This document shows positions 1-64,000 of a stretch of 64,000 nucleotides of DNA, one piece after another. Both the position numbers and the translations under genes were made by a program. The first letter of the stretch is position 1; each line of letters begins with the position of its first letter. The notes beneath the pieces were generated by a model, which did not search any database, was not told where the DNA came from, and saw only the letters and a list, made by a program, of their open reading frames with translations. The DNA is taken from contig NZ_CP152050.1 of assembly GCF_038632915.1 (NCBI RefSeq), forward strand, positions 3,533,501-3,597,500. Direction: 5' to 3'. Origin of the DNA: Paenisporosarcina sp. FSL H8-0542. Its GTDB lineage: Bacteria; Bacillota; Bacilli; Bacillales_A; Planococcaceae.

Positions 1-66
1 ACCAATCGTAAAAAAAATAACTAAAATTAGAAATTGGTACGAGTTTATTTTAACGTCTTGCATCAT
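1..66 (-). CDS. gerB: GerB-family spore germination protein, N-terminal end only
   Basis: Only the first 22 codons are inside the window; the gene continues beyond the left edge. The start is an ATG preceded by GGAAGG with an 11-base spacer. The visible residues begin with a short polar stretch (about nine residues) and then enter a hydrophobic helix ending FFTIG, which is how GerB/GerAB proteins (APC-superfamily germinant-receptor subunits of the inner spore membrane) begin. It is the last gene of a ger operon in the order A, C, small membrane protein, B. The assignment rests on this short start plus the neighbours, so identity is likely but not proven. Confidence 0.7.
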   Translation of the reverse strand, partial: MMQDVKINSYQFLILVIFFTIG

Positions 67-99
67 TTCATATCATACCTTCCGCTCCACACTGTTCTT

Positions 100-333
100 T
101 TACTTTAACAAATGAGCAATAACATCATTAAGAGGTTTGAACACAAAAGTGAGTAAATCTAATGGAGTTGGAATAGATTTTCCAACTCCTAGTGTAATAC
201 TTATTCCTACGGCAATAGCAAGAAGTATAGCAAACACAAGCAACTCTTTTTTATACTTTTTTTCCAATAGAGGAGGAACTTCAATCCACAGAATGGTAAC
301 AGCAATCAGGAGTATTCCTATACTTTTCAACAT
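100..333 (-). CDS. Small membrane protein of the ger operon
   Basis: This 77-residue protein has two predicted membrane segments (about residues 3-22 and 30-50) linked by a short charged loop rich in Glu and Lys. The C-terminal third contains a conserved-looking Pro-Thr-Pro-Leu-Asp-Leu stretch. It starts 2 bases after the gerC stop and sits between gerC and gerB, so it is almost certainly co-transcribed with them in the forespore. Small extra membrane genes occur in a number of Bacillus ger operons. I do not recognise a specific function; a role in assembling or tuning the germinant receptor is inference from position only. Confidence 0.75.
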   Translation of the reverse strand: MLKSIGILLIAVTILWIEVPPLLEKKYKKELLVFAILLAIAVGISITLGVGKSIPTPLDLLTFVFKPLNDVIAHLLK

Positions 334-335
334 GA

Positions 336-1532
336 TTATTTAATTTCCTTTACATCTTCTAGGTAGGAATTAGTTACTGTACCCGTATGCTGAAGTTTCA
401 CATCAACTTTAACGTTCGCTGACAACTCAGAAAATCCTTCATCCCTCCACTGCCTTTTAATCTTTTTCCATTCTTTCGGATTGGATCGATGAATGGCTTC
501 ACCAAATCCAAATATGTCTGATTCATATTGTTTTTGTACCGATTCAATGGTCTGATTAATGGTATCTTCCATTTTTTTTTCCGTAATTTTCTCTAGCTCA
601 GCAAATGTTTTTGGTTCACTAAGATTAATTGGACATTCTACATCCCCTACATTTCCTTTTACTTTAATATTGACGTCTACTTCGGGTTTTCCTTTATTCA
701 TTTTACCTTTAACGTCAGATTTTAACTGAATGATTTCTATAGAAATTTTTCCTTCTTTAGGACAAGATATTACACTTACTGTATTTTTCACTGAGTTGGT
801 GATGTCATTATATCCTCTGCTTTCCTCTTCAGTTAACCAGCCCAACAGTTTATCTTTTTTAAACACAGCTAATTCATCATATATAATTCGCGCTTCAGGA
901 GTAATTGATTCTACATTCTGTTTGCTTGTTCCTATTTCTTGGTTCCCTGTTACTAGAATCCCCGTTAATACCGCTTCTTTTCCTTCATTTGTTAGATCTG
1001 TTATCAGCTCATCTAATATAATGCCGTTCGTTGCGGCCCAGGCAGTTTCTGACGTTTTAAGCGTGTTAAACATTTTATTAGCGGGTATGGCTTCAAGAGT
1101 TGTTGTGACATTTAGTATCTCTTCCGCGGTCACATCCTTAGCAATAACAACATAAAAATCAGATCGAAGTTCCCAATCTCTTGACAGTAACTCTAAGGAT
1201 TCGCCTATACCTTCTTCAGCTAAATCCTCACCGATCACAAGCATTCGAAGATGACCAGGATATATTTTTCGTGGCGAGTTCTTTGTCATTTTTCGAAGAG
1301 CTTCATATACCGTTTCCCCTTTCGCCTGAAACAGGGTTACCGGTGAACGCCCAGTACTTGCTTTCGCTGATATTTCAGAAGGTACAACCACTTGAGCAGT
1401 TACTTGGTATTCATCTTCTACTTTATCGATGCCTAATGCTAATGTAATGCCAAGCTCATTTAATTCCCTCCGGTCCCAACACCCCGTAAGAAAGAGGCTG
1501 AGAATCAGCAGTACAAACATGCACTTTTTCAT
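336..1532 (-). CDS. gerC: Germinant receptor lipoprotein, GerC family
   Basis: This is the 398-residue lipoprotein subunit of a GerA-type nutrient germinant receptor in the inner spore membrane. The N-terminus has a Lys-Lys start, a hydrophobic core and a lipobox LTGC directly followed by WDRRELNELG, which is diagnostic for the GerAC/Ger(x)C family. The rest is soluble and matches the family's usual length of 370-400 residues. The start ATG has AAAGGGAG six bases upstream. It follows gerA by 3 bases, so the two are translationally close. Such operons are normally transcribed in the forespore under sigma-G; I could not identify a convincing sigma-G promoter upstream of gerA. Confidence 0.95.
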   Translation of the reverse strand: MKKCMFVLLILSLFLTGCWDRRELNELGITLALGIDKVEDEYQVTAQVVVPSEISAKASTGRSPVTLFQAKGETVYEALRKMTKNSPRKIYPGHLRMLVIGEDLAEEGIGESLELLSRDWELRSDFYVVIAKDVTAEEILNVTTTLEAIPANKMFNTLKTSETAWAATNGIILDELITDLTNEGKEAVLTGILVTGNQEIGTSKQNVESITPEARIIYDELAVFKKDKLLGWLTEEESRGYNDITNSVKNTVSVISCPKEGKISIEIIQLKSDVKGKMNKGKPEVDVNIKVKGNVGDVECPINLSEPKTFAELEKITEKKMEDTINQTIESVQKQYESDIFGFGEAIHRSNPKEWKKIKRQWRDEGFSELSANVKVDVKLQHTGTVTNSYLEDVKEIK

Positions 1533-1535
1533 CGT

Positions 1536-3155
1536 TTACTCCCTTTCATACTCCTCATTTTTTGTTGGTTGTGGTTTTGCAGAGGCGGAATCTTTTTGAC
1601 GAGTCATATTTTGTTGATTGATTAGGCGAGGTCGAGTAAACATTTTCCATTTAGGCAAACGAATAAACGTGTCCTTTTGATCGGAAATATTAAATGGAGC
1701 TAATGGAGACATATATGGTATGCCAAAAGAACGTAAACTGCATAAATGCAGAATAAGAGCAATTAAACCTATCGTAATTCCAAACAAACCGAACGATGCT
1801 GCGATTGCCATAAATACAAAGCGCAACATCCTGACAGCGATAGCCAAGTCATAAGTAGGGGAAACAAAACTTGAAATGGCTGTTATTGAAACTACGATGA
1901 CCATCGCAGCAGAAATTATGCCTGCTTCAACGGCTGCTGTTCCAATAACAAATGCCCCTACTATAGACATGGCTGCACCGATGTTTCTAGGCATTCTTAT
2001 ACCTGCTTCACGCAAAAGTTCAAAGGTGACTTCCATTATTATTGCTTCAACAAATGCCGGAAATGGGACGCCTTCCCGTTGGGCTGTCAAACTGATAAGG
2101 AGTGCAGGTGGTAGCATTGAGTGATGAAAAGTGGTGATTGCAATAAATAATGATGGTGCCAATAAAGCAATTGCAAATGCAAAAAAACGAAGAAGCCGAA
2201 TAAGACTCGCAATATCTGCACGTTGATAGTAGTCCTCGGAAGATTGAAAAAATTGAACAAATACTGCTGGAACAATCAGTACAAAGGGTGTTCCATCAAC
2301 TAAAATAGCTATGCGCCCTTCCAATAGTGCCGCAGCGACTATATCTGGACGTTCTGTATTAAAAACTGTGGGAAAAGGTGATAAAGGTGCATCCTCAATC
2401 AACTCCTCAATGTTTCCACTTTCAAGAATTGCATCAATTTTTATTTTATCCAAACGCAAACAGACTTCTTTCACTATTTTGTCATTTGCAATGCCGTTCA
2501 TATACATCACGGCAACGTTCGTTTTCGTTCGTTTTCCAATAATTTTTGATTCCATCCAAAGATTTGGGTCTTTAATTTTCCTGCGAACTAAGGCTGTATT
2601 TACACGCAAATTTTCGGAGAAACTTTCGCGTGGTCCCCTGACTACCATCTGAGATGATGCTTCGGTTACTCCCCGATCAACCCAATGTCTGTTGGAAATG
2701 ATTAAACCTTGCTTATAACCATCGATTAAAATAACCGTATCTCCCGATAAAAGACCAGTAAAAAGCACATCGAAATCGGTTAAATCTTTTATATCCCCTA
2801 CTGTCATGGCAAAATCTTTTAAAACGCTAATAAGATTTTGTTCTGGAGATATCTTTTCCTGCAATTCCGTCCCTTTGGTATCCAACATGAGCGTTTCCAA
2901 AATGAAGTTTTGTAATGATGGTGTGTCAGTTAACCCATCTGTATATATGATAGCGGCTTTAATGGATCCATCTTTTCCAATATTAATTTCTCGAATGATA
3001 ATATCAGAGCTTTCCCCAAGTGAATCTTTAATTATTTGTATATTCTCTTGAAGATTTGGTTTTATATATTTTGTTGGACTTTTATTCGTCCTTTGACTAG
3101 TTGAAGTAGAATTGGGTTGTATTTTATTATTAATTTTCTTTTCGAAAAAGCCCAT
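1536..3155 (-). CDS. gerA: Germinant receptor subunit, GerA family
   Basis: This 539-residue GerAA-type protein is the large subunit of a spore germinant receptor. The layout is typical: a low-complexity basic N-terminal tail (residues 1-35, many Asn, Thr, Ser, Lys), a soluble domain of about 250 residues containing DFDVLFTGLLSGDT and GYKQG, then a C-terminal hydrophobic region with about five membrane segments and the family-typical REGVPFPAFVEAIIMEVTFE stretch. The C-terminal tail is basic and polar. The start ATG has GAGG 8 bases upstream. It is the first gene of the operon, followed by gerC, a small membrane protein and gerB. The nutrient recognised cannot be told from sequence. Confidence 0.95.
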   Translation of the reverse strand: MGFFEKKINNKIQPNSTSTSQRTNKSPTKYIKPNLQENIQIIKDSLGESSDIIIREINIGKDGSIKAAIIYTDGLTDTPSLQNFILETLMLDTKGTELQEKISPEQNLISVLKDFAMTVGDIKDLTDFDVLFTGLLSGDTVILIDGYKQGLIISNRHWVDRGVTEASSQMVVRGPRESFSENLRVNTALVRRKIKDPNLWMESKIIGKRTKTNVAVMYMNGIANDKIVKEVCLRLDKIKIDAILESGNIEELIEDAPLSPFPTVFNTERPDIVAAALLEGRIAILVDGTPFVLIVPAVFVQFFQSSEDYYQRADIASLIRLLRFFAFAIALLAPSLFIAITTFHHSMLPPALLISLTAQREGVPFPAFVEAIIMEVTFELLREAGIRMPRNIGAAMSIVGAFVIGTAAVEAGIISAAMVIVVSITAISSFVSPTYDLAIAVRMLRFVFMAIAASFGLFGITIGLIALILHLCSLRSFGIPYMSPLAPFNISDQKDTFIRLPKWKMFTRPRLINQQNMTRQKDSASAKPQPTKNEEYERE

Positions 3156-3517
3156 ACACTACCTCATTTACTGTTTCGTTTTTATTTTTGCTAACTTTAC
3201 TTTTTTTTGGTAATCCTTTTGTCAGTTACAAGAAAATTAACCCAATTACTACATAAACTTTCTTCACAAGCATGTTCAATTTTTCTTTATTTCATACAAT
3301 ATTATTGGTCATATTAAGTGCAACTTTTGAAATAAAGGGGGTAAACCATTTTTTGCAGAACTAAAGAATTCGAAAACCTAATTTCTACTGTAAATGTATT
3401 AGAAATGAGATTCGTATTTTGTTATTTCATTAGAGAATAATAAAAAACGATAAAACCCCTGAGTAGGTTTTATCGTTTTATGGTTAGAAAGCTTTTTAAA
3501 TTTAGACGCTACCATTG
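3156..3517. other. Gene-free stretch between gerA and the SET-domain gene
   Basis: The 362 bases are AT-rich and hold no supported gene. The part next to gerA should contain its promoter; on the minus strand a TGAACA and a TATGTAG about 18 bases apart near 3250-3280 are only a loose match to a sigma-G promoter. The other end holds the terminator at 3444-3479. Confidence 0.5.
3444..3479 (-). terminator. Intrinsic terminator after the SET-domain gene
   Basis: A 14-base perfect inverted repeat (AAAACGATAAAACC and its complement) with an 8-base loop lies 39 bases past the stop of the 3518-4111 gene. On the minus strand the stem is followed by six T residues. Confidence 0.85.
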
Positions 3518-4111
3518 TTATTGGTGACGATTATAGTATAGGCACTTAATTGAATCCGGCAGATAATGCTTTGTTGTTGCAATTCTTACTTTCTCGACGA
3601 ATTCAGGTTGAATGAGTGGTTGAAGCGGTTGTTCCACTTTATTAAAATATTGTAAAGCGTCACTGACCACTATATCCCATTCTTCGTGGTAACGGAGAAG
3701 GTCATCTGGGTAAACTCTCGTCCGCTCCGTCCCGTCTTCAGGGAAACAATCGAAAGGTTCATCAATATTCAAAGTTCCATAATCGTCTGTTAACTGTTCA
3801 CCTGGATAAATGTCTCTGATGGCTAGCTCGAATTCATAAGCGGTCCCCATGCAATTGGCATGAAAACTGTGGTTCACATATCTCCCTAAATCCCAACATA
3901 AAACGTACTTCCCTTCTTGGTTTCGATATGCATATTTTTTCAATAACTCGCTTCTGTACTCGTCAACCGTATGAATATAGTCGGGCTCCAGTATTTGATC
4001 GAGGTCGTCCAGTGCCCATGTAATCGTTCCTTTCGGAATAAATTGAGTCGCAAATACACCAAAACCCATTTCATCATTTATATAACGTAATTCCGTATGC
4101 GGATGTATCAT
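3518..4111 (-). CDS. SET-domain protein, paralogue 1
   Basis: This 197-residue protein consists almost entirely of a SET domain, the lysine-methyltransferase fold. Visible landmarks are the N-terminal GFGVFAT plus IPKGTI strand pair, the central YVNHSF (SET motif NHS), and ELAIRDIYPGEQLTDDYG, which matches the C-terminal SAM-pocket motif (xxGExxxxDY). The usual post-SET cysteine cluster is absent, as in many bacterial SET proteins. The C-terminal 60 residues form a probable helical cap with DALQYFNKVEQPLQP. A clear paralogue lies at 55774-56370 with the same first and last motifs. The substrate is unknown. It is flanked by its own terminator and by the terminator of the divergent-in-time neighbour, so it is probably monocistronic. 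Confidence 0.85.
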   Translation of the reverse strand: MIHPHTELRYINDEMGFGVFATQFIPKGTITWALDDLDQILEPDYIHTVDEYRSELLKKYAYRNQEGKYVLCWDLGRYVNHSFHANCMGTAYEFELAIRDIYPGEQLTDDYGTLNIDEPFDCFPEDGTERTRVYPDDLLRYHEEWDIVVSDALQYFNKVEQPLQPLIQPEFVEKVRIATTKHYLPDSIKCLYYNRHQ

Positions 4112-4206
4112 ATCTAAGTATTCCCCTTTACTAAGTTGGTATTAAAACCAGTCTATGCACTTGGGGAATGACTTGTTGAAAGATAAGTTTAAAAACGCTT
4201 AATTCG

Positions 4207-4259
4207 AAAACACAAAACCTCCAGAAGAATCGTTGATTCTTCTGGAGGTTTTGTGTTTT
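4207..4259 (-). terminator. Strong intrinsic terminator after the epimerase gene
   Basis: A perfect 25-base inverted repeat with a 3-base loop overlaps the stop codon of the 4258-5163 gene. The stem core is CCTCCAGAAGAATC and both outer ends are A/T-rich, so it could stop transcription in both directions. Confidence 0.9.
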
Positions 4260-5163
4260 AAGAAATGGATTGTTGCTTTAGGATGATTTGATGAAATGCC
4301 TTCTCAATTGTTTCGAACGTAAAATGAAACCCTTCTTTCTCGAGCCTCTCCGGCAACACCCAACGACTTTTCACGATGAGTTCTGTTTCAGTTCGTATAA
4401 GGATAGCACCGATTTCGAGCATCCATTTTGGGGAAGGCAATCCAAGCTTTCGATTCATTGCTTTGCGCAGTTGTTCCATGAATTCACGATTAGAAACGGG
4501 ATGTGGAGCAGACAAATTAAAGACACCCTCCAAGTCGGTTCTTTCTTGAAGGAATAGAATAATCTGGTACACATCTTCAATATGAATCCAACTAAACATT
4601 TGATTACCTGACCCCTGTGCCCCACCGAGCCCGAAGCGCACCAAGTTGAAGTAAGGCTTCATCACGCCACCCTCTGCACCAAGTACAATTGCCATGCGTA
4701 AAGCCACTAGTCTAGTATGTGGAAGTTGATAATCGAATAGGGATTGCTCCCACGCTCTGGCTATATCTACCGAAAAACCGTTGCCAATTTCCCCATTTGT
4801 TTCCGTCATGGGACGATCTTCTGCATGACGATAAATCGTTGCTGTACTTGAATTGATCCATAATGGCGGTGGAGTTTCACAAGCCAACAGAGCGTTTCCA
4901 AGTATTTGAGTCGTCTTCGTACGGGAACTCATGATTTCTTCTTTATTCTTGTCATTGTAACGACAGTTAACGGATTTACCAGCAAGATTGATCAGCATTT
5001 CCGCACCATTCAAAGCACTAATAATACCCGTCTGATTACACCACGCAATATGGTGAGGCTGTCTTGAAATAATCACCACTTCATACCCTAAATCGGTGAA
5101 TTTCCCCTCCAAGTATTGTCCAATAAAACCTGTTCCTCCAGCTAAGACCACCTTCTTTTTCAT
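4258..5163 (-). CDS. TIGR01777-family NAD(P)-binding epimerase (YfhF/SulA-like SDR)
   Basis: This is an extended short-chain dehydrogenase of the TIGR01777/SDR39U1 family (B. subtilis YfhF, E. coli YfcH). The N-terminal Rossmann motif GGTGFIG, the NLAGKSVN segment and WINSSTATIY are characteristic of this family. A C-terminal DUF1731-like segment (WMLEIGAILIRTETELIVKS, then RVLPERLEKEGFHF) completes the typical length of 300 residues. The longest frame would start at a GTG at 5172, but GGGTGG lies 6 bases before the ATG at 5163, which I take as the start (301 residues). The substrate of this family is not known. It stands alone between a strong terminator and the divergently transcribed protease gene. 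Confidence 0.9.
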   Translation of the reverse strand: MKKKVVLAGGTGFIGQYLEGKFTDLGYEVVIISRQPHHIAWCNQTGIISALNGAEMLINLAGKSVNCRYNDKNKEEIMSSRTKTTQILGNALLACETPPPLWINSSTATIYRHAEDRPMTETNGEIGNGFSVDIARAWEQSLFDYQLPHTRLVALRMAIVLGAEGGVMKPYFNLVRFGLGGAQGSGNQMFSWIHIEDVYQIILFLQERTDLEGVFNLSAPHPVSNREFMEQLRKAMNRKLGLPSPKWMLEIGAILIRTETELIVKSRWVLPERLEKEGFHFTFETIEKAFHQIILKQQSIS

Positions 5164-5565
5164 ACCATCCACCCGTTTTCTGACAGTTTATTTAACATGA
5201 CGAAGAGAGAGTAAAAAGGATGCTTTAATTCCACTTACAATCAAAATAAAAAGGGGATAAAAATACATCTGAAATGTGGATGAATGAATCGAATAAAAAA
5301 ACACCTCGAAAATGTTTACATAATTCAAATCATTAATTAAGATCTAACCTTATTTTTATGACTGCAAAAAAACGAGGAAAACCTCGAGCTATAAGATAAT
5401 TCGTAAAAAAGAAGAGAAAATCTAAGTAGAAAGAATATGAATATTCAAAAAAATAGTATAAAAGACTCTGAATCTATTAGAAAGAAACAAGCATTTTAAC
5501 TCATTGTTTTAACTCACTTTTGCAAATATTCTAATAAAGATTAACTATCTCAAGGGGGTTACGAA
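5164..5565. other. Divergent intergenic region upstream of the secreted protease
   Basis: About 400 AT-rich bases separate the epimerase gene from the protease gene. They must hold both promoters. A minus-strand terminator-like hairpin lies at 5366-5386. A short dyad GAATA-N4-TATTC lies near 5434-5447. No open frame with a ribosome-binding site was seen. Confidence 0.5.
5366..5386 (-). terminator. Orphan minus-strand terminator-like hairpin
   Basis: CGAGG, a TTTT loop, CCTCG and then seven T residues on the minus strand form a compact intrinsic terminator. No gene ends here: the gene to the right is on the other strand. It could end a short leader or small RNA that starts further right and runs towards the epimerase gene. 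Confidence 0.5.
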
Positions 5566-7965
5566 TTGAAAAAGTTTTGGAAATCTAGTATTACATCGGT
5601 TGTGTTTGCAGGAACATTGCTATCCGGTATGTCCGGTGGCTTTGCAAGCCCAATTTCCGAAGCGCCTCTTCATCAACAAGTATCACATTCTGCTCAATCT
5701 CATTTTGCAGGATCTATTGACCTCTCAATTGTAAATGACGAGAAATTAATCAAAGCATTAATGAAACGTGGTGTAATACCAGCTAATGCATCAGAAGCAC
5801 AAAAACAACAGGGATTGCATAATTATTTAGCTGCTAAAGGTCAATCTGACTCTAGTAACAAAGTAAGTGATGATCCATTAGCGAAACAGGTGAAACAAGC
5901 CGAAGCGAAGAAACAGAAAGAATTCAATAATGGTTTATTAAAGGGAAATGGCAAAAAAAATGGGCATCTAAAAAAACAACCAGATCCTGTTGAAGAAGGG
6001 GCATCACCAGGTGTAGTGAAACAAGGTAAACTATTAACACTAATGGTAGAATACTCGGATTTTGAACATAATAATCTCCAACCAAATGAAACAGACAACT
6101 ACTACGAGGATTACAACACGAAGCATTTCGAAGATATGATTTTCGGTGAAAATGGCGTGAAAGGTCCGAATGGAGAAACGTTTGTTTCACAGAAACAATA
6201 TTATGAAGAACAATCTGGTGGTACGTATACGATTGAAGGAAAAGCATATGGATGGTTAAAACTTCCTGGTACTGCAGCATTTTATGGTGCTGATAGAACT
6301 AATGGCGGTCATGATAATGTTGCACCCGGCGGATCGAAAATATTAGTAAAAGATGTATATAACGCGGCTAAAGCAGCAGGTGTCCCATTACAAGATTACG
6401 ATTTAGAAGATTCACATGATTTAGATGGAGACGGTAACTTCTGGGAGCCAGACGGTTTAGTCGATCACTTACAAATCATTCACTCTGGGATGGGACAAGA
6501 AGCAGGTGGTGGTTCATTAGGTGATAACGCAGTTTGGTCACATCGTTCAGCATCATTTGTGGATCCAGATGGACTTGGAGCAGGTCTTCCTGGCTTCTAC
6601 GATTACACAGTTATGCCGGAAGATGGGGCAACTGGTGTTTTCGCTCACGAGTATGGTCATGACTTAGGCTTACCGGATGAATATGACACTGCTTATTCTG
6701 GAACAGGCGAAGCTGTTGCTTATTGGTCCATTATGTCTGCAGGTTCTTGGGCTGGTAAAATTCCTGGAACAGAACCGACTGGATTCTCTCCGTGGGCTAA
6801 GCAATATTTCCAATCTACATTAGGTGGCGAATGGTTTGAACCAGCCGTATTAGAATGGAAAGATGTTTCTTCGAAAGGTACACAGTTTTTATTAGATCAA
6901 GCAAATTCACCACTCGGTAAAAACAACCAAGTTGTTCGCATCAACATACCGAAAAAAGAAACACCTGTGAACACACCTAAATCTGGTAACTTCGAATTCT
7001 GGGGTGGTCAAAAAGATGAAAGCGATTCAAACATGGTGACAAACGTTGATTTGACAGGAAAAACTTCTGCTACATTAACTTTTGATGCTTGGTACGAAAT
7101 TGAAGAAAAATGGGATTTTGCATTTGTACAAGTTTCTAAGGACAACGGTGCGACATGGAAATCTCTTGGTAATGCAAACACGAGAAGTGATGTTGTGGCT
7201 GAAGGTTATCCAACAATCCTAAATTCAATGCCAGGACTAACAGGTCATTCCAATGGTTGGACTGAACAATCGTTCGATTTGAGTGAATATGCAGGCCAAA
7301 ACATTAAACTTCGTTTACGTTCTGTAACGGACTGGGGTACTTCGGAACTTGGTTTCTTTGCGGATAATGTGAAAGTAGTAGCTGATGGACAAACAATCGT
7401 AGAAGATGGCGCCGAAACAGAACCAACTAAGTTCACTTTGAATGGGTTTGAGCGTTTCAATGGTAATAAATTAATGAATCATTACTATTTACTAGAGTGG
7501 AGAAATCATGCAGGTGTGGATGCAGGTTTAGGCAACATTGCTCGTGGTAATTCACTAATGAGCTATGATGGTGGTTTAGTCGTGTGGTATGTGGATGACA
7601 GTTACACGGATAACTGGACTGGGGTTCACCCTGGAGATGGTTTCTTAGGGGTTGTTGATGCACATACGAAAACCGATTTAACATGGAACATTAAAAATGG
7701 TACACCGGTTCAAGCAAGTTCTCGCTACCATTTAGCGGATGCAGCATTCGGATTGAATAAAACATCTGGATTGAATCTGATTTATCCAACTCAAACGTTG
7801 AATTATGCAAGCCAACAAGGCGTTCGATTGTTTGATGATGCAAATTCATATAGCAATTCATTTATGCCAGATGCAGGTCGCGATTTGCAGTCTTTGGGTT
7901 TGAAAATCACTGTAAATGGTCAAGCTGCTGATAAGTCTGTTGGTTCAATCGTCATTTACAAATAA
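5566..7965 (+). CDS. inhA: Secreted immune inhibitor A metalloprotease (peptidase M6)
   Basis: This 799-residue secreted zinc protease belongs to the InhA family, which in Bacillus cereus-group species degrades host antimicrobial peptides and matrix proteins. The signal peptide covers about residues 1-27 (MKKFWKSS, hydrophobic core, GGFA). A propeptide rich in Gln and Lys follows to about residue 150. The zinc site is HEYGH at 361-365, within AHEYGHDLGLPDEYD, as expected for M6. The C-terminal half contains a MAM-like beta-domain and the VEG-type end seen in InhA. The gene starts with TTG, 7 bases after an AAGGGGG ribosome-binding site, and is followed by an intrinsic terminator. No PlcR-type operator was recognised. 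The natural substrate in this non-cereus organism is unknown. Confidence 0.95.
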   Translation: MKKFWKSSITSVVFAGTLLSGMSGGFASPISEAPLHQQVSHSAQSHFAGSIDLSIVNDEKLIKALMKRGVIPANASEAQKQQGLHNYLAAKGQSDSSNKVSDDPLAKQVKQAEAKKQKEFNNGLLKGNGKKNGHLKKQPDPVEEGASPGVVKQGKLLTLMVEYSDFEHNNLQPNETDNYYEDYNTKHFEDMIFGENGVKGPNGETFVSQKQYYEEQSGGTYTIEGKAYGWLKLPGTAAFYGADRTNGGHDNVAPGGSKILVKDVYNAAKAAGVPLQDYDLEDSHDLDGDGNFWEPDGLVDHLQIIHSGMGQEAGGGSLGDNAVWSHRSASFVDPDGLGAGLPGFYDYTVMPEDGATGVFAHEYGHDLGLPDEYDTAYSGTGEAVAYWSIMSAGSWAGKIPGTEPTGFSPWAKQYFQSTLGGEWFEPAVLEWKDVSSKGTQFLLDQANSPLGKNNQVVRINIPKKETPVNTPKSGNFEFWGGQKDESDSNMVTNVDLTGKTSATLTFDAWYEIEEKWDFAFVQVSKDNGATWKSLGNANTRSDVVAEGYPTILNSMPGLTGHSNGWTEQSFDLSEYAGQNIKLRLRSVTDWGTSELGFFADNVKVVADGQTIVEDGAETEPTKFTLNGFERFNGNKLMNHYYLLEWRNHAGVDAGLGNIARGNSLMSYDGGLVVWYVDDSYTDNWTGVHPGDGFLGVVDAHTKTDLTWNIKNGTPVQASSRYHLADAAFGLNKTSGLNLIYPTQTLNYASQQGVRLFDDANSYSNSFMPDAGRDLQSLGLKITVNGQAADKSVGSIVIYK

Positions 7966-7970
7966 CCATC

Positions 7971-8000
7971 AAGCCCAATAACGTTACTGTTATTGGGCTT
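7971..8000 (+). terminator. Terminator of the protease gene
   Basis: A 12-base perfect stem (AAGCCCAATAAC) with a 6-base loop followed by TTTTTT lies just after the stop codon. Confidence 0.9.
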
Positions 8001-8019
8001 TTTTCATTTATATGGTTAA

Positions 8020-8217
8020 CTTTGTATTTATTCAGTTATTATCATTGTTACTGACGAAGATGAAAACAGCAAAACCGTCCTAGCCATGCGAGGGATTCCA
8101 GTCTCTGCCACTGAAGAGGAGCATTCCGTATTCCAGGATGCCCATGAAGTCATTCAACACGGGTTGGCAGGAACGTTCGATCAATTGAATGCCTTTATTG
8201 AGCAGTTAAGAGATTAA
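8020..8217 (+). pseudogene. Orphan C-terminal gene fragment, family not recognised
   Basis: An open frame of 65 codons ends at a TAA at 8215-8217. It has no usable start and no ribosome-binding site, because the protease terminator lies just upstream. The reading (IVTDEDENSKTVLAMRGIPV, later HEVIQHGLAGTFDQLNAFIE) looks like genuine protein with a C-terminal helix, so I read it as the tail of a lost gene. I could not name the family. Its own transcription is doubtful. Confidence 0.45.
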
Positions 8218-8222
8218 AATAG

Positions 8223-8259
8223 AAAAATGCACCCGCTATTTATATGCGGGTGCATTTTT
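8223..8259. terminator. Bidirectional terminator upstream of the purine permease stop
   Basis: A 14-base perfect stem (AAAAATGCACCCGC) with a 9-base loop and A/T tracts on both sides. It serves the permease on the minus strand, whose stop codon is 4 bases away. Confidence 0.9.
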
Positions 8260-8263
8260 TGAA

Positions 8264-9562
8264 TTAGCCTATGACATGAACAACGAAATTCATCAGGAAC
8301 AATCCTGCAATAACGTAAAGTGCCGGCGAGACTTCTCGCCATTTACCAATCGCAATTTTCAGGATTGGATACATGATGAAGCCGATTGCAATGCCATCAG
8401 CAATGCTATAAGTGAACGGAATCATTGCAATGATGAACAGTGCAGGGAAACTTTCGCTCAAGTCTTTCAACTCGAGATTGCGAATGTTCTGCAGCATCAA
8501 ACTGCCGATAATGATTAGAATCGGTGCAATGGCGCTATCCGGAATCAGTTTGATAACCGGAATGAAAAACGCAGCCACTAAAAACAACAATCCTGCAGTC
8601 ACGGTTGTCAGTCCTGTTCGACCACCCGCTACCATTCCGGCAGCACTTTCAACAGAAGCAACAGTCGGACTCGTACCGAAAATACCGGACATCATCGCAG
8701 ACACTGAGTTTGCCTGAAACGCACGACTAAATCTGTCTGGACGGTTGATAAATCCAACGTGCCCATGGACTAGCCCAATGTTCTCAAAGACAATGACCAT
8801 TGTCAGCGAAAATACTGCAATCCAGAATGTCATGGACAGGAAATTCTCAAATGATAGTGCACCAAATGCACCAAATGCGTCAGCCAAGCCTAAAGAGGCA
8901 TTGTCTGTCTGATTGACATCAATCAATCCGAAGAAATACGCAATGATGGTTCCGGACACAATCGTGATGAGAAAATTCCCAGGTACGTTGCGGATGAACA
9001 ACACGATTGCTACTAAAAACGTCAAGACAGTCGCAAGCACATGTGCTTCACCCAAAGACCCAAGTGCCAAAATGGAACTTGAGCCTTTTTCGACGATGCC
9101 GCCTTTTTCTAGACCAATTAGCATAAGGAACAATCCAAGACCGACAGTGATTGCTTCTTTGAGTGAATGCGGTACAGCAGCACTTAATATTCTCGAGAAA
9201 GGCGTAAATGCAATGAACACAAAAATGACGCCAGACACAAAAACAACAGCCAGTGCTTCCTGCCAGGAAAGACCCATTGATTGAACCATCGTATAGGAAA
9301 ACAACGCATTGATTCCCATTCCTGGTACAAGCAAAATTGGCACATTCCCCCAGAAGCCCATAATCAGACATCCGAACACAGAAGCTGCAATCGTTGCAAC
9401 AATCGCTGCTTCGAGCGGCATTCCCGCTTCAGACAAGATAAGTGCATTGACCGCAATGATGTAAACCACCGTAAAAAATCCGATGATTCCTGCCATTACT
9501 TCCCGCTTTACCGTCGTTCCGTTCGTTTTAAGACCGAAAAATCGGTCAAACCAATTAAACAT
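8264..9562 (-). CDS. NCS2-family purine permease (AzgA/PbuG type)
   Basis: This 432-residue polytopic membrane protein belongs to the AzgA-like branch of the NCS2 nucleobase:cation symporters, which import adenine, guanine or hypoxanthine. Family marks include the N-terminal FGLKTNGTTVKREVMAGI, then LVPGMGINALF in the third membrane segment and TSPTVASVESAAGMVAGGRT near the substrate site. About 13 membrane segments fit the usual topology and length. In Bacillus, close relatives (PbuG, PbuO) often sit behind a guanine riboswitch; I looked for the purine aptamer in the 120 bases upstream and did not see it. Which purine is imported cannot be decided from sequence. Confidence 0.92.
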   Translation of the reverse strand: MFNWFDRFFGLKTNGTTVKREVMAGIIGFFTVVYIIAVNALILSEAGMPLEAAIVATIAASVFGCLIMGFWGNVPILLVPGMGINALFSYTMVQSMGLSWQEALAVVFVSGVIFVFIAFTPFSRILSAAVPHSLKEAITVGLGLFLMLIGLEKGGIVEKGSSSILALGSLGEAHVLATVLTFLVAIVLFIRNVPGNFLITIVSGTIIAYFFGLIDVNQTDNASLGLADAFGAFGALSFENFLSMTFWIAVFSLTMVIVFENIGLVHGHVGFINRPDRFSRAFQANSVSAMMSGIFGTSPTVASVESAAGMVAGGRTGLTTVTAGLLFLVAAFFIPVIKLIPDSAIAPILIIIGSLMLQNIRNLELKDLSESFPALFIIAMIPFTYSIADGIAIGFIMYPILKIAIGKWREVSPALYVIAGLFLMNFVVHVIG

Positions 9563-9685
9563 GTTTTCAACCTTCTATAAAATTAGCCCTCTCCCAACCC
9601 GCTCTGCCTGATAAACAGGTAAGCCACTAAGGATTCTAATCATAAAAAGGTCATCTGTCAATCTTTTGAGGTCGTAGATGGGGAT

Positions 9686-9748
9686 CTATTCGCGGTTTTG
9701 GAAGTTCTATTCGCGATTCTCGCCTTTCTATTCGCGATTTCAATCATT
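9686..9748 (+). repeat. Three tandem 21-base repeats with core CTATTCGCG
   Basis: Units start at 9686, 9707 and 9728. Each begins CTATTCGCG(A/G)TT and then diverges in the second half. A single frame across them reads as Tyr-Ser-Arg-Phe every seven residues, but there is no ribosome-binding site and the frame runs antisense into the next gene, so I treat the repeat as non-coding. It lies between the purine permease start and the coiled-coil gene. Confidence 0.8.
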
Positions 9749-9779
9749 TCATAGTATTTCCACGTCCAAAACACACAAA

Positions 9780-9806
9780 AAGACGTCCCTTTGCCAGGCA
9801 CGTCTT
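9780..9806 (-). terminator. Probable terminator of the coiled-coil gene
   Basis: AAGACGT and ACGTCTT form a 7-base stem with a 13-base loop 12 bases past the stop codon; on the minus strand it ends in TTTT. The stem is short, so confidence is moderate. Confidence 0.6.
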
Positions 9807-9817
9807 ACGCTTTTTCT

Positions 9818-10576
9818 TCAAGGCTTCTTTTTCTCGTTGTCTTTTGATTTTTGGTTGATAACAAAATGTGTCAATGGATGGTCTGACCCTGTGAACAGTT
9901 TTGTTATATAAGAGGTTGTGTAGTTATACCCTGTGTCAATTTTTTCTGCTAAATAATTCGTTCGTTCGAAGAGGATGGATCGGAAATGATCAACTTGTCT
10001 TAAGATTTTTTCCGTCAGTGCTTCCTGGTTATCAAGCCGGCTCATTACTTCCGTATGAGTATTTTTTTGGGCATTCATTTGATGCGCCATCTGTTTTTGG
10101 AGAATCAATTGCTCATCAACCTTTTGTTCCAGTTGCTCATTTCTCAACCCTACTTTGTCTATCCGATACGCTACCTCTTGATTTGAAAGGCTTAGCTGGT
10201 TCATGTAATTCATTAAATCTTTGTTGCCTAACGTTTCATTTTCCAATGTTGTTTGTAAAGCTTCACTTTTTCCATCTAGTTTCTTCAACCAATCCAATAC
10301 TTGATTTTCAACCTTTTCATGGTGGTAATTTACTTTCTTTTGTTCATTGAATCCATGTTGGAAAAACTTCCACTGATTGGTTTGTTTCGTAGCTTGATTT
10401 TCCAATAAATCTTTCAGTTCACTAAATGACTGATGCAATTTTTCACTTGTTTTTTGCTGTTCTTCCAACAAATCAGTTAAGTGATTCTGTTTGAAAAATG
10501 ATTGATTGGGCTCTTGTATTTGCCCATGATTTTTATAAACATCCGGGTGCTTATCTGAATTAATAAATAATCCCAT
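9818..10576 (-). CDS. Coiled-coil protein of unknown function
   Basis: This 252-residue soluble protein has no signal peptide or membrane segment. From about residue 30 to 210 it is strongly helical and rich in Gln, Glu, Lys and Asn with heptad-like spacing of Leu, which points to long coiled coils. The N-terminus MGLFINSDKHPDVYKNHGQI and the C-terminal segment with YNYTTSYITKLFTGSDHPLT are more distinctive. I do not recognise a characterised family. It stands alone, with a terminator after it and a possible ribosome-binding site AAGGGG about 13 bases before the ATG. Structural or scaffold roles are guesses. Confidence 0.75.
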   Translation of the reverse strand: MGLFINSDKHPDVYKNHGQIQEPNQSFFKQNHLTDLLEEQQKTSEKLHQSFSELKDLLENQATKQTNQWKFFQHGFNEQKKVNYHHEKVENQVLDWLKKLDGKSEALQTTLENETLGNKDLMNYMNQLSLSNQEVAYRIDKVGLRNEQLEQKVDEQLILQKQMAHQMNAQKNTHTEVMSRLDNQEALTEKILRQVDHFRSILFERTNYLAEKIDTGYNYTTSYITKLFTGSDHPLTHFVINQKSKDNEKKKP

Positions 10577-10764
10577 CGCTACTTACACCCCTTTCCTGCA
10601 ATTCTTTTTCTATCTTATGCAACAAATGCCAGATTGGCATTCAGTTCGGAATTAAAGCCGATTTTTCAAGCAATCGAACGGAAAATTTTTTCTCCTTTTC
10701 GAATCTATCTGAAGACCTTCTTTCATACACTTACTAAGAAGTTTGATAGATAAAGGGGTTATGA

Positions 10765-11922
10765 ATGATGAAATTAACATATCCGATGTTGTTCCTTGTT
10801 GTGCTTGTTTTCACTTTATTTTCTTTGCCAACTCCCAGTCTTGCTAAAGAAGATTCAAATCGGTACATCGCATTGCATGACCGTTTATTGGCGTTCGAAA
10901 AAGAAGAAGTCCGCCTAGAGAACGCACAAATACTGGTTCCATTCGAAAAAATGTCACGTTATTTGTATGCGGACATTCAAAAGTCAGACAAACAAATCAC
11001 AATCACAAAAAATGATACGTCCATTTCTTATAATTTTCTAACCACTGAAACGACAGTCAATCAAGTGATTATTTCCGACAACGCGGTCCAAATGATCGAC
11101 GATATTCTGTACATTCCAGTTCGCTTGTTAGGAGAATCCACAGATTTCAAAGTTGATTACTTATCCGACATCTTAACAGTAAGACTTTATACGGATCGAT
11201 ACCCCCATCTGAGCCATCCGCAGTTTATTCAACAAATAAAGAAGAAACGTAACGAAACTGCATCACCGAAACCAACTCCACCTGCTGAGCCTGGAAAGCC
11301 AATTGTTTATTTGACCTTTGACGATGGACCGAATCGCTATACATCCGAGCATTTAAAAATCATGAGAAATTATAATGTAAAGGGCACGTTCTTTTTCGTT
11401 GGAAATCAGATTTCAAGTTTCAAATCATTGACTCAGCAAACTTATAATGAAGGTCACACCCTCGCTCTTCACAGCATGACGCATGACCGTAAGAGCGTTT
11501 ATGCATCCGCACCAGCGTTCATAGGTGAAATGAAGAAAGAAACGGAAATGATTCAATCGCTGACTGGGTTCAAGCCTACGTTGGTTCGTACCCCCTATGG
11601 AAGTAAGCCCTACGTAACGTCTGCCATGCGTAGTTTACTGAAAAAGGAAGGCTACAAAATGTGGGATTGGGATGTCGATACATTGGATTGGAAAATATCA
11701 GAAGCCAATTTCCAACAAATTATCACGAGTGTTAAAAAGGGTGTGGAAGAAGCCATTCGGGCCAAGGATCAACACATTGTGGTATTACTCCATGATCGTG
11801 TACAAACCACAAAAGCTTTACCTGGAATCATTGCCTGGCTAATCGAACAAGGGTATTCAATTCAGCCATATAAGTCGGAGTTGCACGTTTCACAAAATTT
11901 TTGGCATGATAATGAGCTTTAG
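10765..11922 (+). CDS. Secreted polysaccharide deacetylase with N-terminal stalk domain
   Basis: This 385-residue extracellular carbohydrate esterase family 4 enzyme probably removes acetyl groups from peptidoglycan or another cell-surface glycan. It has a signal peptide (residues 1-27), a copper-amine-oxidase-N-like stalk domain (about 30-150, with IPVRLLGES), a Pro-rich linker, then the NodB domain. Catalytic features are visible: TFDDGP with base D186 and metal ligand D187, then H236 and H240 in LHSMTHD, and the RTPYGS motif. The second ATG of the ATGATG pair and the first are both possible; the first has AAAGGGG 7 bases upstream. Close relatives include PdaA/PdaC-type deacetylases of Bacillus, but the exact substrate is unclear. 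Confidence 0.93.
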   Translation: MMKLTYPMLFLVVLVFTLFSLPTPSLAKEDSNRYIALHDRLLAFEKEEVRLENAQILVPFEKMSRYLYADIQKSDKQITITKNDTSISYNFLTTETTVNQVIISDNAVQMIDDILYIPVRLLGESTDFKVDYLSDILTVRLYTDRYPHLSHPQFIQQIKKKRNETASPKPTPPAEPGKPIVYLTFDDGPNRYTSEHLKIMRNYNVKGTFFFVGNQISSFKSLTQQTYNEGHTLALHSMTHDRKSVYASAPAFIGEMKKETEMIQSLTGFKPTLVRTPYGSKPYVTSAMRSLLKKEGYKMWDWDVDTLDWKISEANFQQIITSVKKGVEEAIRAKDQHIVVLLHDRVQTTKALPGIIAWLIEQGYSIQPYKSELHVSQNFWHDNEL

Positions 11923-12003
11923 AGGAACCAATTTTTAATAAGCCCATTGAAGACATTTCTTAATTTTTTTATCAAACATCGTTTTAATTCAATCCATATA
12001 AAA

Positions 12004-12031
12004 AAGGGAGTAGCGTTTAATCTACTCCCTT
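12004..12031 (-). terminator. Terminator of the liv operon
   Basis: A 10-base stem (AAGGGAGTAG) with an 8-base loop and, on the minus strand, a T-rich tail. It lies 11 bases after the livF stop and may also slow transcripts from the deacetylase gene. Confidence 0.85.
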
Positions 12032-12041
12032 CAAAAATTGC

Positions 12042-12755
12042 TTATATACCCCCTAAGTATGCCAATTTGATTTGCTCACTTGCTTGTAACTCTGCAGCTG
12101 GCCCTGAAACGACCACGCGTCCAGTTTCAATTACGTAGCCTCGGTTTGCAATGGATAAGGCAACGTTGGCATTCTGTTCAACTAATAATATCGTCGTACC
12201 TTCGCGATTGATTTCTTCAATAATTTGAAAAATAGTCTTTACCATAAGCGGTGCCAGGCCCATGGATGGTTCATCAAGCAAAAGAAGTTTTGGTTTTGCC
12301 ATGATGGCTCTTCCCATCGCTAACATTTGTTGCTCCCCACCCGAAAGTGTGCCCGACATCTGTTTTCTTCGCTCAAATAATCGAGGGAAAAGTTCATACA
12401 CCTTATCAAAATCTTTGCTTATTTCTTTTGAATCTTTTCGTAGATAAGCCCCTAACTCCAAATTTTCCAGAACGGTCATATTCGAAAAAACACGTCTTCC
12501 TTCTGGAACATGAGAAATTCCGGCTTTAACAATGCCTTGAGCTGGTTTACCTGCGATTGAAGAATTCATGTAATTAATGATTCCTGATTTGGGCTTAAGT
12601 AATCCTGAAACCGTTTTTAGTAGAGTGCTTTTTCCCGCTCCATTTGCTCCGATTAACGTTACAATTTCACCTTCGTTGACTTCAAGTGAAATTCCTTTTA
12701 GTGCCTGTATATTTCCATAGTAAACATCCAATTGATCTACTTTAAGTAAAGTCAT
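12042..12755 (-). CDS. livF: Branched-chain amino acid ABC transporter ATPase LivF
   Basis: This 237-residue ABC ATPase is one of the two nucleotide-binding subunits that energise import of leucine, isoleucine and valine. Walker A GANGAGKST, signature LSGGEQQ, Walker B LLLLDEP and the H-loop-side LLVEQN are all present. The SxGLAPLMVK stretch after Walker B and HVPEGRRVF are typical of LivF. Its start codon overlaps the livG stop by 4 bases, so the two are translationally coupled. It is the last gene of the operon and is followed by the terminator at 12004-12031. Confidence 0.96.
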   Translation of the reverse strand: MTLLKVDQLDVYYGNIQALKGISLEVNEGEIVTLIGANGAGKSTLLKTVSGLLKPKSGIINYMNSSIAGKPAQGIVKAGISHVPEGRRVFSNMTVLENLELGAYLRKDSKEISKDFDKVYELFPRLFERRKQMSGTLSGGEQQMLAMGRAIMAKPKLLLLDEPSMGLAPLMVKTIFQIIEEINREGTTILLVEQNANVALSIANRGYVIETGRVVVSGPAAELQASEQIKLAYLGGI

Positions 12756-13531
12756 TTCGGAACCTCCTCTCCTAAATAGGCCTCAATCACTTTAGGATGG
12801 TTACGGATGTATTCAGGTGTGCCATCAGCTATCAATACCCCATGGTCTAACACATAAATTCTTTCACAGATACCCATAACCAAGTTCATATCATGCTCAA
12901 TTAATAAAATCGTTAAATTGAACTTTTCTCGAACAAATGCGATTAATGACATTAAATCGTGTGTTTCTTTATGATTCATACCCGCTGCAGGTTCGTCTAA
13001 CAATAATAATTGAGGTCCCGCTGCTAAAGCACGGGCAATTTCCAATCTTCTTTGCTTACCATAAGGAAGATTCTTGGCAATCTCATCTTTGTATTGGTCC
13101 AATTCGAAAAGCTTGAGAAACTCTAAAGATTTCTCTTCCATTTCTTTTTCACCAGAAAAGTGAGAAGGCAAACGCAAAATCGAGCTAAACATCGAATGCT
13201 TCGCTAATGAATGATAAGCAACTTTCACATTATCTAAAACAGATAATTCATTAAAAAGTCGGATATTTTGAAACGTACGACTAATTCCCCCACGGGTTAC
13301 TTGATATGGCGCCAGTCCATTCAAACGTTTTCCGTTGAATACAATCTCACCTTCTGTTGGTACATACACGCCAGTTAATAAGTTAAAGCTAGTTGTCTTT
13401 CCAGCACCATTAGGTCCTATAAGACCAATTAACTCTCCCTGATGGATTTCTAAGTTAAAATCAGAGACAGCCTTAAGTCCACCAAAATGAATGCCAACAT
13501 TTTGCACCTGAAGTAAAGGTTTACTTACCAT
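12752..13531 (-). CDS. livG: Branched-chain amino acid ABC transporter ATPase LivG
   Basis: This 259-residue ABC ATPase is the partner of LivF. It has Walker A GPNGAGKTT, an ISRTFQNIRLFNELSVLDN segment, signature PYGKQRRLEIARAL (in place of LSGGQ, as usual in LivG), Walker B LLLLDEPAAGMN and switch histidine in LLIEHDMNLVMGICERIYVL. It overlaps livM by 11 bases and livF by 4 bases, so all are expressed together. The protein acts on the cytoplasmic face of the membrane complex formed by LivH and LivM. Confidence 0.96.
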   Translation of the reverse strand: MVSKPLLQVQNVGIHFGGLKAVSDFNLEIHQGELIGLIGPNGAGKTTSFNLLTGVYVPTEGEIVFNGKRLNGLAPYQVTRGGISRTFQNIRLFNELSVLDNVKVAYHSLAKHSMFSSILRLPSHFSGEKEMEEKSLEFLKLFELDQYKDEIAKNLPYGKQRRLEIARALAAGPQLLLLDEPAAGMNHKETHDLMSLIAFVREKFNLTILLIEHDMNLVMGICERIYVLDHGVLIADGTPEYIRNHPKVIEAYLGEEVPK

Positions 13532-14471
13532 ATTGGTTGTCTCCTTTCGAACTTTTCCATGATTTAAAATAATCAGTTATTTCGCGTGTTCCCATTAATC
13601 CTTTAGGTCGGTATAACATGACAATGATTAAAATAAGACTATAGATAATCATACGTGTTTCGGGATAACTTTGAAGAAAAGTCGATACAATCGTTAACAG
13701 CACGGCTGCAATAACTGCTCCAGATAAACTTCCTAATCCACCTAACACAACGTATATTAAAATATCAAATGATTTTAAAAACGTGAAGTTTGTAGGTTGA
13801 ATAATATAAAAATTATGAGCATATAAAGCACCTGCAACCCCTGCAAAAAACGACCCTATAACAAAGGCTGTCACTTTGTAATAAGTTGTATTTATTCCCA
13901 TAGCATCTGCAGCAATCTCGTTTTCTCGTATAGAGATACATGCGCGTCCATGTCTGGAATTAGTAAAGTTCACAATCACAATAATCGTAATTACTAAACA
14001 GACGAAAGAAGTTGTCCATGTAGTTAATTGATCAACTTGCATACCTGCTGCCCCACCGACATAGTCAATGTTAAGAAAGACAATCCGAATAATTTCTCCA
14101 AATCCTAATGTGGCAATTGCCAAGTAATCACCCTTTAATCGTAAAGAAGGAATTCCAACGAGCATTCCGGCTAACGCAGCAACCAAACCAGCCATGACGA
14201 TTGCAAGAGCAAAAGGTAGCTGAAGTTTCATTGTTACAATAGCTGATATGTATGCCCCAATTGCCATGAATCCCGCATGACCAATTGAAAATTGTCCCGT
14301 AACCCCAATTACTAAATGTAAGCTTACGGCTAATATTATATTGATGATAATAAAGATGAGTGTGTTTGAATAAAACAGATCCAAAACTCCACCGGTGATG
14401 AGAAATTGGATAACTCCATAAATCACTACCGATAAAATGATAAATAACCAGAATCCCTTTATCTTTTTCAT
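13521..14471 (-). CDS. livM: Branched-chain amino acid ABC transporter permease LivM
   Basis: This membrane subunit of the Liv importer has about nine or ten membrane segments. The conserved GHAGFMAIGAYISA segment and the EAA-like loop with GRACISIRENEIAADAMGIN are characteristic of LivM and contact the ATPases. The longest frame starts at a GTG at 14483, right after livH. GGTGA lies 8 bases before the ATG at 14471, which I prefer (316 residues). The gene directly follows livH and overlaps livG. Confidence 0.95.
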   Translation of the reverse strand: MKKIKGFWLFIILSVVIYGVIQFLITGGVLDLFYSNTLIFIIINIILAVSLHLVIGVTGQFSIGHAGFMAIGAYISAIVTMKLQLPFALAIVMAGLVAALAGMLVGIPSLRLKGDYLAIATLGFGEIIRIVFLNIDYVGGAAGMQVDQLTTWTTSFVCLVITIIVIVNFTNSRHGRACISIRENEIAADAMGINTTYYKVTAFVIGSFFAGVAGALYAHNFYIIQPTNFTFLKSFDILIYVVLGGLGSLSGAVIAAVLLTIVSTFLQSYPETRMIIYSLILIIVMLYRPKGLMGTREITDYFKSWKSSKGDNQYGK

Positions 14472-14483
14472 ATGTGCCTTCAC

Positions 14484-15359
14484 CTACACTTTCTCTCGTG
14501 TATTTTTCCCAAAGATGCCATTCGGTCTGAAAATTAGAATTAAAATTAGAATGATGAAAGCTGCCGCATCTCTCCATAATGAGAACCCTAAGCCACTTAC
14601 CACCGTTTCAACAACTCCAAGGACAAGACCTCCGACCATTGCTCCTGGAATAATACCAATACCACCTAGAACGGCAGCAACAAAAGCTTTCAACCCTGGA
14701 ATAACTCCCATTAATGGTTCGATCTTTGTATAATACACGCCAAAAATAACACCAGCGGCTCCAGCTAAAGCTGAACCAATCGCAAAGGTAGCTGAAATCG
14801 TATTATCAACATTTATACCCATCAATTTTGCTGCGTCTACATCATGTGAAACGGCCCGCATTGCTTTACCAATTTTTGTTTTATGTACGATTAATTGCAA
14901 AATAATCATAAGTATCACTGATACAGAAAGGATTAAAATAGACTGACTGCTAATTTGAGCCCCGAATAAATCAAAAGAAATATTAGGCACTACATCTGGA
15001 TATGCTTCCGGTTGAGCACCTCTAACATATATGACACCGTATTCAATAAGAAGTGAAACCCCAATTGCGGTAATTAAGGCGGCTATGCGAGTTGCATTTC
15101 GAAGTCGTTTATAGGCAATTCTTTCAATGAGGACACCAAATGCTGCACATGCAACCATTGACAATAATAATGCTGGGAAAAATCCAAGTCCAAACGCGGT
15201 AATTGAATAAAACCCAATAAAAGAACCTACCATGAATACGTCCCCGTGGGCGAAGTTGATTAATTTAATAATTCCATAAACCATCGTGTAGCCGAGTGCG
15301 ATTAACGCATAGATGCTGCCGAGTGATATTCCGTTAATAATCTGTTGAATCCATTCCAT
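14484..15359 (-). CDS. livH: Branched-chain amino acid ABC transporter permease LivH
   Basis: This 291-residue membrane subunit has the LivH hallmarks: YALIALGYTMVYGIIKLINF followed by AHGDVFM near the N-terminus, a central RAVSHDVDAAKLMGIN coupling loop and AFVAAVLGGIGIIPGAMVGG near the end. A GGGAGTGAG ribosome-binding site precedes the ATG. An intrinsic terminator-like hairpin separates it from the upstream binding-protein gene, so it is probably read at a lower level than that gene. Confidence 0.96.
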   Translation of the reverse strand: MEWIQQIINGISLGSIYALIALGYTMVYGIIKLINFAHGDVFMVGSFIGFYSITAFGLGFFPALLLSMVACAAFGVLIERIAYKRLRNATRIAALITAIGVSLLIEYGVIYVRGAQPEAYPDVVPNISFDLFGAQISSQSILILSVSVILMIILQLIVHKTKIGKAMRAVSHDVDAAKLMGINVDNTISATFAIGSALAGAAGVIFGVYYTKIEPLMGVIPGLKAFVAAVLGGIGIIPGAMVGGLVLGVVETVVSGLGFSLWRDAAAFIILILILIFRPNGIFGKNTREKV

Positions 15360-15403
15360 GTATTCTCACTCCCTTATAAATTCTCAACATCTTAATAAAA
15401 ACA

Positions 15404-15436
15404 AGATGAGAGGATGGTTGTTCCATCCTCCCATCT
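15404..15436 (-). terminator. Intercistronic hairpin between livK and livH
   Basis: A 14-base stem with one mismatch (AGATGAGAGGATGG against its complement), a 5-base loop and a T-rich tail on the minus strand lie 12 bases after the livK stop. Partial termination or mRNA protection here would give more binding protein than membrane subunits, a common arrangement in ABC importer operons. Confidence 0.7.
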
Positions 15437-15448
15437 CAAGTTAAATCA

Positions 15449-16624
15449 TTAAGGATTTACTTTTGTATTAAAGACTTGTTTGCCATCTTTGTATTCCAAA
15501 ATTGTTGCAGACTTGATTGGATTATGTTGCTCATCAATTGTTACATTTCCAGTAACTAAAGATAAATCTTTCGTTGCTGCTAGTTCATCTTTAATCTTAG
15601 TTGTATCTAAATCTCCTGCACGTTCAATTGCGTCTGCTAACAAATAGACAGAATCATAACCAAGTGCGTTAAATGCGTCAGGTGATGCGCCGTCATATTT
15701 ATCAGAGAAGCTCTTAACGAATTTTTGAATTTTCTCATCTGGATCTTCAGAAGAATAGTGATTTGTAATAAATGTATTATTAAGTGCTTCTGCACCTGCT
15801 AATTCAACTAACTTCGGAGAATCCCAACCATCAGCACCCATTAGAGGAACATCAATGCCCATTTCTCGAGCTTGTTTTACAATCAAACCAACTTCTTCAT
15901 AATAACCAGGAATAAAAATGAAGTCTGGTTTTGCTGATTTAATACGCGTTAATGTCGAGCGGAAATCTGTATCTTTCGCAACGTACGCTTCTTCAGCTAC
16001 AATTTTCCCACCAGCTTCTCCAAACGTTTCTTTGAAAGATTTTGCAAGCCCTTTTGCGTAGTCACTTGAACTATCAGAAAAGATAGCTACGTTTTTAATT
16101 TTCAACTCATTTGCTGCAAAGTTAGCTGCCACTGTTCCTTGGAATGGGTCGATGAACGAAGTTCGGAAAGCAAACTCGTTTACACTACCATCTTCATTAA
16201 CAGTTACGTTTGGACTTGTACCAGAAGGTGTCAGTAGAATTGTTTTATTCTTATTCGCAATTTGTGCTTGTGCAACTGTATTACCGCTTGTAGCTGCACC
16301 AATAATTGCAGTAACTTTGTCCTTGCTTGTTAATCTAATGGCCCCACTTGTTGCTTCTGAACCCTCGGATTTATTATCCACTTTAATAATTTCAATTTCT
16401 TTACCGTCGACTCCACCGGCTTTGTTAATTTCTTCAACAGCAAGGTCGATTCCTTTTGAGATTGAAGAACCAAAAGAAGCAACACCGCCAGAAAGCTCTA
16501 AGTTCGCACCAATTTTAATGGTGTCTCCGTTAGCTGAACCCCCACCTTCTGCTCCGCAACCAGTTAAAATACCAGCTAGTAATGTAGAAACCACAGCCAA
16601 TTTCGTAAACTTTCTCTTTATCAT
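15449..16624 (-). CDS. livK: Branched-chain amino acid binding lipoprotein LivK
   Basis: This is the substrate-binding protein of the Liv importer (about 391 residues), anchored to the outer face of the membrane. It has a signal peptide with lipobox LTGC (Cys at residue 23) followed by a Gly/Ser/Ala linker. The type I periplasmic-binding fold is shown by IGANLELSGGVASFGSS, AIIGAATSG and DAFNALGYDSVYLLADAI. The start at the ATG at 16624 is chosen because AAGGGG lies 7 bases upstream; the TTG at 16630 would be too close. It is the first gene of the liv operon. A CodY-like box lies just upstream. Confidence 0.95.
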   Translation of the reverse strand: MIKRKFTKLAVVSTLLAGILTGCGAEGGGSANGDTIKIGANLELSGGVASFGSSISKGIDLAVEEINKAGGVDGKEIEIIKVDNKSEGSEATSGAIRLTSKDKVTAIIGAATSGNTVAQAQIANKNKTILLTPSGTSPNVTVNEDGSVNEFAFRTSFIDPFQGTVAANFAANELKIKNVAIFSDSSSDYAKGLAKSFKETFGEAGGKIVAEEAYVAKDTDFRSTLTRIKSAKPDFIFIPGYYEEVGLIVKQAREMGIDVPLMGADGWDSPKLVELAGAEALNNTFITNHYSSEDPDEKIQKFVKSFSDKYDGASPDAFNALGYDSVYLLADAIERAGDLDTTKIKDELAATKDLSLVTGNVTIDEQHNPIKSATILEYKDGKQVFNTKVNP

Positions 16625-16641
16625 ACGCAATCCCCTTTTTG

Positions 16642-16656
16642 ATAATTCTGAAAACT
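16642..16656. promoter_or_regulatory. Possible CodY box upstream of livK
   Basis: The 15 bases ATAATTCTGAAAACT match the Bacillus CodY consensus AATTTTCWGAAAATT at 11 positions, with the core TTCTGAAAA intact. It lies in the leader just ahead of the livK ribosome-binding site. CodY represses branched-chain amino acid uptake in Bacillus, so the location makes sense, but four mismatches keep this tentative. Confidence 0.35.
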
Positions 16657-17015
16657 TAATTCACAAAATGTTTATGTGAGTTTAGTAGTTAGATATTATC
16701 ATTATTTTATAGTAAGCAATTTGATTGTAAAACAAGATATCCGTTTAGTCTATATTATTTTTTGTTAATTTAGATATTTCGGAATATTAATTAACATAAT
16801 ATAATGATTTTTAAAATTGTATATTGTATAAGTGTGCCTTTTATTAATATTATTAATCGAAAATAAATAGTTAGAATACTCTTTTTTTATTTCTTCTCAT
16901 TTATATTTATCCGAAACCTAAAGCTGAATCAAAACGTATAGATGGAATAATAGGGAAAAAATGTTATTACTACGATAATTTATTCTGATACTTCAAAATG
17001 ATTAGGAGTGAGGTT
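16657..17015. other. AT-rich divergent promoter region
   Basis: This stretch is very AT-rich with several TATAAT-like hexamers on both strands. For livK, TTGTTT and TATAAA 18 bases apart (minus strand, about 16709-16738) are a plausible sigma-A promoter. No gene or strong hairpin is seen. Confidence 0.45.
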
Positions 17016-17339
17016 TTGAAAAAGTTTATCACTTTAAGCGTAACTATTTTAATTATTGGGAGTTTGCATGGAATTACTGCTTTTATATTTGACTCTAATT
17101 TTGTTGATATCGCCATTCCCTTCGGGTTAGCAGCTATATTCTTGGCATACATTTTTACAAACAAGGGCGGGGCCTTAAGTCGTCAGATGGATATGCAGAT
17201 TCAAGGAGAAACCGGAATTCGAATGGCCACGACAAAAAAAGTGACCAGTCAATCATTTGTCTTCCTCGGATCAATTGTGTATTTTTCTCTGGCTCTATTA
17301 CTTACACTTTATATTTATAAAGATTATTTCATTGATTAA
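17016..17339 (+). CDS. Small membrane protein of unknown function
   Basis: This is a protein of about 107 residues with three predicted membrane segments: residues 4-22, about 29-46, and 82-101. A polar loop with GGALSRQMDMQIQGETG lies between the second and third. I place the start at the TTG at 17016, because AGGAG lies 8 bases upstream and the earlier ATG at 16998 has no ribosome-binding site and would include that motif in its own coding sequence. I do not recognise the family. The next frame downstream (17363) also has a strong ribosome-binding site, so the two may have been an operon. Confidence 0.7.
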   Translation: MKKFITLSVTILIIGSLHGITAFIFDSNFVDIAIPFGLAAIFLAYIFTNKGGALSRQMDMQIQGETGIRMATTKKVTSQSFVFLGSIVYFSLALLLTLYIYKDYFID

Positions 17340-17362
17340 TAAGGAACTTAAAGGAGGTTTTT

Positions 17363-17434
17363 ATGAGAAGTTTTGCAGTCATATCATTAAAATTTGTGCT
17401 GGGCATCCATACTGACTACCCCTCGAATAAATAG
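17363..17434 (+). pseudogene. Short frame with strong ribosome-binding site, probable gene remnant
   Basis: A 23-codon frame (MRSFAVISLKFVLGIHTDYP...) starts 6 bases after AAAGGAGG and stops at TAG. Downstream bases to about 17520 contain further short open stretches in other frames (for example one ending IRLGDVK-stop), which suggests a gene eroded by frameshifts. It could also be a genuine tiny peptide. I cannot assign it to a family. Confidence 0.35.
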
Positions 17435-17700
17435 GCTTGAAACAGTATCTATGAAAAACCGAAGATAGGAAAACAAACGCCTGATACAAAAAGCTTTATT
17501 CGGTTAGGTGATGTGAAATAATCGTTGTATGGTCTTCTTTAGTCTTAGGCTCTGTTGAACATCGATATTGATAATTAAGCAAATTAAAAAGGACTCAATT
17601 GCAGTCCTTTTTTGTGTTTTTATTAATATTTGACCATGCATGCAGTAAGTATGTAAAAGATTTTTAACGGTTATTTCAGCAAGGATAGTGATACAACTAT
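17435..17700. other. Gene-free stretch with a terminator
   Basis: This holds the eroded sequence described in the previous entry, then a terminator hairpin at 17586-17612. Nothing else is supported. Confidence 0.5.
17586..17612. terminator. Intrinsic terminator
   Basis: A 10-base perfect stem (AAAAAGGACT) with a 7-base loop and T/A runs on both sides; it can end transcripts from the 17016 gene on the plus strand. Confidence 0.85.
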
Positions 17701-18165
17701 TTATTTAGGGATCACGGGAACCCACAGTTCATGTCTTGGTTTATGTTTTGGTCCGTAATAACATTCGATACATGGTAAATTAGCAAGTTCATAACCCGAA
17801 GTTGGAACCCATTCGGAATATAAACGTTTCCATGCATCTGGAATGTTCGGGAAAACTGCCCATGTACTTTGAGGAATAACGAGAGTTTCCATTCCACTTG
17901 GTGCCTCACCGTCGTATCGTACACCCATAAAGTATGTAAAATCTTCGTCTGTTATGGCAGCTTCTTTTCCACAAACCCCTAAAAGGCTTTCGAGTGTGCA
18001 TTTTGGATTTTCCCATGACATATCAATTAGTTCCTGCCTAAATCCAACTTTTTTTGCACTGCCCCAAAGCATAGGAATAATTTTAAAAGCCCTGCTTGTT
18101 TTTACTGACTTACCCTTTCCCACAATTCTCATTTCAAAATCAGGATTTTCAATTCTGTACTCCAT
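17701..18165 (-). CDS. GyrI-like small-molecule-binding protein (effector-binding domain)
   Basis: This 154-residue stand-alone domain is of the GyrI-like/AraC-effector-binding type (SOUL-related fold). The start EYRIENPDFEMRIVGKGKSV, the middle YFMGVRYDGEAPSGMETLVI followed by PQSTWAVFPN, and the end YELANLPCIECYYGP match this family, which binds drugs and other small molecules either alone or fused to AraC/MerR regulators. No DNA-binding domain is present here. It is the third gene of a minus-strand run of three small genes (P-loop kinase, acetyltransferase, this one) that are 30-45 bases apart and may be co-transcribed. The ligand is unknown. Confidence 0.85.
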   Translation of the reverse strand: MEYRIENPDFEMRIVGKGKSVKTSRAFKIIPMLWGSAKKVGFRQELIDMSWENPKCTLESLLGVCGKEAAITDEDFTYFMGVRYDGEAPSGMETLVIPQSTWAVFPNIPDAWKRLYSEWVPTSGYELANLPCIECYYGPKHKPRHELWVPVIPK

Positions 18166-18209
18166 TTCCGTGTCCCCTTAATTGAAATTTGATTTCATTA
18201 ACCAAAAAA

Positions 18210-18770
18210 CTAAAATTCTATTTCCTTTATCACTCTTGCCGGGTTTCCACCTACAATCACATTTTCTGGAACATCTTTCGTCACGACTGCCCCGGAAGCA
18301 ATGACAACATTATCACCAATCGTTATACCTGGATTGATGATTGCACGCCCACCGATCCAAACGTTGTCACCGATTGTAATAGATTTTCCGTATTCGTGCA
18401 TCGTGTTCCGTTCTGCCGGATGAATCGGGTGGGTAGCCGTATACAAATGGACGCCAGGTCCCATAAAGCAATTGTCTCCTATACGTACTTCACACACATC
18501 GAGAATGACGCAATCGAAGTTAGCGAAAAAGTTCTCTCCTACGTGGATGTTGTATCCGTAATCGCATCGGAATGTGGGTTCAACGTATAAGCTTTTACCC
18601 GTTGAGCCATACAAATTCTTCAGCATCTTCACTCTCTTGTCCGTCTCATATTCAAGTGTATCGTTAAATAATCTGGTTTTAAGTCGGGCTGTCCCCCGTT
18701 CGATTGTCAGTTCCGGATCTGCGGGATTGTACATATCACCAGCAAGCATTTTCTCTTTTTCAGTAGCCAA
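18210..18770 (-). CDS. maa: Maltose/galactoside O-acetyltransferase family (left-handed beta-helix)
   Basis: This 186-residue enzyme acetylates sugars from acetyl-CoA. The N-terminal Mac domain ([18 protein letters not shown]) and hexapeptide repeats with [20 protein letters not shown] and [20 protein letters not shown] are those of maltose O-acetyltransferase, which forms trimers in the cytoplasm. The catalytic His in TATHPIHP is present. Length is typical. It lies between a P-loop kinase and a GyrI-like protein. The natural sugar acceptor of such enzymes is generally uncertain. Confidence 0.93.
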
Positions 18771-18798
18771 ATGGTGTACCTCTTTTCTATCGCAACTT

Positions 18799-19359
18799 TT
18801 ATAAATCGAATCTTTTTCTAATTAACTCCGCAGTTTCAGCTGCAGTCAAATGCGTATTGTTAACTTTTATGTAGTTTTCCTTCTTAATTTCCCCATCGAT
18901 TGAGTTAAGCCTAAATTTATTAGCTACGCTTTTCAGATGTGCCTCTGACCATGATATGTCTCGTTTGGTTGGTTTGTGTTCCAGGCGATGAGGGGATTTA
19001 TTCCGTTCAAGTCTTTCATCCATATCAGCCTGCAACTCAACGATATAGACTATCGATCCTTTTGATTCAAAAATTCGACTTATTTTCTCGACATAATCCC
19101 AGTCGACTTGCACGTCGAAACGCCACACAAACGTAAAAATCACACCATACATCTCACTTACCGCAAACTCCTCGAACATTTGCTGACGGAATGATTTAAC
19201 CAACCGATTTCCCGCTTCGGTGCCGTAATCAAAAAATGGATGGACGAGCTCGATGGTCAGATGATTATGAAACAGCTTTAAGTCCGTTATCTTTTCCAGT
19301 TCATGCCCGACTGTCATCTTCCCGACAGCCTGGGGTCCCACGATGATGACAAATTTCAT
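18799..19359 (-). CDS. P-loop nucleotide kinase-like protein
   Basis: This 186-residue protein starts with a hydrophobic strand and Walker [12 protein letters not shown], followed by a helix and a central [10 protein letters not shown] strand. A later [18 protein letters not shown] segment resembles the lid of small-molecule kinases of the AAA_33/shikimate-kinase-like type. The substrate is unknown. The longer frame to 19434 lacks a ribosome-binding site; AAAGGAAAG precedes the ATG at 19359. It is the first gene of the three-gene run with maa and the GyrI-like gene. Confidence 0.8.
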
Positions 19360-19469
19360 ATTTTTCTTTCCTTTCCTGTTTTTACTTTGATAACAGAATT
19401 TCGCTACAAAGCCAATAAGTGTGGTGCCTGACACCCTTACTCAGCTTTCAAAATAATACCCATCTGTTC

Positions 19470-21110
19470 TCATCTAACCAAAGGCTTTGAAGATGTTTTT
19501 GGGAAGATGAGTGCCCAACCGATGACGACAGCTCCCAGTAGAAGAATAAAATAGATGGGTAATACGTAAGGGACCTTCAATGCTAAGTGATGAGCTCCGT
19601 AAAAGAGTCCAGTGACTAAAGCGAGCAATAAAGTTTTGGCGGATTTGGCTTCTTTAATGAATTTGAACGACTTAGAAAACGGATGAATCTCATTGTCGAG
19701 CAGTTTGTAGGTCACGAGAGTCTGTACGATACCAGCTAGGAAGATAATGACCAACTGCGGCAGGAGACTGACCGAAAACAACCAAGTAAAACCGATGCTG
19801 ACGACAAGGAAGATTGGCATATACAGTTTCACGATGAACGATTTTAGTGTCGCGCTATATGTTGACGTAATCTGCTCAAGGGGAGTGGTCTTGAATATCC
19901 AGCTTGCTTTGTCGTTTCCTGAGTATTGGAGCATTTGAATGACTGCAGGTATCATAAAATTACAGAAGTAAATTGATAAGTATCCGTTCCCACTTGAAAC
20001 TTCGTCCATGGAACTAAAGCGGGTTTGATTCACCACGAATAGGAAGGGGATGAAAAGTGACAAGGCCAAACTCGGATAAACCTTCAGTTTGAATTCCCTG
20101 TCCTTCTCCATCATCAATCCTGCAAAACGGAACATCGCTCGTTCTTCATTTGTTCGACATAGAATCTTTGCCCACAATTCGTTAACACCACTCCATCTCT
20201 TCTTGCTTTTGCTTGAGTGAGTCAGCAACTTTTGCAAATTCCGTTCGAATGAAGGCATCATCTTCACGTAAACAATCAATGAAATGACTGGAACCAGTAA
20301 GGCTAGGATGGATAATCCAATCAATGGCGTGGAAAAATCCCCGCGCAACAACAGTTCGAATGGGGCACCGAACCAGAAGGCAGGAACAAAGAGATGCCAC
20401 CAGTCGAATTGATAACTAAATCCTGACATGGTGAACTCAACTGACCTCCCAATAAGTTGGTACCCCAAGAAGATACCGATGCTCAAGATGATTTGGACAT
20501 AGTTGATGATGTCTTTAAGACGCTCGCCATCAAAAAATTTCAACACCAACAAATACAACAGGGCAGTTAGCACTACAACGAACAGGCTAACAAAAATTAA
20601 TACCCCCACAAACAACAGGGCAAATAAGGGACCTTGGCTGAACAAACTGACAACTACTGGAATAGCAACAAAAGCACAGGTAATTGACACCATATAAATT
20701 AGCACATGAATGGTCTTGGCAGCCTGGATGGTCCGATTGTCAACCGGTCGGCTATTCAACATGGTTTTATCCCTTAAATCCAACAAAACGGTTGAAAAGT
20801 CGGTGATCATGGTGGTCATTAGGATGAAGATGATGATGCCGAAGACCAGGCTTAATTGAATCATATAGTTTTCACCAAGCAGGATGAAGGGAATCAATAT
20901 CAACCCGTAGAGTGCATAAATGCCCAATGATTTCAGGAAGTGATTTTCTCCTTCTTCTGGATTGGCTCCATCGAAAATGGTTGGTACACGACGGTCATCC
21001 ATCGTAAGCTTCAATTGAAGAATTTTTCGCATGACGTCGTAATCAATACCTACTGCTATGAACAATTTACGAAATGCATCCAGCATTCTCAGTGAGCGAA
21101 AATTATCCAT
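19470..21110 (-). CDS. ABC-2-type exporter permease
   Basis: This protein of about 546 residues has a soluble N-terminus (DNFRSLRMLDAFRKLFIAVG) and then about twelve hydrophobic segments. The segment MTTMITDFSTVLLDLRDKTM followed by LNSRPVDNRTIQAAK is typical of large two-module ABC-2 permeases of Bacillales. The start ATG at 21110 has GGGGGAG 6 bases upstream and lies inside the end of the ATPase gene by 8 bases, so the two are translationally coupled. The transported compound is unknown; related pairs handle peptides or cell-envelope material. Confidence 0.88.
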   Translation of the reverse strand: MDNFRSLRMLDAFRKLFIAVGIDYDVMRKILQLKLTMDDRRVPTIFDGANPEEGENHFLKSLGIYALYGLILIPFILLGENYMIQLSLVFGIIIFILMTTMITDFSTVLLDLRDKTMLNSRPVDNRTIQAAKTIHVLIYMVSITCAFVAIPVVVSLFSQGPLFALLFVGVLIFVSLFVVVLTALLYLLVLKFFDGERLKDIINYVQIILSIGIFLGYQLIGRSVEFTMSGFSYQFDWWHLFVPAFWFGAPFELLLRGDFSTPLIGLSILALLVPVISLIVYVKMMPSFERNLQKLLTHSSKSKKRWSGVNELWAKILCRTNEERAMFRFAGLMMEKDREFKLKVYPSLALSLFIPFLFVVNQTRFSSMDEVSSGNGYLSIYFCNFMIPAVIQMLQYSGNDKASWIFKTTPLEQITSTYSATLKSFIVKLYMPIFLVVSIGFTWLFSVSLLPQLVIIFLAGIVQTLVTYKLLDNEIHPFSKSFKFIKEAKSAKTLLLALVTGLFYGAHHLALKVPYVLPIYFILLLGAVVIGWALIFPKTSSKPLVR

Positions 21111-21903
21111 TCTGCTCTCCCCCCGCCATTGTCGTGACAAGGCGTAAGGCAATATTCCGATGTTCATTAAAACCCGTCAATTGATTGAAAATGTCTTCTA
21201 GAGACCCTTGTTCACTTTGCATGACCAACTCCTCGAACGTTCCATCTGCTACAATCTCACCTTCCACTAGAAGGATGATTCGAGTACTAATTTTTTCGAC
21301 GACATCCATGATGTGGGACGAATAGAAGATGGTTTTGCCTGCAGCTGCAAGCAATGTGATCATTTCCTTGACGACCATCATGCTGTTTGCATCAAGCCCG
21401 CTCAGCGGTTCATCGAAAAATAATAAATCCGGGTCATGTAACAAGCTTGAGATAATCAAGACTTTTTGTTTCATTCCCTTCGAAAAGGAAGAAATGCGGC
21501 TGTCATACACTTTCTCCAGTCCGAAATCCCTCAGCAAGTCGAGTGCTTTGTGCTCTGCTTCTTTTCGATCAAGCCCATAAAGCTCACCTGTGAACGTCAA
21601 ATATTCCCGTGGCGTTAAGGTCTCATACAGTTCCGCATTTTCAGGAACATAGCCAATTTTTTTCTTATATGTAATGTCACCGTCAGTAATATCCTGACCG
21701 AAAATCTCCACTTTTCCCTTGTATCCATTAATCAGGCCCAGCATGATTTTAACGGTGGTACTTTTCCCTGCTCCATTCGGCCCAATATAGCCAATGATTT
21801 GACCTCGGTAAACGTCCAAATTGATTCCTTTTAAGACGGATTTATTTCCGTAATTCATCTTCAAATCGGTAAGTGACAACATCTTTTCTCTTGATCCATT
21901 CAT
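21103..21903 (-). CDS. ABC transporter ATP-binding protein
   Basis: This 266-residue ATPase is the partner of the permease just downstream. It shows Walker A GPNGAGKST, signature FSKGMKQKV, Walker B LLFFDEPLSGLD and switch histidine in IFYSSHIMD. The signature SKGMKQ in place of SGGxxQ is common in exporters of the ABC-2 class. The start has GGGGG 7 bases upstream. No regulatory gene is adjacent. Confidence 0.93.
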   Translation of the reverse strand: MNGSREKMLSLTDLKMNYGNKSVLKGINLDVYRGQIIGYIGPNGAGKSTTVKIMLGLINGYKGKVEIFGQDITDGDITYKKKIGYVPENAELYETLTPREYLTFTGELYGLDRKEAEHKALDLLRDFGLEKVYDSRISSFSKGMKQKVLIISSLLHDPDLLFFDEPLSGLDANSMMVVKEMITLLAAAGKTIFYSSHIMDVVEKISTRIILLVEGEIVADGTFEELVMQSEQGSLEDIFNQLTGFNEHRNIALRLVTTMAGGEQNG

Positions 21904-22136
21904 GTTAATTCCCCCTATTACCAGTTTAACACGTTTCCAACATTTGGATATACCTATACAATTCTTTTAATGCTGTAATACATGGATACACTCTTGCATT
22001 AATTATTCAAACTGAGTAAAAGGCAAAAGTGCAACATGTCGACAAAGGTTAAGCTACACCTGCCATCAAATGTGACGTGTGTAAAATGAAAAAGGAGCAT
22101 ACTTTCCATTGTGGAAGTACACCCCTATTTGTATAC

Positions 22137-23624
22137 CTATGGCAGTACTGTTGTTCCCATCAAGTAGCGATCACATTCCCTCGCTACCTCACGCCCTTCG
22201 TTAATGGCCCATACAATCAAGCTTTGCCCGCGACGCATATCACCTGCAGAAAAAACACCTTCTACATTTGTTGCATACTTGCCGTATTCCGCTTTGACCG
22301 TAGAGTTTCGGTTTGTTTCAACATTCAATTGCTGAAGAAGTCCTTGCTCCGGACCATTAAACCCTATGGCAAGCAAAACAAGATCAGCTGGCCATACTTT
22401 CTCGGTCCCGGGAATTACTTCGCGGACACGGTTTCCATTTTCATCGATGCGGAGTTTTACATTAATAGTATGAACTTCTTTGACGTGACCATCTTCGTTC
22501 CCTACAAAATGTGTGGTTTGAACGGCATAGGCGCGTGGGTCTTCTCCAAATTTACTGGCCGCCTCTTTTTGGCCATACTCCATACGATGGATGATGGGAT
22601 ATTGTGGCCAAGGATTGCCCAACTCGTCACGCACCGCACCTTTTTTATCGTAAATATCAAACTGCGTTAAACTTTTGCAATCATGACGAACGGCTGTCGC
22701 CAGACAATCTGTCCCTGTATCGCCACCCCCAATTACAACGACATCTTTGCCTTCCGCTGAAAGGAAATTGCCATCTTGAAGATTTGAATCCAACAAACTT
22801 TTAGTATTGGCATGAAGGAAGTCCATGGCGAAATGAATACCACTTAATTCTCGCCCCTCCACTTGGATGTCACGATGAACCGTTGCCCCTCCACATAAAA
22901 TGGTCGCATCAAACTCGGTTTGCAGTTTTTCAGCAGGGTAGTTCTTTCCAACTTCTGTTTTGGTAATGAACATAATGCCTTCTTTAATCAATAAGGCAAC
23001 CCGTCGTTCCACCATTTCGTATGGCAATTTCATTTCAGGAATTCCATACGTCAACAATCCGCCTACGCGATCGTTACGTTCGAAAACCGTTACCCAGTGC
23101 CCTGCTTTATTTAATTGCGCTGCCGCAGCAAGACCAGCTGGTCCAGATCCGATGACCGCTACTTTTTTTCCTGTACGTTTTTCGGGAGGCTCGGGAACGA
23201 CCCAACCTTCTTCAAAACCTCTTTCGATAATGGTACGTTCTACGGTACGAATGGCAACAGGAGGTTCGTTTATTCCAAGGACACACGCACCTTCACATGG
23301 AGCGGGACAAGCAGTGCCTGTAAATTCAGGGAAGTTGTTCATTTCATGTTCACGATTCAAGGCTTCCTGCCATTGTCCCTGATAGACAAGGTCATTCCAT
23401 TCAGGAATTAAATGATATACCGGACAACCGGATGTCACCCCGTTGATTTCAGTTCCTGTATGGCATGTAGGCACTCCGCAATCCATGCAGCGTGCTGCTT
23501 GTATCTGCACTTCCTGTTCCGTCATCGGTGCAGTATAATCCTGCCAATCCTTTACGCGATGTTGCGGTTCACGTTCTCGTTGCGAATGACGCTCATACTC
23601 CATAAATCCAGTTGGCTTTCCCAT
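22137..23624 (-). CDS. gltD: Glutamate synthase small subunit
   Basis: This 495-residue beta subunit of NADPH-dependent glutamate synthase passes electrons from NADPH through FAD and iron-sulfur clusters to the large subunit. The N-terminus has the cysteine-rich cluster region ([14 protein letters not shown], then [12 protein letters not shown], then [14 protein letters not shown]). FAD-binding [12 protein letters not shown] and NADPH-binding [19 protein letters not shown] follow, and the end [17 protein letters not shown] is canonical. It follows gltB by 22 bases in one operon. Confidence 0.97.
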
Positions 23625-23646
23625 CGTATCCCTCCTTTTCGCCAGA

Positions 23647-26600
23647 TTATTTTTCCGCTCTTACTTTTTTACTTTCCTCAAATGCAGTCATTTGTGCATC
23701 GAATACCGTTAAGCCACTATCGTGAAGCTCTTTGATTCGATCGTTTATCGTTAAATAGGATTTCGGAATAACTCGCACAAATTGTGATGAGTATTTCTCC
23801 CAGTAAGTTAAAATGCGTTTGCCTAGTCCACTGCTTGTATACTCCACATGCTTTTCAATCATAGAGAAGACCTCATTCAACTCTTCTTTATTTTCAATTG
23901 GCTGGATATGAACGAGCTCCGCATTGCACTTGGATAGGAATGTTCCATCTTCGTCAAAGACATACGCTACACCACCAGACATCCCTGCAGCGAAATTGCG
24001 TCCGGTTGAGCCAAGAACGACCACTTTTCCACCCGTCATATATTCACAGCCATGATCGCCAACTCCCTCTACCACTACGTTGGCACCACTATTACGGACA
24101 CAGAAACGCTCTCCAGCGACTCCTTGGATATATGCCTCACCGGCTGAAGCCCCGTAGAAAGCAACGTTACCGATGATAATATTTTTCTCGGGTGGGAATG
24201 TGACCACTGGATCGGGATGAACGATGATTTTGCCGCCAGACAATCCTTTTCCAACAAAGTCATTCGAATCTCCAACGAGTCGAAGCGTTATTCCCCGGGG
24301 AATAAATGCACCAAAGCTTTGACCTGCAGATCCTTTTAACGTCAGACGAATGGTATCCTCAGGTAGTCCTTTTTCACCGTATCTTCGCGTGATTTCACTT
24401 CCTAGCATCGTACCTGTTACCCGGTTAATATTTCGTATAGCTGTTGTAAATTCAATTGGTTGTTGTTTTTCGATGGCATTTCGACAAATCGGTATCAGCT
24501 CCTGGAAATCGAGCGTTTTCTCTAAATCATGGTCTTGGTCTACTGTGTGATAGCGACCTACTTTTGCTGGCAGATTAGGTGAGTAAAGGAGTGCAGACAA
24601 GTCGATGTCTTTCGCTTTCCAATGGTCAATCGCTTCGTTTACTTCAAGTGCATCTGTGCGTCCCACCATTTCGTTGATTGTTCTGAAACCAAGTTCAGCC
24701 ATCAGCTCTCTCGTTTCAGTGGCAACAAAACGCATAAAGTTCGCGACATGTTCAGCATCCCCCGTAAATTTCTTACGCAGTTCAGGATTTTGCGTCGCAA
24801 TTCCTACTGGACATGTATCCATATGACATACGCGCATCATGACACAGCCGAGGACTACAAGGGGAGCGGTCGAGAATCCATACTCTTCTGCTCCGAGGAG
24901 TGTGGCCAATACTACATCTCTTCCGGTCATCATTTTCCCGTCTGTTTCCACAACGATTCGATCCCGAAGTCCATTTAGCAGCAAGGTCTGGTGCGTTTCA
25001 GCTAAACCGATTTCCCATGGCAGCCCTGTATGTTTCAGACTCGTACGAGGTGCCGCCCCCGTACCGCCATCATATCCACTGATTAATACTAGGTCTGCTC
25101 TTCCTTTTGCGACACCAGCGGCAATTGTTCCCACCCCAACAGCGGATACCAATTTAACGCTGATACGTGCTTGTGGATTAGCATTTTTCAAATTATGAAT
25201 AAGCTCGGCTAAATCCTCAATGGAATATATATCGTGATGCGGTGGAGGTGAAATGAGTTCAACCCCAGGCGTAGAGCCACGGACTTCTGCAATCCACGGA
25301 TATACTTTCTTGCCAGGTAAATGCCCACCTTCACCTGGTTTTGCCCCTTGAGCCACTTTGATTTGTATTTCATCAGCATTGACAAGGTAATGGCTCGTCA
25401 CCCCAAATCGGCCTGATGCTACTTGTTTAATTGAACTTCGTCTGGAATCTCCATTTGAATCAGGTGTGTAACGGTCGATATCTTCCCCGCCTTCACCTGT
25501 GTTACTTCTTCCGCCTACGCGGTTCATGGCAATCGCCAATGCTTCATGTGCTTCTTTCGAAATGGATCCATACGACATGGCACCCGTTTTAAAGCGTCGA
25601 CAAATTGCCTCAACGGATTCTACCTCTTCAATCGGCACGGACTGTACTTTCTTGAATTTTAAAAGTCCACGCAATGATTGTAAGTTGGTTGTTTCATCAG
25701 TTAACAATTTCGTGTACTTTTTGAACAAGTCATAGTTATTTGTACGGCAAGCATGTTGCAGCGTGTGGATGGTACTTGGATTGTATTGATGGTCTTCACC
25801 GTTCGCACGGTATTGGAATTCATCACCAGCCTCCAGAGCCTGATTGTTCCCACGATTTTCGCCAAATGCCATTTCATGTCGCATAAGCACTTCTTTTTCA
25901 ATCATTTGGATGCCGATTCCACCAAGCCGTGAAGATGTTCGTGTGAAATACTTCTCGATGACATCCATGTGAATGCCAACCGCTTCAAAAATTTGAGCAC
26001 CACGATAACTTTGAATCGTAGAAATCCCCATTTTGGAAAGGACTTTAATGACTCCGTCTGTTACTGAATGGATATAGTTAGCTACTGCCTGGTCAAAGGA
26101 CTCCATGGCGATTTCACCTTTATCCATCAGGTTTCGTACTGAATCAAATGCTAAATATGGATTGATACCTTCAGCCCCGTAACCGAGTAAGGTAGCAAAA
26201 TGATGCACTTCTCTCGGTTCTCCTGACTCTATTAAAATACTAATTTTTGTACGCGTACCTTGGCGAATGAGATGATGATGCAACCCCGATACCGCAAGTA
26301 GGGCCGGAATGGCTGCATATTTTTCCGACGTGCCACGATCGGATAGAATCAACAACGTATGTCCTGCTTGAACTGCCTGGTCAGCTTTAACAAACAATGC
26401 GTCGAGTGCTTTTTCTAAATTGCATTCGTTTCTTTCGCTTGATGTTGCGTCAAACAGCGTCGAGAATGTAATGGATTTTAAGCCTTCCATTTGTTGCGCT
26501 CTTAGTTTTTGGAGTTGTTGATTTGTCAGGACCGGTGTTTTCAAACGAATATGCCTACAGCTCTCTGGACCTGGTTTTACCAAGTTCCCTTCAGCACCTA

Positions 26601-28239
26601 TCGTGGTATCGACCATCGTCACGATTTTTTCGCGAATGGCATCTATGGGTGGATTTGTTACTTGAGCAAAGAGCTGCTTAAAGTAGTTATAGAGTAATTG
26701 TGGTTTTTTCGATAAAACGGCTAGTGGGGAATCATAGCCCATGGAACCGACTGGATCTTTGCCTTCCATTACGAGGGGCTTAATGATTTTATTGAGTTCT
26801 TCTCTTGTATAGCCAAATACAAGCTGTTGTTTTAACAGTTCTTCTCCCATGTACACGGGTGGTTGTTCCACTGCTTCAGGTAAATCCTCTAAATCTTTCA
26901 TATTTTTCAGCCACTCTTTATATGGCTGTTCAGAAGCAATTTGTAGTTTAATTTCTTCATCCGGAATGATTGTTCCTTTTTCCAAATCAACCAAAAGAAT
27001 TTTACCAGGTGCAAGTCTTCCCTTGTATTCGATATCATCGGCGAAAATATCCAATGCGCCAACTTCGGAGCCCAGGACAATCATGCCACCCTTAGTTACA
27101 TAATAACGGGCAGGTCTCAGTCCATTTCGATCAAGACACGCACAGATTTGGTTGCCATCTGTAAATACCAGTGCAGCCGGGCCATCCCATGGTTCCATCA
27201 ATGTACTGTGGTATTCGTAAAAATCACGTTTTTCTTCTTTGATGGTCTGATCATTCGACCAAGGTTCGGGTACCATCATCATAGCTGTATGGGCCAAGGA
27301 ACGTCCTGATAGATGTAAAAATTCAAAGCAATTATCAAACATCGACGAATCACTGCCGTCAGCATCGATGACAGGTAATACTTTTAACAAATCTTCCTGA
27401 CTGAAAAACTCCGATTCGCATAGCTGCTCACGTGCTCGCATCCAGTTGACATTGCCTCTTAATGTATTAAATTCACCATTGTGGATGGTATATCGATTCG
27501 GGTGAGATCTCTTCCAGCTCGGGAAGGTATTTGTACTAAAGCGGGAATGAACAAGTGCTAAAGCGGATTTAAATTCTGGATGATTTAAGTCGATGTAAAA
27601 CGAATCAAGTTGTTCGGGGATCAGCATGCCTTTGTAGACTATAGTGCGCGTCGATAAACTACAAATGTAAACATCCTCAAAGCCCTTCACACTTGCTAAC
27701 TCTTTTTCAATTCGTTTGCGAATCACATAAAGCTTTCGTTCAAAATCCATTTGATCTTTAATATCTTCAGATACTTGAATAAATAATTGCCTAATGGCAG
27801 GTTTGGTTTTTGTCGCTACTTTCCCTACAAATGAGTCGTTGATTGGAACAGGACGCCATCCCAGAAACAGTTGACCTTCTTCAGCAATAATCTGCTCAAA
27901 AACTTCTTTGCTTTTCATGCGCAAATCGTGATCTTTAGGTAAATAAACCATGCCAACACCATATTCGCCTTCTCTAGGCAACACGATGTTCTCCTTCTCA
28001 CATTGTTTTTTAAAAAAACGATGGGGAATCTGCGTTAATATCCCAGCTCCGTCTCCTGTACTCGTGTCAGCGGATTGCCCACCGCGATGCTCCATATTGC
28101 AAAGCATGTTGATGGCATTCTGTACGATACCATGTGTCTTTCTACCGTTGATATTGGCAAGCATCCCAATCCCGCAAGCTTCGTGCTCTTGCTCGGGATC
28201 GTATAAACCTTGAGGTGCGGGATATCCAAACTTCGTCAT
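23647..28239 (-). CDS. gltB: Glutamate synthase large subunit
   Basis: This 1530-residue alpha subunit converts glutamine plus 2-oxoglutarate to two glutamates. A 21-residue propeptide precedes the catalytic cysteine C22 (HEACGIGML) of the class II glutaminase domain, which spans about residues 22-430. The central domain follows, then the FMN-binding synthase domain with [12 protein letters not shown] and the 3Fe-4S motif [13 protein letters not shown]. The C-terminal glutamate-synthase beta-helix ends the protein, with repeated Gly motifs such as [20 protein letters not shown]. It is called gltA in B. subtilis. The divergent region upstream lacks a gltC regulator gene. Confidence 0.97.
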
Positions 28240-28311
28240 GATAACATCTCCTTTCTATTAATGCTGAAAGATGTTCACTCTTTTCATGAAGGGGTTCTTC
28301 ACTATATGCAC

Positions 28312-28330
28312 ACTTTCAATTTTGGAAAGT
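28312..28330. promoter_or_regulatory. Inverted repeat overlapping the gltB promoter
   Basis: ACTTTC, seven bases, GAAAGT form a perfect 6-base dyad with 19-base span, the size expected for a dimeric regulator site. It overlaps the candidate -10 of gltB. It does not match the TnrA/GlnR consensus (TGTNA-N7-TNACA). The binding protein is unknown. Confidence 0.4.
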
Positions 28331-28357
28331 ATATCACAAAACAGCGTTAACACACAA
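28328..28357 (-). promoter_or_regulatory. Candidate sigma-A promoter of gltBD
   Basis: On the minus strand TTGTGT and TATACT are 18 bases apart, with the TG of TGTGATATACT just before the -10. It lies about 90 bases upstream of gltB. An inverted repeat overlaps its -10 end (next entry). Confidence 0.35.
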
Positions 28358-28604
28358 TTCCAATAATATTATTTATTCACTTTCTTTAATAAATATAAAT
28401 GAAAACGCTATCGTTTTCTGTTCTTTTTTTATTATATGCACCATAAATGCATACATACTCGCGTTTTGCATTATCTAATGTTCCATTGTATTTTTTCTTC
28501 TAAACATTCTTATTCATCTTCAACAACTCGATTTATGAATTAGGAGTTTAGATAGGAGAAGTTGGGTAAACTATACATATGTAAATTTCTAAAGGAGGTT
28601 AATC

Positions 28605-28748
28605 ATGAAAACGAAAGCTAAATTTCTAGCCATGCCACTGGCAGCTGCATTATTATTAGGTGCTTGCGGTGAGGATGATAAAGCGGATGAAATTGAAGTC
28701 GAGGACCCGATGTTAGAAGACAACGGGGAAAACGATATAGGTGGATGA
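28605..28748 (+). CDS. Small lipoprotein
   Basis: This 47-residue protein has a Lys-rich start, a hydrophobic core and a lipobox LLGAC followed by a very acidic tail (EDDKADEIEVEDPMLEDNG). AAAGGAGG lies 7 bases before the ATG and a strong terminator lies directly after the stop, so it is a genuine monocistronic gene despite its size. It should be exported and lipid-anchored. The function is unknown. It is divergent from gltB. Confidence 0.75.
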   Translation: MKTKAKFLAMPLAAALLLGACGEDDKADEIEVEDPMLEDNGENDIGG

Positions 28749-28760
28749 CTTAGTCATCTA

Positions 28761-28786
28761 AACGAAGAGATTGAGATCTCTTCGTT
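28761..28786 (+). terminator. Terminator of the small lipoprotein gene
   Basis: An 11-base perfect stem (AACGAAGAGAT) with a 4-base loop and a T-run, 12 bases past the stop. Confidence 0.9.
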
Positions 28787-28860
28787 TTTTTGTTATTTAA
28801 ACAAATTAGCATTCCCTCAAAAAAACCCTAAGAAATTTGCACTGATCTAAAAAAGAGGTT

Positions 28861-28892
28861 AAAAAAACCGCAGGCACGAACGCCAACGGTTT
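28861..28892 (-). terminator. Possible terminator after the histidine kinase gene
   Basis: On the minus strand AAACCG pairs with CGGTTT, with an inner GGC/GCC pair, followed by seven T residues. It lies about 110 bases past the kinase stop. The stem is interrupted, so this is moderate. Confidence 0.5.
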
Positions 28893-29004
28893 CATAAATA
28901 GGTTTGTTGCCACAATAGCGGTTTCACTTTCCCAGTTCAATGAATAGATATCCAATCTGTCTTGGGGATTTAGCCAAATAAAAGTGATACACTGTCAGGC
29001 TCTT

Positions 29005-30267
29005 TTATAATGAAGGAATAATAATTGAAAAACATGTTCCCTTCCCTTTTTCACTTTTTATTTCTATATCCCCGTTTAATTCTTTAATAATACTATATGC
29101 AATCATAGTGCCGAGCCCAGTCCCCTCTTCTTTTAATGAATAAAACGGCATGGCGATTCGCTTTACCTCCTCAGGAGACATTCCAATACCAGAATCGATA
29201 ATCTCAATTACAATACTATTCTTTCTCTTTTTTACATTAATTCGTAGCATCCCGCCATTTGCCATGGCTTCAATCCCGTTTTTTATTATGTTAATTAAAC
29301 ACTGTTTAATTTTATCGGCATTTGCATTTATAGAAAGTGAATCATTAATACTGCTTTTGATTTCAATATTATGTAAGCTTGCTAGCGGTGAAATATTATT
29401 TATTACTTGATTGACAATTAGCCTAATATCTAACGAGTCTTTTATAACATTATTTTGTGGTTTTCCTAATGATAAATAATCGTTAATAATGAGCTGTGCC
29501 TTTTCTAACTCCTGCTGAATGACTTGTAAATACTCATCCTTATGTGTTTCCGAGATTTCATTTTTATGAACCAACTGTATAAATCCAGATATAGTTGTTA
29601 GTGGATTTCGAATCTCGTGAGCAAAAGAGGCGGCCAATTCACTTATTACATAAAATTTTTCTGCCCTTTGAATTTTTTCTTTCATTTTATACTTTTCAAT
29701 CATTCCTTCAATTAAATAAATAGAAAATAATCCCGTAAGGATATTGATTACTATATAACTGCATAAAAATTGTATACGAACAGAGCCGGCCGTTCCATCT
29801 ATTTTTATTTCGGTCATTATAGCAAAAACAGAAAAAGTAATAGTGCTAATAAGAATTAGCAGTGTGCCGAAGAATTTTCTCCTTTTCTCTAACTTTGCCG
29901 GTTTAACAAAATAAACTATTACAATAATAGAAACGAACAAAATAACCATAATAATAAATGATGGGAAAAAGCCGTTTCCTCCTAAGTAAAAACGGTAAGA
30001 AAGATATACAAAGGTGACAAAAATAAAGCTTCTTAAACCTCCATATAGAAAAGCTAAAAGGATAGGAATAAGCCGTAAATCATAAATATATCCCAAATGA
30101 AAACTAAAGGGGAACGTTATACAAAGAACGGTAGAAATTGATGAAAGAAAGGAAATCAATACCTTATTACGTACTTTATTACTATCTTTATCTAACCAAA
30201 ATATTTGATAGCAAAAAATACAAAGGATAATAATGAATGCATTTAATAACAGTGTATGTATCCACAT
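29005..30267 (-). CDS. Orphan membrane histidine kinase, 5TM-LYT type (Spo0-kinase-like)
   Basis: This 420-residue sensor kinase has a six-segment hydrophobic N-terminal half with LGYIYDLRLIPILLAFLYGG, the hallmark of the 5TM-5TMR_LYT sensor domain. The HisKA domain carries the phosphorylated H217 in SFAHEIRNPLTTISGF. The HATPase domain has NIIKNGIEAM, DSGIGMSPEE and GTGLGTMIAYSII. No response-regulator gene is adjacent. HEIRNPLT-type orphan kinases of this build (for example KinB) feed the Spo0 sporulation phosphorelay, so that is a reasonable inference. The signal is unknown. Confidence 0.88.
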   Translation of the reverse strand: MWIHTLLLNAFIIILCIFCYQIFWLDKDSNKVRNKVLISFLSSISTVLCITFPFSFHLGYIYDLRLIPILLAFLYGGLRSFIFVTFVYLSYRFYLGGNGFFPSFIIMVILFVSIIVIVYFVKPAKLEKRRKFFGTLLILISTITFSVFAIMTEIKIDGTAGSVRIQFLCSYIVINILTGLFSIYLIEGMIEKYKMKEKIQRAEKFYVISELAASFAHEIRNPLTTISGFIQLVHKNEISETHKDEYLQVIQQELEKAQLIINDYLSLGKPQNNVIKDSLDIRLIVNQVINNISPLASLHNIEIKSSINDSLSINANADKIKQCLINIIKNGIEAMANGGMLRINVKKRKNSIVIEIIDSGIGMSPEEVKRIAMPFYSLKEEGTGLGTMIAYSIIKELNGDIEIKSEKGKGTCFSIIIPSL

Positions 30268-30585
30268 GCTCTATCCCCTTCTTTCCATTAAAATAAATGT
30301 CTATTAAGTATAATTAACAAAATATTATTATGATTATACATGATTTTACCCAGATGAAAAGTATGAATATTGCGAAATTTATATTAAATTTTTTTAAAAA
30401 ATTATGAAAGGAGGAAATAAATAAATTCGTAAGTAGGGGGCTGGACAGTTTAGTTCACGGGATCGTCGTCCCACGCACCCGTACGTCCTACCCTGGCTAC
30501 TGATATCTTAAATCCTATAAAAATAAGGTCAACCAGTAAAAACTGGTTGACCTTATAATACGAACGTACCCGTTAGGATAATAAG
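30268..30585. other. Gene-free stretch with a GC-richer block and a terminator
   Basis: Bases 30431-30512 are clearly richer in G and C than their surroundings and contain short complementary tracts (GGGATCG and CGTCCC, GTACG and CGTAC) that could fold, but no open frame that I can defend. A strong hairpin follows at 30524-30555. Confidence 0.45.
30524..30555. terminator. Intrinsic terminator
   Basis: A 14-base perfect stem (TAAGGTCAACCAGT) with a 4-base loop, located 30 bases past the stop of the small membrane gene on the minus strand. The T-run is weak on that side. Confidence 0.75.
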
Positions 30586-30726
30586 TTATTTATTAAATTC
30601 TTCTAATTCCTTTTCTATTTCTTCGTTAGAATACTCATACTCAGCTTCATTGTCCTTATTTCCACCACCAGAAAAAAACAATGCAAGACCTATTACAAAA
30701 ACAATTATAACTAAAACCACAGTCAT
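30586..30726 (-). CDS. Small membrane-anchored acidic protein
   Basis: This 46-residue protein has one membrane segment (MTVVLVIIVFVIGLALFF), a Ser-Gly-Gly hinge and an acidic C-terminal tail with repeated Glu. A longer frame extends to 30900, but that part overlaps the eroded msrA in a different frame, so I start at the ATG at 30726, which has GGAG about 12 bases upstream. It is not recognised further. The gene lies directly next to the msrA remnant. Confidence 0.5.
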   Translation of the reverse strand: MTVVLVIIVFVIGLALFFSGGGNKDNEAEYEYSNEEIEKELEEFNK

Positions 30727-30784
30727 AGTAGGCGGATCTCCACCATCTGTCCTAGAATTTTGTGAAATAATGGCACCCTCGCCG

Positions 30785-31097
30785 TAGGCTCTGATTTTGA
30801 CGCTGGTCATGATAAAAAATTGCCGTACGGTATGCAACACCACGGTCGTTGAACTGACCTTCCGCATCGGTTGGATTGATTTGTTTCCAAAACAAATCAA
30901 TCCAATTTTCGTATGAGAAGACAGTTGGATTATATGTTATTTATACCGCTGCATAATGACCAGTTGTGTGCATGTGCACGTCTTCATATGTAGGGTTCTA
31001 AACGGTGCCACCTGTATAACCTGAGACCACATCAAGAATACCCGGCTGCTCATCAAATGGCGACATCATGCACCAGAAACACCCACCGCAAACGTTA
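30785..31097 (-). pseudogene. msrA: Eroded peptide methionine sulfoxide reductase gene
   Basis: Read on the minus strand, the sequence gives the MsrA active-site motif GGCFWCM, then [60 protein letters not shown] and IFYHDQRQNQSL. One base is missing within the GGCFWC region near 31087, and stop codons interrupt the frame at 30998-31000 (TAG where GAG is expected) and 30941-30943 (TAA where CAA is expected). The C-terminal third is gone, and the N-terminal start is missing or eroded. The gene is therefore non-functional. A working copy presumably exists elsewhere in the genome. Confidence 0.85.
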
Positions 31098-31117
31098 CGA
31101 GATTCGTATGTTAGTCT

Positions 31118-32149
31118 CTATTTGTTTAATTGGGGACGTAAGGATTGTTCCCAAATCGCCCGGTAATCCAAGTCGACGATCGGTTCGTCCTTAATTAGAC
31201 GATTGCGGATACCGACTACGAGCTCATTTACACGTTCATTATTGGCTAGGTCAACCTTCTTGTGGAAAACGCCATACAATGTATAGTCGCGCATCTTCAA
31301 GAATAAAGGCAAACGCTCAATCCATTCTAGCGGTATGGCTCTTACATTCATATAACCTTTCAGGAAATGGGTCAATACTTCAGTCCCAAAAGCTGAACGT
31401 GTTTCAAGCGATTCTTCTCCGTACTTCCACCATGTTGTGTAATAGACCGGTATGGCAATATCGCTAACAAAATAAAAATACATAGCATCATCGAAATCAA
31501 ATACGTGAATATCGCCATCATGGTAGAAGAAGTTGCCAGGATGTATGTCCGAGTGAATCAAGCCAAATGTTTCCTTTGTTTGTGGCAATTGTTGAATCTC
31601 CGCTACAAGATTGCGATTGCCTTCAACAATTGCTTGATCTTTTACGGGATCAATATATTTGTCGAGCTCAATTAAATCATCCTGTTCCCAACTTAAACGC
31701 TCTGTCCCCGACGCTTCATAATCTTCGGTGACTAAGTGCATTTTCGCTGTAATAGTTCCCCATTTTTCAAAAAGTTCCGGCCCGAAATGAGGATCCTTCA
31801 TTTTAACTGAAGTTCCAGGTGCCTTATCAAACAAGCAGACATAGAAATAAGAATCTCCAACCGATAATTCTTCGACGAGTTCACCATTTACTGACTTATG
31901 TACAAGTGACACGTTGATTCCGTGCCCGTTCAGAAAGTTAATCCACGTCAGTTCGCCTTCTACTTCCGATTTTGAACGATGCGAGGAGTGTGTCAGCCTT
32001 AATATAAATGGTTTGCCATCCCGTTTTACTTCATATACATAATTCTCGAAATCCCCTAGCTTCTTGGCGTCCGTTGCATCCGCTCCGTATCGTGTTGCCG
32101 CATCCTCCAAAACCTCTTTTGTAAAAAGATTTTCCACCCATTGTTCCAT
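31118..32149 (-). CDS. Aminoglycoside-phosphotransferase-family kinase
   Basis: This 343-residue protein has the APH fold. The ATP-binding N-lobe carries a Lys in FILRLTHSSH, the catalytic loop is LIHSDIHPGNFF (Asp and Asn present) and the metal-binding segment is HVFDFDDAMYF. Such proteins phosphorylate small hydroxylated compounds (aminoglycosides, choline, homoserine, methylthioribose). The sequence resembles the uncharacterised Bacillus YtmP/YerI-like group more than known resistance enzymes, so an antibiotic-resistance role should not be assumed. It is followed directly by the msrA remnant. Confidence 0.85.
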   Translation of the reverse strand: MEQWVENLFTKEVLEDAATRYGADATDAKKLGDFENYVYEVKRDGKPFILRLTHSSHRSKSEVEGELTWINFLNGHGINVSLVHKSVNGELVEELSVGDSYFYVCLFDKAPGTSVKMKDPHFGPELFEKWGTITAKMHLVTEDYEASGTERLSWEQDDLIELDKYIDPVKDQAIVEGNRNLVAEIQQLPQTKETFGLIHSDIHPGNFFYHDGDIHVFDFDDAMYFYFVSDIAIPVYYTTWWKYGEESLETRSAFGTEVLTHFLKGYMNVRAIPLEWIERLPLFLKMRDYTLYGVFHKKVDLANNERVNELVVGIRNRLIKDEPIVDLDYRAIWEQSLRPQLNK

Positions 32150-32206
32150 AATTTATTCCCCCGTTAATCTTTATTTATTGTTGTGATGAACCATCACAAT
32201 AGCCAT

Positions 32207-32635
32207 TCATGAATTTTCAGGATACATGTTTTGTAAAAATATGATGGATTGATGGATCAACTCTTTCATTACGTCCACATCAATATCGTCTAGTTTATTA
32301 ATATACACGCAGGCTTTTCCTGACGTGTGTTTGCCAAACTTTTCGAGCAGCTGCTTACGTTCGGTATCACCCGTCGCAAAGTACAAGCTGATTTTCGCTT
32401 TGCGTGGTGAAAATCCTACGAGAGGGGCATCACCTTCATGTCCTGTCGGATATTTATAATGGTATCTACCGAATCCAATTATGCTCGGTCCCCACATTTT
32501 CGCCTCATAGCCTGAAGTTTCTGTGAAGATGTCGAGCAATTTGTATGCATCTTCCCGCTTTTTCGGATGATCCACTCCTTCAATGAACTCAATTACACTG
32601 CGATCAGTTTCCTTCGTTTTCAATTCATATGTCAT
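32207..32635 (-). CDS. DUF1801-family protein
   Basis: This protein of about 142 residues has the DUF1801/YdhG-like features: TSGYEAKMWGPSIIGFGRYH near the middle, GFSPRKAKISLYF and ending in helices with GKACVYINKLDDID. A longer frame to 32665 exists, but GGAAGGA lies 8 bases before the ATG at 32635. The family has been linked to iron binding in one structure, and its biological role is otherwise unclear. It is separated from the phosphotransferase gene by about 57 bases on the same strand and may be co-transcribed. Confidence 0.85.
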   Translation of the reverse strand: MTYELKTKETDRSVIEFIEGVDHPKKREDAYKLLDIFTETSGYEAKMWGPSIIGFGRYHYKYPTGHEGDAPLVGFSPRKAKISLYFATGDTERKQLLEKFGKHTSGKACVYINKLDDIDVDVMKELIHQSIIFLQNMYPENS

Positions 32636-32904
32636 CTGTTCGTCCTTCCTTTTCACTAAAAACATGTGCCGTCAAATCTGGTTATGTACTTCCTTTTCGA
32701 TTTTACAAGTATGAAATCCTTTATTTTTGAAACATACCTTTCAGAAAGCTGACAAAAGATTTCATCTTATTGTATTTTCACGAAAACCTTTGCTACTAGA
32801 ATTTCAAATGCTCTGAAGCTGGATATGGGTTATACTTTTTAATATTAAAGTGTTGAATCTTTTCTGAGATTCACCGAATTCGGCAAAGGAAGGATGATGT
32901 TGAA

Positions 32905-33138
32905 ATGGAAGATAAAAAAAATCCGAACGACAAAGGATTAAGATTACTGTTAATTGGGCCGAACATTCTTATGTGGGTGTTATTTTTAGGACTGTTATTG
33001 TGGTTTGGACTACATTTGGAAGAAATCAAAGAAAACAATCGCTTAATTGTTTATTTAATTTTGCTTGGCGCACTGTTATTCGTTTCGATATTTGGTGCCT
33101 TTCGTAATTGGCTTTGGATTAAAGAAGGCAAAATGTAA
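32905..33138 (+). CDS. Small two-helix membrane protein
   Basis: This 77-residue protein has two membrane segments (about residues 13-35 and 46-64) flanked by charged residues, ending WLWIKEGKM. AAGGAAGG is present upstream of the ATG, and a strong terminator follows the stop, so it is a single-gene unit. No family is recognised. Confidence 0.7.
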   Translation: MEDKKNPNDKGLRLLLIGPNILMWVLFLGLLLWFGLHLEEIKENNRLIVYLILLGALLFVSIFGAFRNWLWIKEGKM

Positions 33139-33168
33139 GGTTTTCTGTTCAAACGATAGAAAATATTA

Positions 33169-33201
33169 AATCCCTCCAATCATTTACTGATTGGAGGGAT
33201 T
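33169..33201. terminator. Bidirectional terminator
   Basis: A 14-base perfect stem (AATCCCTCCAATCA) with a 5-base loop, shared between the small membrane gene (plus) and the hydrolase gene (minus). Confidence 0.9.
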
Positions 33202-33209
33202 TTTTGTGC

Positions 33210-34082
33210 TTATTTTGCCTGACTGTTTAAAAACTCTCTTACTACTTTTGAATATTCTTGAGGCTCTTCAACTCCTGGCATATGAGAGCTGTTTTCGAAT
33301 ACATGAAACTCGGAATCTGGAACTAAGCTCGAATAGTATTCCGTTGTATTCGGTGTTGCTTCATCATAGCGTCCACACGTAAAGAGGCTTGGCATGTCGA
33401 TTTCATGCAATCTATCGGTGACATCAAAGCTTTTTAATGTTCCTGTCACGGTAAATTCTGACGCGCCCCACATGTAGCCATAGATTTGATGATTGCTTTT
33501 CGACATATTTGCCAGAAGTTCTTCAGGCCAAGGCAACAATCTGCAGACATGTCGTTCATAAAATTGAATCATCGCTTGATGATACTCTGCTGAATCAGTT
33601 GTATTCTCCCGTTCGCTTCTTTCGATGATATCCTGTGATTCTTGAGGCAACTGTTTCAAGTATTCGCGCTGGTCGCGTTCCCACATGCTTGAATTAAGAC
33701 ATGGGCTTGAGAAAATAACACTTTTAACGCCTTTCGGTTGTTCAAGAAGGTATGCAGCGGCAAGCATGGTTCCCCATGAATGTCCGAGAATATGCACTTC
33801 ATCCAATCCAAGAGCTTCTCTCACTTGAGCTAATTCTTCCACATAGCGTTCAACCGTCCATAATGTAAGATCTTCCGGACGATCTGAATTTCCACATCCC
33901 AATTGGTCATAATGAATGACCGGTCTGTCGTCACCCAGTTCTCTAAGCGGATCAGATTCCCGGCTCATTCCGCCTGGTCCCCCATGTAAAACCAGCAGTG
34001 GAACTCGAGGTCCATCCCCTGTCTTTCGATAATAAACATTTCCTCCTGTAACAGGAACGAATCCTTCTGAGAGATGCTTCAT
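33210..34082 (-). CDS. pip: Proline iminopeptidase-like alpha/beta hydrolase (S33)
   Basis: This 290-residue cytosolic peptidase removes N-terminal proline or other small residues from peptides. S33 hallmarks are all present: the oxyanion region HGGPGGMSRESDPLRELGD, DQLGCGNSDRP, the nucleophile elbow GHSWGT, the acid in CGRYDEATP and the catalytic histidine in ENSSHMPGVEEP. A helical cap domain lies at about residues 130-220. It belongs to the proline-iminopeptidase/tricorn-interacting-factor F1 subgroup. The true peptide preference cannot be read from sequence. Confidence 0.9.
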   Translation of the reverse strand: MKHLSEGFVPVTGGNVYYRKTGDGPRVPLLVLHGGPGGMSRESDPLRELGDDRPVIHYDQLGCGNSDRPEDLTLWTVERYVEELAQVREALGLDEVHILGHSWGTMLAAAYLLEQPKGVKSVIFSSPCLNSSMWERDQREYLKQLPQESQDIIERSERENTTDSAEYHQAMIQFYERHVCRLLPWPEELLANMSKSNHQIYGYMWGASEFTVTGTLKSFDVTDRLHEIDMPSLFTCGRYDEATPNTTEYYSSLVPDSEFHVFENSSHMPGVEEPQEYSKVVREFLNSQAK

Positions 34083-34166
34083 GTGATAACTCCTTTTGTA
34101 TTTGTTTCTGTTAAGTTACTACTATTTTTAGTATAGAACAATAGCTGCAAACGTTTTATAAGGTCT

Positions 34167-34451
34167 TCATGAAAAATTAACCATCAACAGTAATACGCCA
34201 AGACCCGCAACCCATAGCATTGGAATCAAATTGATGATAATGGCGGTTCGTTTTCTCTGTATATGCAGAATCCAGGAAAAAATGGAACAGAGGATAACGG
34301 CTATCGGGTAAAATCCAATCGCGAGAACAAATGAAACGTTCCATACGCTAAACCCATTATCAAAACTCATAAACGACAAGCCCCAAATCACGAACCAAGG
34401 AATCAGACACAGCACATAAAAAATCTGACTGCCAATTAAAAACCCCTTCAT
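34167..34451 (-). CDS. Small membrane protein, three segments
   Basis: This 94-residue protein has three membrane segments (about 5-27, 37-62 and 70-90), with a short basic loop HIQRKRT between the second and third. It ends close to the start of nothing on the same strand and follows the nucleotidyltransferase gene by 27 bases, so the two may share a transcript. No family is recognised. Confidence 0.7.
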   Translation of the reverse strand: MKGFLIGSQIFYVLCLIPWFVIWGLSFMSFDNGFSVWNVSFVLAIGFYPIAVILCSIFSWILHIQRKRTAIIINLIPMLWVAGLGVLLLMVNFS

Positions 34452-34478
34452 TCTACCCTCCTTACCTATTTGAAATCT

Positions 34479-35261
34479 TCACTCGGCTACACATAAATTG
34501 GCCAAACGTCTAATTTCTTCACCCATCCTCTGATTGATAAGAAAAACATCTTCTAAATACTTTAATATATGCAACGCTGATTCAGGGACATGATGATACC
34601 CTTGCATCATGTCACCAATCGTCTGTGCAAAACGTGGAAATCTTTTTTCCAAGCGTCTTTCATTGCTAAATACGTCTGGAAAGTACTCTACTTCTGGTTC
34701 AATCAAATGCAGCACATTCAGAATATTATCGATGGCCTCACCTTGAACAAACTTCAAAGCAGATAGCTTCTCCCCCCTTGCATAACGGCACAATCCCACA
34801 TACAAATTAGTTAACGCCTCATTCAACGAATAGTTCAGTGAGTGATCTTTTTTTGGCGAAACATTTTGAACGGTAGGTATATGCAAGCAGCCTTTATTAA
34901 TGAAATGTGCCTCTTGCCAAACAATTCGTCCCTCTGAAAACGAAATATGGTCCATTTCTTTTTCTTCAAAAATGGCAAACTCTGCATAAATCCCGTCTTC
35001 AAATAAGATTTTATGCCCGTCTTTCGTATTCTTAAAAGAAAATGCTAACGGATGAACCGCTTCTAACCAATCCAAACGGTCAATAAATCTGGATTTTAAC
35101 TCGGGTCTTGCAATCACGAAGAAATCCAAATCCGAATAGTCATCGAGCCGCTCAAGCTCAATCCCCACTGAACCGAGTCCAAACAGCAACAACGCACCTC
35201 CCGATGATTCCAAACTCTGACCAATTTCATCTAATCTGCTTAACAATTTCTGTTTTCTCAA
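34479..35261 (-). CDS. Nucleotidyltransferase-superfamily protein
   Basis: This protein of about 260 residues has the polymerase-beta-like signature LFGLGSVGIELERLDDYSDL followed by DFF, where the two Asp residues of the metal site are visible. The C-terminal half is helical and resembles the lincosamide/aminoglycoside nucleotidyltransferase (Aad/Lnu) layout. I start it at a TTG at 35261 because GGGAGGAG lies 8 bases upstream; the longer frame from the GTG at 35303 would read through the terminator of the preceding gene. The acceptor is unknown and resistance should not be assumed. Confidence 0.82.
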   Translation of the reverse strand: MRKQKLLSRLDEIGQSLESSGGALLLFGLGSVGIELERLDDYSDLDFFVIARPELKSRFIDRLDWLEAVHPLAFSFKNTKDGHKILFEDGIYAEFAIFEEKEMDHISFSEGRIVWQEAHFINKGCLHIPTVQNVSPKKDHSLNYSLNEALTNLYVGLCRYARGEKLSALKFVQGEAIDNILNVLHLIEPEVEYFPDVFSNERRLEKRFPRFAQTIGDMMQGYHHVPESALHILKYLEDVFLINQRMGEEIRRLANLCVAE

Positions 35262-35291
35262 TCGCGCACTCCTCCCATTTGAATAGAAAAA

Positions 35292-35324
35292 GGGTCCAAC
35301 CACCTTATTTGCGAGGTTGAACCC
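35292..35324 (-). terminator. Terminator of the MATE gene
   Basis: GGGTTCAACC pairs with GGTTGGACCC (one G-U pair) around a 13-base loop, followed by TTTTTC on the minus strand. Confidence 0.8.
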
Positions 35325-35399
35325 AATCGTTACATTGCCTTTAGTTTTCTTAACTTGAAATTATCATTGTGCGTAAAGTCTGTCAACTTCATAAATATA

Positions 35400-36782
35400 T
35401 TACGTTTGTGTTGTCTCTGAAACTTCAGGAGGAACAAGGGCATATTTCTCCCAAGCCCTGCTCTTCCATCGGAAATACATAATGATGCCTCTTGTCCACT
35501 CATCTGCAGCAATGGCCAACCAAATTCCTGGCAGCCCCATATTCAAATGGAAAACGAAGAGATAGCCTAAAGGCAAACTCATCAACACCATTGAAAAAAC
35601 TCCTATTAGTACTGGGAATTTAGCATCTCCCGCAGCGCGCAAGGAATTGATGATGACGATATTCATTGTCCGTCCCGTTTCCAGAAGGATACTCAGCAAC
35701 AGAACAGTAGACGCTATTTTGATGACTTCTGGATTATCCGTAAACAACCCGATTAGCTGATTGCGGAAAATCATAACAAGAATGACCATACATAGCGTAA
35801 ATATAAGAGCTGATTTTAAACTCTTCCATAATCGCGAATATGCTTCTTCTTTTTCATTTGCCCCGACCAATCGCCCAACGATGATGGCAGTTCCCATACC
35901 AATCGCGATGGCAAATAAGAATGTGAACATGGAAATATTCATCGCATATTGTCTGGCAGCTAAAGCTTCCGCTCCTAGATAAGTCGCATAATACAAGAAG
36001 ACAATTTGACACGCTTGATACATGACTTGCTCAAACGCTGCCGGAATCCCGATGTGCAGGATTTTGCCAATGTATTCTTTGGACAGGTTAATGTAATAGT
36101 GAAATTTCACTCTATATTCCATGACTTGATAGAGTAACCAGAAGAACACAATGAGTGCAAGGAAGCGACTGATGACTGACGAGATGGCGGCACCTTGAAC
36201 CCCCATTTCAGGGAATCCGAATCTCCCGAAAATCAGCAAATAGTTACCGATTACGTGAATGATGTTCATGCCCAACGAAACATACATCGTTTGTTTGGTC
36301 CACCCGTGTACACGTATAATAGCCGCTAATGAATTAATGATGGCCTGAAGAAAAATTGCGCCTCCTACAATGGACAAATATTGTTCTGCATACGCCAATA
36401 CCTCGCCTTGTAAATTCATGGCCGACATCATGCTTCGAGCAAACAACAAGTATCCTGCGCTTATTACAAGTCCAATCCCAAGATTTAATGTAACGGCTAG
36501 CCCGGATATTTTTGATGCTTCGATATACCTCTTGGAACCGAGATATTGTGAAACCACAATCGCAGCACCTGTTCCGACAACTTCGAGTACTAAAATGGCA
36601 ATGTGTATATATTGGTTTGCTGCACCGACTCCCGATACGGCATCATCCGAAAGGGCACTTAGCATGAACGTATCTACAATTCCCATTAACATAAAAAGAA
36701 AAATTTCTAAAAAAATAGGCCATGTCAGGCTGAATAATTTCAACTTCTCCATTGGCTTGTTCTCTGCTTTAATGGTTGCCAT
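35400..36782 (-). CDS. MATE-family multidrug exporter
   Basis: This 460-residue membrane protein has twelve membrane segments in two related halves. The N-terminal FSLTWPIFLEIFLFMLMGIV and the DTFMLSALSDDAVSGVGAAN stretch, plus the repeat of this pattern near residue 240-280 (GIPAAFEQVMYQACQIVFLY), are typical of MatE proteins, which expel cationic drugs using Na+ or H+ gradients. The start ATG is the first possible one. A terminator lies 76 bases downstream. The substrate is unknown. Confidence 0.93.
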   Translation of the reverse strand: MATIKAENKPMEKLKLFSLTWPIFLEIFLFMLMGIVDTFMLSALSDDAVSGVGAANQYIHIAILVLEVVGTGAAIVVSQYLGSKRYIEASKISGLAVTLNLGIGLVISAGYLLFARSMMSAMNLQGEVLAYAEQYLSIVGGAIFLQAIINSLAAIIRVHGWTKQTMYVSLGMNIIHVIGNYLLIFGRFGFPEMGVQGAAISSVISRFLALIVFFWLLYQVMEYRVKFHYYINLSKEYIGKILHIGIPAAFEQVMYQACQIVFLYYATYLGAEALAARQYAMNISMFTFLFAIAIGMGTAIIVGRLVGANEKEEAYSRLWKSLKSALIFTLCMVILVMIFRNQLIGLFTDNPEVIKIASTVLLLSILLETGRTMNIVIINSLRAAGDAKFPVLIGVFSMVLMSLPLGYLFVFHLNMGLPGIWLAIAADEWTRGIIMYFRWKSRAWEKYALVPPEVSETTQT

Positions 36783-36842
36783 TTTTTCACCTACTTCCCA
36801 AGTAACAATATGTTATCTTATCAATTACTAGGACAAAAAGAA

Positions 36843-36870
36843 AGACAAGTAACACAGTGGTTACTTGTCT
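36843..36870 (-). terminator. Hairpin after nupC
   Basis: An 11-base perfect stem (AGACAAGTAAC) with a 6-base loop lies 42 bases after the nupC stop; the T-tract on the minus strand is interrupted. Confidence 0.65.
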
Positions 36871-36911
36871 CAACCATTTTTCAGATAGGTCATTTCTTCA
36901 GCAAAGTTGTG

Positions 36912-38099
36912 TTAGATGAATAGTCCAACGACTGTAGCTGTTAGTACCGATGCCATTGTAGCAACTAACAACATCTTGAGGCCAAACTTGGCTACAACCC
37001 CTGATTGTTTTTCATCAATTGCCTGTACTGTTCCGATGATGATTCCAATAGAACTAAAGTTAGCAAATGAGATTAAGAATGCAGATACAACGCCTACAGT
37101 TTTAGCAGACAAGTTAGGGATCATTTCTTGGAAGCCCAACATGGCTACAAACTCATTAGAGATGATCTTTGTTCCCATTACACCGCCTGCTTGTACCATT
37201 TCATTAGCTGGTACACCCATTAACCAAGCTACAGGTGATAATACAAACCCCATAATTGTAGTCAAGTCTATACCAATAGTTGATGTAAGAACAAAGTTAA
37301 CCATTGCAATAAGAGAGATGTATGCAATAAGCATAGCTCCTACAATTCCTGCAACTTTCATCCCATCTATGGCACCATTGCCAATTGCCTCGAATAGAGA
37401 CTTATCATTAATCATATCTTTAACTCTTATTTCTTCACCTTCAACTGATTGAGCCGGAGCCACCATAGAGGCAAGTAGTAAACCTGACATTATATTAAGA
37501 GGTAGTGCTACCAGTACGTATTCAGAAGGTATCATCGTCATATAAGCTCCTACAATGGATGCTGATACACTTGTCAGAGATGCTGTAGTAGCAATAAATA
37601 ATCTGTTCTTATTCATTTTAGGAATATGGTTCTTTACTGCGATTAAAGCTCCTGTATCTCCAAAGATTGAAGAGGCTACAGTAGAGAAAGATTCAATTAC
37701 AGGAAGACCTGTTAATTTAGAAACTGCTCCTCCAAGATACTTGATCATAAGAGGTAAAATTCTGATGTAAGTCAATACACTTAGCAAAGTGGATGTAAAT
37801 ACAATCAGCAATAAAACCGAGATAAAGAATACTGGTCTGTCATTCTCAAACACAAAGCCACCAAAGACAAAAGCGATCCCTTCATTACCAAATACCATCA
37901 ACTTAGCGAAAAAGTCAGTAACTGCTTTTACTACCTGTCCACCAATTGCTGTATTAAGCATGGCATAAGCTGTAACAAGCTGAGCTACAAACAAGATTAC
38001 TACTGCTCTATAGTTGATGTTTTTCTTATCATTCGACATTAAGAATGCCGCTCCAAGTAATACAATAACTGATAAGATTGCTGTTAATATTCCTGTCAT
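36912..38099 (-). CDS. nupC: Concentrative nucleoside transporter NupC
   Basis: This protein of about 395 residues imports nucleosides with protons or Na+. CNT-family marks are VIESFSTVASSIFGDTGALI, the LTSVSASIVGAYMTM segment, and GGVMGTKIISNEFVAMLGF near the substrate site. GGGGAGTAATCAAC precedes the ATG at 38099, so I choose this over the GTG-type extension to 38120. It is monocistronic, with a hairpin after the gene. In Bacillus, nupC-like genes are often in deoxynucleoside operons; here no catabolic genes are adjacent. Confidence 0.94.
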   Translation of the reverse strand: MTGILTAILSVIVLLGAAFLMSNDKKNINYRAVVILFVAQLVTAYAMLNTAIGGQVVKAVTDFFAKLMVFGNEGIAFVFGGFVFENDRPVFFISVLLLIVFTSTLLSVLTYIRILPLMIKYLGGAVSKLTGLPVIESFSTVASSIFGDTGALIAVKNHIPKMNKNRLFIATTASLTSVSASIVGAYMTMIPSEYVLVALPLNIMSGLLLASMVAPAQSVEGEEIRVKDMINDKSLFEAIGNGAIDGMKVAGIVGAMLIAYISLIAMVNFVLTSTIGIDLTTIMGFVLSPVAWLMGVPANEMVQAGGVMGTKIISNEFVAMLGFQEMIPNLSAKTVGVVSAFLISFANFSSIGIIIGTVQAIDEKQSGVVAKFGLKMLLVATMASVLTATVVGLFI

Positions 38100-38916
38100 G
38101 TTGATTACTCCCCATTTCATCAGTTTATTATTTTACATCCTCTGATTTGTTAAACAATGTGTGGCATTATTCAAAAACTGTATATCCAATGTAGATTATC
38201 CATGTCACCACGGAATTTTCAATTCCTATGATATCCCTTAAAATTTAGCTTTTCCCATACTTTTAACTAAATACATTGATAAATGAAATCGTTTTCTTAA
38301 AACGGAACACGATTGGGAAAGCATAATTTTTTTAAAAAAAATTAAGTTTTGGTACAGAGCATTTTACACACTCGTTAGGATTACGACGAATCGCTGAATA
38401 GAGTTATGTTTAACATAATCAAGAGGTTTTATATACGTGCTCCAAAAACCAAAGCTACGGACGATTATAAAAAAGTGACAACAAAAAAAGCATCTCTAGA
38501 GAGACACTTAAACAATATACTATATCAAATTGGATTCTCTTTAATTTTGAAAACTTATACTTAACTGATTTTAATTGTCGTTTCAATTAGGAAATGGACA
38601 TAATGACAACAACCGAGCAGAAAGAACAGGTGCCAGAACACTGTTTCTCTTTGATAACCCAATACCTCATCTTTTACTTTGATTGTTACCATTTTTCCAT
38701 CTATTTCTTGATTAACAAGATTTTACTTTAAAATTACTCGGTTTTTTTTATGATTTTAACTTTTTAACAATCTAACTTTCTTCCTTAACGATCGAGCAAT
38801 CGAAGAAGGCACAACCAATTATTTTCAGTATATGATCCTCATCCAGAACTCAGAGGAAGCAACTCCTTATTAGGCGTTCGAACGATTTCGCATAACTCCC
38901 CGTATTTTGTCATAAC
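38100..38916. other. Long gene-poor stretch upstream of nupC
   Basis: About 800 bases have no supported gene. The nupC promoter must lie at the left end. On the minus strand around 38555-38710 there is an open stretch reading NLVNQEIDGKMVTIKVKDEV then LGYQRE, with no ribosome-binding site, which may be a gene fragment of unknown family. A short palindrome TCTCTAGAGA lies at about 38493. Base composition is otherwise AT-rich. Confidence 0.45.
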
Positions 38917-39117
38917 GTGGAGTATGGGGGGAATAAAATTACAAAGGTACAGAAAACTGCAGATGTCGTAAAGAAAGGAATCGGTTTTGGAACTTGCCTT
39001 TCGATGGTTATCTCGTACACAGCTTATAAGTCTATTGGTTGGGCCATTGTACACGGGTTTTTTAGTTGGTTTTATGTCCTTTATTATTTAATAAAGAATT
39101 CAACAGATTTATTTTAA
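38917..39117 (+). CDS. Small hydrophobic protein
   Basis: This protein of up to 66 residues has a basic amphipathic start (TKVQKTADVVKKG), a membrane segment IGFGTCLSMVISY and a second one AIVHGFFSWFYVLYYLI, a layout found in a family of small Firmicutes membrane proteins. The frame opens with GTG at 38917. A GGGGGG tract lies 6 bases before an in-frame ATT at 38938-38940, so the true start could be this unusual codon instead. A very strong terminator follows the stop. The function is unknown. Confidence 0.6.
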   Translation: MEYGGNKITKVQKTADVVKKGIGFGTCLSMVISYTAYKSIGWAIVHGFFSWFYVLYYLIKNSTDLF

Positions 39118-39162
39118 AAAACAAAAGACAGACTTCTGCAAACGAAGTCTGTCTTTTGTTTT
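39118..39162 (+). terminator. Strong terminator of the small hydrophobic gene
   Basis: A 19-base perfect stem (AAAACAAAAGACAGACTTC) with a 7-base loop and a T-rich tail. Confidence 0.9.
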
Positions 39163-39198
39163 TCGAGTTTCACTTACACGTATCATTGATTATCTACC

Positions 39199-39318
39199 TT
39201 ACGGATTAATAAGTCCTTGTTCTTTTGCCTTGAACACCACTTTATACCTTCCCGTAACTTCTAATTTTGAATAAATATTTGAAATATAATTTTTTCCCTG
39301 TTCCTTCCGTCAACGTCC
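39199..39318 (-). pseudogene. C-terminal fragment of a NarL/LuxR-type response regulator
   Basis: On the minus strand the sequence reads LTEGT, then after one extra base in a T/A run near 39290, KNYISNIYSKLEVTGRYKVV and FKAKEQGLINP-stop. This is the end of the LuxR-type helix-turn-helix (recognition helix GTVKNYISNIYSKL) of a NarL-family response regulator. Everything upstream of LTEGT is lost. The fragment has no start and is frameshifted. Confidence 0.75.
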
Positions 39319-39559
39319 ACCAGAATATACTACTTTTGGTGATAATTCATTCGTGATGAAGAAAATTCGACACTAATCCATAATGCAAACGCGGTTAGAC
39401 TTTCATAGTGAATTTAGGCAACTTTTTAAGGCCGTAATATACAAGGATTGTTTCTGAATCCTGTATATTACGGCCTTTTTAATTTATTTATATGATGATT
39501 TCGTACACAAAGGACATAAACAAATATTCTCTAGACCATGAATCTGTAGCAATAGATGC
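39319..39559. other. Gene-free stretch with a terminator
   Basis: No gene is supported here. It holds the terminator at 39428-39477 of the monooxygenase gene on the minus strand. Confidence 0.5.
39428..39477. terminator. Intrinsic terminator
   Basis: A 16-base perfect stem (AAGGCCGTAATATACA), extended by AGGA/TCCT, with T-runs on both outer sides. It is about 80 bases past the monooxygenase stop. Confidence 0.85.
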
Positions 39560-40609
39560 TTACTGTGTGTCTTCCCATTTTGCGACTTCTTCCCGAACGA
39601 TCGGTGCCACTTCCGTTCCCAACAGTTCAATGGCCTTCATCACATCAGCATGAGGCATCGTTCCAACGGGTACATGTAGCATAAAGCGTGTAATCCCTAC
39701 GTTTTTACGCAGGTATATGATCTTTTGGGCAACGGTTTCCGAATCCCCTACATACAATGCCCCTTTAAAACTCCGAGCTGCATCGAATGCTGCACGGTCG
39801 TAATGACCCCAGCCTCTCTCCCGTCCAAGGACGTTCATGACTTGCTGGGTCGGTGGGAAAAATTTATCTGCTGCTGTCTCATTATCCTCTGCAATAAACC
39901 CGTGTGAATGGGAGGCAATCGGTAATTTTGATACGTCATGACCTGCCTTAGCCGCCGCTTGTTTATAGAGCTGAACGAGTGGGGCAAACTGCACGGGGCG
40001 TCCTCCTATTATTGCCAAAACCAGTGGCAGTCCCAAAAGTCCTGCGCGGACGACCGATTCACTATTGCCCCCGCTTCCAATCCATATAGGCAAAGGATCT
40101 TGAACAGGACGCGGATAAATACCAACATTATCAATGGCTGGGCGATGCTTTCCAGACCATGACACGATTTCGGACTTCTGTAATTTCAGCAGCAAGTCCA
40201 ATTTTTCTTCAAATAGTTCGTGATAGTCCTCTAAATCATAGCCAAACAGCGGAAAGGATTCGATAAAAGAACCCCGTCCAGCCATAATTTCCGCACGTCC
40301 ATTCGAGATACCATCCAGTGTGGCAAAGTCTTGGAATACCCGGACTGGATCTGCAGATGAAAGCACAGTGACCGCACTCGTCAATCGGATTCTCTTTGTC
40401 TGTGATGCTGCAGCTGCCAACACAACTGCTGGAGAAGAGGCCGCAAAATCATGACGATGATGCTCCCCAACCCCAAATACATCCAATCCAACTTGATCGG
40501 CAAACACAATTTCCTCCACTACTTCACGCAACCGTTGTGCGTGGCTGATTACTTTACCGGTTTTAACATCAGGTGTTGTTTCTACAAACGTGCTGATTCC
40601 TATCTCCAT
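39560..40609 (-). CDS. Luciferase-like (LLM class) flavin-dependent oxidoreductase
   Basis: This protein of about 349 residues has the TIM-barrel of bacterial-luciferase-like monooxygenases. Visible features are GLDVFGVGEHHRHDFAASSP near the N-terminus (flavin region), RIRLTSAVTVLSSADPVRVF, EIMAGRGSFIESFPLFGYDL and PIWIGSGGNSESVVRAGLLG. It resembles the MupA/Atu2307-type subgroup of LLM oxidoreductases. Such enzymes use FMNH2 and oxygen or coenzyme analogues on unknown substrates. AGGAGG lies 8 bases before the ATG at 40609. It is monocistronic. Confidence 0.9.
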   Translation of the reverse strand: MEIGISTFVETTPDVKTGKVISHAQRLREVVEEIVFADQVGLDVFGVGEHHRHDFAASSPAVVLAAAASQTKRIRLTSAVTVLSSADPVRVFQDFATLDGISNGRAEIMAGRGSFIESFPLFGYDLEDYHELFEEKLDLLLKLQKSEIVSWSGKHRPAIDNVGIYPRPVQDPLPIWIGSGGNSESVVRAGLLGLPLVLAIIGGRPVQFAPLVQLYKQAAAKAGHDVSKLPIASHSHGFIAEDNETAADKFFPPTQQVMNVLGRERGWGHYDRAAFDAARSFKGALYVGDSETVAQKIIYLRKNVGITRFMLHVPVGTMPHADVMKAIELLGTEVAPIVREEVAKWEDTQ

Positions 40610-40814
40610 TAACAAGACCTCCTATATAATTCACCGTTTCTTCAAATGAATAAATTTTATATTTTCTTTAATATACTTCATTTTCGAGATATTTTCCTTT
40701 CGAAGAATTTCTTTCAGATACACGTAAATGTCACTATCCTACTTAGGAAAAACCATACTTATACTGTCCTATACATTAGTAATTTACTGCTATATAGTAA
40801 AATCAGGTGATGAT

Positions 40815-41579
40815 ATGAAAACAAACATATACTTAAACAATGAAAAATTCATTGCAGGAATGACCATGAAAAATGAAGTCGAACTGGAACACAACAATAT
40901 GGCTCTCCACGCCTGTGAATCCACGGCTGACATAGTAGAAAACCGCAAGAAATTAGCTGCCTTCTTAAATTGCGAACTGGATAATTTCGTTTGTGCGAAT
41001 CAGACACATAGTGCGAATTTCCATCGGGTAACGCTTGATGATAAAGGACGTGGCGCGAATCAGGTTGATACAGCCATTGCGGATACAGATGCCCTGTATA
41101 CGTATGAGCCTAATATCTTGCTAAGCAGCTTCACTGCCGATTGTGTTCCTGTGATTTTTTACAATGAAGTGACTGGCCTGATAGGCGTTATTCATTCCGG
41201 ATGGCAAGGTACCGTCAAAGAAATCTCATTAAAACTTTTTGAGCATTTAAATCAAGTTGAACGTTGTAACCCAAGTGATTTACATGTCCATATTGGTGCA
41301 GCGCTGAGCCAAGAAAAATTTGAAGTTGATGAAAATGTGTATGTAAAATTCAAAGACCTTGGCTACGCCGATAATTTTATGTATTACAATGATCAAACCC
41401 ACAAGTATCACATTGACAATCAATTAACCGTGAAAAAGCAATGTGAATTAGCAGGCATCCCGTCAGAGCAAATTACGATTGACCGTACGTGCACGTTTGT
41501 TAGTCCGGATGGCTTCTCTTATCGCCAAGACAAACAAAGCGGTCGACATCTGAGTTTTATTATGAGAAAAAGTGACTGA
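40815..41579 (+). CDS. pgeF: PgeF/YfiH-family peptidoglycan editing factor (DUF152)
   Basis: This 254-residue protein belongs to the multicopper polyphenol-oxidase/DUF152 family (E. coli YfiH, B. subtilis YlmD). E. coli YfiH is known to prevent misincorporation of serine into peptidoglycan by acting on UDP-MurNAc-dipeptide. The metal-site features QTHSANFHRV, TADCVPVIF and IGVIHSGWQGT and the C-terminal FVSPDGFSYRQDKQSGRHLS are visible. The longest frame begins at 40728, but AGGTGATG lies just before the ATG at 40815. The usual Bacillales copy is in the division (ylm) cluster; this one stands alone, so it may be a second copy. Confidence 0.87.
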   Translation: MKTNIYLNNEKFIAGMTMKNEVELEHNNMALHACESTADIVENRKKLAAFLNCELDNFVCANQTHSANFHRVTLDDKGRGANQVDTAIADTDALYTYEPNILLSSFTADCVPVIFYNEVTGLIGVIHSGWQGTVKEISLKLFEHLNQVERCNPSDLHVHIGAALSQEKFEVDENVYVKFKDLGYADNFMYYNDQTHKYHIDNQLTVKKQCELAGIPSEQITIDRTCTFVSPDGFSYRQDKQSGRHLSFIMRKSD

Positions 41580-41594
41580 TCCGGAATAATTTTA

Positions 41595-41628
41595 AAAGCA
41601 CATCAACATTAAAAAGTTGATGTGCTTT
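41595..41628 (+). terminator. Terminator of the pgeF gene
   Basis: A 13-base perfect stem (AAAGCACATCAAC) with an 8-base loop and a T-rich tail. Confidence 0.85.
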
Positions 41629-41795
41629 CTTATTGTTATAGCTTGACCTTGCTTAATGCTCCTATTTCAATGGAATTCATCTTTTTTGACAGTCGTTTAT
41701 TTCCCATTTTTCAAAATGGAATCAAAATACATTTCACACACCGACAAGTGTACGCATAGCATAAGAGATAATTTCCTAACGACGGAGGTACAAAT

Positions 41796-42287
41796 TTGGT
41801 CAATTTTTTATCTTTCCAGGGAACGGTCACGGAAATCAGTGATTTCATGATAGGAGCAAATGGTGAAGGAGAAGGTTGCTATACGTTGATGTCAGTAGAT
41901 AATGGTGCTGGAGCTTCAGTAAATTTCGTGGTATCGCCGACCACTTATTTTGTTAACCAGGAGATGGTCGCTGTGGGAGACCGGGTAACCGGGTACTATG
42001 ATGGAAATGCCCCTGTTCCTCTCATTTATCCACCGCAATACCGGGCACTTATCATCGTGAAAGATAATCCTTATCAAGATGTGAAAGTCGATTACTTCAA
42101 TAGCCAATTGGAAAGCCAGGATGGACAATTAAAATTAAATCTCTCTCCTTATACTCCGATTATATCTAGGAATGGGCAACCATTCACACGGAGTATTACG
42201 AACCGAAACCTGATTGTCATCTATGGTCCAACTACGAGAAGCATTCCGGCACAGACCACGCCATATGGAATTATTGTTTGGTGTTGA
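41796..42287 (+). CDS. Conserved protein of unknown function, OB-like
   Basis: This 163-residue soluble protein starts with TTG, 7 bases after GGAGG. It is rich in beta-strand-like segments: FQGTVTEISDFMIGANGEGE, CYTLMSVDNGAGASVNFVVS, GDRVTGYYDGNAPVPLIYPP and NLIVIYGPTTRSIPAQTTPY. The Gly-Thr-Val and GDRVTG patterns suggest an OB-type beta-barrel. I believe similar proteins occur in other Bacillales, without a known role. It has no signal peptide. A diverged copy of the rlmH end (42331-42348) lies just after it. Confidence 0.7.
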   Translation: MVNFLSFQGTVTEISDFMIGANGEGEGCYTLMSVDNGAGASVNFVVSPTTYFVNQEMVAVGDRVTGYYDGNAPVPLIYPPQYRALIIVKDNPYQDVKVDYFNSQLESQDGQLKLNLSPYTPIISRNGQPFTRSITNRNLIVIYGPTTRSIPAQTTPYGIIVWC

Positions 42288-42330
42288 ATTTAAAGGAATC
42301 CGCATGGAACTTGCGATTTTTATTTATTCG

Positions 42331-42348
42331 TTTATGGTAGGGTTCACC
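42331..42348 (-). repeat. Diverged copy D of the rlmH 3' end
   Basis: On the minus strand GGTGAACCCTACCATAAA encodes Gly-Glu-Pro-Tyr-His-Lys and matches copy B (56702-56730) at all but one of 18 positions. After CATAA the match ends abruptly, so only the coding side of the repeat is shared. Same orientation as rlmH. Confidence 0.6.
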
Positions 42349-42424
42349 GAAATAATGTAAGAGGCAAAAAAAGACGGGAGATTTTTCTTCCGTTTATTTT
42401 TTTGTAAGTCGGCATCACCTTAAT

Positions 42425-42505
42425 CTGACCCCTACATTTTGCTATAAACTGATACTTTTAAATAGTCCAGCCCTTTGCTACTGTTATCAGTGAATTCAAA
42501 AAAAC
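42425..42505 (+). repeat. Leader repeat R1 upstream of the ECF transporter gene
   Basis: About 80 bases with shared blocks CCTACATTTT, ATACTTTT, AATAG, CCTTTGCTA and GTTATCAGT are found again at 52582-52652. Here they end just before the ribosome-binding site of the ECF S-component gene. CCTTTGC and GCAAAG could pair around the last blocks. It could be a structured leader RNA; it does not match a riboswitch class I can recall. Confidence 0.55.
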
Positions 42506-42523
42506 GCAAAGAAGGGTTAAACT

Positions 42524-43069
42524 ATGCAAAATACACAAAGTTATTCAAGCTCAATCTCACGCACTCGCACATTTGATTTAATTTTAACGTCTATGTTAAT
42601 TGCACTTGTATTCGTTTCTACACTCTTATTAAATATCAAACTACCTATTACGGCGAATGGCGGTTTAGTTCACCTTGGAACAGCTATGCTCTTCATTGCC
42701 TCCATTTTATTTGGTCCTAAAAAAGCAGCCATCGCTGGTGCTGTTGGGATGGGGTTATTCGACTTAGTTTCTAATTGGACATTGTGGGCACCCTTCACCA
42801 TTGTGGCTCGCGGCTTACAAGGATATATAGTTGGAAAAATTGCTTGGTCGAACGGTCGCAATGGTAACAGTGTTGCTTTCAATCTACTCGCTACTATTGT
42901 TTCTATTCCTGTGATGTTAGCGGTTTATTACCTTTGTGAAGGGGTTCTATATGGTAACTGGATTGCACCTGTGGCCTCTATTCCTGGAAACATCGTTCAA
43001 AATGTTGTCGGGATCATTGTAGCCATTCCTGTAGCTAGTGCACTGAAAAAGGTTCCTTTTTTTAAGTAG
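42524..43069 (+). CDS. ECF transporter S component
   Basis: This 181-residue membrane protein with about six segments is the substrate-capture subunit of an energy-coupling-factor vitamin importer. The conserved MLIALVFVSTLLLNIKLPI, GLVHLGTAMLFIASILFGPK and KKAAIAGAVGMGLFDLVSNW, then WAPFTIVARGLQGYIVGKI place it in the ECF-ribofla_trS/DUF1393-like group. No ATPase or T component is nearby, so it should share a common EcfAAT module. The substrate (a vitamin or precursor) cannot be told. AGAAGGG precedes the ATG, and the repeat R1 forms its leader. Confidence 0.88.
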   Translation: MQNTQSYSSSISRTRTFDLILTSMLIALVFVSTLLLNIKLPITANGGLVHLGTAMLFIASILFGPKKAAIAGAVGMGLFDLVSNWTLWAPFTIVARGLQGYIVGKIAWSNGRNGNSVAFNLLATIVSIPVMLAVYYLCEGVLYGNWIAPVASIPGNIVQNVVGIIVAIPVASALKKVPFFK

Positions 43070-43111
43070 TACTATTGTTAAACACCATATAACAATTTTT
43101 ATATAACCTAA

Positions 43112-43146
43112 AAAGGGGAAGGCTTTGTTATTAAGCCTTCCCCTTT
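43112..43146. terminator. Bidirectional terminator, type AAGGGGAAGGCTT
   Basis: A 14-base perfect stem (AAAGGGGAAGGCTT) with a 7-base loop between the ECF gene (plus) and the amino acid permease gene (minus). The same stem sequence is reused at 44981-45020. Confidence 0.9.
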
Positions 43147-43169
43147 ACTATTGTTTTTTAGAAAGTGAA

Positions 43170-44561
43170 TTATCGGTTAGTCACTTGATCATCTTTTTGA
43201 GTATCTATTGGAACACGCTTGCCGATTCGAAAAGCGTAAAAACTAATGACAACAAGACATAAGAACACAATACCTGCAATAAGCGACATCCGTGTGTCCT
43301 CATTAAACCACATGCCAACTAAAACTATAATTAAAAAGGCGATGGTAATGTAGTTTGTCACCGGTGCAAAAGGCATTTTGAATGGATGATTATCCATTTC
43401 AGCCCCTTTTCTTTTTCGGAATTGAATTTGACTAATTAGAATGACAAACCACGGAATCATACCAGGCAGTACACTTGCACTGTATACATACACAAATAAA
43501 TTTTCTGGTGCAATGTAACTTAGCACAACGCCAACTATTAAACCAAGCATTACACCAAGCAAACTAAATATAGGCACTCCATTACGAGAGAGTTTTGTAA
43601 AGAACTTTGGTGCTTGTCCATTTATCCCTAATGTATAAAGCATACGTCCTGCACTATAAATACCACTGTTACAGCCTGACAACGCCGCTGTGATGACGAC
43701 AAAGTTAATAAGTCCGGCGGCGGCTGTAATACCCACTTTCGCAAAAGTTGCTACAAATGGGCTACCAATCGAACTCAGCTGATCCCAAGGATAAACTGTT
43801 ACTATAACAAAAATCGCACCAATGTAGAAAATTAAAATACGCCAAATAAGACTTTGAATGGCTTTCGTTAATGTTTTTTGCGGATCTTTCGCTTCACCAG
43901 CTGTAATCCCAATTAGTTCGACACCTTGATAAGCCCCAATAACTAGTGATAGCGCAAAGAAGAAGCCTGTCCAGCCACCTGTAAAGAAGCCGCCATGTTC
44001 CCAAAGGTTAGATAATCCGATTGCATTTCCTCCATTACCAAATCCGAAGAAAATAAGGCCAAACCCAGCAATAATCATCAATACAATTGTAACGATTTTA
44101 ATCATCGCAAACCAAAATTCAAATTCACCAAATACTTTAACAGAAACTAAGTTAGCTGCACCCAGAATCACTATTGCGATAAGACCTGGTATCCAAGCAG
44201 GCAGGTCTGGGAACCAGTACTTCATGTATGCCCCAACAGCTATAATTTCTGACATCCCAACAATTACCCACTGGAACCAGTTACTCCATGCCGTCATATA
44301 CCCCGCTAAGGGATGAATGTACTTATGGCCAAATGTCGCATATGAACCTGTACTTGGCTCTAAATATAACATTTCTCCCATTGCACGCATTATGAAAAAG
44401 ATAAAAATCCCTGTGATTGCATAAGCAAGCATTACAGACGGACCCGTCCATTTAATTGTGCTGGCTGAACCCATAAATAAACCAACACCAATTGTACCTC
44501 CCAAAGCAATCATCTGAATATGACGCGCTTCCAAGCCTCTCTTTAATTCTTTGTTTGCCAT
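43170..44561 (-). CDS. Amino acid permease, AAT family
   Basis: This 463-residue transporter has twelve membrane segments. The start [20 protein letters not shown] followed by VGLFMGSA, the [20 protein letters not shown] segment, and [19 protein letters not shown] are diagnostic of the AAT family of the APC superfamily (GabP, AapA, YbxG, AnsP types). These are proton symporters for amino acids. I cannot decide among alanine, GABA, proline or other substrates. The gene is flanked by terminators of matching sequence on both sides. Confidence 0.93.
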
Positions 44562-45078
44562 TCAATTTCCTCCTCTTAGACTATAAAATTGCTTCAATTA
44601 ACAGCAAGCTACTAATATCTCTATTCGGTATTAAAAATGATGAAGGGAGCGTCACTTTCAATATATTTTAAAAGTAATTTACTTGTCTTATAATAATAAA
44701 TTATCCGACAGAATACAAATGTATTTTTCAGGAAAACACTGGTATAATCAGTATCTTTCGACTATATTTAAAACAGTAACTATGTTAGAAATAAAATAAT
44801 TTTTATTTCTAAATAGTAATAATATTATACAGATTCTTTCTATTGTATTCTTTCCCTCGATAAATATCTTTTCTTTATTGGATAAAAAATCAAACTTAAA
44901 AAATATATTGAATTTCACTTTCAGTAAACAGACATAGCTCCAGAGTTGTCGGAATCATTGTAGTTATTTTAGCTAAAATAAAAAAGGGGAAGGCTTAGTA
45001 TATCAAGCCTTCCCCTTTTTTATTGTTTTTAAATGCTATGTTAAAGAAAGTATGAAAATTCCATATCCAAAATTAACT
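44562..45078. other. AT-rich gene-free stretch
   Basis: About 500 bases between the permease start and the mqo stop hold a very AT-rich promoter region for the permease and the mqo terminator at its right end. No gene is supported. Confidence 0.5.
44981..45020 (-). terminator. Terminator of mqo
   Basis: A 16-base perfect stem (AAAAAGGGGAAGGCTT) with an 8-base loop and A/T tracts on both sides, 58 bases past the mqo stop. Its arm is the same as that of the terminator at 43112. Confidence 0.9.
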
Positions 45079-46581
45079 TTAGACTTGTTCTTTTTCACTT
45101 AGACCAAGCTTCTCTGCTATTGAAATATTTATTTCGTGCAGAAGCTCTGGATTTTCCATTAGTGACACGCCATAAGAAGGAATCATTTCTTTGATTTTTG
45201 GTTCCCATTCTTCCATATGTTGCGGGAAGCATTTTTTAATTACTTCGAGCATAACGTGAACTGCCGTAGAAGCACCGGGAGAAGCCCCTAGTAATGCTGC
45301 AATCGAGCCATCAGCAGCACTAACAACTTCCGTACCAAATTGAAGCGTTCCTTTGCCTTCAGAAGTATCTTTGATCACTTGTACACGTTGACCAGCTACA
45401 ACTAAATCCCAATCCTCGCTCTTGGCGTTCGGGATAAACTCTCGTAACTCATCCATACGCTGTTCTTTCGATAACATAACTTGCTGAATCAGGTATTTTG
45501 TCAATGACATCTCTTTTGCGCCTGCCGCCAACATGGTTAAGATATTATTCGGTTTTACAGAGGTCACTAGATCCAAATTTGAACCGGTTTTTAAGAACTT
45601 AGGTGAGAAGCCGGCAAATGGTCCAAATAACAACGATTTTTTATTGTCAATAAATCGTGTATCAAGATGCGGAACAGACATTGGTGGAGCACCAACTTTA
45701 GCTTTTCCGTATACTTTTGCATGATTTTGAGCAATAACTTCTGGATTATTACACACCATGAAGATTCCGCTTACTGGGAATCCTCCAATTTGTCTACCTT
45801 CAGGAATGCCGGATTTTTGCAGTAAATGCACGCTTCCGCCTCCGCCTCCGATAAAGACGAATTTTGCAGTATGGTGTTCCACGATACCGCTGTAGACATT
45901 ACTCACTTTTAATTCCCATGAACCATCGCCATTCTGGTACAAATTATCTACATTGTGGTTATATTTGATACGGACGTTCTTATTCTGTAAGTGGTCAAAC
46001 AACATGCGCGTTAAAGCACCAAAGTTAACATCCGTTCCAGAGTCGATTTTTGTTGCCGCTATGACTTCATCCGAAGGACGATCTTGCATAATGAGCGGAA
46101 TCCATTCCATCAGTTTTGCTGGGTCATCAGAAAATTCCATTCCTTGGAACAGCGGATTTTTTGATAGCGCTTCAAAACGTTTCTTTAAGAACGCCACATT
46201 TTGTTCCCCTTGTACCATACTCATATGAGGCAATGGCATGATAAAGTCTTCTGGATTATTTATCAACCCGTTTTTTACAAGATGTGACCAAAACTGCGTG
46301 GACAGCCGAAACTGTTCATTTATTTTAATCGCTTTGCTAATATCAATAGATCCGTCTGGTTTTTCAGTTGTATAGTTAAGCTCACACAGGGCCGCATGAC
46401 CTGTTCCTGCATTATTCCATTCGTTTGAGCTTTCCTCTCCTGCATTGTCGAGCTTCTCAATCACTGTAATTTTCAATTCCGGCGCTAATTCTTTCAAAAG
46501 TGTCCCTAAAGTGGCACTCATGACTCCGGCACCAATTAAGATAACGTCTGTATTAGTTTCTCTCATGTTCATTTTTACCAT
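45079..46581 (-). CDS. mqo: Malate:quinone oxidoreductase
   Basis: This 500-residue FAD-dependent, membrane-associated enzyme oxidises malate to oxaloacetate and reduces quinone, linking the citric acid cycle to respiration. Mqo features are [20 protein letters not shown] (FAD fold), [40 protein letters not shown] and [20 protein letters not shown] near the end. The ATG at 46581 or the in-frame ATG at 46572 could be the start; both have purine-rich sequence upstream. It is monocistronic, preceded by a strongly folded leader at 46600-46672. Confidence 0.95.
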
Positions 46582-46599
46582 CCTTAGTCCCTAAAATTG

Positions 46600-46672
46600 C
46601 AGAAAGGATCTAGGCGCTCTTGCTTAGAAAGCATAATAAGCCAAGGCGAGACCTAGTCACACACCTTTTCTG
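46600..46672 (-). promoter_or_regulatory. Folded leader upstream of mqo
   Basis: Three nested complementary pairs lie in 73 bases: CAGAAAGG with CCTTTTCTG, CTAGG with CCTAG, and CTTGCTTA with TAAGCCAAG, ending about 18 bases before the mqo start. The fold has internal bulges, as an RNA regulator or a REP-like element would. I do not recognise a known riboswitch. Confidence 0.5.
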
Positions 46673-47050
46673 TTTAAAATATATCCATATTATAGTGTAA
46701 TACAATTATTTAAACATTAATATATATTTACTATTACCTAATAATTATAAGCTAAATAAAAGCAGGTTAACAGTGAGAAGTCCTTCCATAAGGCTATGGA
46801 ACATCCCAGTGTGTGCTGCACTGAAAAAATTCTATTTTATATAGTTAATTATAGTGATTTACAGTTTGACTTAAATCGATTCATTCTATATGACACAAAA
46901 AAGGGAGAACGCTTCGTATAACAAGCATTCTCCTTCTTTTTTGATTTAACTTCAAGTTTAAATTACCTCTTTGAAAGATTACCTTGCTCATTCAATGAAG
47001 TATTAATTCACACCATCTGTTGCTAGTTTGCACAAAACCATCAAGATAAG
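46673..47050. other. Gene-free stretch with a terminator
   Basis: AT-rich and without supported genes. A terminator at 46901-46935 (AAGGGAGAACGCTT paired with a slightly diverged complement) is placed to end the UvrA-like transcript and resembles the two AAGGGGAAGGCTT terminators to its left. Confidence 0.5.
46901..46935 (-). terminator. Terminator downstream of the UvrA-like gene
   Basis: A 13-14 base stem with one bulge and one mismatch, 8-base loop, T-run on the minus strand. It is 116 bases past the stop of the UvrA-like gene. Confidence 0.65.
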
Positions 47051-50000
47051 TTAATTATTTTGCTCAAGACTTTGATAAACGGAAATCATGTCTTGTTTAT
47101 CCAGCTCACGAATACGATTGAAAATAGGTATATCTTCCACACCATCTGTAAGTAATCTTTCAGCCACTACATCCCTTACTTTACCGGTCAGCCAGGTTTG
47201 TACGTCGAAGCCTTCGATGATTTCCTTCCGACCTTCATTATTGATACCACTAGCATGACAACTCACACAGGGCACCGACAATTTATACACGCCGTCATGA
47301 AGACCATCTTCGGAAATGACTTTCTTCCCTGCACAGAATGGACATTTATGACTTGCTTTAACTTTATTGATTTGGGTAACAATTTTTTTGTATCCAAACG
47401 CTTCGTACACATAAGTTAGCTTTTTATATTTTCCATTGGTGAAATACTTATCGATAATGGTTTCTCTCGTTTCGGTAATGTTGGCGAAATCACAGATTGT
47501 GATCTGGTTTTTACAGCTTATTGCTTCGATTTTGCTTCCAATACTGTCCCAGAATGGGAAAGCATTCTGTAAAACGATCTCGTAGTCAATAAAGCTTGCC
47601 TGCTCCAGTTCCAGCATTTTCAGTGCTACTTGCGTTCCCCTAGAAAGGAGGGAAACATCTTCAGTAAGCACCATATCGCCGCCAACAACCGCTTTTAGAT
47701 TTTCTAGTTCCGGCAATTTCCCTACTGTTTTTATGACTTGATCGATCGGTTGTTGAATGAGTTCACGAATATCGATGTTACCAAACAATAGTTTTTTATG
47801 ATGGTTCAGCACGGTTCCTTCACAGACAGGACAAGCAATCATCACTTTTGATTCCTTCATATGATCTTTAATGATGGATTTCGAAATAAACATATAACGG
47901 CCAATAATTAAATTAAAGCCTTCCCATGTTCTCGAAGCCTTGCCTGCTTTATCATAAAATGACTTTTCCCAATAACCATATAAAAAGGTGTGCTTTTCCG
48001 CTTCAGTCATCTCATTGAAGCTCTTGCTGATATCTTGTCCGAGTTCATTCTTTATCTCATCAAACAGGAATTGCAACTTTGGATATTGATAATATTTCAA
48101 TACCTCCATCACGTCTGGATGTAATAAGCCATCCCAGAATGGCACAGTTTTTTCCTGAATGACCACATCAAAATTGAATTTCTCAATGACCCGACGCCCG
48201 GAACAACATGGACAATGATTTTCTTGATTATAGAAATCGAAGCTTCTTGTATCTTTATTGGTCGGATGGGCAGCAACAATATGGTTGATCAGCCCGCCCA
48301 TTTCATAGAGGAAGCTATATTGACTATACAAGTGCCTTTCAAGATCAATGGCGATAACGGGTGCGATGATGTCGGATTCATATTCACCATAAATTAACCT
48401 TGCCATAGGTGAAAGGCTTTTTAGAATGCCGCCCTTATAGATATTTTCTGCATTTTTAAAGTAGACCAAATGATTTTCTTCTAAGTAGTGAATACCGTTT
48501 CGCTGCTTGAGTGTTGAAGAAATGTGCAATGGAGCAACTTCTTCACTATTTTTTTGACGGTAATACTCTTCATGACTGACAACATCAAGATGTTGAACAG
48601 GTGCAAGCTTTCTTTTACCAAAATCTACAATAAAATCAGAGCTTTCCAGCATATATGCATTATGTTCAATCATCATGATGGAGACAGATTCATTCTCTAG
48701 AATGACCCTAACACTATCAATAAATTGGTTTAAAATATTTTGAGATAACCCTTTTGAAGGCTCGTCAAAAATAAACAACGTATGTGGATTTTTGGCGTTC
48801 GTAAACAACTCAGAAACTAAATGAACACATTGAAATTCACCCGTTGATAAAGTTTGTGTTTTTCTTTCTAACGTCAAATAACCAAGTCCAAGTTTGATCA
48901 ATAAGCTCAAGCGTTTATGAGCGATGTCTTCCTTAGGTAGTTCATCAATAATATCTTCAATCGAACGTAGAAAAATATCATCTATCTCGTCACTATATTT
49001 AGTGAGTTTCTTCTTAATATCAAGAAACGTCGCAACGGTTGACCGGCTCGTAATCGATTGATTCCGATCTTGCCCAACCATGACTAGTTTATCTTTTGGA
49101 TATCGCTTCATAAAATCTTTGGTGATACACTCATTGACGAGAGTGGATTTACCACATCCAGACTCACCGGTAAAAGTGACAAGTCTATTTTTGGGAATTT
49201 GGATTTCATCTATTTGAATATTTCGGCAGTAAAGATCCTGGAATTGATAGTATTCTGTTGGCATAGCCTGATTTCGTTTCCAGATGATTGGTTTTGGACG
49301 TGGGGATTCTTCTACAATTTTGCCGCCATACTTGCCACTTCCTGGTCCAAAGAACAATTGCTCATCTGTTGCATCGAGTACCGTGTCAGAATGATCGATG
49401 AGCCAGATTTGATTCTTATACCCTAATTGTTTTATCTGTTCTAAAATTTTCAATAGTGTTTCGTGATCAAGGCCAACCGAGATTTCATCAATAATAATAA
49501 CGGTATTTTCACTGGCTGCCATGAACTCGGCCAAGTAAAGCCGTGTTAATTCCCCGCCTGATAAAGTCCCCATTATCCGATTCAATGTTAAATAACCAAT
49601 ATTCATATTGATTATATTTTGGAGAATATGCTGCTTCGCTTCACTAACGTGCAAAACTTCAGCTAATGAGAGAATGGTTTCTATGCTTAAGTCGTTGAGT
49701 TCGGAAATACTATGTGGTTTTCCAAATAATTCAATCGTATATTGCTCAACTTCTTGGTTATAACGACTGCCCTTGCACTTTTTACATTCCACATTTTTGG
49801 TCGTGCCACGTCCTTTACAATCCCGACACCAGCCTAATTCATTATTAAATGAAAAAACTTCTGGAGAAAGATTAAATTTTTCAGCAAGGCGAACACGAAT
49901 TTCTTTAAAAACGCCTGTATGGGTGCCAATGGTAGACCGCGGATTAGAAGAAATCGATGCTCTTCCGAGAAAAAGCACTAAAGGCATGTCTTCCATTTTG

Positions 50001-50218
50001 ATGGCACTGAAATTTGTTTCCATAATTTTAGAAAACAAATACTGATATTCTGCCTTTGGCAATAATGAAACGAGACGCTTCTTGGACTCTTCACCAATGG
50101 TTTGACTAAAAGTGGTTTTTCCGGACCCAGACAAACCTGCAATTCCTAACGATTGATTTACTGGCAGTAAGGCATCTAATTGATTAATGTTATTAGCAAT
50201 TAATCGATTTATTTTCAT
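47051..50218 (-). CDS. UvrA-like ABC ATPase with a cysteine-rich C-terminal extension
   Basis: This 1055-residue protein has a UvrA-type double-ATPase core. First half: Walker A GLSGSGKTT (28-36), zinc pair C131/C134 with C145/C148, signature LSGGE (219-223), Walker B IIIDE (241-245), H276. Second half: Walker A GESGCGKST (351-359), degenerate signature LSTGE (457-461), Walker B LFIFDE (481-486), H519. Each half is compact. The second-half zinc module of true UvrA is missing between 360 and 455, and there is no room for the UvrB-binding domain. A unique region of about 500 residues follows with CPCC (669-672), C796/C799, C959/C962 and C984/C987, and an LSRGTQ (858-863) that looks like a third, decayed signature. 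It is related to UvrA paralogues linked to drug or DNA-lesion tolerance, but not a canonical excinuclease subunit. It lies in the accessory region. Confidence 0.85.
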   Translation of the reverse strand: MKINRLIANNINQLDALLPVNQSLGIAGLSGSGKTTFSQTIGEESKKRLVSLLPKAEYQYLFSKIMETNFSAIKMEDMPLVLFLGRASISSNPRSTIGTHTGVFKEIRVRLAEKFNLSPEVFSFNNELGWCRDCKGRGTTKNVECKKCKGSRYNQEVEQYTIELFGKPHSISELNDLSIETILSLAEVLHVSEAKQHILQNIINMNIGYLTLNRIMGTLSGGELTRLYLAEFMAASENTVIIIDEISVGLDHETLLKILEQIKQLGYKNQIWLIDHSDTVLDATDEQLFFGPGSGKYGGKIVEESPRPKPIIWKRNQAMPTEYYQFQDLYCRNIQIDEIQIPKNRLVTFTGESGCGKSTLVNECITKDFMKRYPKDKLVMVGQDRNQSITSRSTVATFLDIKKKLTKYSDEIDDIFLRSIEDIIDELPKEDIAHKRLSLLIKLGLGYLTLERKTQTLSTGEFQCVHLVSELFTNAKNPHTLFIFDEPSKGLSQNILNQFIDSVRVILENESVSIMMIEHNAYMLESSDFIVDFGKRKLAPVQHLDVVSHEEYYRQKNSEEVAPLHISSTLKQRNGIHYLEENHLVYFKNAENIYKGGILKSLSPMARLIYGEYESDIIAPVIAIDLERHLYSQYSFLYEMGGLINHIVAAHPTNKDTRSFDFYNQENHCPCCSGRRVIEKFNFDVVIQEKTVPFWDGLLHPDVMEVLKYYQYPKLQFLFDEIKNELGQDISKSFNEMTEAEKHTFLYGYWEKSFYDKAGKASRTWEGFNLIIGRYMFISKSIIKDHMKESKVMIACPVCEGTVLNHHKKLLFGNIDIRELIQQPIDQVIKTVGKLPELENLKAVVGGDMVLTEDVSLLSRGTQVALKMLELEQASFIDYEIVLQNAFPFWDSIGSKIEAISCKNQITICDFANITETRETIIDKYFTNGKYKKLTYVYEAFGYKKIVTQINKVKASHKCPFCAGKKVISEDGLHDGVYKLSVPCVSCHASGINNEGRKEIIEGFDVQTWLTGKVRDVVAERLLTDGVEDIPIFNRIRELDKQDMISVYQSLEQNN

Positions 50219-50497
50219 ATGTACATCCTCTCTATTTATGTAAACTCAGTCTTTCCACGTTAGAACATCGACAAACTCTTTTGTGATACGGGTTCATCTT
50301 AATGGTCCAAAATAGTTTAACCACGTTTTTTATTTGATTTATAAAACCTACTTAAAAATCTCTGGAAAATACAAATGTAAACCACGCTCTATTAATCAGT
50401 TACTTCCTTCATTTAAATTTATCACTAATTATGGATTATTAAAATAACATCAGAGTTAAACTATGTGATAGCTATTTTGATAAAGGATGTGTATTAT
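50219..50497. other. Intergenic stretch holding a diverged rlmH-end copy
   Basis: No gene is supported. Bases 50281-50308 hold copy E of the rlmH end (separate entry). Promoters for both flanking genes must be here. Confidence 0.5.
50281..50308 (-). repeat. Diverged copy E of the rlmH 3' end
   Basis: On the minus strand the bases encode Thr-Ile-Lys-Met-Asn-Pro-Tyr-His-Lys, aligning with the Ile-Ile-Lys-Gly-Glu-Pro-Tyr-His-Lys end of rlmH in this window. Nucleotide core AACCCGTATCACAA matches AACCGTATCATAA of rlmH with one insertion and one change. No stop follows directly. Same orientation as rlmH. Confidence 0.5.
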
Positions 50498-50752
50498 ATG
50501 GATTTTTTTCAAGGCCAAGTAACTCTTACTACCTTTGAGTGGATTCTTCGAGCTATTGTTGCTTTTTTCTTCTTATTAACTGTTACTAGAGTATTAGGTC
50601 AGCGTGTCATCTCTCAATTAAGACCTCTTGATTTCGCTATTGCTTTAGTCATTGGAAACATTATTGCTCATCCACTATCAGATGAACAACTTGGGCTTAA
50701 AGGGTCTATCGTTACAACCATTGTATTGGATGTACCATTTACAAAAGGCTAA
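50498..50752 (+). pseudogene. Truncated DUF421 (YetF-like) membrane protein gene
   Basis: The 84-codon frame starts well (AAAGGATG ribosome-binding site, ATG at 50498) and gives the membrane N-terminus of the DUF421/YetF family: RAIVAFFFLLTVTRVLGQRV, ISQLRPLDFAIALVIGNIIA and HPLSDEQLGLKGS. Full proteins are about 210-230 residues with a soluble C-terminal domain. Here the family sequence breaks off near residue 77 and ends in an unrelated VPFTKG-stop. It is most likely a deletion remnant. YetF-type proteins are spore or vegetative membrane proteins of poorly known role. Confidence 0.75.
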
Positions 50753-50795
50753 TAACAGTGTAATATTACACTATTAGTGGAATTTAACACTGTTA
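50753..50795. promoter_or_regulatory. Nested palindromes upstream of the XRE regulator gene
   Basis: TAACAGTGT at 50753-50761 pairs with ACACTGTTA at 50787-50795, and AGTGTAATATTACACT at 50757-50772 is a perfect 16-base palindrome. The cluster lies 18-60 bases before the regulator start, as expected for an autoregulatory operator. The shared half-site AGTGTAA/TTACACT appears repeatedly. Confidence 0.55.
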
Positions 50796-50812
50796 CATGG
50801 AGATGATGTTAT

Positions 50813-51265
50813 TTGAATAAAGAAACTGTAATTGATTTGATTTCTAAGAATGTTCGACTAATTCGTCTTGAAAAAGGATATTCTCAAGAAAAAATGGCTA
50901 CTGTTCTAGGGATTTCCAAAAAGACACTGGTTCAAGTTGAAAAAGAAAGAACATCAATTGGTTGGACGAATGCAGTCGTAGTTTGTGCCTTATTTAAGGA
51001 TAGTCAAATCCTAGAACACATTTTAGGAGAAGAACCTTTTGAAGTAATTGAAACACTAGCTCACGATGGTATCAATACTCCAAAAGTAAAAACATTAGGA
51101 GGAAAAATGTTTTGGAATGAGATTGCGAAAAAAGGAAAATTTCGAGTACAACAAAATGTGATCAGCCAACATTATCGTATTTTAGATGGTAGTGATTATA
51201 GGTGGTATAGCACGTTTGAAGAAGAAGAAGTTATGAATCGTTTTTACGAATTAACTAAGGAGTAA
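50813..51265 (+). CDS. XRE-family helix-turn-helix regulator
   Basis: This 150-residue DNA-binding protein has an N-terminal HTH (residues about 8-60; RLIRLEKGYSQEKMATVLGI followed by SKKTLVQVEKER) and a C-terminal region of about 80 residues with MFWNEIAKKGKFRVQQNVIS and DYRWYSTFEEEEV. It starts with TTG, ten bases after GGAG. The next gene, a membrane protein, follows by 24 bases, so the two form a small operon. Palindromes just upstream suggest autoregulation. The C-terminal domain is not one I can name. Confidence 0.85.
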   Translation: MNKETVIDLISKNVRLIRLEKGYSQEKMATVLGISKKTLVQVEKERTSIGWTNAVVVCALFKDSQILEHILGEEPFEVIETLAHDGINTPKVKTLGGKMFWNEIAKKGKFRVQQNVISQHYRILDGSDYRWYSTFEEEEVMNRFYELTKE

Positions 51266-51289
51266 TTAAATTTTAAAGGAGAAATTACA

Positions 51290-51697
51290 ATGGATAAAAA
51301 CAAGAGAGTCATTATATTAAACAGTATATTAGTAGGAACTATCGTACTAAATCTGTTTATTTTTACTTCACGTATGCGCTTTTTCCCTTGGTTTATTGAA
51401 GATGCATGGGGATATTTAGGATTATTCCTAACTGCACCAATTTTAATAGGTATTTTTTTCATACTAAGACATTTTCACAAGCAACAACTAGTCACAAATA
51501 TAAATAAGACAATTCCATTGTTTGTCGCAATAACATCATTGATTATTGTGTTTGGGCCGACAACTGACTTTTTAAATATTGTTGCCCTTTTAATTAACGT
51601 AGCTTCAGTATTTTTAGCAACAAATTTCCTATTCAATCAAAATGGGGGGAAAAATAATTATGGATTTAGTAGTAAAAAATTAGAGTCGAATCTCTAA
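51290..51697 (+). CDS. Four-segment membrane protein paired with the XRE regulator
   Basis: This 135-residue protein has four predicted membrane segments (about 7-25, 39-58, 75-90 and 95-113) and a polar tail. AAAGGAG lies 8 bases before the ATG. It follows the XRE gene by 24 bases in the same direction. It may be the target or partner of that regulator. No family is recognised. Confidence 0.75.
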   Translation: MDKNKRVIILNSILVGTIVLNLFIFTSRMRFFPWFIEDAWGYLGLFLTAPILIGIFFILRHFHKQQLVTNINKTIPLFVAITSLIIVFGPTTDFLNIVALLINVASVFLATNFLFNQNGGKNNYGFSSKKLESNL

Positions 51698-51863
51698 CAA
51701 AGCAGGAAATTAGACTCATTTTATATCGAAATTTGTTTAGCGTATATTTTCGTTAAAATGTGGGCGGGACTCCGTAATGGCACTAAGTGAGGGTATTGAT
51801 GCTGTAAATTATGTTTAATAAATAGAAGGGCCCCCTTTACCTAATCATAAAATCAGACTATCC

Positions 51864-52309
51864 CTACGAATTGCTTCTGTACGGCAGACACTCTTTTCCT
51901 TGCCTAATGGTTGCTGTACCCTTCGTTGTTGTATAAGGCGGTGTTTTCGGCAAAACGTTCATGACCAATAGCCGGATTGAATGATCTTTATAAAATATTT
52001 CATCAAACGAAGGGGTTATGTGTGGATCCGTATTTTCAAATATCCTTTTTTGTAATTCTTCTATGTCTATATCAAATGGAATCCCTATTAAAACATTTTC
52101 TATTCCCTGAATTTTGTCGGCCACGCCGAAAACAACGCTGCCCCCGCCGCCATTTGCCATACAAACAGCGTATTTAATCATTTTATTGACGTTTTCCTCC
52201 ACAGCACTAAAATTCCATTGTTTAAAGTCTAGGTCCTGTGCCTCAAAATCATCTGCAATATGATGATCCAATTGCTGAATGATCTCCATGATTTCGCTTT
52301 TATCTTCAT
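51864..52309 (-). pseudogene. Truncated and frameshifted AlbA_2-domain regulator gene
   Basis: The sequence encodes the Schlafen AlbA_2 domain: HIADDFEAQDLDFKQW, VEENVNKMIKYAVCMANGGG, GSVVFGVADKIQGIENVLIG and KTPPYTTTKGTATIRQGKEC. Full proteins of this type run to 450-600 residues; here the frame ends shortly after GKEC. At the 5' end a perfect AAGGAGG lies 8 bases before an ATG at 52309, but that ATG is one frame away from the domain; one extra A in the AAATCATGG region would explain it. Both ends are thus damaged, so I call it a pseudogene. Confidence 0.7.
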
Positions 52310-52581
52310 AAGAATATCCTCCTTTCCAGCAAAATCGATCTATATACCTTGCAAATACGTTAACCAATGCTTATACAAAAAAGGCAGTCCCTTATTACAA
52401 ATACACTTGTAAGAACTACCTCTTATTATATTTATATGTTTGTTTCGTCATGGCTGTTTATAAAGCTTTTTGAAATTGCACGCCGGCTCCATACTTGCAT
52501 AAAGCCCCCGTGGTTCATTGATCCATTCAATCGGCTTCATCATACATTATTCAACACATGCAATTCCCAACTTTCTCCAAA

Positions 52582-52652
52582 CCGACACCTACATTTTTCG
52601 CTAAAGTAATACTTTTGAATAGACTAATCCTTTGCTAACGTTATCAGTAAAT
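52582..52652 (+). repeat. Leader repeat R2
   Basis: Diverged copy of R1 (42425-42505), sharing the blocks CCTACATTTT, ATACTTTT, AATAG, CCTTTGCTA and GTTATCAGT in the same order and spacing. No gene follows it in the same direction, so it may be the orphaned leader of a lost gene. Confidence 0.55.
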
Positions 52653-52807
52653 GTGAAAACGGATTTATTATGTAAGGATTTCAAAGGAAGGCTTACGTGC
52701 CACTCCTCAATATCTATAAAAGAAGAAAGTTGATGAACAAACATGGAAACTTAAACATTTATCAATACTCCTTGCACAGGTACCTGAAATTTTGTTAAAC
52801 AGATTAG

Positions 52808-52836
52808 AACCTCATTTACTTATGATAAGGTTCTCC
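52808..52836 (-). repeat. Copy C of the rlmH 3' end (att-like site)
   Basis: The 29 bases are identical to the true rlmH end (60530-60558) except at two positions, and on the minus strand encode Gly-Glu-Pro-Tyr-His-Lys-stop followed by ATGAGGTT. Direct repeat with copies A and B. About 15 further bases on its right resemble those next to copy B. Confidence 0.85.
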
Positions 52837-52840
52837 GTGA

Positions 52841-54919
52841 CTAATCTATTTGAGGATTATTCAAATTGTTTTTAGAATAGAATTTAACAAAAAAAGTAGT
52901 GCCATCTAATCCAGTTTGAATTTCAATTTTCGCATTATGACGGGCAGCAATGGCGTAACAAATGCCTAACCCCAAGCCAGTGCCATTATCTTTGGTTGTA
53001 TAGAATGGAGTACCCAGTTTCTCTAATATTTCTTGCCTGATACCTTCTCCTTGATCCCGTACTGCAAGAACTACACAATTTTCATCTTCTATGTAGGTAC
53101 TGATGGATAGCACTTTCCCTGTGCTCATCGCTTCTAAGCCGTTACGGTATAGGTTTATTACTAATTGCCGTATCTCATTACGATTTAAAAGCAATTCTGG
53201 GATGTCTTTAGTATCGAATTGAATAAGTTTATTTTGATTAAATGTATCAATCTTTATTAAAGGTGAAATATCATAGATAATTGAATTTAAATCTAACATC
53301 TGTAAATCAGATGTCCTTGTATTTCCCATTGAAAGAAATTCAGTAATAATGGCATTGGCACGGTCAAGTTCTTCAATCATTAAATTAAAGTGGTCATTAT
53401 GTTTTTCAAATTCGTCCTCTTTTTTTAATAACTGTAAGAATCCTCGTACCGTTGTCATTGGATTTCTAATCTCATGGCTGATACCTGCTGCCATTTGCCC
53501 TATTAATTCTAAGTTGGAAAACCTTCTCAGTTCATTTTCATATTTCTTTTTTTCCGTTACATTTTTAAATAGGCAACAGATACCCTCGTCATACGGGTAA
53601 GCCACTACTTCGTAACAATAATCTTCAGAGGTTGCGGGAATATCGAAATGTACAGGAACTCTCTCTAACATCGCACGATGAAATTCTTTATACATGACGG
53701 TATCTATACTTTTCGGGAAGATCTCCCATATATTTTTGCCTAATACATCTTTTGCCGCTTTCTTTTGTGGTAAATATTGATGTTTATTTATGTAAATAAA
53801 TTCCCATTCTTTATTCAAAGCAAAGAACCCATCCGTAATACTTTCAATAACACTTGTAACTTTTTCATTAGCAGCGGCTAGTTCCCTTGTTCGCTCTTCC
53901 ACCATGTTTTCAAGTTGGTCCATATCTAACAAGTTTGAAAACGTAGGGGCTGTGGCATCAACTATAGATTGTGCCAGTTGAATTTGGGATTCATCGTAAC
54001 TGTGAGTTTTTCTCACCAAATCCACAACTGTTATTACCCCTAATACTTCTCCCATTGAAACCAATGGAATCATAAGCAGCCCCTTTGTATCCTCACTTGG
54101 GATGTGAATTATATTTTTTGTTATAATAGCCTCTTGGATCATGGCTTCATAGCTATGGACCATTTTTATGTTATTAAGGGTTTCACTCCACTCTGCTTCC
54201 GTCCAATCACAGTCTTTACTTAACTTCGTTAATCTAATTGTTTTTTTTTCTAACGGTTCTAGGAGGTGGGCAGCAATATTTTTGCTATCTAAAATCTTTC
54301 CTAAGTAGAAAAAGCATTTATCAAGACTTTCCTGTATCGAGGAACACATCGATAAATCACGTGTAACATTAAGCAACAACTGCTTTTCGGCAATAAGGTT
54401 TTCCTTTTGTGTTAAATTATTCACGTTTTGAATTGCGACTGCAGCCATATTCACATAAGCTTCAACACTTTGAATTTCCGACTCTGTCAAGTTCATTGGC
54501 GTTCCATAATCAAATAAAAAAACTAGACCAAATAACTCTTGCTCAATTGAGATAGGCAGAACTAATAAGGATTTAATTTTGAAGGCTTCAACTGATTTCG
54601 GATCCGGCCGATTATCTTTTGAGGTATCCGGGATGTGGATGGTTTTTTTAGTTTCAATCACTTCTTTGGCTAGTAAGTCTATATCAGGATCAATTAGTTG
54701 CGTATCGAGCGCCATGCCATTCATGAGTTCAGGTTTTCCTGCAAATCCTCTAAATGTTCCATCTTTTTGAGGTAAATAAATACCAACGGAATTACATTGA
54801 ACAATCTCTTCAGATATTGCACTCGTTACACGCTGTAATACTTCACGTAGTTCTAACTTTGTATTTATTATTTTTGTTATATTTGCAAGCCTAGAATATC
54901 TTGTTTGTTCCATTAACAT
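52841..54919 (-). CDS. Soluble histidine kinase with GAF-GAF-PAS sensors
   Basis: This 692-residue cytosolic sensor kinase has GAF 1 (about 10-165, ending MAAVAIQN), GAF 2 (about 175-330), a short coiled linker VEERTRELAAANEKV, PAS (about 345-465, with ITDGFFALNKEWEFIYINK), HisKA with H482 in AAGISHEIRNPMTTVRGFLQ, and HATPase with DQGEGIRQEIL and TGLGLGICYAIAARH. No response regulator is adjacent. The HEIRNPMTTVRGFLQ type is shared with KinA/KinE-like sporulation kinases, so input to the Spo0 phosphorelay is plausible. Its stop codon lies 4 bases from rlmH-end copy C, at the edge of the putative inserted segment. Confidence 0.9.
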   Translation of the reverse strand: MLMEQTRYSRLANITKIINTKLELREVLQRVTSAISEEIVQCNSVGIYLPQKDGTFRGFAGKPELMNGMALDTQLIDPDIDLLAKEVIETKKTIHIPDTSKDNRPDPKSVEAFKIKSLLVLPISIEQELFGLVFLFDYGTPMNLTESEIQSVEAYVNMAAVAIQNVNNLTQKENLIAEKQLLLNVTRDLSMCSSIQESLDKCFFYLGKILDSKNIAAHLLEPLEKKTIRLTKLSKDCDWTEAEWSETLNNIKMVHSYEAMIQEAIITKNIIHIPSEDTKGLLMIPLVSMGEVLGVITVVDLVRKTHSYDESQIQLAQSIVDATAPTFSNLLDMDQLENMVEERTRELAAANEKVTSVIESITDGFFALNKEWEFIYINKHQYLPQKKAAKDVLGKNIWEIFPKSIDTVMYKEFHRAMLERVPVHFDIPATSEDYCYEVVAYPYDEGICCLFKNVTEKKKYENELRRFSNLELIGQMAAGISHEIRNPMTTVRGFLQLLKKEDEFEKHNDHFNLMIEELDRANAIITEFLSMGNTRTSDLQMLDLNSIIYDISPLIKIDTFNQNKLIQFDTKDIPELLLNRNEIRQLVINLYRNGLEAMSTGKVLSISTYIEDENCVVLAVRDQGEGIRQEILEKLGTPFYTTKDNGTGLGLGICYAIAARHNAKIEIQTGLDGTTFFVKFYSKNNLNNPQID

Positions 54920-55068
54920 TCACACAGTCTCCAATCAATTGGGTTAGCGTTTATTATTTACGTCTTAGTGATCTTTCAAAGGAAGGATCCAAATAGAAAT
55001 AAAGAATACTATATTATTAATAAAAAAGATTCCATACTGAATATCTTTTTACATTGAGTAGGAATTTG

Positions 55069-55399
55069 GATTACTTATTTGAATCGATTAATGAAAATGT
55101 ATATGTACTAGCAATATTGGACACAAGTTGGAACTCTTATAACAACTGTTACTTTATTGTACAGGAAGTTGATAGATTTAGGTAAAAAGGAGCATTCCAT
55201 ATACCTTGAACAAGCTCTAAATAGAATAGGCAAATCACCAGAAGATGTTACTCTCATCTTAGCAACCCACGGTCATAAGGATCATGTACAAGAAGCTACT
55301 ATTTTTAAAAATGCTTCTTTTGAAGAACAAGATGTATACCTCTCCGTCCCTTCCAAACGATAGCCTTATCCTGAAAACATTATCGAATTGCATGAATAA
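55069..55399 (+). pseudogene. Eroded metallo-beta-lactamase-fold hydrolase gene
   Basis: Frame 1 reads FESINENVYVLAILDTSWNS followed by YNNCYFIV; the reading then continues in another frame as LIDLGKKEHSIYLEQALNRI and ILATHGHKDHVQEATIFKNA, carrying the zinc motif THGHKDH. A TAG interrupts it after VYLSVPSKR, and PYPENIIELHE follows in frame before the sequence breaks off. The gene therefore has a frameshift near 55165, a nonsense codon at 55360-55363 and a lost C-terminal half. Confidence 0.7.
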
Positions 55400-55773
55400 T
55401 AGCCTTGTTTTTTGTTCCATAAAACTCTTTATTTGAAATTGGTGTTGTTCCCTACGACCACATTAATTGGTAATTTCCAAACCAATATCGATTTCTTTAA
55501 CATAGTAACTACTTCTTGGAGCCCTCCACATTCTCATTAAATATATATTCTTATTATTTCTTTTGATAAAAAAGTATTTATTAGAACAAGTGTCTACTCA
55601 AAACGAAATATATGAGCATATACATATTGAATATCCAATAATTTGTTACGTTTTCGATGTTAAGAAGATAAGTGTAACTTTATTACGCGAGACCATTATT
55701 TTCTTCCCTACTGAAGTTTAACCTCTCATTTTTTTGGAGAATAAAATGAATTCGATAAAGGAGGAATAGAAAA
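55400..55773. other. AT-rich gene-free stretch upstream of the second SET gene
   Basis: No gene is supported. A seven-codon frame at 55748-55771 (MNSIKEE-stop, with TTGGAG before it) overlaps the ribosome-binding site of the SET gene; this is probably chance but could be a leader peptide. Confidence 0.45.
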
Positions 55774-56370
55774 ATGATGCATCCGAATACCGAAATTCGG
55801 TATGTAAATGAGAAAGTAGGAATTGGAGTTTTTGCAACAAAATTAATTCCTAAAGGAACCATTGTCTGGATTAAAGATGATTTAGATATTGTTCTTGATG
55901 AGTCATATATTGAAAGTCTTGATGATGTTCGAAAAGAGTATATATATAAATACTCATATTTAGATAATGACGGCGAATATGTTCTCTCTTGTGATCACGC
56001 AAAGTATATTAACCATAGCTTCAATCCAAATATAGTAGATACAGTATATGATTTTGAGTTAGCTGCGAGAGACATTCAACCTGGCGAACAAATAACATGT
56101 GATTATGCTGCATTGGGTGAAGATGAAGATTTTGAATGTATACCTGAAGAAGGCACTTCAAGAACAAAAGTGACAGCAGATGACTATCTAGTTTTATACG
56201 AAGAGTGGGATAAAATGGCAATAGAGGCGTTTAAGTATTTCAACAAGGTGGAACAACCTCTAAAACATATGATCAGTGAGCAATATACTGATAAAGTAAA
56301 TGCGGTTGCTAATGGAACCGAACCACTAGATTCAATCCTTACTTTATTTATCGATGATGACGAAGACTGA
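55774..56370 (+). CDS. SET-domain protein, paralogue 2
   Basis: This 198-residue SET-domain protein is a paralogue of the one at 3518-4111; both start M-x-HP-x-TE-x-RY-x-N and share GxGVFAT, IPKGTI, YxNHSF, ELAxRDIxPGEQ and YFNKVEQPL. The SET motifs KYINHSFNPN and CDYAALGEDEDF are intact and closer to the consensus (NHSxxPN) than in paralogue 1. The C-terminus is acidic (DDDED). AAAGGAGG precedes the ATG pair. It should be a lysine methyltransferase; the target protein is unknown. It lies between rlmH-end copies C and B, in the accessory region, and has low GC like its neighbours. Confidence 0.87.
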   Translation: MMHPNTEIRYVNEKVGIGVFATKLIPKGTIVWIKDDLDIVLDESYIESLDDVRKEYIYKYSYLDNDGEYVLSCDHAKYINHSFNPNIVDTVYDFELAARDIQPGEQITCDYAALGEDEDFECIPEEGTSRTKVTADDYLVLYEEWDKMAIEAFKYFNKVEQPLKHMISEQYTDKVNAVANGTEPLDSILTLFIDDDED

Positions 56371-56391
56371 GATTGAATTTTCGAAATTTGA

Positions 56392-56595
56392 ATAACAGTT
56401 TTAAAGGCTTTAACAAAACACGACCTAAAACAAATTTTTGAACGCTACTATCGAGGTACAAATACCAAAAACGTTCGCGGCACAGGTCTCGGCATGGCTA
56501 TTTCTAGAGATATTATTGAGGCACACGGTGGAAATGTTATATTGTCGAGTAAAGTTGGCATCGGCACAACCGTGGAAATTCGTTTAAGTGAGTAA
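56392..56595 (+). pseudogene. C-terminal fragment of a histidine kinase
   Basis: The open frame reads LKQIFERYYRGTNTKNVRGT, GLGMAISRDIIEAHGGNVIL and SSKVGIGTTVEIRLSE-stop. This is the F-box, G2-box and C-terminal end of a HATPase domain of a transmembrane-type sensor kinase. There is no start and the N-terminal parts are gone. A terminator follows. Confidence 0.8.
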
Positions 56596-56601
56596 AAGAT
56601 A

Positions 56602-56643
56602 AAAGGGCTATCTTAGTTGGAAAAATAACTAGAAAAGCCCTTT
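56602..56643 (+). terminator. Terminator after the kinase fragment
   Basis: AAAGGGCT pairs with AGCCCTTT, with an inner TAGTT/AACTA pair, followed by a T-rich stretch. It is a leftover of the lost kinase gene. Confidence 0.7.
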
Positions 56644-56701
56644 CTTATTGAAAAAAACAGTCCAAGTAAAATAATTAAACTGTTTCCTTTATTACTTCCT
56701 A

Positions 56702-56730
56702 AACCTCATTTACTTATGGTAAGGTTCACC
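56702..56730 (-). repeat. Copy B of the rlmH 3' end (att-like site)
   Basis: On the minus strand it encodes Gly-Glu-Pro-Tyr-His-Lys-stop then ATGAGGTT, differing from the rlmH end by three bases and from copy C by two, all silent in the frame. Its TAAACCTCATTTA end is repeated in inverted form at 56741-56753 (TAAATGAGGTTTA), so the site can form a 13-base-pair stem. Confidence 0.85.
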
Positions 56731-56802
56731 GTAGCAGGGCTAAATGAGGTTTATTCTCTTTTCCATTTTAGATAGCCGGCTGAAGGACCACCCAACTCTC
56801 TC

Positions 56803-57996
56803 CTACTCCAACAGCTCTTCCGGAAGCAGCTTAAATCCTTCAATCATCGTGTCTTCTTCCACCTCGATCAATAGACAGCGTTTGCCATTGTAATTGATCT
56901 GTTTGACATATCTCAAGTCTTGCGGGCTGATCGCAATATTCGCTACTTTCGTGCTGATTTTGATTGACTTGGACGCGTAGCTTGGAACGACATGGCTTGC
57001 TTTCATTTCATAGTTTTTGTCTTCAACCACCTGCTGAAAGGCCATTTCCACTTTTTCCGTACTCACATCTTTTACGCCGCTCGCCTTCAACACACGTGCA
57101 ACCTCTATAGAATCCAAAGTAGGAGTACTCCCTACTTCGTCCTCACCCTCTTTTTCCACCAATAACATATTATTGATTTCATCATATACACCGGCGAGGG
57201 TTTTCGAATTTACTTCATCACCAATTACTGCTTTGACAATTTCTTCAAACACCGCTTTATCTTCCTCGGCAGTCATGATTTCATTGCCGTTCAACACATT
57301 CTCGATAAACTGGAAATCTGGTTTATTCGCTTTGCTCGCAGCATAAAGGACGTGATTGATGTCTGCGGCGTTGTCCGTGAAGCTAGGGAACAGAAATCCA
57401 CCAATTGGAGTGGCAAGTTTAATGACGGGATCAGCCAGCAGACTGGACTTAAACTCTTTCTCGACAAAATCAAACACCAGTGAACGTTTCGGCAGTTCGG
57501 TTTGATTCATGCTACTGAGGATAAAAGGAGTGGTATACACTTCATCTCGATCGTCTATTTCCGTTTCATCGGGATGACGTTTCGTCGTTTTATAATAATT
57601 TCCACGAATGAATGTGATGACTATGTCCTTTTCATATTGGCTATCCTGAACCATCTTCAAGGCGATACGTTGCATACCCGCTTTCCATTCCCCGACATCA
57701 TCTGCATGAAGCCCCTCAAATAAAAGTCGCTGCGTATGGTCCGTTTGCCCCTCTCCTTGACGCTGGAACTTCACATCAAACAGCTTCACATCTAGTTTCC
57801 CACCTAAAACCTTTTTAAAGTTGGCAAGGAACAGCTCTTGCTGCTCCCGGTCCAGCAAGGAAAATGTGCGGCTCTCTTCATAAAAGATATCACTGCTTTC
57901 CTGCTTGATGTAAACGTTATAAATGTCAGCGATTTTCAGTAAATCAGTATCCATCTTAAATTGTTTGCGAATCTCCGCTATATCCTTATTATTCAT
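56803..57996 (-). CDS. DUF4317-family protein
   Basis: This cytosolic protein of about 397 residues matches the DUF4317 family: the start NNKDIAEIRKQFKMDTDLLK followed by IADIYNVYI, and the segment GGFLFPSFTDNAADINHVLY in the middle are characteristic. Length is normal for the family. A frame to 58008 exists via TTG, but family members begin at MNxKxIAEIR, so I start at the ATG at 57996; GGGAG lies 12 bases upstream. The function of DUF4317 is unknown. I considered a KwaB-type defence protein and rejected it. It lies between rlmH-end copies B and A. Confidence 0.85.
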   Translation of the reverse strand: MNNKDIAEIRKQFKMDTDLLKIADIYNVYIKQESSDIFYEESRTFSLLDREQQELFLANFKKVLGGKLDVKLFDVKFQRQGEGQTDHTQRLLFEGLHADDVGEWKAGMQRIALKMVQDSQYEKDIVITFIRGNYYKTTKRHPDETEIDDRDEVYTTPFILSSMNQTELPKRSLVFDFVEKEFKSSLLADPVIKLATPIGGFLFPSFTDNAADINHVLYAASKANKPDFQFIENVLNGNEIMTAEEDKAVFEEIVKAVIGDEVNSKTLAGVYDEINNMLLVEKEGEDEVGSTPTLDSIEVARVLKASGVKDVSTEKVEMAFQQVVEDKNYEMKASHVVPSYASKSIKISTKVANIAISPQDLRYVKQINYNGKRCLLIEVEEDTMIEGFKLLPEELLE

Positions 57997-58133
57997 CTCT
58001 AATTCCAACTCCCTGGCAAGTAAGATCCGCGTTATCTACAAAAAAAGAGCATCCAAAGCTACAGTTTAGCTTCTGACACCCCTTTATTATAACAATATTT
58101 AAAATGAAGAAAGGAACACAGTCAATTTTGGAT

Positions 58134-58217
58134 CGAGTGACTCCTGTGGGAGCAGCGTAGCGACGTGTCCAGTGAGGCCCGCGCGGAAAGCGTTTGCCTG
58201 TTTCTGTCTCTGCATCG
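58134..58217 (+). repeat. GC-rich intergenic repeat element, probably truncated
   Basis: The block with GAGTGACTCCTGTGGGAGCA and GCGCGGAAAGCGTTTGCCTG is far richer in GC than its neighbours. It matches in style a family of long intergenic repeats common in Bacillus and Planococcaceae (GACTCCTGCGGG ... GCGGAAAGCG). The middle part expected between the two blocks is shorter than in the copies I remember. Confidence 0.6.
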
Positions 58218-58272
58218 CTGTGCTAGCTTCGAGACATGAAAAGGCGTTGCATCGCTGCGCTAGCTTCGAAAC
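58211..58272 (+). repeat. Imperfect tandem duplication of a 25-base unit
   Basis: TGCATCGCTG(T/C)GCTAGCTTC plus GA(G/A)AC occurs at 58211-58235 and 58248-58272, with two differences, separated by 12 bases. Confidence 0.75.
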
Positions 58273-58408
58273 CTAACGAGAACCATCCCCTGTTTCATAA
58301 GCATTCTTGCTTCATCAAACACAAGAAATGTCCCCGTGTCTCAGTCGTAATAATCTCAATTATTTAAAAGGAATTTTATAGTATATAATGGACATATAAT
58401 AAAAAAGA

Positions 58409-58431
58409 GAGAAGTATTGTAAGCACTTCTC
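58409..58431 (-). terminator. Terminator of the small basic protein gene
   Basis: GAGAAGT pairs with ACTTCTC around a 9-base loop, with a T-run on the minus strand; 44 bases past the stop. Confidence 0.7.
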
Positions 58432-58474
58432 CCCATGTAACCTCTACCGTCAGGGTGGTGGTTGTCATTGTGGA

Positions 58475-58627
58475 TTATTTATGAGAACCACCCTTTTGCT
58501 TGCGACGGCGCAGGGTGGTTTTCTTGTCTTCTAGAACATTCTTCCGAAAAAAATATGCGCTTACTTCACGCAGAACTCCCTTCAGAACTTCTCTGAAAAT
58601 TTCAAGAAATGTTTCCGTGATTATCAC
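58475..58627 (-). CDS. Small basic protein with unusual start
   Basis: A frame of about 50 codons encodes IITETFLEIFREVLKGVLRE then VSAYFFRKNVLEDKKTTLRR and RKQKGGSHK, an amphipathic helix with a strongly basic tail. AAAGGAGGTGAT, nearly the full complement of the 16S rRNA tail, lies right at the 5' end, but the in-frame GTG at 58625-58627 overlaps it. Possible start codons at proper spacing are ATC (5 bases) or ACG (8 bases), neither canonical. A terminator follows. I believe similar short proteins with RRRKQKGGS-like tails occur in other Bacillales. The function is unknown; coding status is likely but not certain. Confidence 0.45.
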   Translation of the reverse strand: MIITETFLEIFREVLKGVLREVSAYFFRKNVLEDKKTTLRRRKQKGGSHK

Positions 58628-59176
58628 CTCCTTTCCTAACAAAGGAAAAGAAGATTGACAACCCGGCCACCCCAACAATATACAGCTAACAACTCCATTC
58701 TATCGTTTACTACCTATCTAAAAACCTATCAATCTTCGACAAATATCAGGGAGTGCCAGGAACGAATATTAGAACTTTCTAATTTCATCGACTGTCTTTC
58801 GATCTAATTGTTTAATAATTTTACGCTCTCCCGTTATACGATACGGAGGCAAAAAGAAAATAAAAAAGTTAGCTTTTTTAGTGATTAACAGTAATTCAAT
58901 TGAGGCTCATGAGATACACCCTATAGAGCATTTCTTTGTAAAGAGGAATGTTTTTATTTTTGCCTTAATAACTTATTAACAATAAAAACATTATAAAAAT
59001 AAATAAAAATTTATTGTTTATCGATAAATAAAATGTTAATATCTAAAAAACAATACTTATGAGAGGTGCTTTTCATGAAACCTGAGAAGACAGTCAAAGG
59101 TAAGAGAGTTTGATTAATAAACATTATTGAGGAAAGTGTAGGACTTAATATGACAATTATTAAGGGAGGTATAATC
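58628..59176. other. AT-rich stretch upstream of the membrane protein gene
   Basis: No intact gene is supported. A 12-codon frame at 59075-59113 (MKPEKTVKGKRV-stop) has GAGAGGTG upstream and may be the start of a decayed gene or a leader peptide. A short GTGCCAGGAAC sequence occurs at about 58753. Confidence 0.45.
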
Positions 59177-60424
59177 ATGGACAGTAACAATTTAATTATT
59201 GAAAATATTGCTAATCCCCATGAGCTGGAGAGAATGTTTAGAAATGACCCCAAAGCCTTTAAAAAGTCATTCTCAGACGCATGGGAACAAAATCCTGATT
59301 CTCAGGTTCTTGGCATTTGGTATGAAAGATTGCATTTCAAGGAGACGGCACATTCAGAAAAATCTTCCTTGCTTCAAAAAGGTTTCTTATTCATGGGCAT
59401 TTTAGCCATTCTGGCCGGGATAAGCACCAGAATCATTTTCCATTTTGTCGAACAAGAAGCAATTGCTCCAATTAACCTGGCTTTTGGTATTATTCCCTTT
59501 ATTGCTGCCTATTTTGTTTACAATAATACTCCGAAAAAAAGTGTTATTTATTCCCTTGCAGCGTTGTTCCTAATTTCCGGGTTTTATCTTAATATGCTGC
59601 CATTAAATTATAAAGACAGTATTATCCTTGCTTATTTACACCTTCCCATATTCTTATGGGTATTGGTAGGGCTTGCATTTACAGGAAATGAATATTCAAA
59701 AGGCAGTACAAGATTAGCCTATATTAAATTTAATTTGGAATATTGTATTCTCTACGCCAGCATGGCAGTTAGCGGAATGGTGCTAGCGGCATTAACCATG
59801 CAGTTATTTAGCTTTGTTGGCTTGGATATAGAAGAATTCTATTTTAGTAATATCGTTTTATTTGGTGCTGCCGCTCTCGCTATTGTGGCTGCATACCTGG
59901 TATCAATGAATCTTAATCTTGCTAAGAATATTACACCATATATAGCTAAAATTTTTAGTCCTCTTGTTCTGATCACATTGTTGGTCTATCTTATAACGGT
60001 TATATGGGTCGGAAAAAATCCATTCTTGGACCGCAATTTCCTGATAGCCTTCAACGGAATACTCCTTGGTGTATTGGCCGTTACCATATTTTCTATTACC
60101 GAAAGCGACTCAGACGAGAAAAAGAACATTTCAGATTATATAAATTTTTCCTTAATTGTTCTTGCGCTTATCATTGACAGTGTGGCTTTGTCAGCCATCG
60201 TGTTCAGACTTTCTTCTTATGGCATTACACCAAACAGACTTGCTGTTTTAGGTGTAAACATACTTATCTGGGGAAATCTTATTTGGATTATGGTCTCATA
60301 TATGCGTTTTCTACAAAACAAGACCGGACCTTCACCCATCCAAGATGCGGTCACTAAGTATTTGCCAGTTTACGGACTTTGGGCGGCTTTCGTTACATTT
60401 ACTTTTCCTTTCTTTTTTAATTAG
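59177..60424 (+). CDS. Polytopic membrane protein of unknown function
   Basis: This protein of about 415 residues has a soluble N-terminal segment of 65 residues (NPHELERMFRNDPKAFKKSF, AWEQNPDSQVLGIWYERLHF) and then about ten or eleven membrane segments, ending in FVTFTFPFFFN. AAGGGAGG lies 7 bases before the ATG at 59177; the longer frame to 59150 has no such site. The layout resembles DUF4153/DUF2157-like membrane proteins, but I cannot assign it firmly. It lies between rlmH-end copies B and A. Confidence 0.75.
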   Translation: MDSNNLIIENIANPHELERMFRNDPKAFKKSFSDAWEQNPDSQVLGIWYERLHFKETAHSEKSSLLQKGFLFMGILAILAGISTRIIFHFVEQEAIAPINLAFGIIPFIAAYFVYNNTPKKSVIYSLAALFLISGFYLNMLPLNYKDSIILAYLHLPIFLWVLVGLAFTGNEYSKGSTRLAYIKFNLEYCILYASMAVSGMVLAALTMQLFSFVGLDIEEFYFSNIVLFGAAALAIVAAYLVSMNLNLAKNITPYIAKIFSPLVLITLLVYLITVIWVGKNPFLDRNFLIAFNGILLGVLAVTIFSITESDSDEKKNISDYINFSLIVLALIIDSVALSAIVFRLSSYGITPNRLAVLGVNILIWGNLIWIMVSYMRFLQNKTGPSPIQDAVTKYLPVYGLWAAFVTFTFPFFFN

Positions 60425-60468
60425 AAAGGCTATATTAATGTAACGGATGTTGATCTTCCTTATAAACA

Positions 60469-60510
60469 CCAAAAATGAAAAAGTTATACTCATAACTTTT
60501 TCATTTTTGG
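60469..60510. terminator. Bidirectional terminator between the membrane protein and rlmH genes
   Basis: A 19-base perfect stem (CCAAAAATGAAAAAGTTAT) with a 4-base loop; it lies 28 bases past the rlmH stop. Confidence 0.85.
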
Positions 60511-60529
60511 CTTTTTATTTTTCTAAAAA

Positions 60530-60558
60530 AACCTCATTTACTTATGATACGGTTCCCC
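60530..60558 (-). repeat. Copy A: rlmH 3' end (attB-like core)
   Basis: This is the true end of rlmH (Gly-Glu-Pro-Tyr-His-Lys-stop plus ATGAGGTT). Copies B and C repeat it 3.8 and 7.7 kb away. In staphylococci the SCC integration core (GAAGC-TATCATAA and following bases) is at the same codons. Confidence 0.85.
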
Positions 60559-61017
60559 TTTAATAATCCGAAAAGCTCGATATACTTGCTCCACCAACAC
60601 CAATTTCATCAATTGGTGTGGCAAGGTCATTTTTGAGAATGACAGCTTTTCATCAGAGCGCTTCATCACGTCTTCATGCAGACCGAGTGATCCTCCGATG
60701 ACGAACGCGATTTTGCTGCGACCATATGTCATGAGTGACTGTAAATCATCCGCTAGTTGTTCAGATGATTTCATTTTGCCCTCGATTGCCAATGCGATGA
60801 CATAAGTGTCCGTTCCGATTTTTGCCAAAATGCGTTCGCCTTCTTTTTTCTTGACGATTTCCATGTCAGCATCACTTAAATTTTCCGGTGCTTTTTCGTC
60901 TGCCACTTCAATCAAATCTATTTTTGCGTAACTTCCCAATCGTTTTGTGTATTCTTCAATACCCATTTTTAAGTACTTTTCTTTTAACTTCCCAACGGAA
61001 ATTATTGCGATATTCAC
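60538..61017 (-). CDS. rlmH: 23S rRNA pseudouridine-1915 N3-methyltransferase
   Basis: This 159-residue SPOUT-fold methyltransferase modifies the pseudouridine at position 1915 of 23S rRNA in helix 69. The family features are [20 protein letters not shown], the SAM-binding knot [14 protein letters not shown], and the end [16 protein letters not shown] with the active-site Tyr-His. It is called orfX in staphylococci and yydA in B. subtilis. Its last codons form the repeat described at 60530-60558. The position near walJ and htrA is conserved in Bacillales. Confidence 0.97.
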
Positions 61018-61107
61018 AGGTTATCCACCTTTACACTTTATTTACAAACACGCTATCCACAGAAGTTATACACATATCCACAACCACAAACTATATATAG
61101 TAGGCAA

Positions 61108-61272
61108 TCATTCGTTCGCCACTAAATATATTGCAGCGACATCACAGTAATCGCATTTTGTGGATATCTTTTCTTCATCTGTGAGTTCCGTTAAAATCGG
61201 GAAGGTATTTTGCTCAGCCACAAACATGTCCAATGCATGTTCTATATGGGTTTGACAGCATTTAATTTTCAT
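61108..61272 (-). CDS. yyzF: CxxH/CxxC protein YyzF
   Basis: This 54-residue protein starts MKIKCCQTHIEHALDMFV and ends KCDYCDVAAIYLVANE. The paired CxxH and CxxC motifs (CQTH and CDYC) form a probable zinc site and define the YyzF/TIGR04129 family. These short genes sit next to rlmH in many Bacillales. The role is unknown. The ATG has GGATGAAG upstream. Confidence 0.88.
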   Translation of the reverse strand: MKIKCCQTHIEHALDMFVAEQNTFPILTELTDEEKISTKCDYCDVAAIYLVANE

Positions 61273-61360
61273 TTTTCTTCATCCTTTCGATTTTCGAACA
61301 ATTCAATTAGTTATACACAATTCACACAACTTTATCCACAATCTATTTTAACAAACAAAA

Positions 61361-61400
61361 AGCGAGTAGGAAAGGTACGGGTTCGCACCTTCTACTCGCT
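61361..61400 (-). terminator. Terminator of htrA
   Basis: AGCGAGTAG pairs with CTACTCGCT, extended by an AAGGT/ACCTT pair, followed by a T-rich stretch on the minus strand. Confidence 0.85.
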
Positions 61401-61473
61401 GTGTAAATGTTTTGTTAATATAAAATTGTTATCCACAATTCTTTTTGGTCATCCACAACATTGACAAACCTTT

Positions 61474-62700
61474 TTATAGAGCTGAATTGTCTTTCAATTC
61501 TAAGGTCGCTTCTATCAGTTGACCTTTACGATACACTTTCAATTTCAAATCGTCACCGATTTCTTTTTCATTGTATAAGTGTTTACGTAAATCGATCATG
61601 TTCTCGATTTTTTCTCCATCCATTTCAACGATTACATCATATTGTTTCAATTCCGCTTTTTCCGCTGCTGATCCTTCTATTACTTCGTCAACGACCACCC
61701 CTGTTGAAACTTCTTCCGGTAAACGAAGTGTATCTCTCTGGTGGTAAGCAGAAACGTTGGTCACATCGACTAATGTTACACCCATTGAAGGACGTTTCAT
61801 TTCGCCGAATTTTTCAAGATCTTCAATGACAGGAATGGCAGAGTTAATTGGAATCGCAAGGCCAATCCCTTCGACTGTCGCCTGAGATATTTTCATGGAA
61901 TTGATTCCTATCAATTGACCAGCTAAATTGACAAGTGCCCCACCACTATTTCCTGGGTTGATGGCTGCATCCGTTTGCAATACTTCAGCCTGCCAATCAA
62001 TTTGGTTATCTCCATTTAAATCAACCGGAATTGCACGGTCTTTACCGGAAACAACACCTGTCGTTACGGATCCTGAAAAATCCAGACCAAGTGGATTACC
62101 GATTGCAATGACCGTTTCCCCTTGTTTCAATGAATCTGAATTTCCAAATTCCGCAACTGTTGTCACTTTGGAAGCATCCATTTCTAAAACAGCTAAGTCT
62201 GTCCAAATATCGGCCCCAAGTAATTTGGCATCCACTTTGGCTCCGTCTGCCAATGTCACTTCTATTTGAGTTGCACCTTCAATAACATGATTGTTGGTAA
62301 CAACGTATGCTTTATCTCCTGATTTTTTATAGATGACACCTGAACCTGTTCCCGCTTCTTGTTCTTCACTGGTTGGTCTCAAGAAATCTGACGTGGATTG
62401 AATGTTAGTCACGCCTACAACTGCGTTCGCTGCCTTGTCGACTGCAGATGTGACATCAGTAGTTATATCCGCAGATATTTGCTGATTAGTTGAAGACACA
62501 GCTGATGAGTCTTTGGCACTTAACTCGTTTCCACCAGGCATCATGCCAACGAGCGAAGGAAGCATCAGCCAAACGATTAATGCCCCAATCATAACCCCGA
62601 TAAGACCACTGAAAAAGTAGCCACCTTTACTTCCTTTCCTAATAATCCTCGTTTGTTGTTCTTTTTGTGGATCTGATGGTATTTGATCGTAGTAACCCAT
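61474..62700 (-). CDS. htrA: HtrA/DegP-family serine protease, membrane-anchored
   Basis: This 408-residue quality-control protease at the cell surface has a basic cytoplasmic tail, one membrane anchor (about 27-47), a Ser/Thr-rich linker, then a trypsin-like domain with the catalytic triad H138 (NNHVIEG), D168 (DLAVLE) and S252 (GNSGGAL). A PDZ domain follows from about 310. It corresponds to B. subtilis HtrC (YyxA) at the same locus, next to the wal operon. In B. subtilis htrA/htrB are controlled by CssRS; I saw no Css box here. The gene has its own terminator. Confidence 0.95.
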   Translation of the reverse strand: MGYYDQIPSDPQKEQQTRIIRKGSKGGYFFSGLIGVMIGALIVWLMLPSLVGMMPGGNELSAKDSSAVSSTNQQISADITTDVTSAVDKAANAVVGVTNIQSTSDFLRPTSEEQEAGTGSGVIYKKSGDKAYVVTNNHVIEGATQIEVTLADGAKVDAKLLGADIWTDLAVLEMDASKVTTVAEFGNSDSLKQGETVIAIGNPLGLDFSGSVTTGVVSGKDRAIPVDLNGDNQIDWQAEVLQTDAAINPGNSGGALVNLAGQLIGINSMKISQATVEGIGLAIPINSAIPVIEDLEKFGEMKRPSMGVTLVDVTNVSAYHQRDTLRLPEEVSTGVVVDEVIEGSAAEKAELKQYDVIVEMDGEKIENMIDLRKHLYNEKEIGDDLKLKVYRKGQLIEATLELKDNSAL

Positions 62701-62917
62701 AGATAATCTCCCTTTCTGTTATTCGATACCTTTACTTTACCAAGTCAACATTAAAATTAAATGAAAATGAATTTAAAACTTGCTCAAAATAAAGAAAAGC
62801 GTATAGTGCCACTCAAGCTCGAAGCCATGAAATGTGGAACAGGCCGTGAGTTGGCACTTGGTGCTAGACACTACTTAGTTAAAAAAAGCATCAAAAAACC
62901 CCACAAATTTGTGGGGT
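62701..62917. other. Intergenic stretch between walJ and htrA
   Basis: This holds the htrA promoter region, the terminator at 62896-62919 and a GTGCTAGACAC imperfect palindrome near 62861-62873 that resembles a sequence at 19419. Confidence 0.5.
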
Positions 62918-62919
62918 TT
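62896..62919 (-). terminator. Terminator of the wal operon part ending with walJ
   Basis: A perfect 24-base palindrome (AAACCCCACAAA and complement) overlaps the walJ stop and continues into a T-run on the minus strand. Confidence 0.85.
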
Positions 62920-63706
62920 AGATAGTCACTAATTCAGTGGCTTTATTGGCATCTGTATCAAAAAGATTCAAATATTCACCGGTAATAATTCCGCATGATT
63001 CAAGTGTTTGAGTAACACTCATTCGTGCCAGGTCCTTCATGTTATTATCTTTACTCAAATGAGAAAGATAGATACGTGTTGGTTTTTCTTCGACAACTTC
63101 GCTCATTGCGACAGCGGCATCTTCGTTTGACACATGTCCTACGTCGCTTAAAATCCGGCGTTTGACCGACCACGGGTAACGACCCATTTGCAGCATTCCT
63201 ACGTCATGATTGCTCTCGAACACAAATGAATCCGCACCTTTGATATGACCCTTCATCCGGTCACTGACATATCCAGTATCCGTGATTAACACCAGTTTAC
63301 GTCCATTTTCATGAAATACGTAAAACATTGGATCCGCAGCATCATGGGATACAGCGAACGATTGAATGTCCAGTGAGCCGAATGTTTTTACAGTCTCCAT
63401 ATCAAAATGAAAACGTTGCTCGAGCGGAATGTTTCCGACAAGATGTTCCATTGCCATCCAGGTCTTGGCATTGGCATATATGGGAACTTTATATTTACGG
63501 GCGAGAATTCCAAGCCCTTTTATGTGATCACTATGTTCATGCGTAACCAAAATTCCGCTTAAGTTTTTCACATTGCGGTCAACAGAGGCGAACAACTCCT
63601 CCATTTTACGTCCACTAAGACCAGCATCCACTAAAAATGAATGTTCTTCGGTTTCAACGTAAATGGCATTTCCGCTACTGCCGCTTGCTAGAACACTAAA
63701 ACGCAT
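62918..63706 (-). CDS. walJ: WalJ (YycJ) metallo-beta-lactamase-fold hydrolase
   Basis: This 262-residue MBL-fold protein has the metal site [10 protein letters not shown], a further DTGYVSDRM and SNHDVGML segment, and the start [20 protein letters not shown]. It is the conserved member of the WalRK operon; loss in other species affects cell wall or DNA-repair phenotypes and it is predicted to be a nuclease or phosphodiesterase. It starts 12 bases after the walI stop, so the two are co-transcribed. Confidence 0.95.
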
Positions 63707-63718
63707 GATGAAAACTCC

Positions 63719-64000
63719 TTACTCTACTTCTTTTTTCTCGGACTCTTTGTTAAATTCGATAATCTTTCCTTCTACGGCATTTACAAAATAGTCTTCCTTC
63801 GAGCCATCTTGTAATTCTACACGAACTCGCCAAGTCGGTGCAAACACTTGTGTTTCCGTCAATTGAACGAGTGTGGAATATCCTAAACTGATTTTTGTAA
63901 TCGTCGAATTTGGTTTCAATAAATTCCGTGTATATAATACTTCAACTGCTTTTTCATCCGGCAATAGATTTTCGGTTTGCTCAAAATCATCTTCCAACTT
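63719..64000 (-). CDS. walI: WalI (YycI), C-terminal part
   Basis: The frame is open to the right edge; 93 codons plus the stop are visible. They include LLPDEKAVEVLYTRNLLKPN, TKISLGYSTLVQLTETQVFA followed by PTWRVRVELQDGSKEDYFVN, which matches the conserved C-terminal domain of YycI, a membrane-anchored regulator of the WalK histidine kinase. Its start and membrane anchor are outside the window. Confidence 0.85.
   Translation of the reverse strand, partial: KLEDDFEQTENLLPDEKAVEVLYTRNLLKPNSTITKISLGYSTLVQLTETQVFAPTWRVRVELQDGSKEDYFVNAVEGKIIEFNKESEKKEVE

Follow-up and report, generated by a model that had tools for sequence, protein, structure and literature searches.

The window, i.e., the whole stretch of 64,000 nucleotides analysed here, contains the 3' end of rlmH three times, which raises the question whether these repeats are attachment (att) sites of mobile elements. 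The comparison that suggests itself is with SCC elements, which are known mainly as carriers of methicillin resistance in staphylococci (MRSA). SCC elements are described as having the rlmH 3' end as target, direct repeats of the last codons, terminal inverted repeats, tandem composites and, in some cases, no ccr genes (PMC10061031, PMC10581047, PMC3637587). A sequence-only reading of the window had already proposed an SCC-like integration at rlmH, and this is supported by the position and orientation of the copies, their inverted arms, empty sites, the sharing of cassettes between genera and Ccr-like genes in relatives: the three repeats are very probably att sites left by the tandem insertion of SCC-like cassettes into the rlmH 3' end (Table 1).

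Table 1. Parts of the cassette array behind rlmH (positions in the window)
Feature	Position	Strand	Remarks
rlmH (23S rRNA methyltransferase)	60538–61017	−	intact frame, ends GEPYHK; single PF02590 match in the genome
att site 1, putative start of cassette A	60530–60558	−	last rlmH codons + ATGAGGTT; no inverted arm
Cassette A (putative)	56731–60529	−	3828 bases including one att copy; membrane protein gene and DUF4317 gene
Membrane protein gene, 424 aa	59150–60424	+	plasmid relative annotated as DUF4153
DUF4317 protein gene, 401 aa	56803–58008	−	
Inverted arm, right end of cassette A	56741–56750	−	ACCTCATTTA, exact complement of cassette A's own start TAAATGAGGT
att site 2, putative start of cassette B	56702–56730	−	67 bits
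Cassette B (putative)	52837–56701	−	3894 bases including one att copy; histidine kinase gene and SET-domain gene
SET-domain protein gene, 198 aa	55774–56370	+	
GAF-domain sensor histidine kinase gene, 692 aa	52841–54919	−	
Degenerate inverted arm, right end of cassette B	52847–52856	−	3 mismatches of 10, counted by hand
att site 3 (putative)	52808–52836	−	60 bits
Region C	46792–52807	−	DNA missing from Paenisporosarcina sp. OV554, where it would lie between rlmH and the malate:quinone oxidoreductase gene
Decayed att-like core	42328–42348	−	deviates from the core pattern at one base; lacks an inverted arm

The first 21 bases of the 29-base core are the end of rlmH, and the three copies, all on the minus strand, differ pairwise only at bases 3, 9 and 12, which are all third codon positions. 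The recurrence in one orientation with a few silent changes, which the sequence-only reading had noted, was thus confirmed, and the measured lengths of the two segments agree with its estimate of about 3.8–3.9 kb each. A chance origin of the repeats was excluded because shuffles and Markov resamples fell short of the real copies: the second and third copies deviate from the core in 2 and 3 of 29 bases, compared to 9 to 11 for the best places in 20 Markov resamples of the window, and the degenerate core pattern (up to 3 mismatches) gave four matches in the window, a number reached in 0 of 100 shuffles. The fourth match is the decayed copy on the same strand as the other three, which had gone unlisted in the sequence-only reading; it scores 16 bits with the site model (next minus-strand place: −1.6) and is of uncertain meaning. 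A search of the whole genome, as suggested along with the initial proposal, showed that GAGG follows the core nowhere but at the three window sites, and that two further exact copies, with TGCGG behind them, lie at genome positions 654720 and 1190754. Weaker copies at 1187419 and 2526491 (one mismatch each) and 2123803 (two mismatches) are less sure because the genome search with up to 3 mismatches gave 7 matches for a reversed control pattern vs. 11 for the core pattern. An Rfam search of the window at the gathering threshold yielded no match to an RNA element.

To place these copies in a wider context, 80 rlmH loci of relatives were surveyed, covering 733 kb downstream and 779 kb upstream and counting extra copies with up to two mismatches. 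Downstream of rlmH and on its strand, 73 extra core copies were present in 45 of the 80 loci, and 35 loci had none in the sequence covered; the 779 kb upstream contained no copy, and neither did the other strand in all 80 loci. Among the exact extra copies of 50 genomes, 31 of 52 were on the rlmH strand and no more than 60 kb downstream of the gene, and 21 were not placed downstream of rlmH. The sequence-only reading had regarded an unrelated repeat family spread away from rlmH as speaking against its proposal. The spread is indeed seen in these 21 copies, but the full att anatomy at several of them marks these as members of the same family at secondary places rather than an unrelated repeat. 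A secondary place in Paenisporosarcina sp. OV554 holds a DUF4317 segment flanked by att sites that is 87.7% identical to that of the window over 1455 bases. At least one exact copy of the type of site found away from rlmH occurred in 67 of 160 genomes and 12 of 17 genera (reversed control pattern, 0 of 160).

An inverted arm with at most one mismatch accompanied 41 of 75 copies away from rlmH, none of 81 rlmH copies and 2 of 1620 randomly chosen upstream positions; SCC and the Enterococcus cassette chromosome (ECC) likewise have such an arm in the sites away from rlmH. The variant of the arm equalled the start of its own segment in 22 of 40 cases (0 of 2000 shuffles get there) and the start of the neighbouring segment in 11 of 40 (973 of 2000 shuffles get there). 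In a within-locus control with 48 arms, the fit to the own start was better than that to other starts of the locus in 36, worse in 5 and tied in 7. Because the arm mostly fits the start of its own segment better, each segment behaves as a unit. Both cassettes of the window carry such terminal inverted repeats, perfect in cassette A and partly degenerate in cassette B.

Whereas the direct repeats containing the last rlmH codons are present in the window itself, the empty sites demonstrating insertion at the rlmH 3' end come from the loci of three relatives. When the segments of Planococcus halotolerans (8266 bases), Planomicrobium sp. CPCC 101079 (4139 bases) and Planococcus sp. MER TA 32b (9454 bases) were cut out in silico, all three loci aligned unbroken across the junction, which falls at the core, to relatives in which rlmH runs straight into that flank (86.6–91.0% over about 850 bases in four comparisons). 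Over the block itself, OV554 lacks the DNA of region C. Both cassettes are present in HGH0030, the sole further genome of this species encountered, with a 680-base difference inside cassette A; none of the strain pairs found differ by an entire cassette of the window. HGH0030 also lacks 2757 bases including the copy at 1187419, the one strain difference found at an att-like site, which was rejected as a gain or loss of a cassette because the ends of this stretch lie off the core. The match to the malate:quinone oxidoreductase gene starts 125 bases behind rlmH in OV554 and 13.8 kb behind it in the window; the decayed core lies in a break of synteny with OV554. No att copy was recognised at the far boundary of region C or ahead of the malate:quinone oxidoreductase match, leaving the exact left boundary of the island unlocated, and no further att-like site was found in the OV554 locus.

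Cassette DNA was 10–21 points more alike than the upstream core genes in ten cross-genus pairs, which were hand-picked from a larger comparison of shared downstream DNA; some of the shared downstream DNA did not exceed rlmH in similarity and fell as much as 8.7 points below it. In Psychrobacillus sp. OK028, an att copy is followed by DNA 94.4% identical to a stretch of cassette A (upstream core genes, 74.6%), and genes with 85–88% identity to the histidine kinase gene of cassette B lie beside rlmH or an att copy in five loci, from three Sporosarcina, one Lysinibacillus and one Viridibacillus (85.2–87.8% vs. 73.0–76.2% for upstream core genes). The second segment of Lysinibacillus ZYM-1 matches the first segment of Sporosarcina luteola MER 47 with 89.4% identity (core genes, 72.7%), and in both loci the match begins with the first base of the att site. 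The cassettes adjoin different neighbours in different genera.

The ccr gene complex of SCC elements is absent from this genome: a profile search detected no large serine recombinase (PF07508) genome-wide, and no piece of a Ccr-like gene was found in the window at E 1e-3. The sequence-only reading, which had seen no ccr gene and asked for a search elsewhere in the genome, was correct in this respect. Ccr-like recombinases are encoded at the rlmH site of some relatives only. Eight such genes at loci L023, L040, L044, L058, L060 and L082 matched best to the NCBIfam model of CcrB, followed by CcrC, but their CcrB scores of 208–454 are all below the NCBIfam cut-off of 900, and by this rule the predicted products are Ccr-like rather than Ccr. 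The recombinase from L. sphaericus has the SPbeta-type (YokA) and TP901-1 serine integrases as its nearest solved structures by sequence. SCC-type ends without ccr define a pseudo-SCC, and the window has SCC-type att sites at rlmH without ccr; this part of the earlier wording "pseudo-SCC or decayed cassettes" stands. "Decayed" may not fit the class because recombinase-free segments are the rule in the host family. The name pseudo-SCC occurs in the literature (PMC10061031).

The array is best explained by a large serine recombinase of the Ccr type that would have acted in trans and is no longer present in this genome. It would join a circular cassette, through the att site of the latter, to the end of rlmH. 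The core of the incoming cassette would rebuild the last rlmH codons, and the displaced core would stay at the far end of the cassette. We infer that Ccr-like enzymes may move these very cassettes, with the circle as the likely intermediate, and that the array of the window probably arose by successive insertions. More tentatively, it is possible that the Caryophanaceae/Planococcaceae share a reservoir of small cassettes, often with a single gene and without a recombinase, which Ccr-like serine recombinases move in trans into rlmH and secondary sites. Such cassettes would be the equivalent of integron cassettes in a system based on serine recombinases, and the staphylococcal SCC would be their enlarged, recombinase-bearing form. 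Integron gene cassettes are short units, often of one gene with one recombination site each, that are moved in trans by a tyrosine integrase using sites of another kind. The cassettes described here are alike in outline, but a serine-type Ccr-like enzyme is suspected, and they are probably not members of that class.

The cassettes of the window and its relatives resemble SCC in the rlmH 3' end as target, the last-codon repeats, the inverted repeats and the tandem arrangement, but differ in the host family, the missing ccr genes of this genome, the segment size (median 2.2 kb, often one gene) and the relatives' Ccr-like proteins scoring below the NCBIfam cut-offs. ECC is described with rlmH as target, a TATCATAA core, ccrAB-like recombinases and inverted repeats, which are present in the circular form and in the att site away from rlmH; 16 of 32 ECCs have two or more sites of this kind (PMC6222049). 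Target, TATCATAA core, inverted repeats away from rlmH, the occurrence of multiple sites and, in some relatives, Ccr-like recombinases are shared by the cassettes here; however, the complete ECC elements of that account were selected by ccrAB, whereas an intact Ccr-like gene was present in 2 of 73 segments here. SCC-like islands with PolA-SSB primases, reported from other Bacillota in 2023, lie behind rlmH, contain large serine recombinases and partly form tandem composites; their second ends were recognised as matches to the final ~12 bases of rlmH, and Planococcus antarcticus is listed (PMC10061031). The bait used there consisted of recombinases and helicases, and recombinase-free cassette arrays are not described in the parts of that paper drawn on here. 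These islands share the position behind rlmH with our cassettes, which are mostly recombinase-free. SCC-like islands at rlmH outside staphylococci are already published (PMC10061031), and the variant described here consists of short, often one-gene, recombinase-free cassettes across a host family, some of them at secondary sites. SCC-type attachment sites are widespread in another family than that of the staphylococci, with nearly all segments devoid of a Ccr-type recombinase, and together with the few Ccr-like recombinases of relatives at the same place this suggests the family as a group in which the origin of SCC could be sought. The conserved end of a gene can apparently act as a common docking place for gene cassettes.

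Among the alternatives, it is conceivable but rather doubtful that the short segments are only decay products of larger ccr-carrying SCC-like islands that lost most of their genes and are not separately mobile. Such islands of 8–9 kb with a recombinase gene do exist at the site (L023 and L082; the gene is broken in L058), about 19 codons at the start of the OV554 DUF4317 segment resemble the start of a serine recombinase by eye (not recovered at E 1e-3), cassette B holds stretches that look like gene remnants, also judged by eye, and the 2757 bases absent from HGH0030 end as a random deletion would. Against this, the most frequent class of segment (28 of 71) has a single gene of 90 codons or more, and both ends of a given segment correspond to each other. 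Moreover, identical kinds of short cassette turn up in different genera, several pairs having a boundary at the att site, a pattern not expected from decay in place. We regard it as improbable that cassettes instead arrive by natural transformation and homologous recombination via the shared core and flanks: this would fit a genome devoid of the recombinase and the extra copies in 13 of 25 genomes without PF07508 (16 of 25 with it), but not the differing neighbours between genera or the Ccr-like genes at the site, and cores of about 30 bases are short for that route. A dispersed MITE- or REP-like repeat family with terminal inverted arms, which resembles the rlmH end and collects behind it, might account for the copies at other places and two units of 72–73 bases made of ends only in L. 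piscis, but is very improbable in view of the 31 exact copies close behind rlmH, the orientation that never varies within the 80 loci and the empty-site junction at the core.

Site quality showed no trend with distance from rlmH (Spearman −0.05, p 0.62) or with rank, the first site being better than the last in 12 of 21 loci; a polarity with older cassettes further from rlmH was therefore rejected, and the reading that the newest cassette lies next to rlmH is unsupported. The cargo survey comprised 145 of the 149 proteins in 71 segments, all of at least 100 aa. They fell into 171 Pfam families, none of which occurred in more than 5 of the 145. PADLOC gave three strong single matches (SduA, a type II methyltransferase and PDC-S56) and otherwise mostly weak ones among the 25 families listed of 140, and with the Pfam families so scattered, anti-phage functions were rejected as a common theme. 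Carriage of the window cassettes on plasmids was also rejected, as none of the 21 plasmid records matching the two-cassette stretch covered 80% of it; the 15 listed of these show similarity of 65–77% to single genes. Searches of the 424-aa membrane protein of cassette A against Pfam and NCBIfam gave no match. The DUF4317 gene of the same cassette occurs as the sole gene of an att-bounded segment in Paenisporosarcina sp. TG20.

The window genome consists of one contig of 3.63 Mb, and its nearest named relative is Paenisporosarcina sp. HGH0030, whose rlmH protein is 99% identical and whose DNA matches the window at 98.7–99.6% identity across the first 9.3 kb behind rlmH. The sequence-only reading had proposed that the end of this 23S rRNA methyltransferase gene recurs behind it as the attachment site of SCC-like cassettes. 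The repeats proved to be real: they lie on the same strand, are far beyond chance, and differ exclusively in third codon positions, a silent pattern that would follow from cassettes carrying the last rlmH codons.

Features of the rlmH end and its copies in the window
Feature	Position	Strand	Remark
rlmH	60538-61017	-	no other family match in the genome
repeat of the last 21 rlmH bases plus ATGAGGTT	56702-56730	-	rlmH strand
repeat of the last 21 rlmH bases plus ATGAGGTT	52808-52836	-	rlmH strand
fourth core	42328-42348		decayed

Roughly 90 bases of sequence behind the third site (52572-52659) resemble the region before an ECF-type transporter gene at 42524 (about 42425-42501), and both stretches match one and the same place in Paenisporosarcina sp. 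OV554. The DNA beyond the third site also codes for a UvrA-like protein of 1055 amino acids (47051-50218), which scores well under the NCBIfam cut-offs for UvrA. Rfam matches were absent from the window.

For comparison, we used 80 rlmH loci from named genomes (the best 80 of 509), with up to 10 kb on either side; they belong mostly to Paenisporosarcina, Psychrobacillus, Sporosarcina, Lysinibacillus, Planococcus, and Planomicrobium, and one record carries a probably wrong Arthrobacter label. Allowing up to two mismatches to the core pattern, 73 extra copies were found downstream of rlmH and on its strand in 45 of the 80 loci, and none upstream of the gene or on the other strand; 44 copies in 32 loci showed no mismatch. 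Whole-genome searches of 50 of the 80 genomes returned 52 exact copies besides those of rlmH itself. Of these, 31 share the strand of rlmH and lie at most 60 kb downstream of it, and 21 are located elsewhere; this split is approximate because the pattern found the rlmH copy in 34 of the 50 genomes and the rlmH contig was uncheckable in the rest. In 67 of 160 family genomes, representing 12 of 17 genera, one or more exact copies of the away-from-rlmH type were present at any position, and a reversed control pattern was found in none of the 160. Such cassette arrays are common in the family.

Copies away from rlmH tend to be accompanied by an inverted arm, ACCKCAYTTA, 20 bases ahead of the core, which is the reverse complement of TAARTGMGGT at the core end. 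Allowing at most one mismatch, the arm preceded 41 of 75 copies of this kind, counting 73 in relatives and the window's two; it was absent from all 81 copies at rlmH and occurred at 2 of 1620 upstream places chosen at random. This resembles the Enterococcus cassette chromosome (ECC), for which PMC6222049 describes inverted repeats both in the circle and in the site that lies away from rlmH, as well as a core TATCATAA in which the C is reported to be essential for CcrAB. If a segment is the mobile unit, its right-end arm is expected to match its own left end, because both ends would be joined in the circle. The arm variant indeed equalled that of its own segment start in 22 of 40 clear arms (shuffle mean 12.2, with none of 2000 shuffles reaching 22), and that of the next segment start in 11 of 40 (shuffle mean 10.4). 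Within loci, the own start beat the mean of the other starts for 36 of 48 arms, was worse for 5 and tied for 7 (at most two mismatches, HGH0030 omitted as a near-duplicate). Right-end arms thus match their own segment starts, as the mobile-unit reading predicts. Cassette A of the window has an arm that exactly complements the cassette's own start, and the arm of cassette B stands outside this count because of its three mismatches to the arm pattern. In Lysinibacillus piscis (L063), two units of 72–73 bases (0-72 and 9704-9777 behind rlmH) consist of cassette ends without cargo.

Empty sites were analyzed by joining the flanks of occupied loci at their outer copies and aligning them to relatives in which rlmH runs straight into the flank. 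The alignments were unbroken at three loci (86.6–91.0% identity over about 850 bases) after removal of 8266 bases in Planococcus halotolerans, 4139 in Planomicrobium sp. CPCC 101079, and 9454 in Planococcus sp. MER TA 32b; for the window itself, no pair of this kind turned up. The cassette comparisons, twelve in all and chosen as the highest in the identity list or as involving the window, comprised ten distinct cross-genus pairs and one pair within Paenisporosarcina. One of the ten was read in both directions, and five represent the same histidine kinase cassette. In these chosen pairs, cassette DNA was 85.2–96.0% identical, compared to 72.6–79.3% for upstream core genes, and the list also has pairs whose shared downstream DNA did not exceed rlmH in likeness and fell up to 8.7 points below it. 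The window's membrane-protein stretch shows 94.4% identity to DNA that immediately follows an att copy in Psychrobacillus sp. OK028. Counterparts of the window's histidine kinase gene adjoin either rlmH or an att copy in members of Sporosarcina, Lysinibacillus, and Viridibacillus, and the counterpart of its DUF4317 gene is the sole gene of an att-bounded segment in Paenisporosarcina sp. TG20. The membrane protein gene (59150-60424) is also 76.6% identical in DNA to a plasmid gene of Peptoclostridium acidaminophilum labelled DUF4153.

A search of the window genome for large serine recombinases (PF07508) returned no protein, which agrees with the earlier remark that no ccr recombinase is visible. 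Half of the 50 relatives encode at least one PF07508 protein anywhere in the genome, and extra site copies were about equally common in genomes without (13 of 25) and with such proteins (16 of 25). Within 10 kb behind rlmH, full-length Ccr-like frames occur in five loci (L023, L040, L044, L060, L082), a broken gene in L058, and fragments in L056, L063, and L034 (44 residues). Eight Ccr-like genes compared with NCBIfam all matched CcrB best (208–454 bits, below the cut-off of 900), followed by CcrC, above the other serine recombinases there. The genes of L040, L044, L060, and L082 run antisense into the rlmH end (about 10415-10480), and roughly their last 20 codons therefore contain the att core; the L082 frame would code for 551 amino acids in the circle and 560 when inserted. 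The island of L. sphaericus 2362 additionally contains a P4-type primase C-terminal protein and a Shedu protein, and five more att-like sites, together with the far end of the island, span 10.9 kb.

Judged by its sequence, the window holds a real SCC-like cassette array without a resident recombinase, pseudo-SCC by content, one of the forms that the sequence-only reading had proposed. A Ccr-like enzyme from a complete island or another element would join circular cassettes to the rlmH end, each supplying the last codons and leaving rlmH intact; recombinase-free cassettes may move in trans and remain after loss of the enzyme, as in the window genome. A strict age order of the cassettes is unsupported. 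Earlier reports describe SCC-like islands located behind rlmH in other Bacillota, with tandem composites among the islands and Planococcus antarcticus among the hosts (PMC10061031), rlmH-inserted islands in several genera as well as ccrDE at rimL (PMC10581047), and an SCC-like remnant without ccr (PMC3637587). Among the titles and abstract starts listed from the open literature, a scope mostly excluding subscription papers, none concerned recombinase-free cassette arrays in Caryophanaceae/Planococcaceae. The array is of interest for its scale and shortness and for lacking a resident recombinase. Segments have a median length of 2197 bases (quartiles 1090 and 3934), and 28 of 71 contain a single gene of 90 codons or more, 36 contain two to eight such genes, and 7 have none (HGH0030 omitted, frames overlapping the left att site uncounted). 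Among 73 segments, two carry intact Ccr-like genes (L023, L082), one a broken gene (L058), and two fragments (L056, L063).

Elsewhere in the window genome, full sites with the inverted arm occur at 654720 and 1190754, both also present in HGH0030. An armless copy with one mismatch at 1187419 lies 3.3 kb before the latter, and a segment carrying other genes would thus lie between them. HGH0030 lacks this copy through a 2757-base difference, one end of which falls about 35 bases past the core and the other at a great distance from any core; because these ends lie off the core, cassette gain or loss at the sites is ruled out for this strain difference. In OV554, a DUF4317 segment lies between two att sites (L122, 3729-5751) at a chromosomal place that differs from the window's and corresponds to 654720. 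About 19 codons directly behind its left att site read by eye like a putative serine recombinase start (ARVSTTEQAEEG), which a search at E 1e-3 did not pick up. A stretch at a third place in OV554 (L125, 2915-2960) looks by eye like the last 40 rlmH bases, with a stop within its frame.
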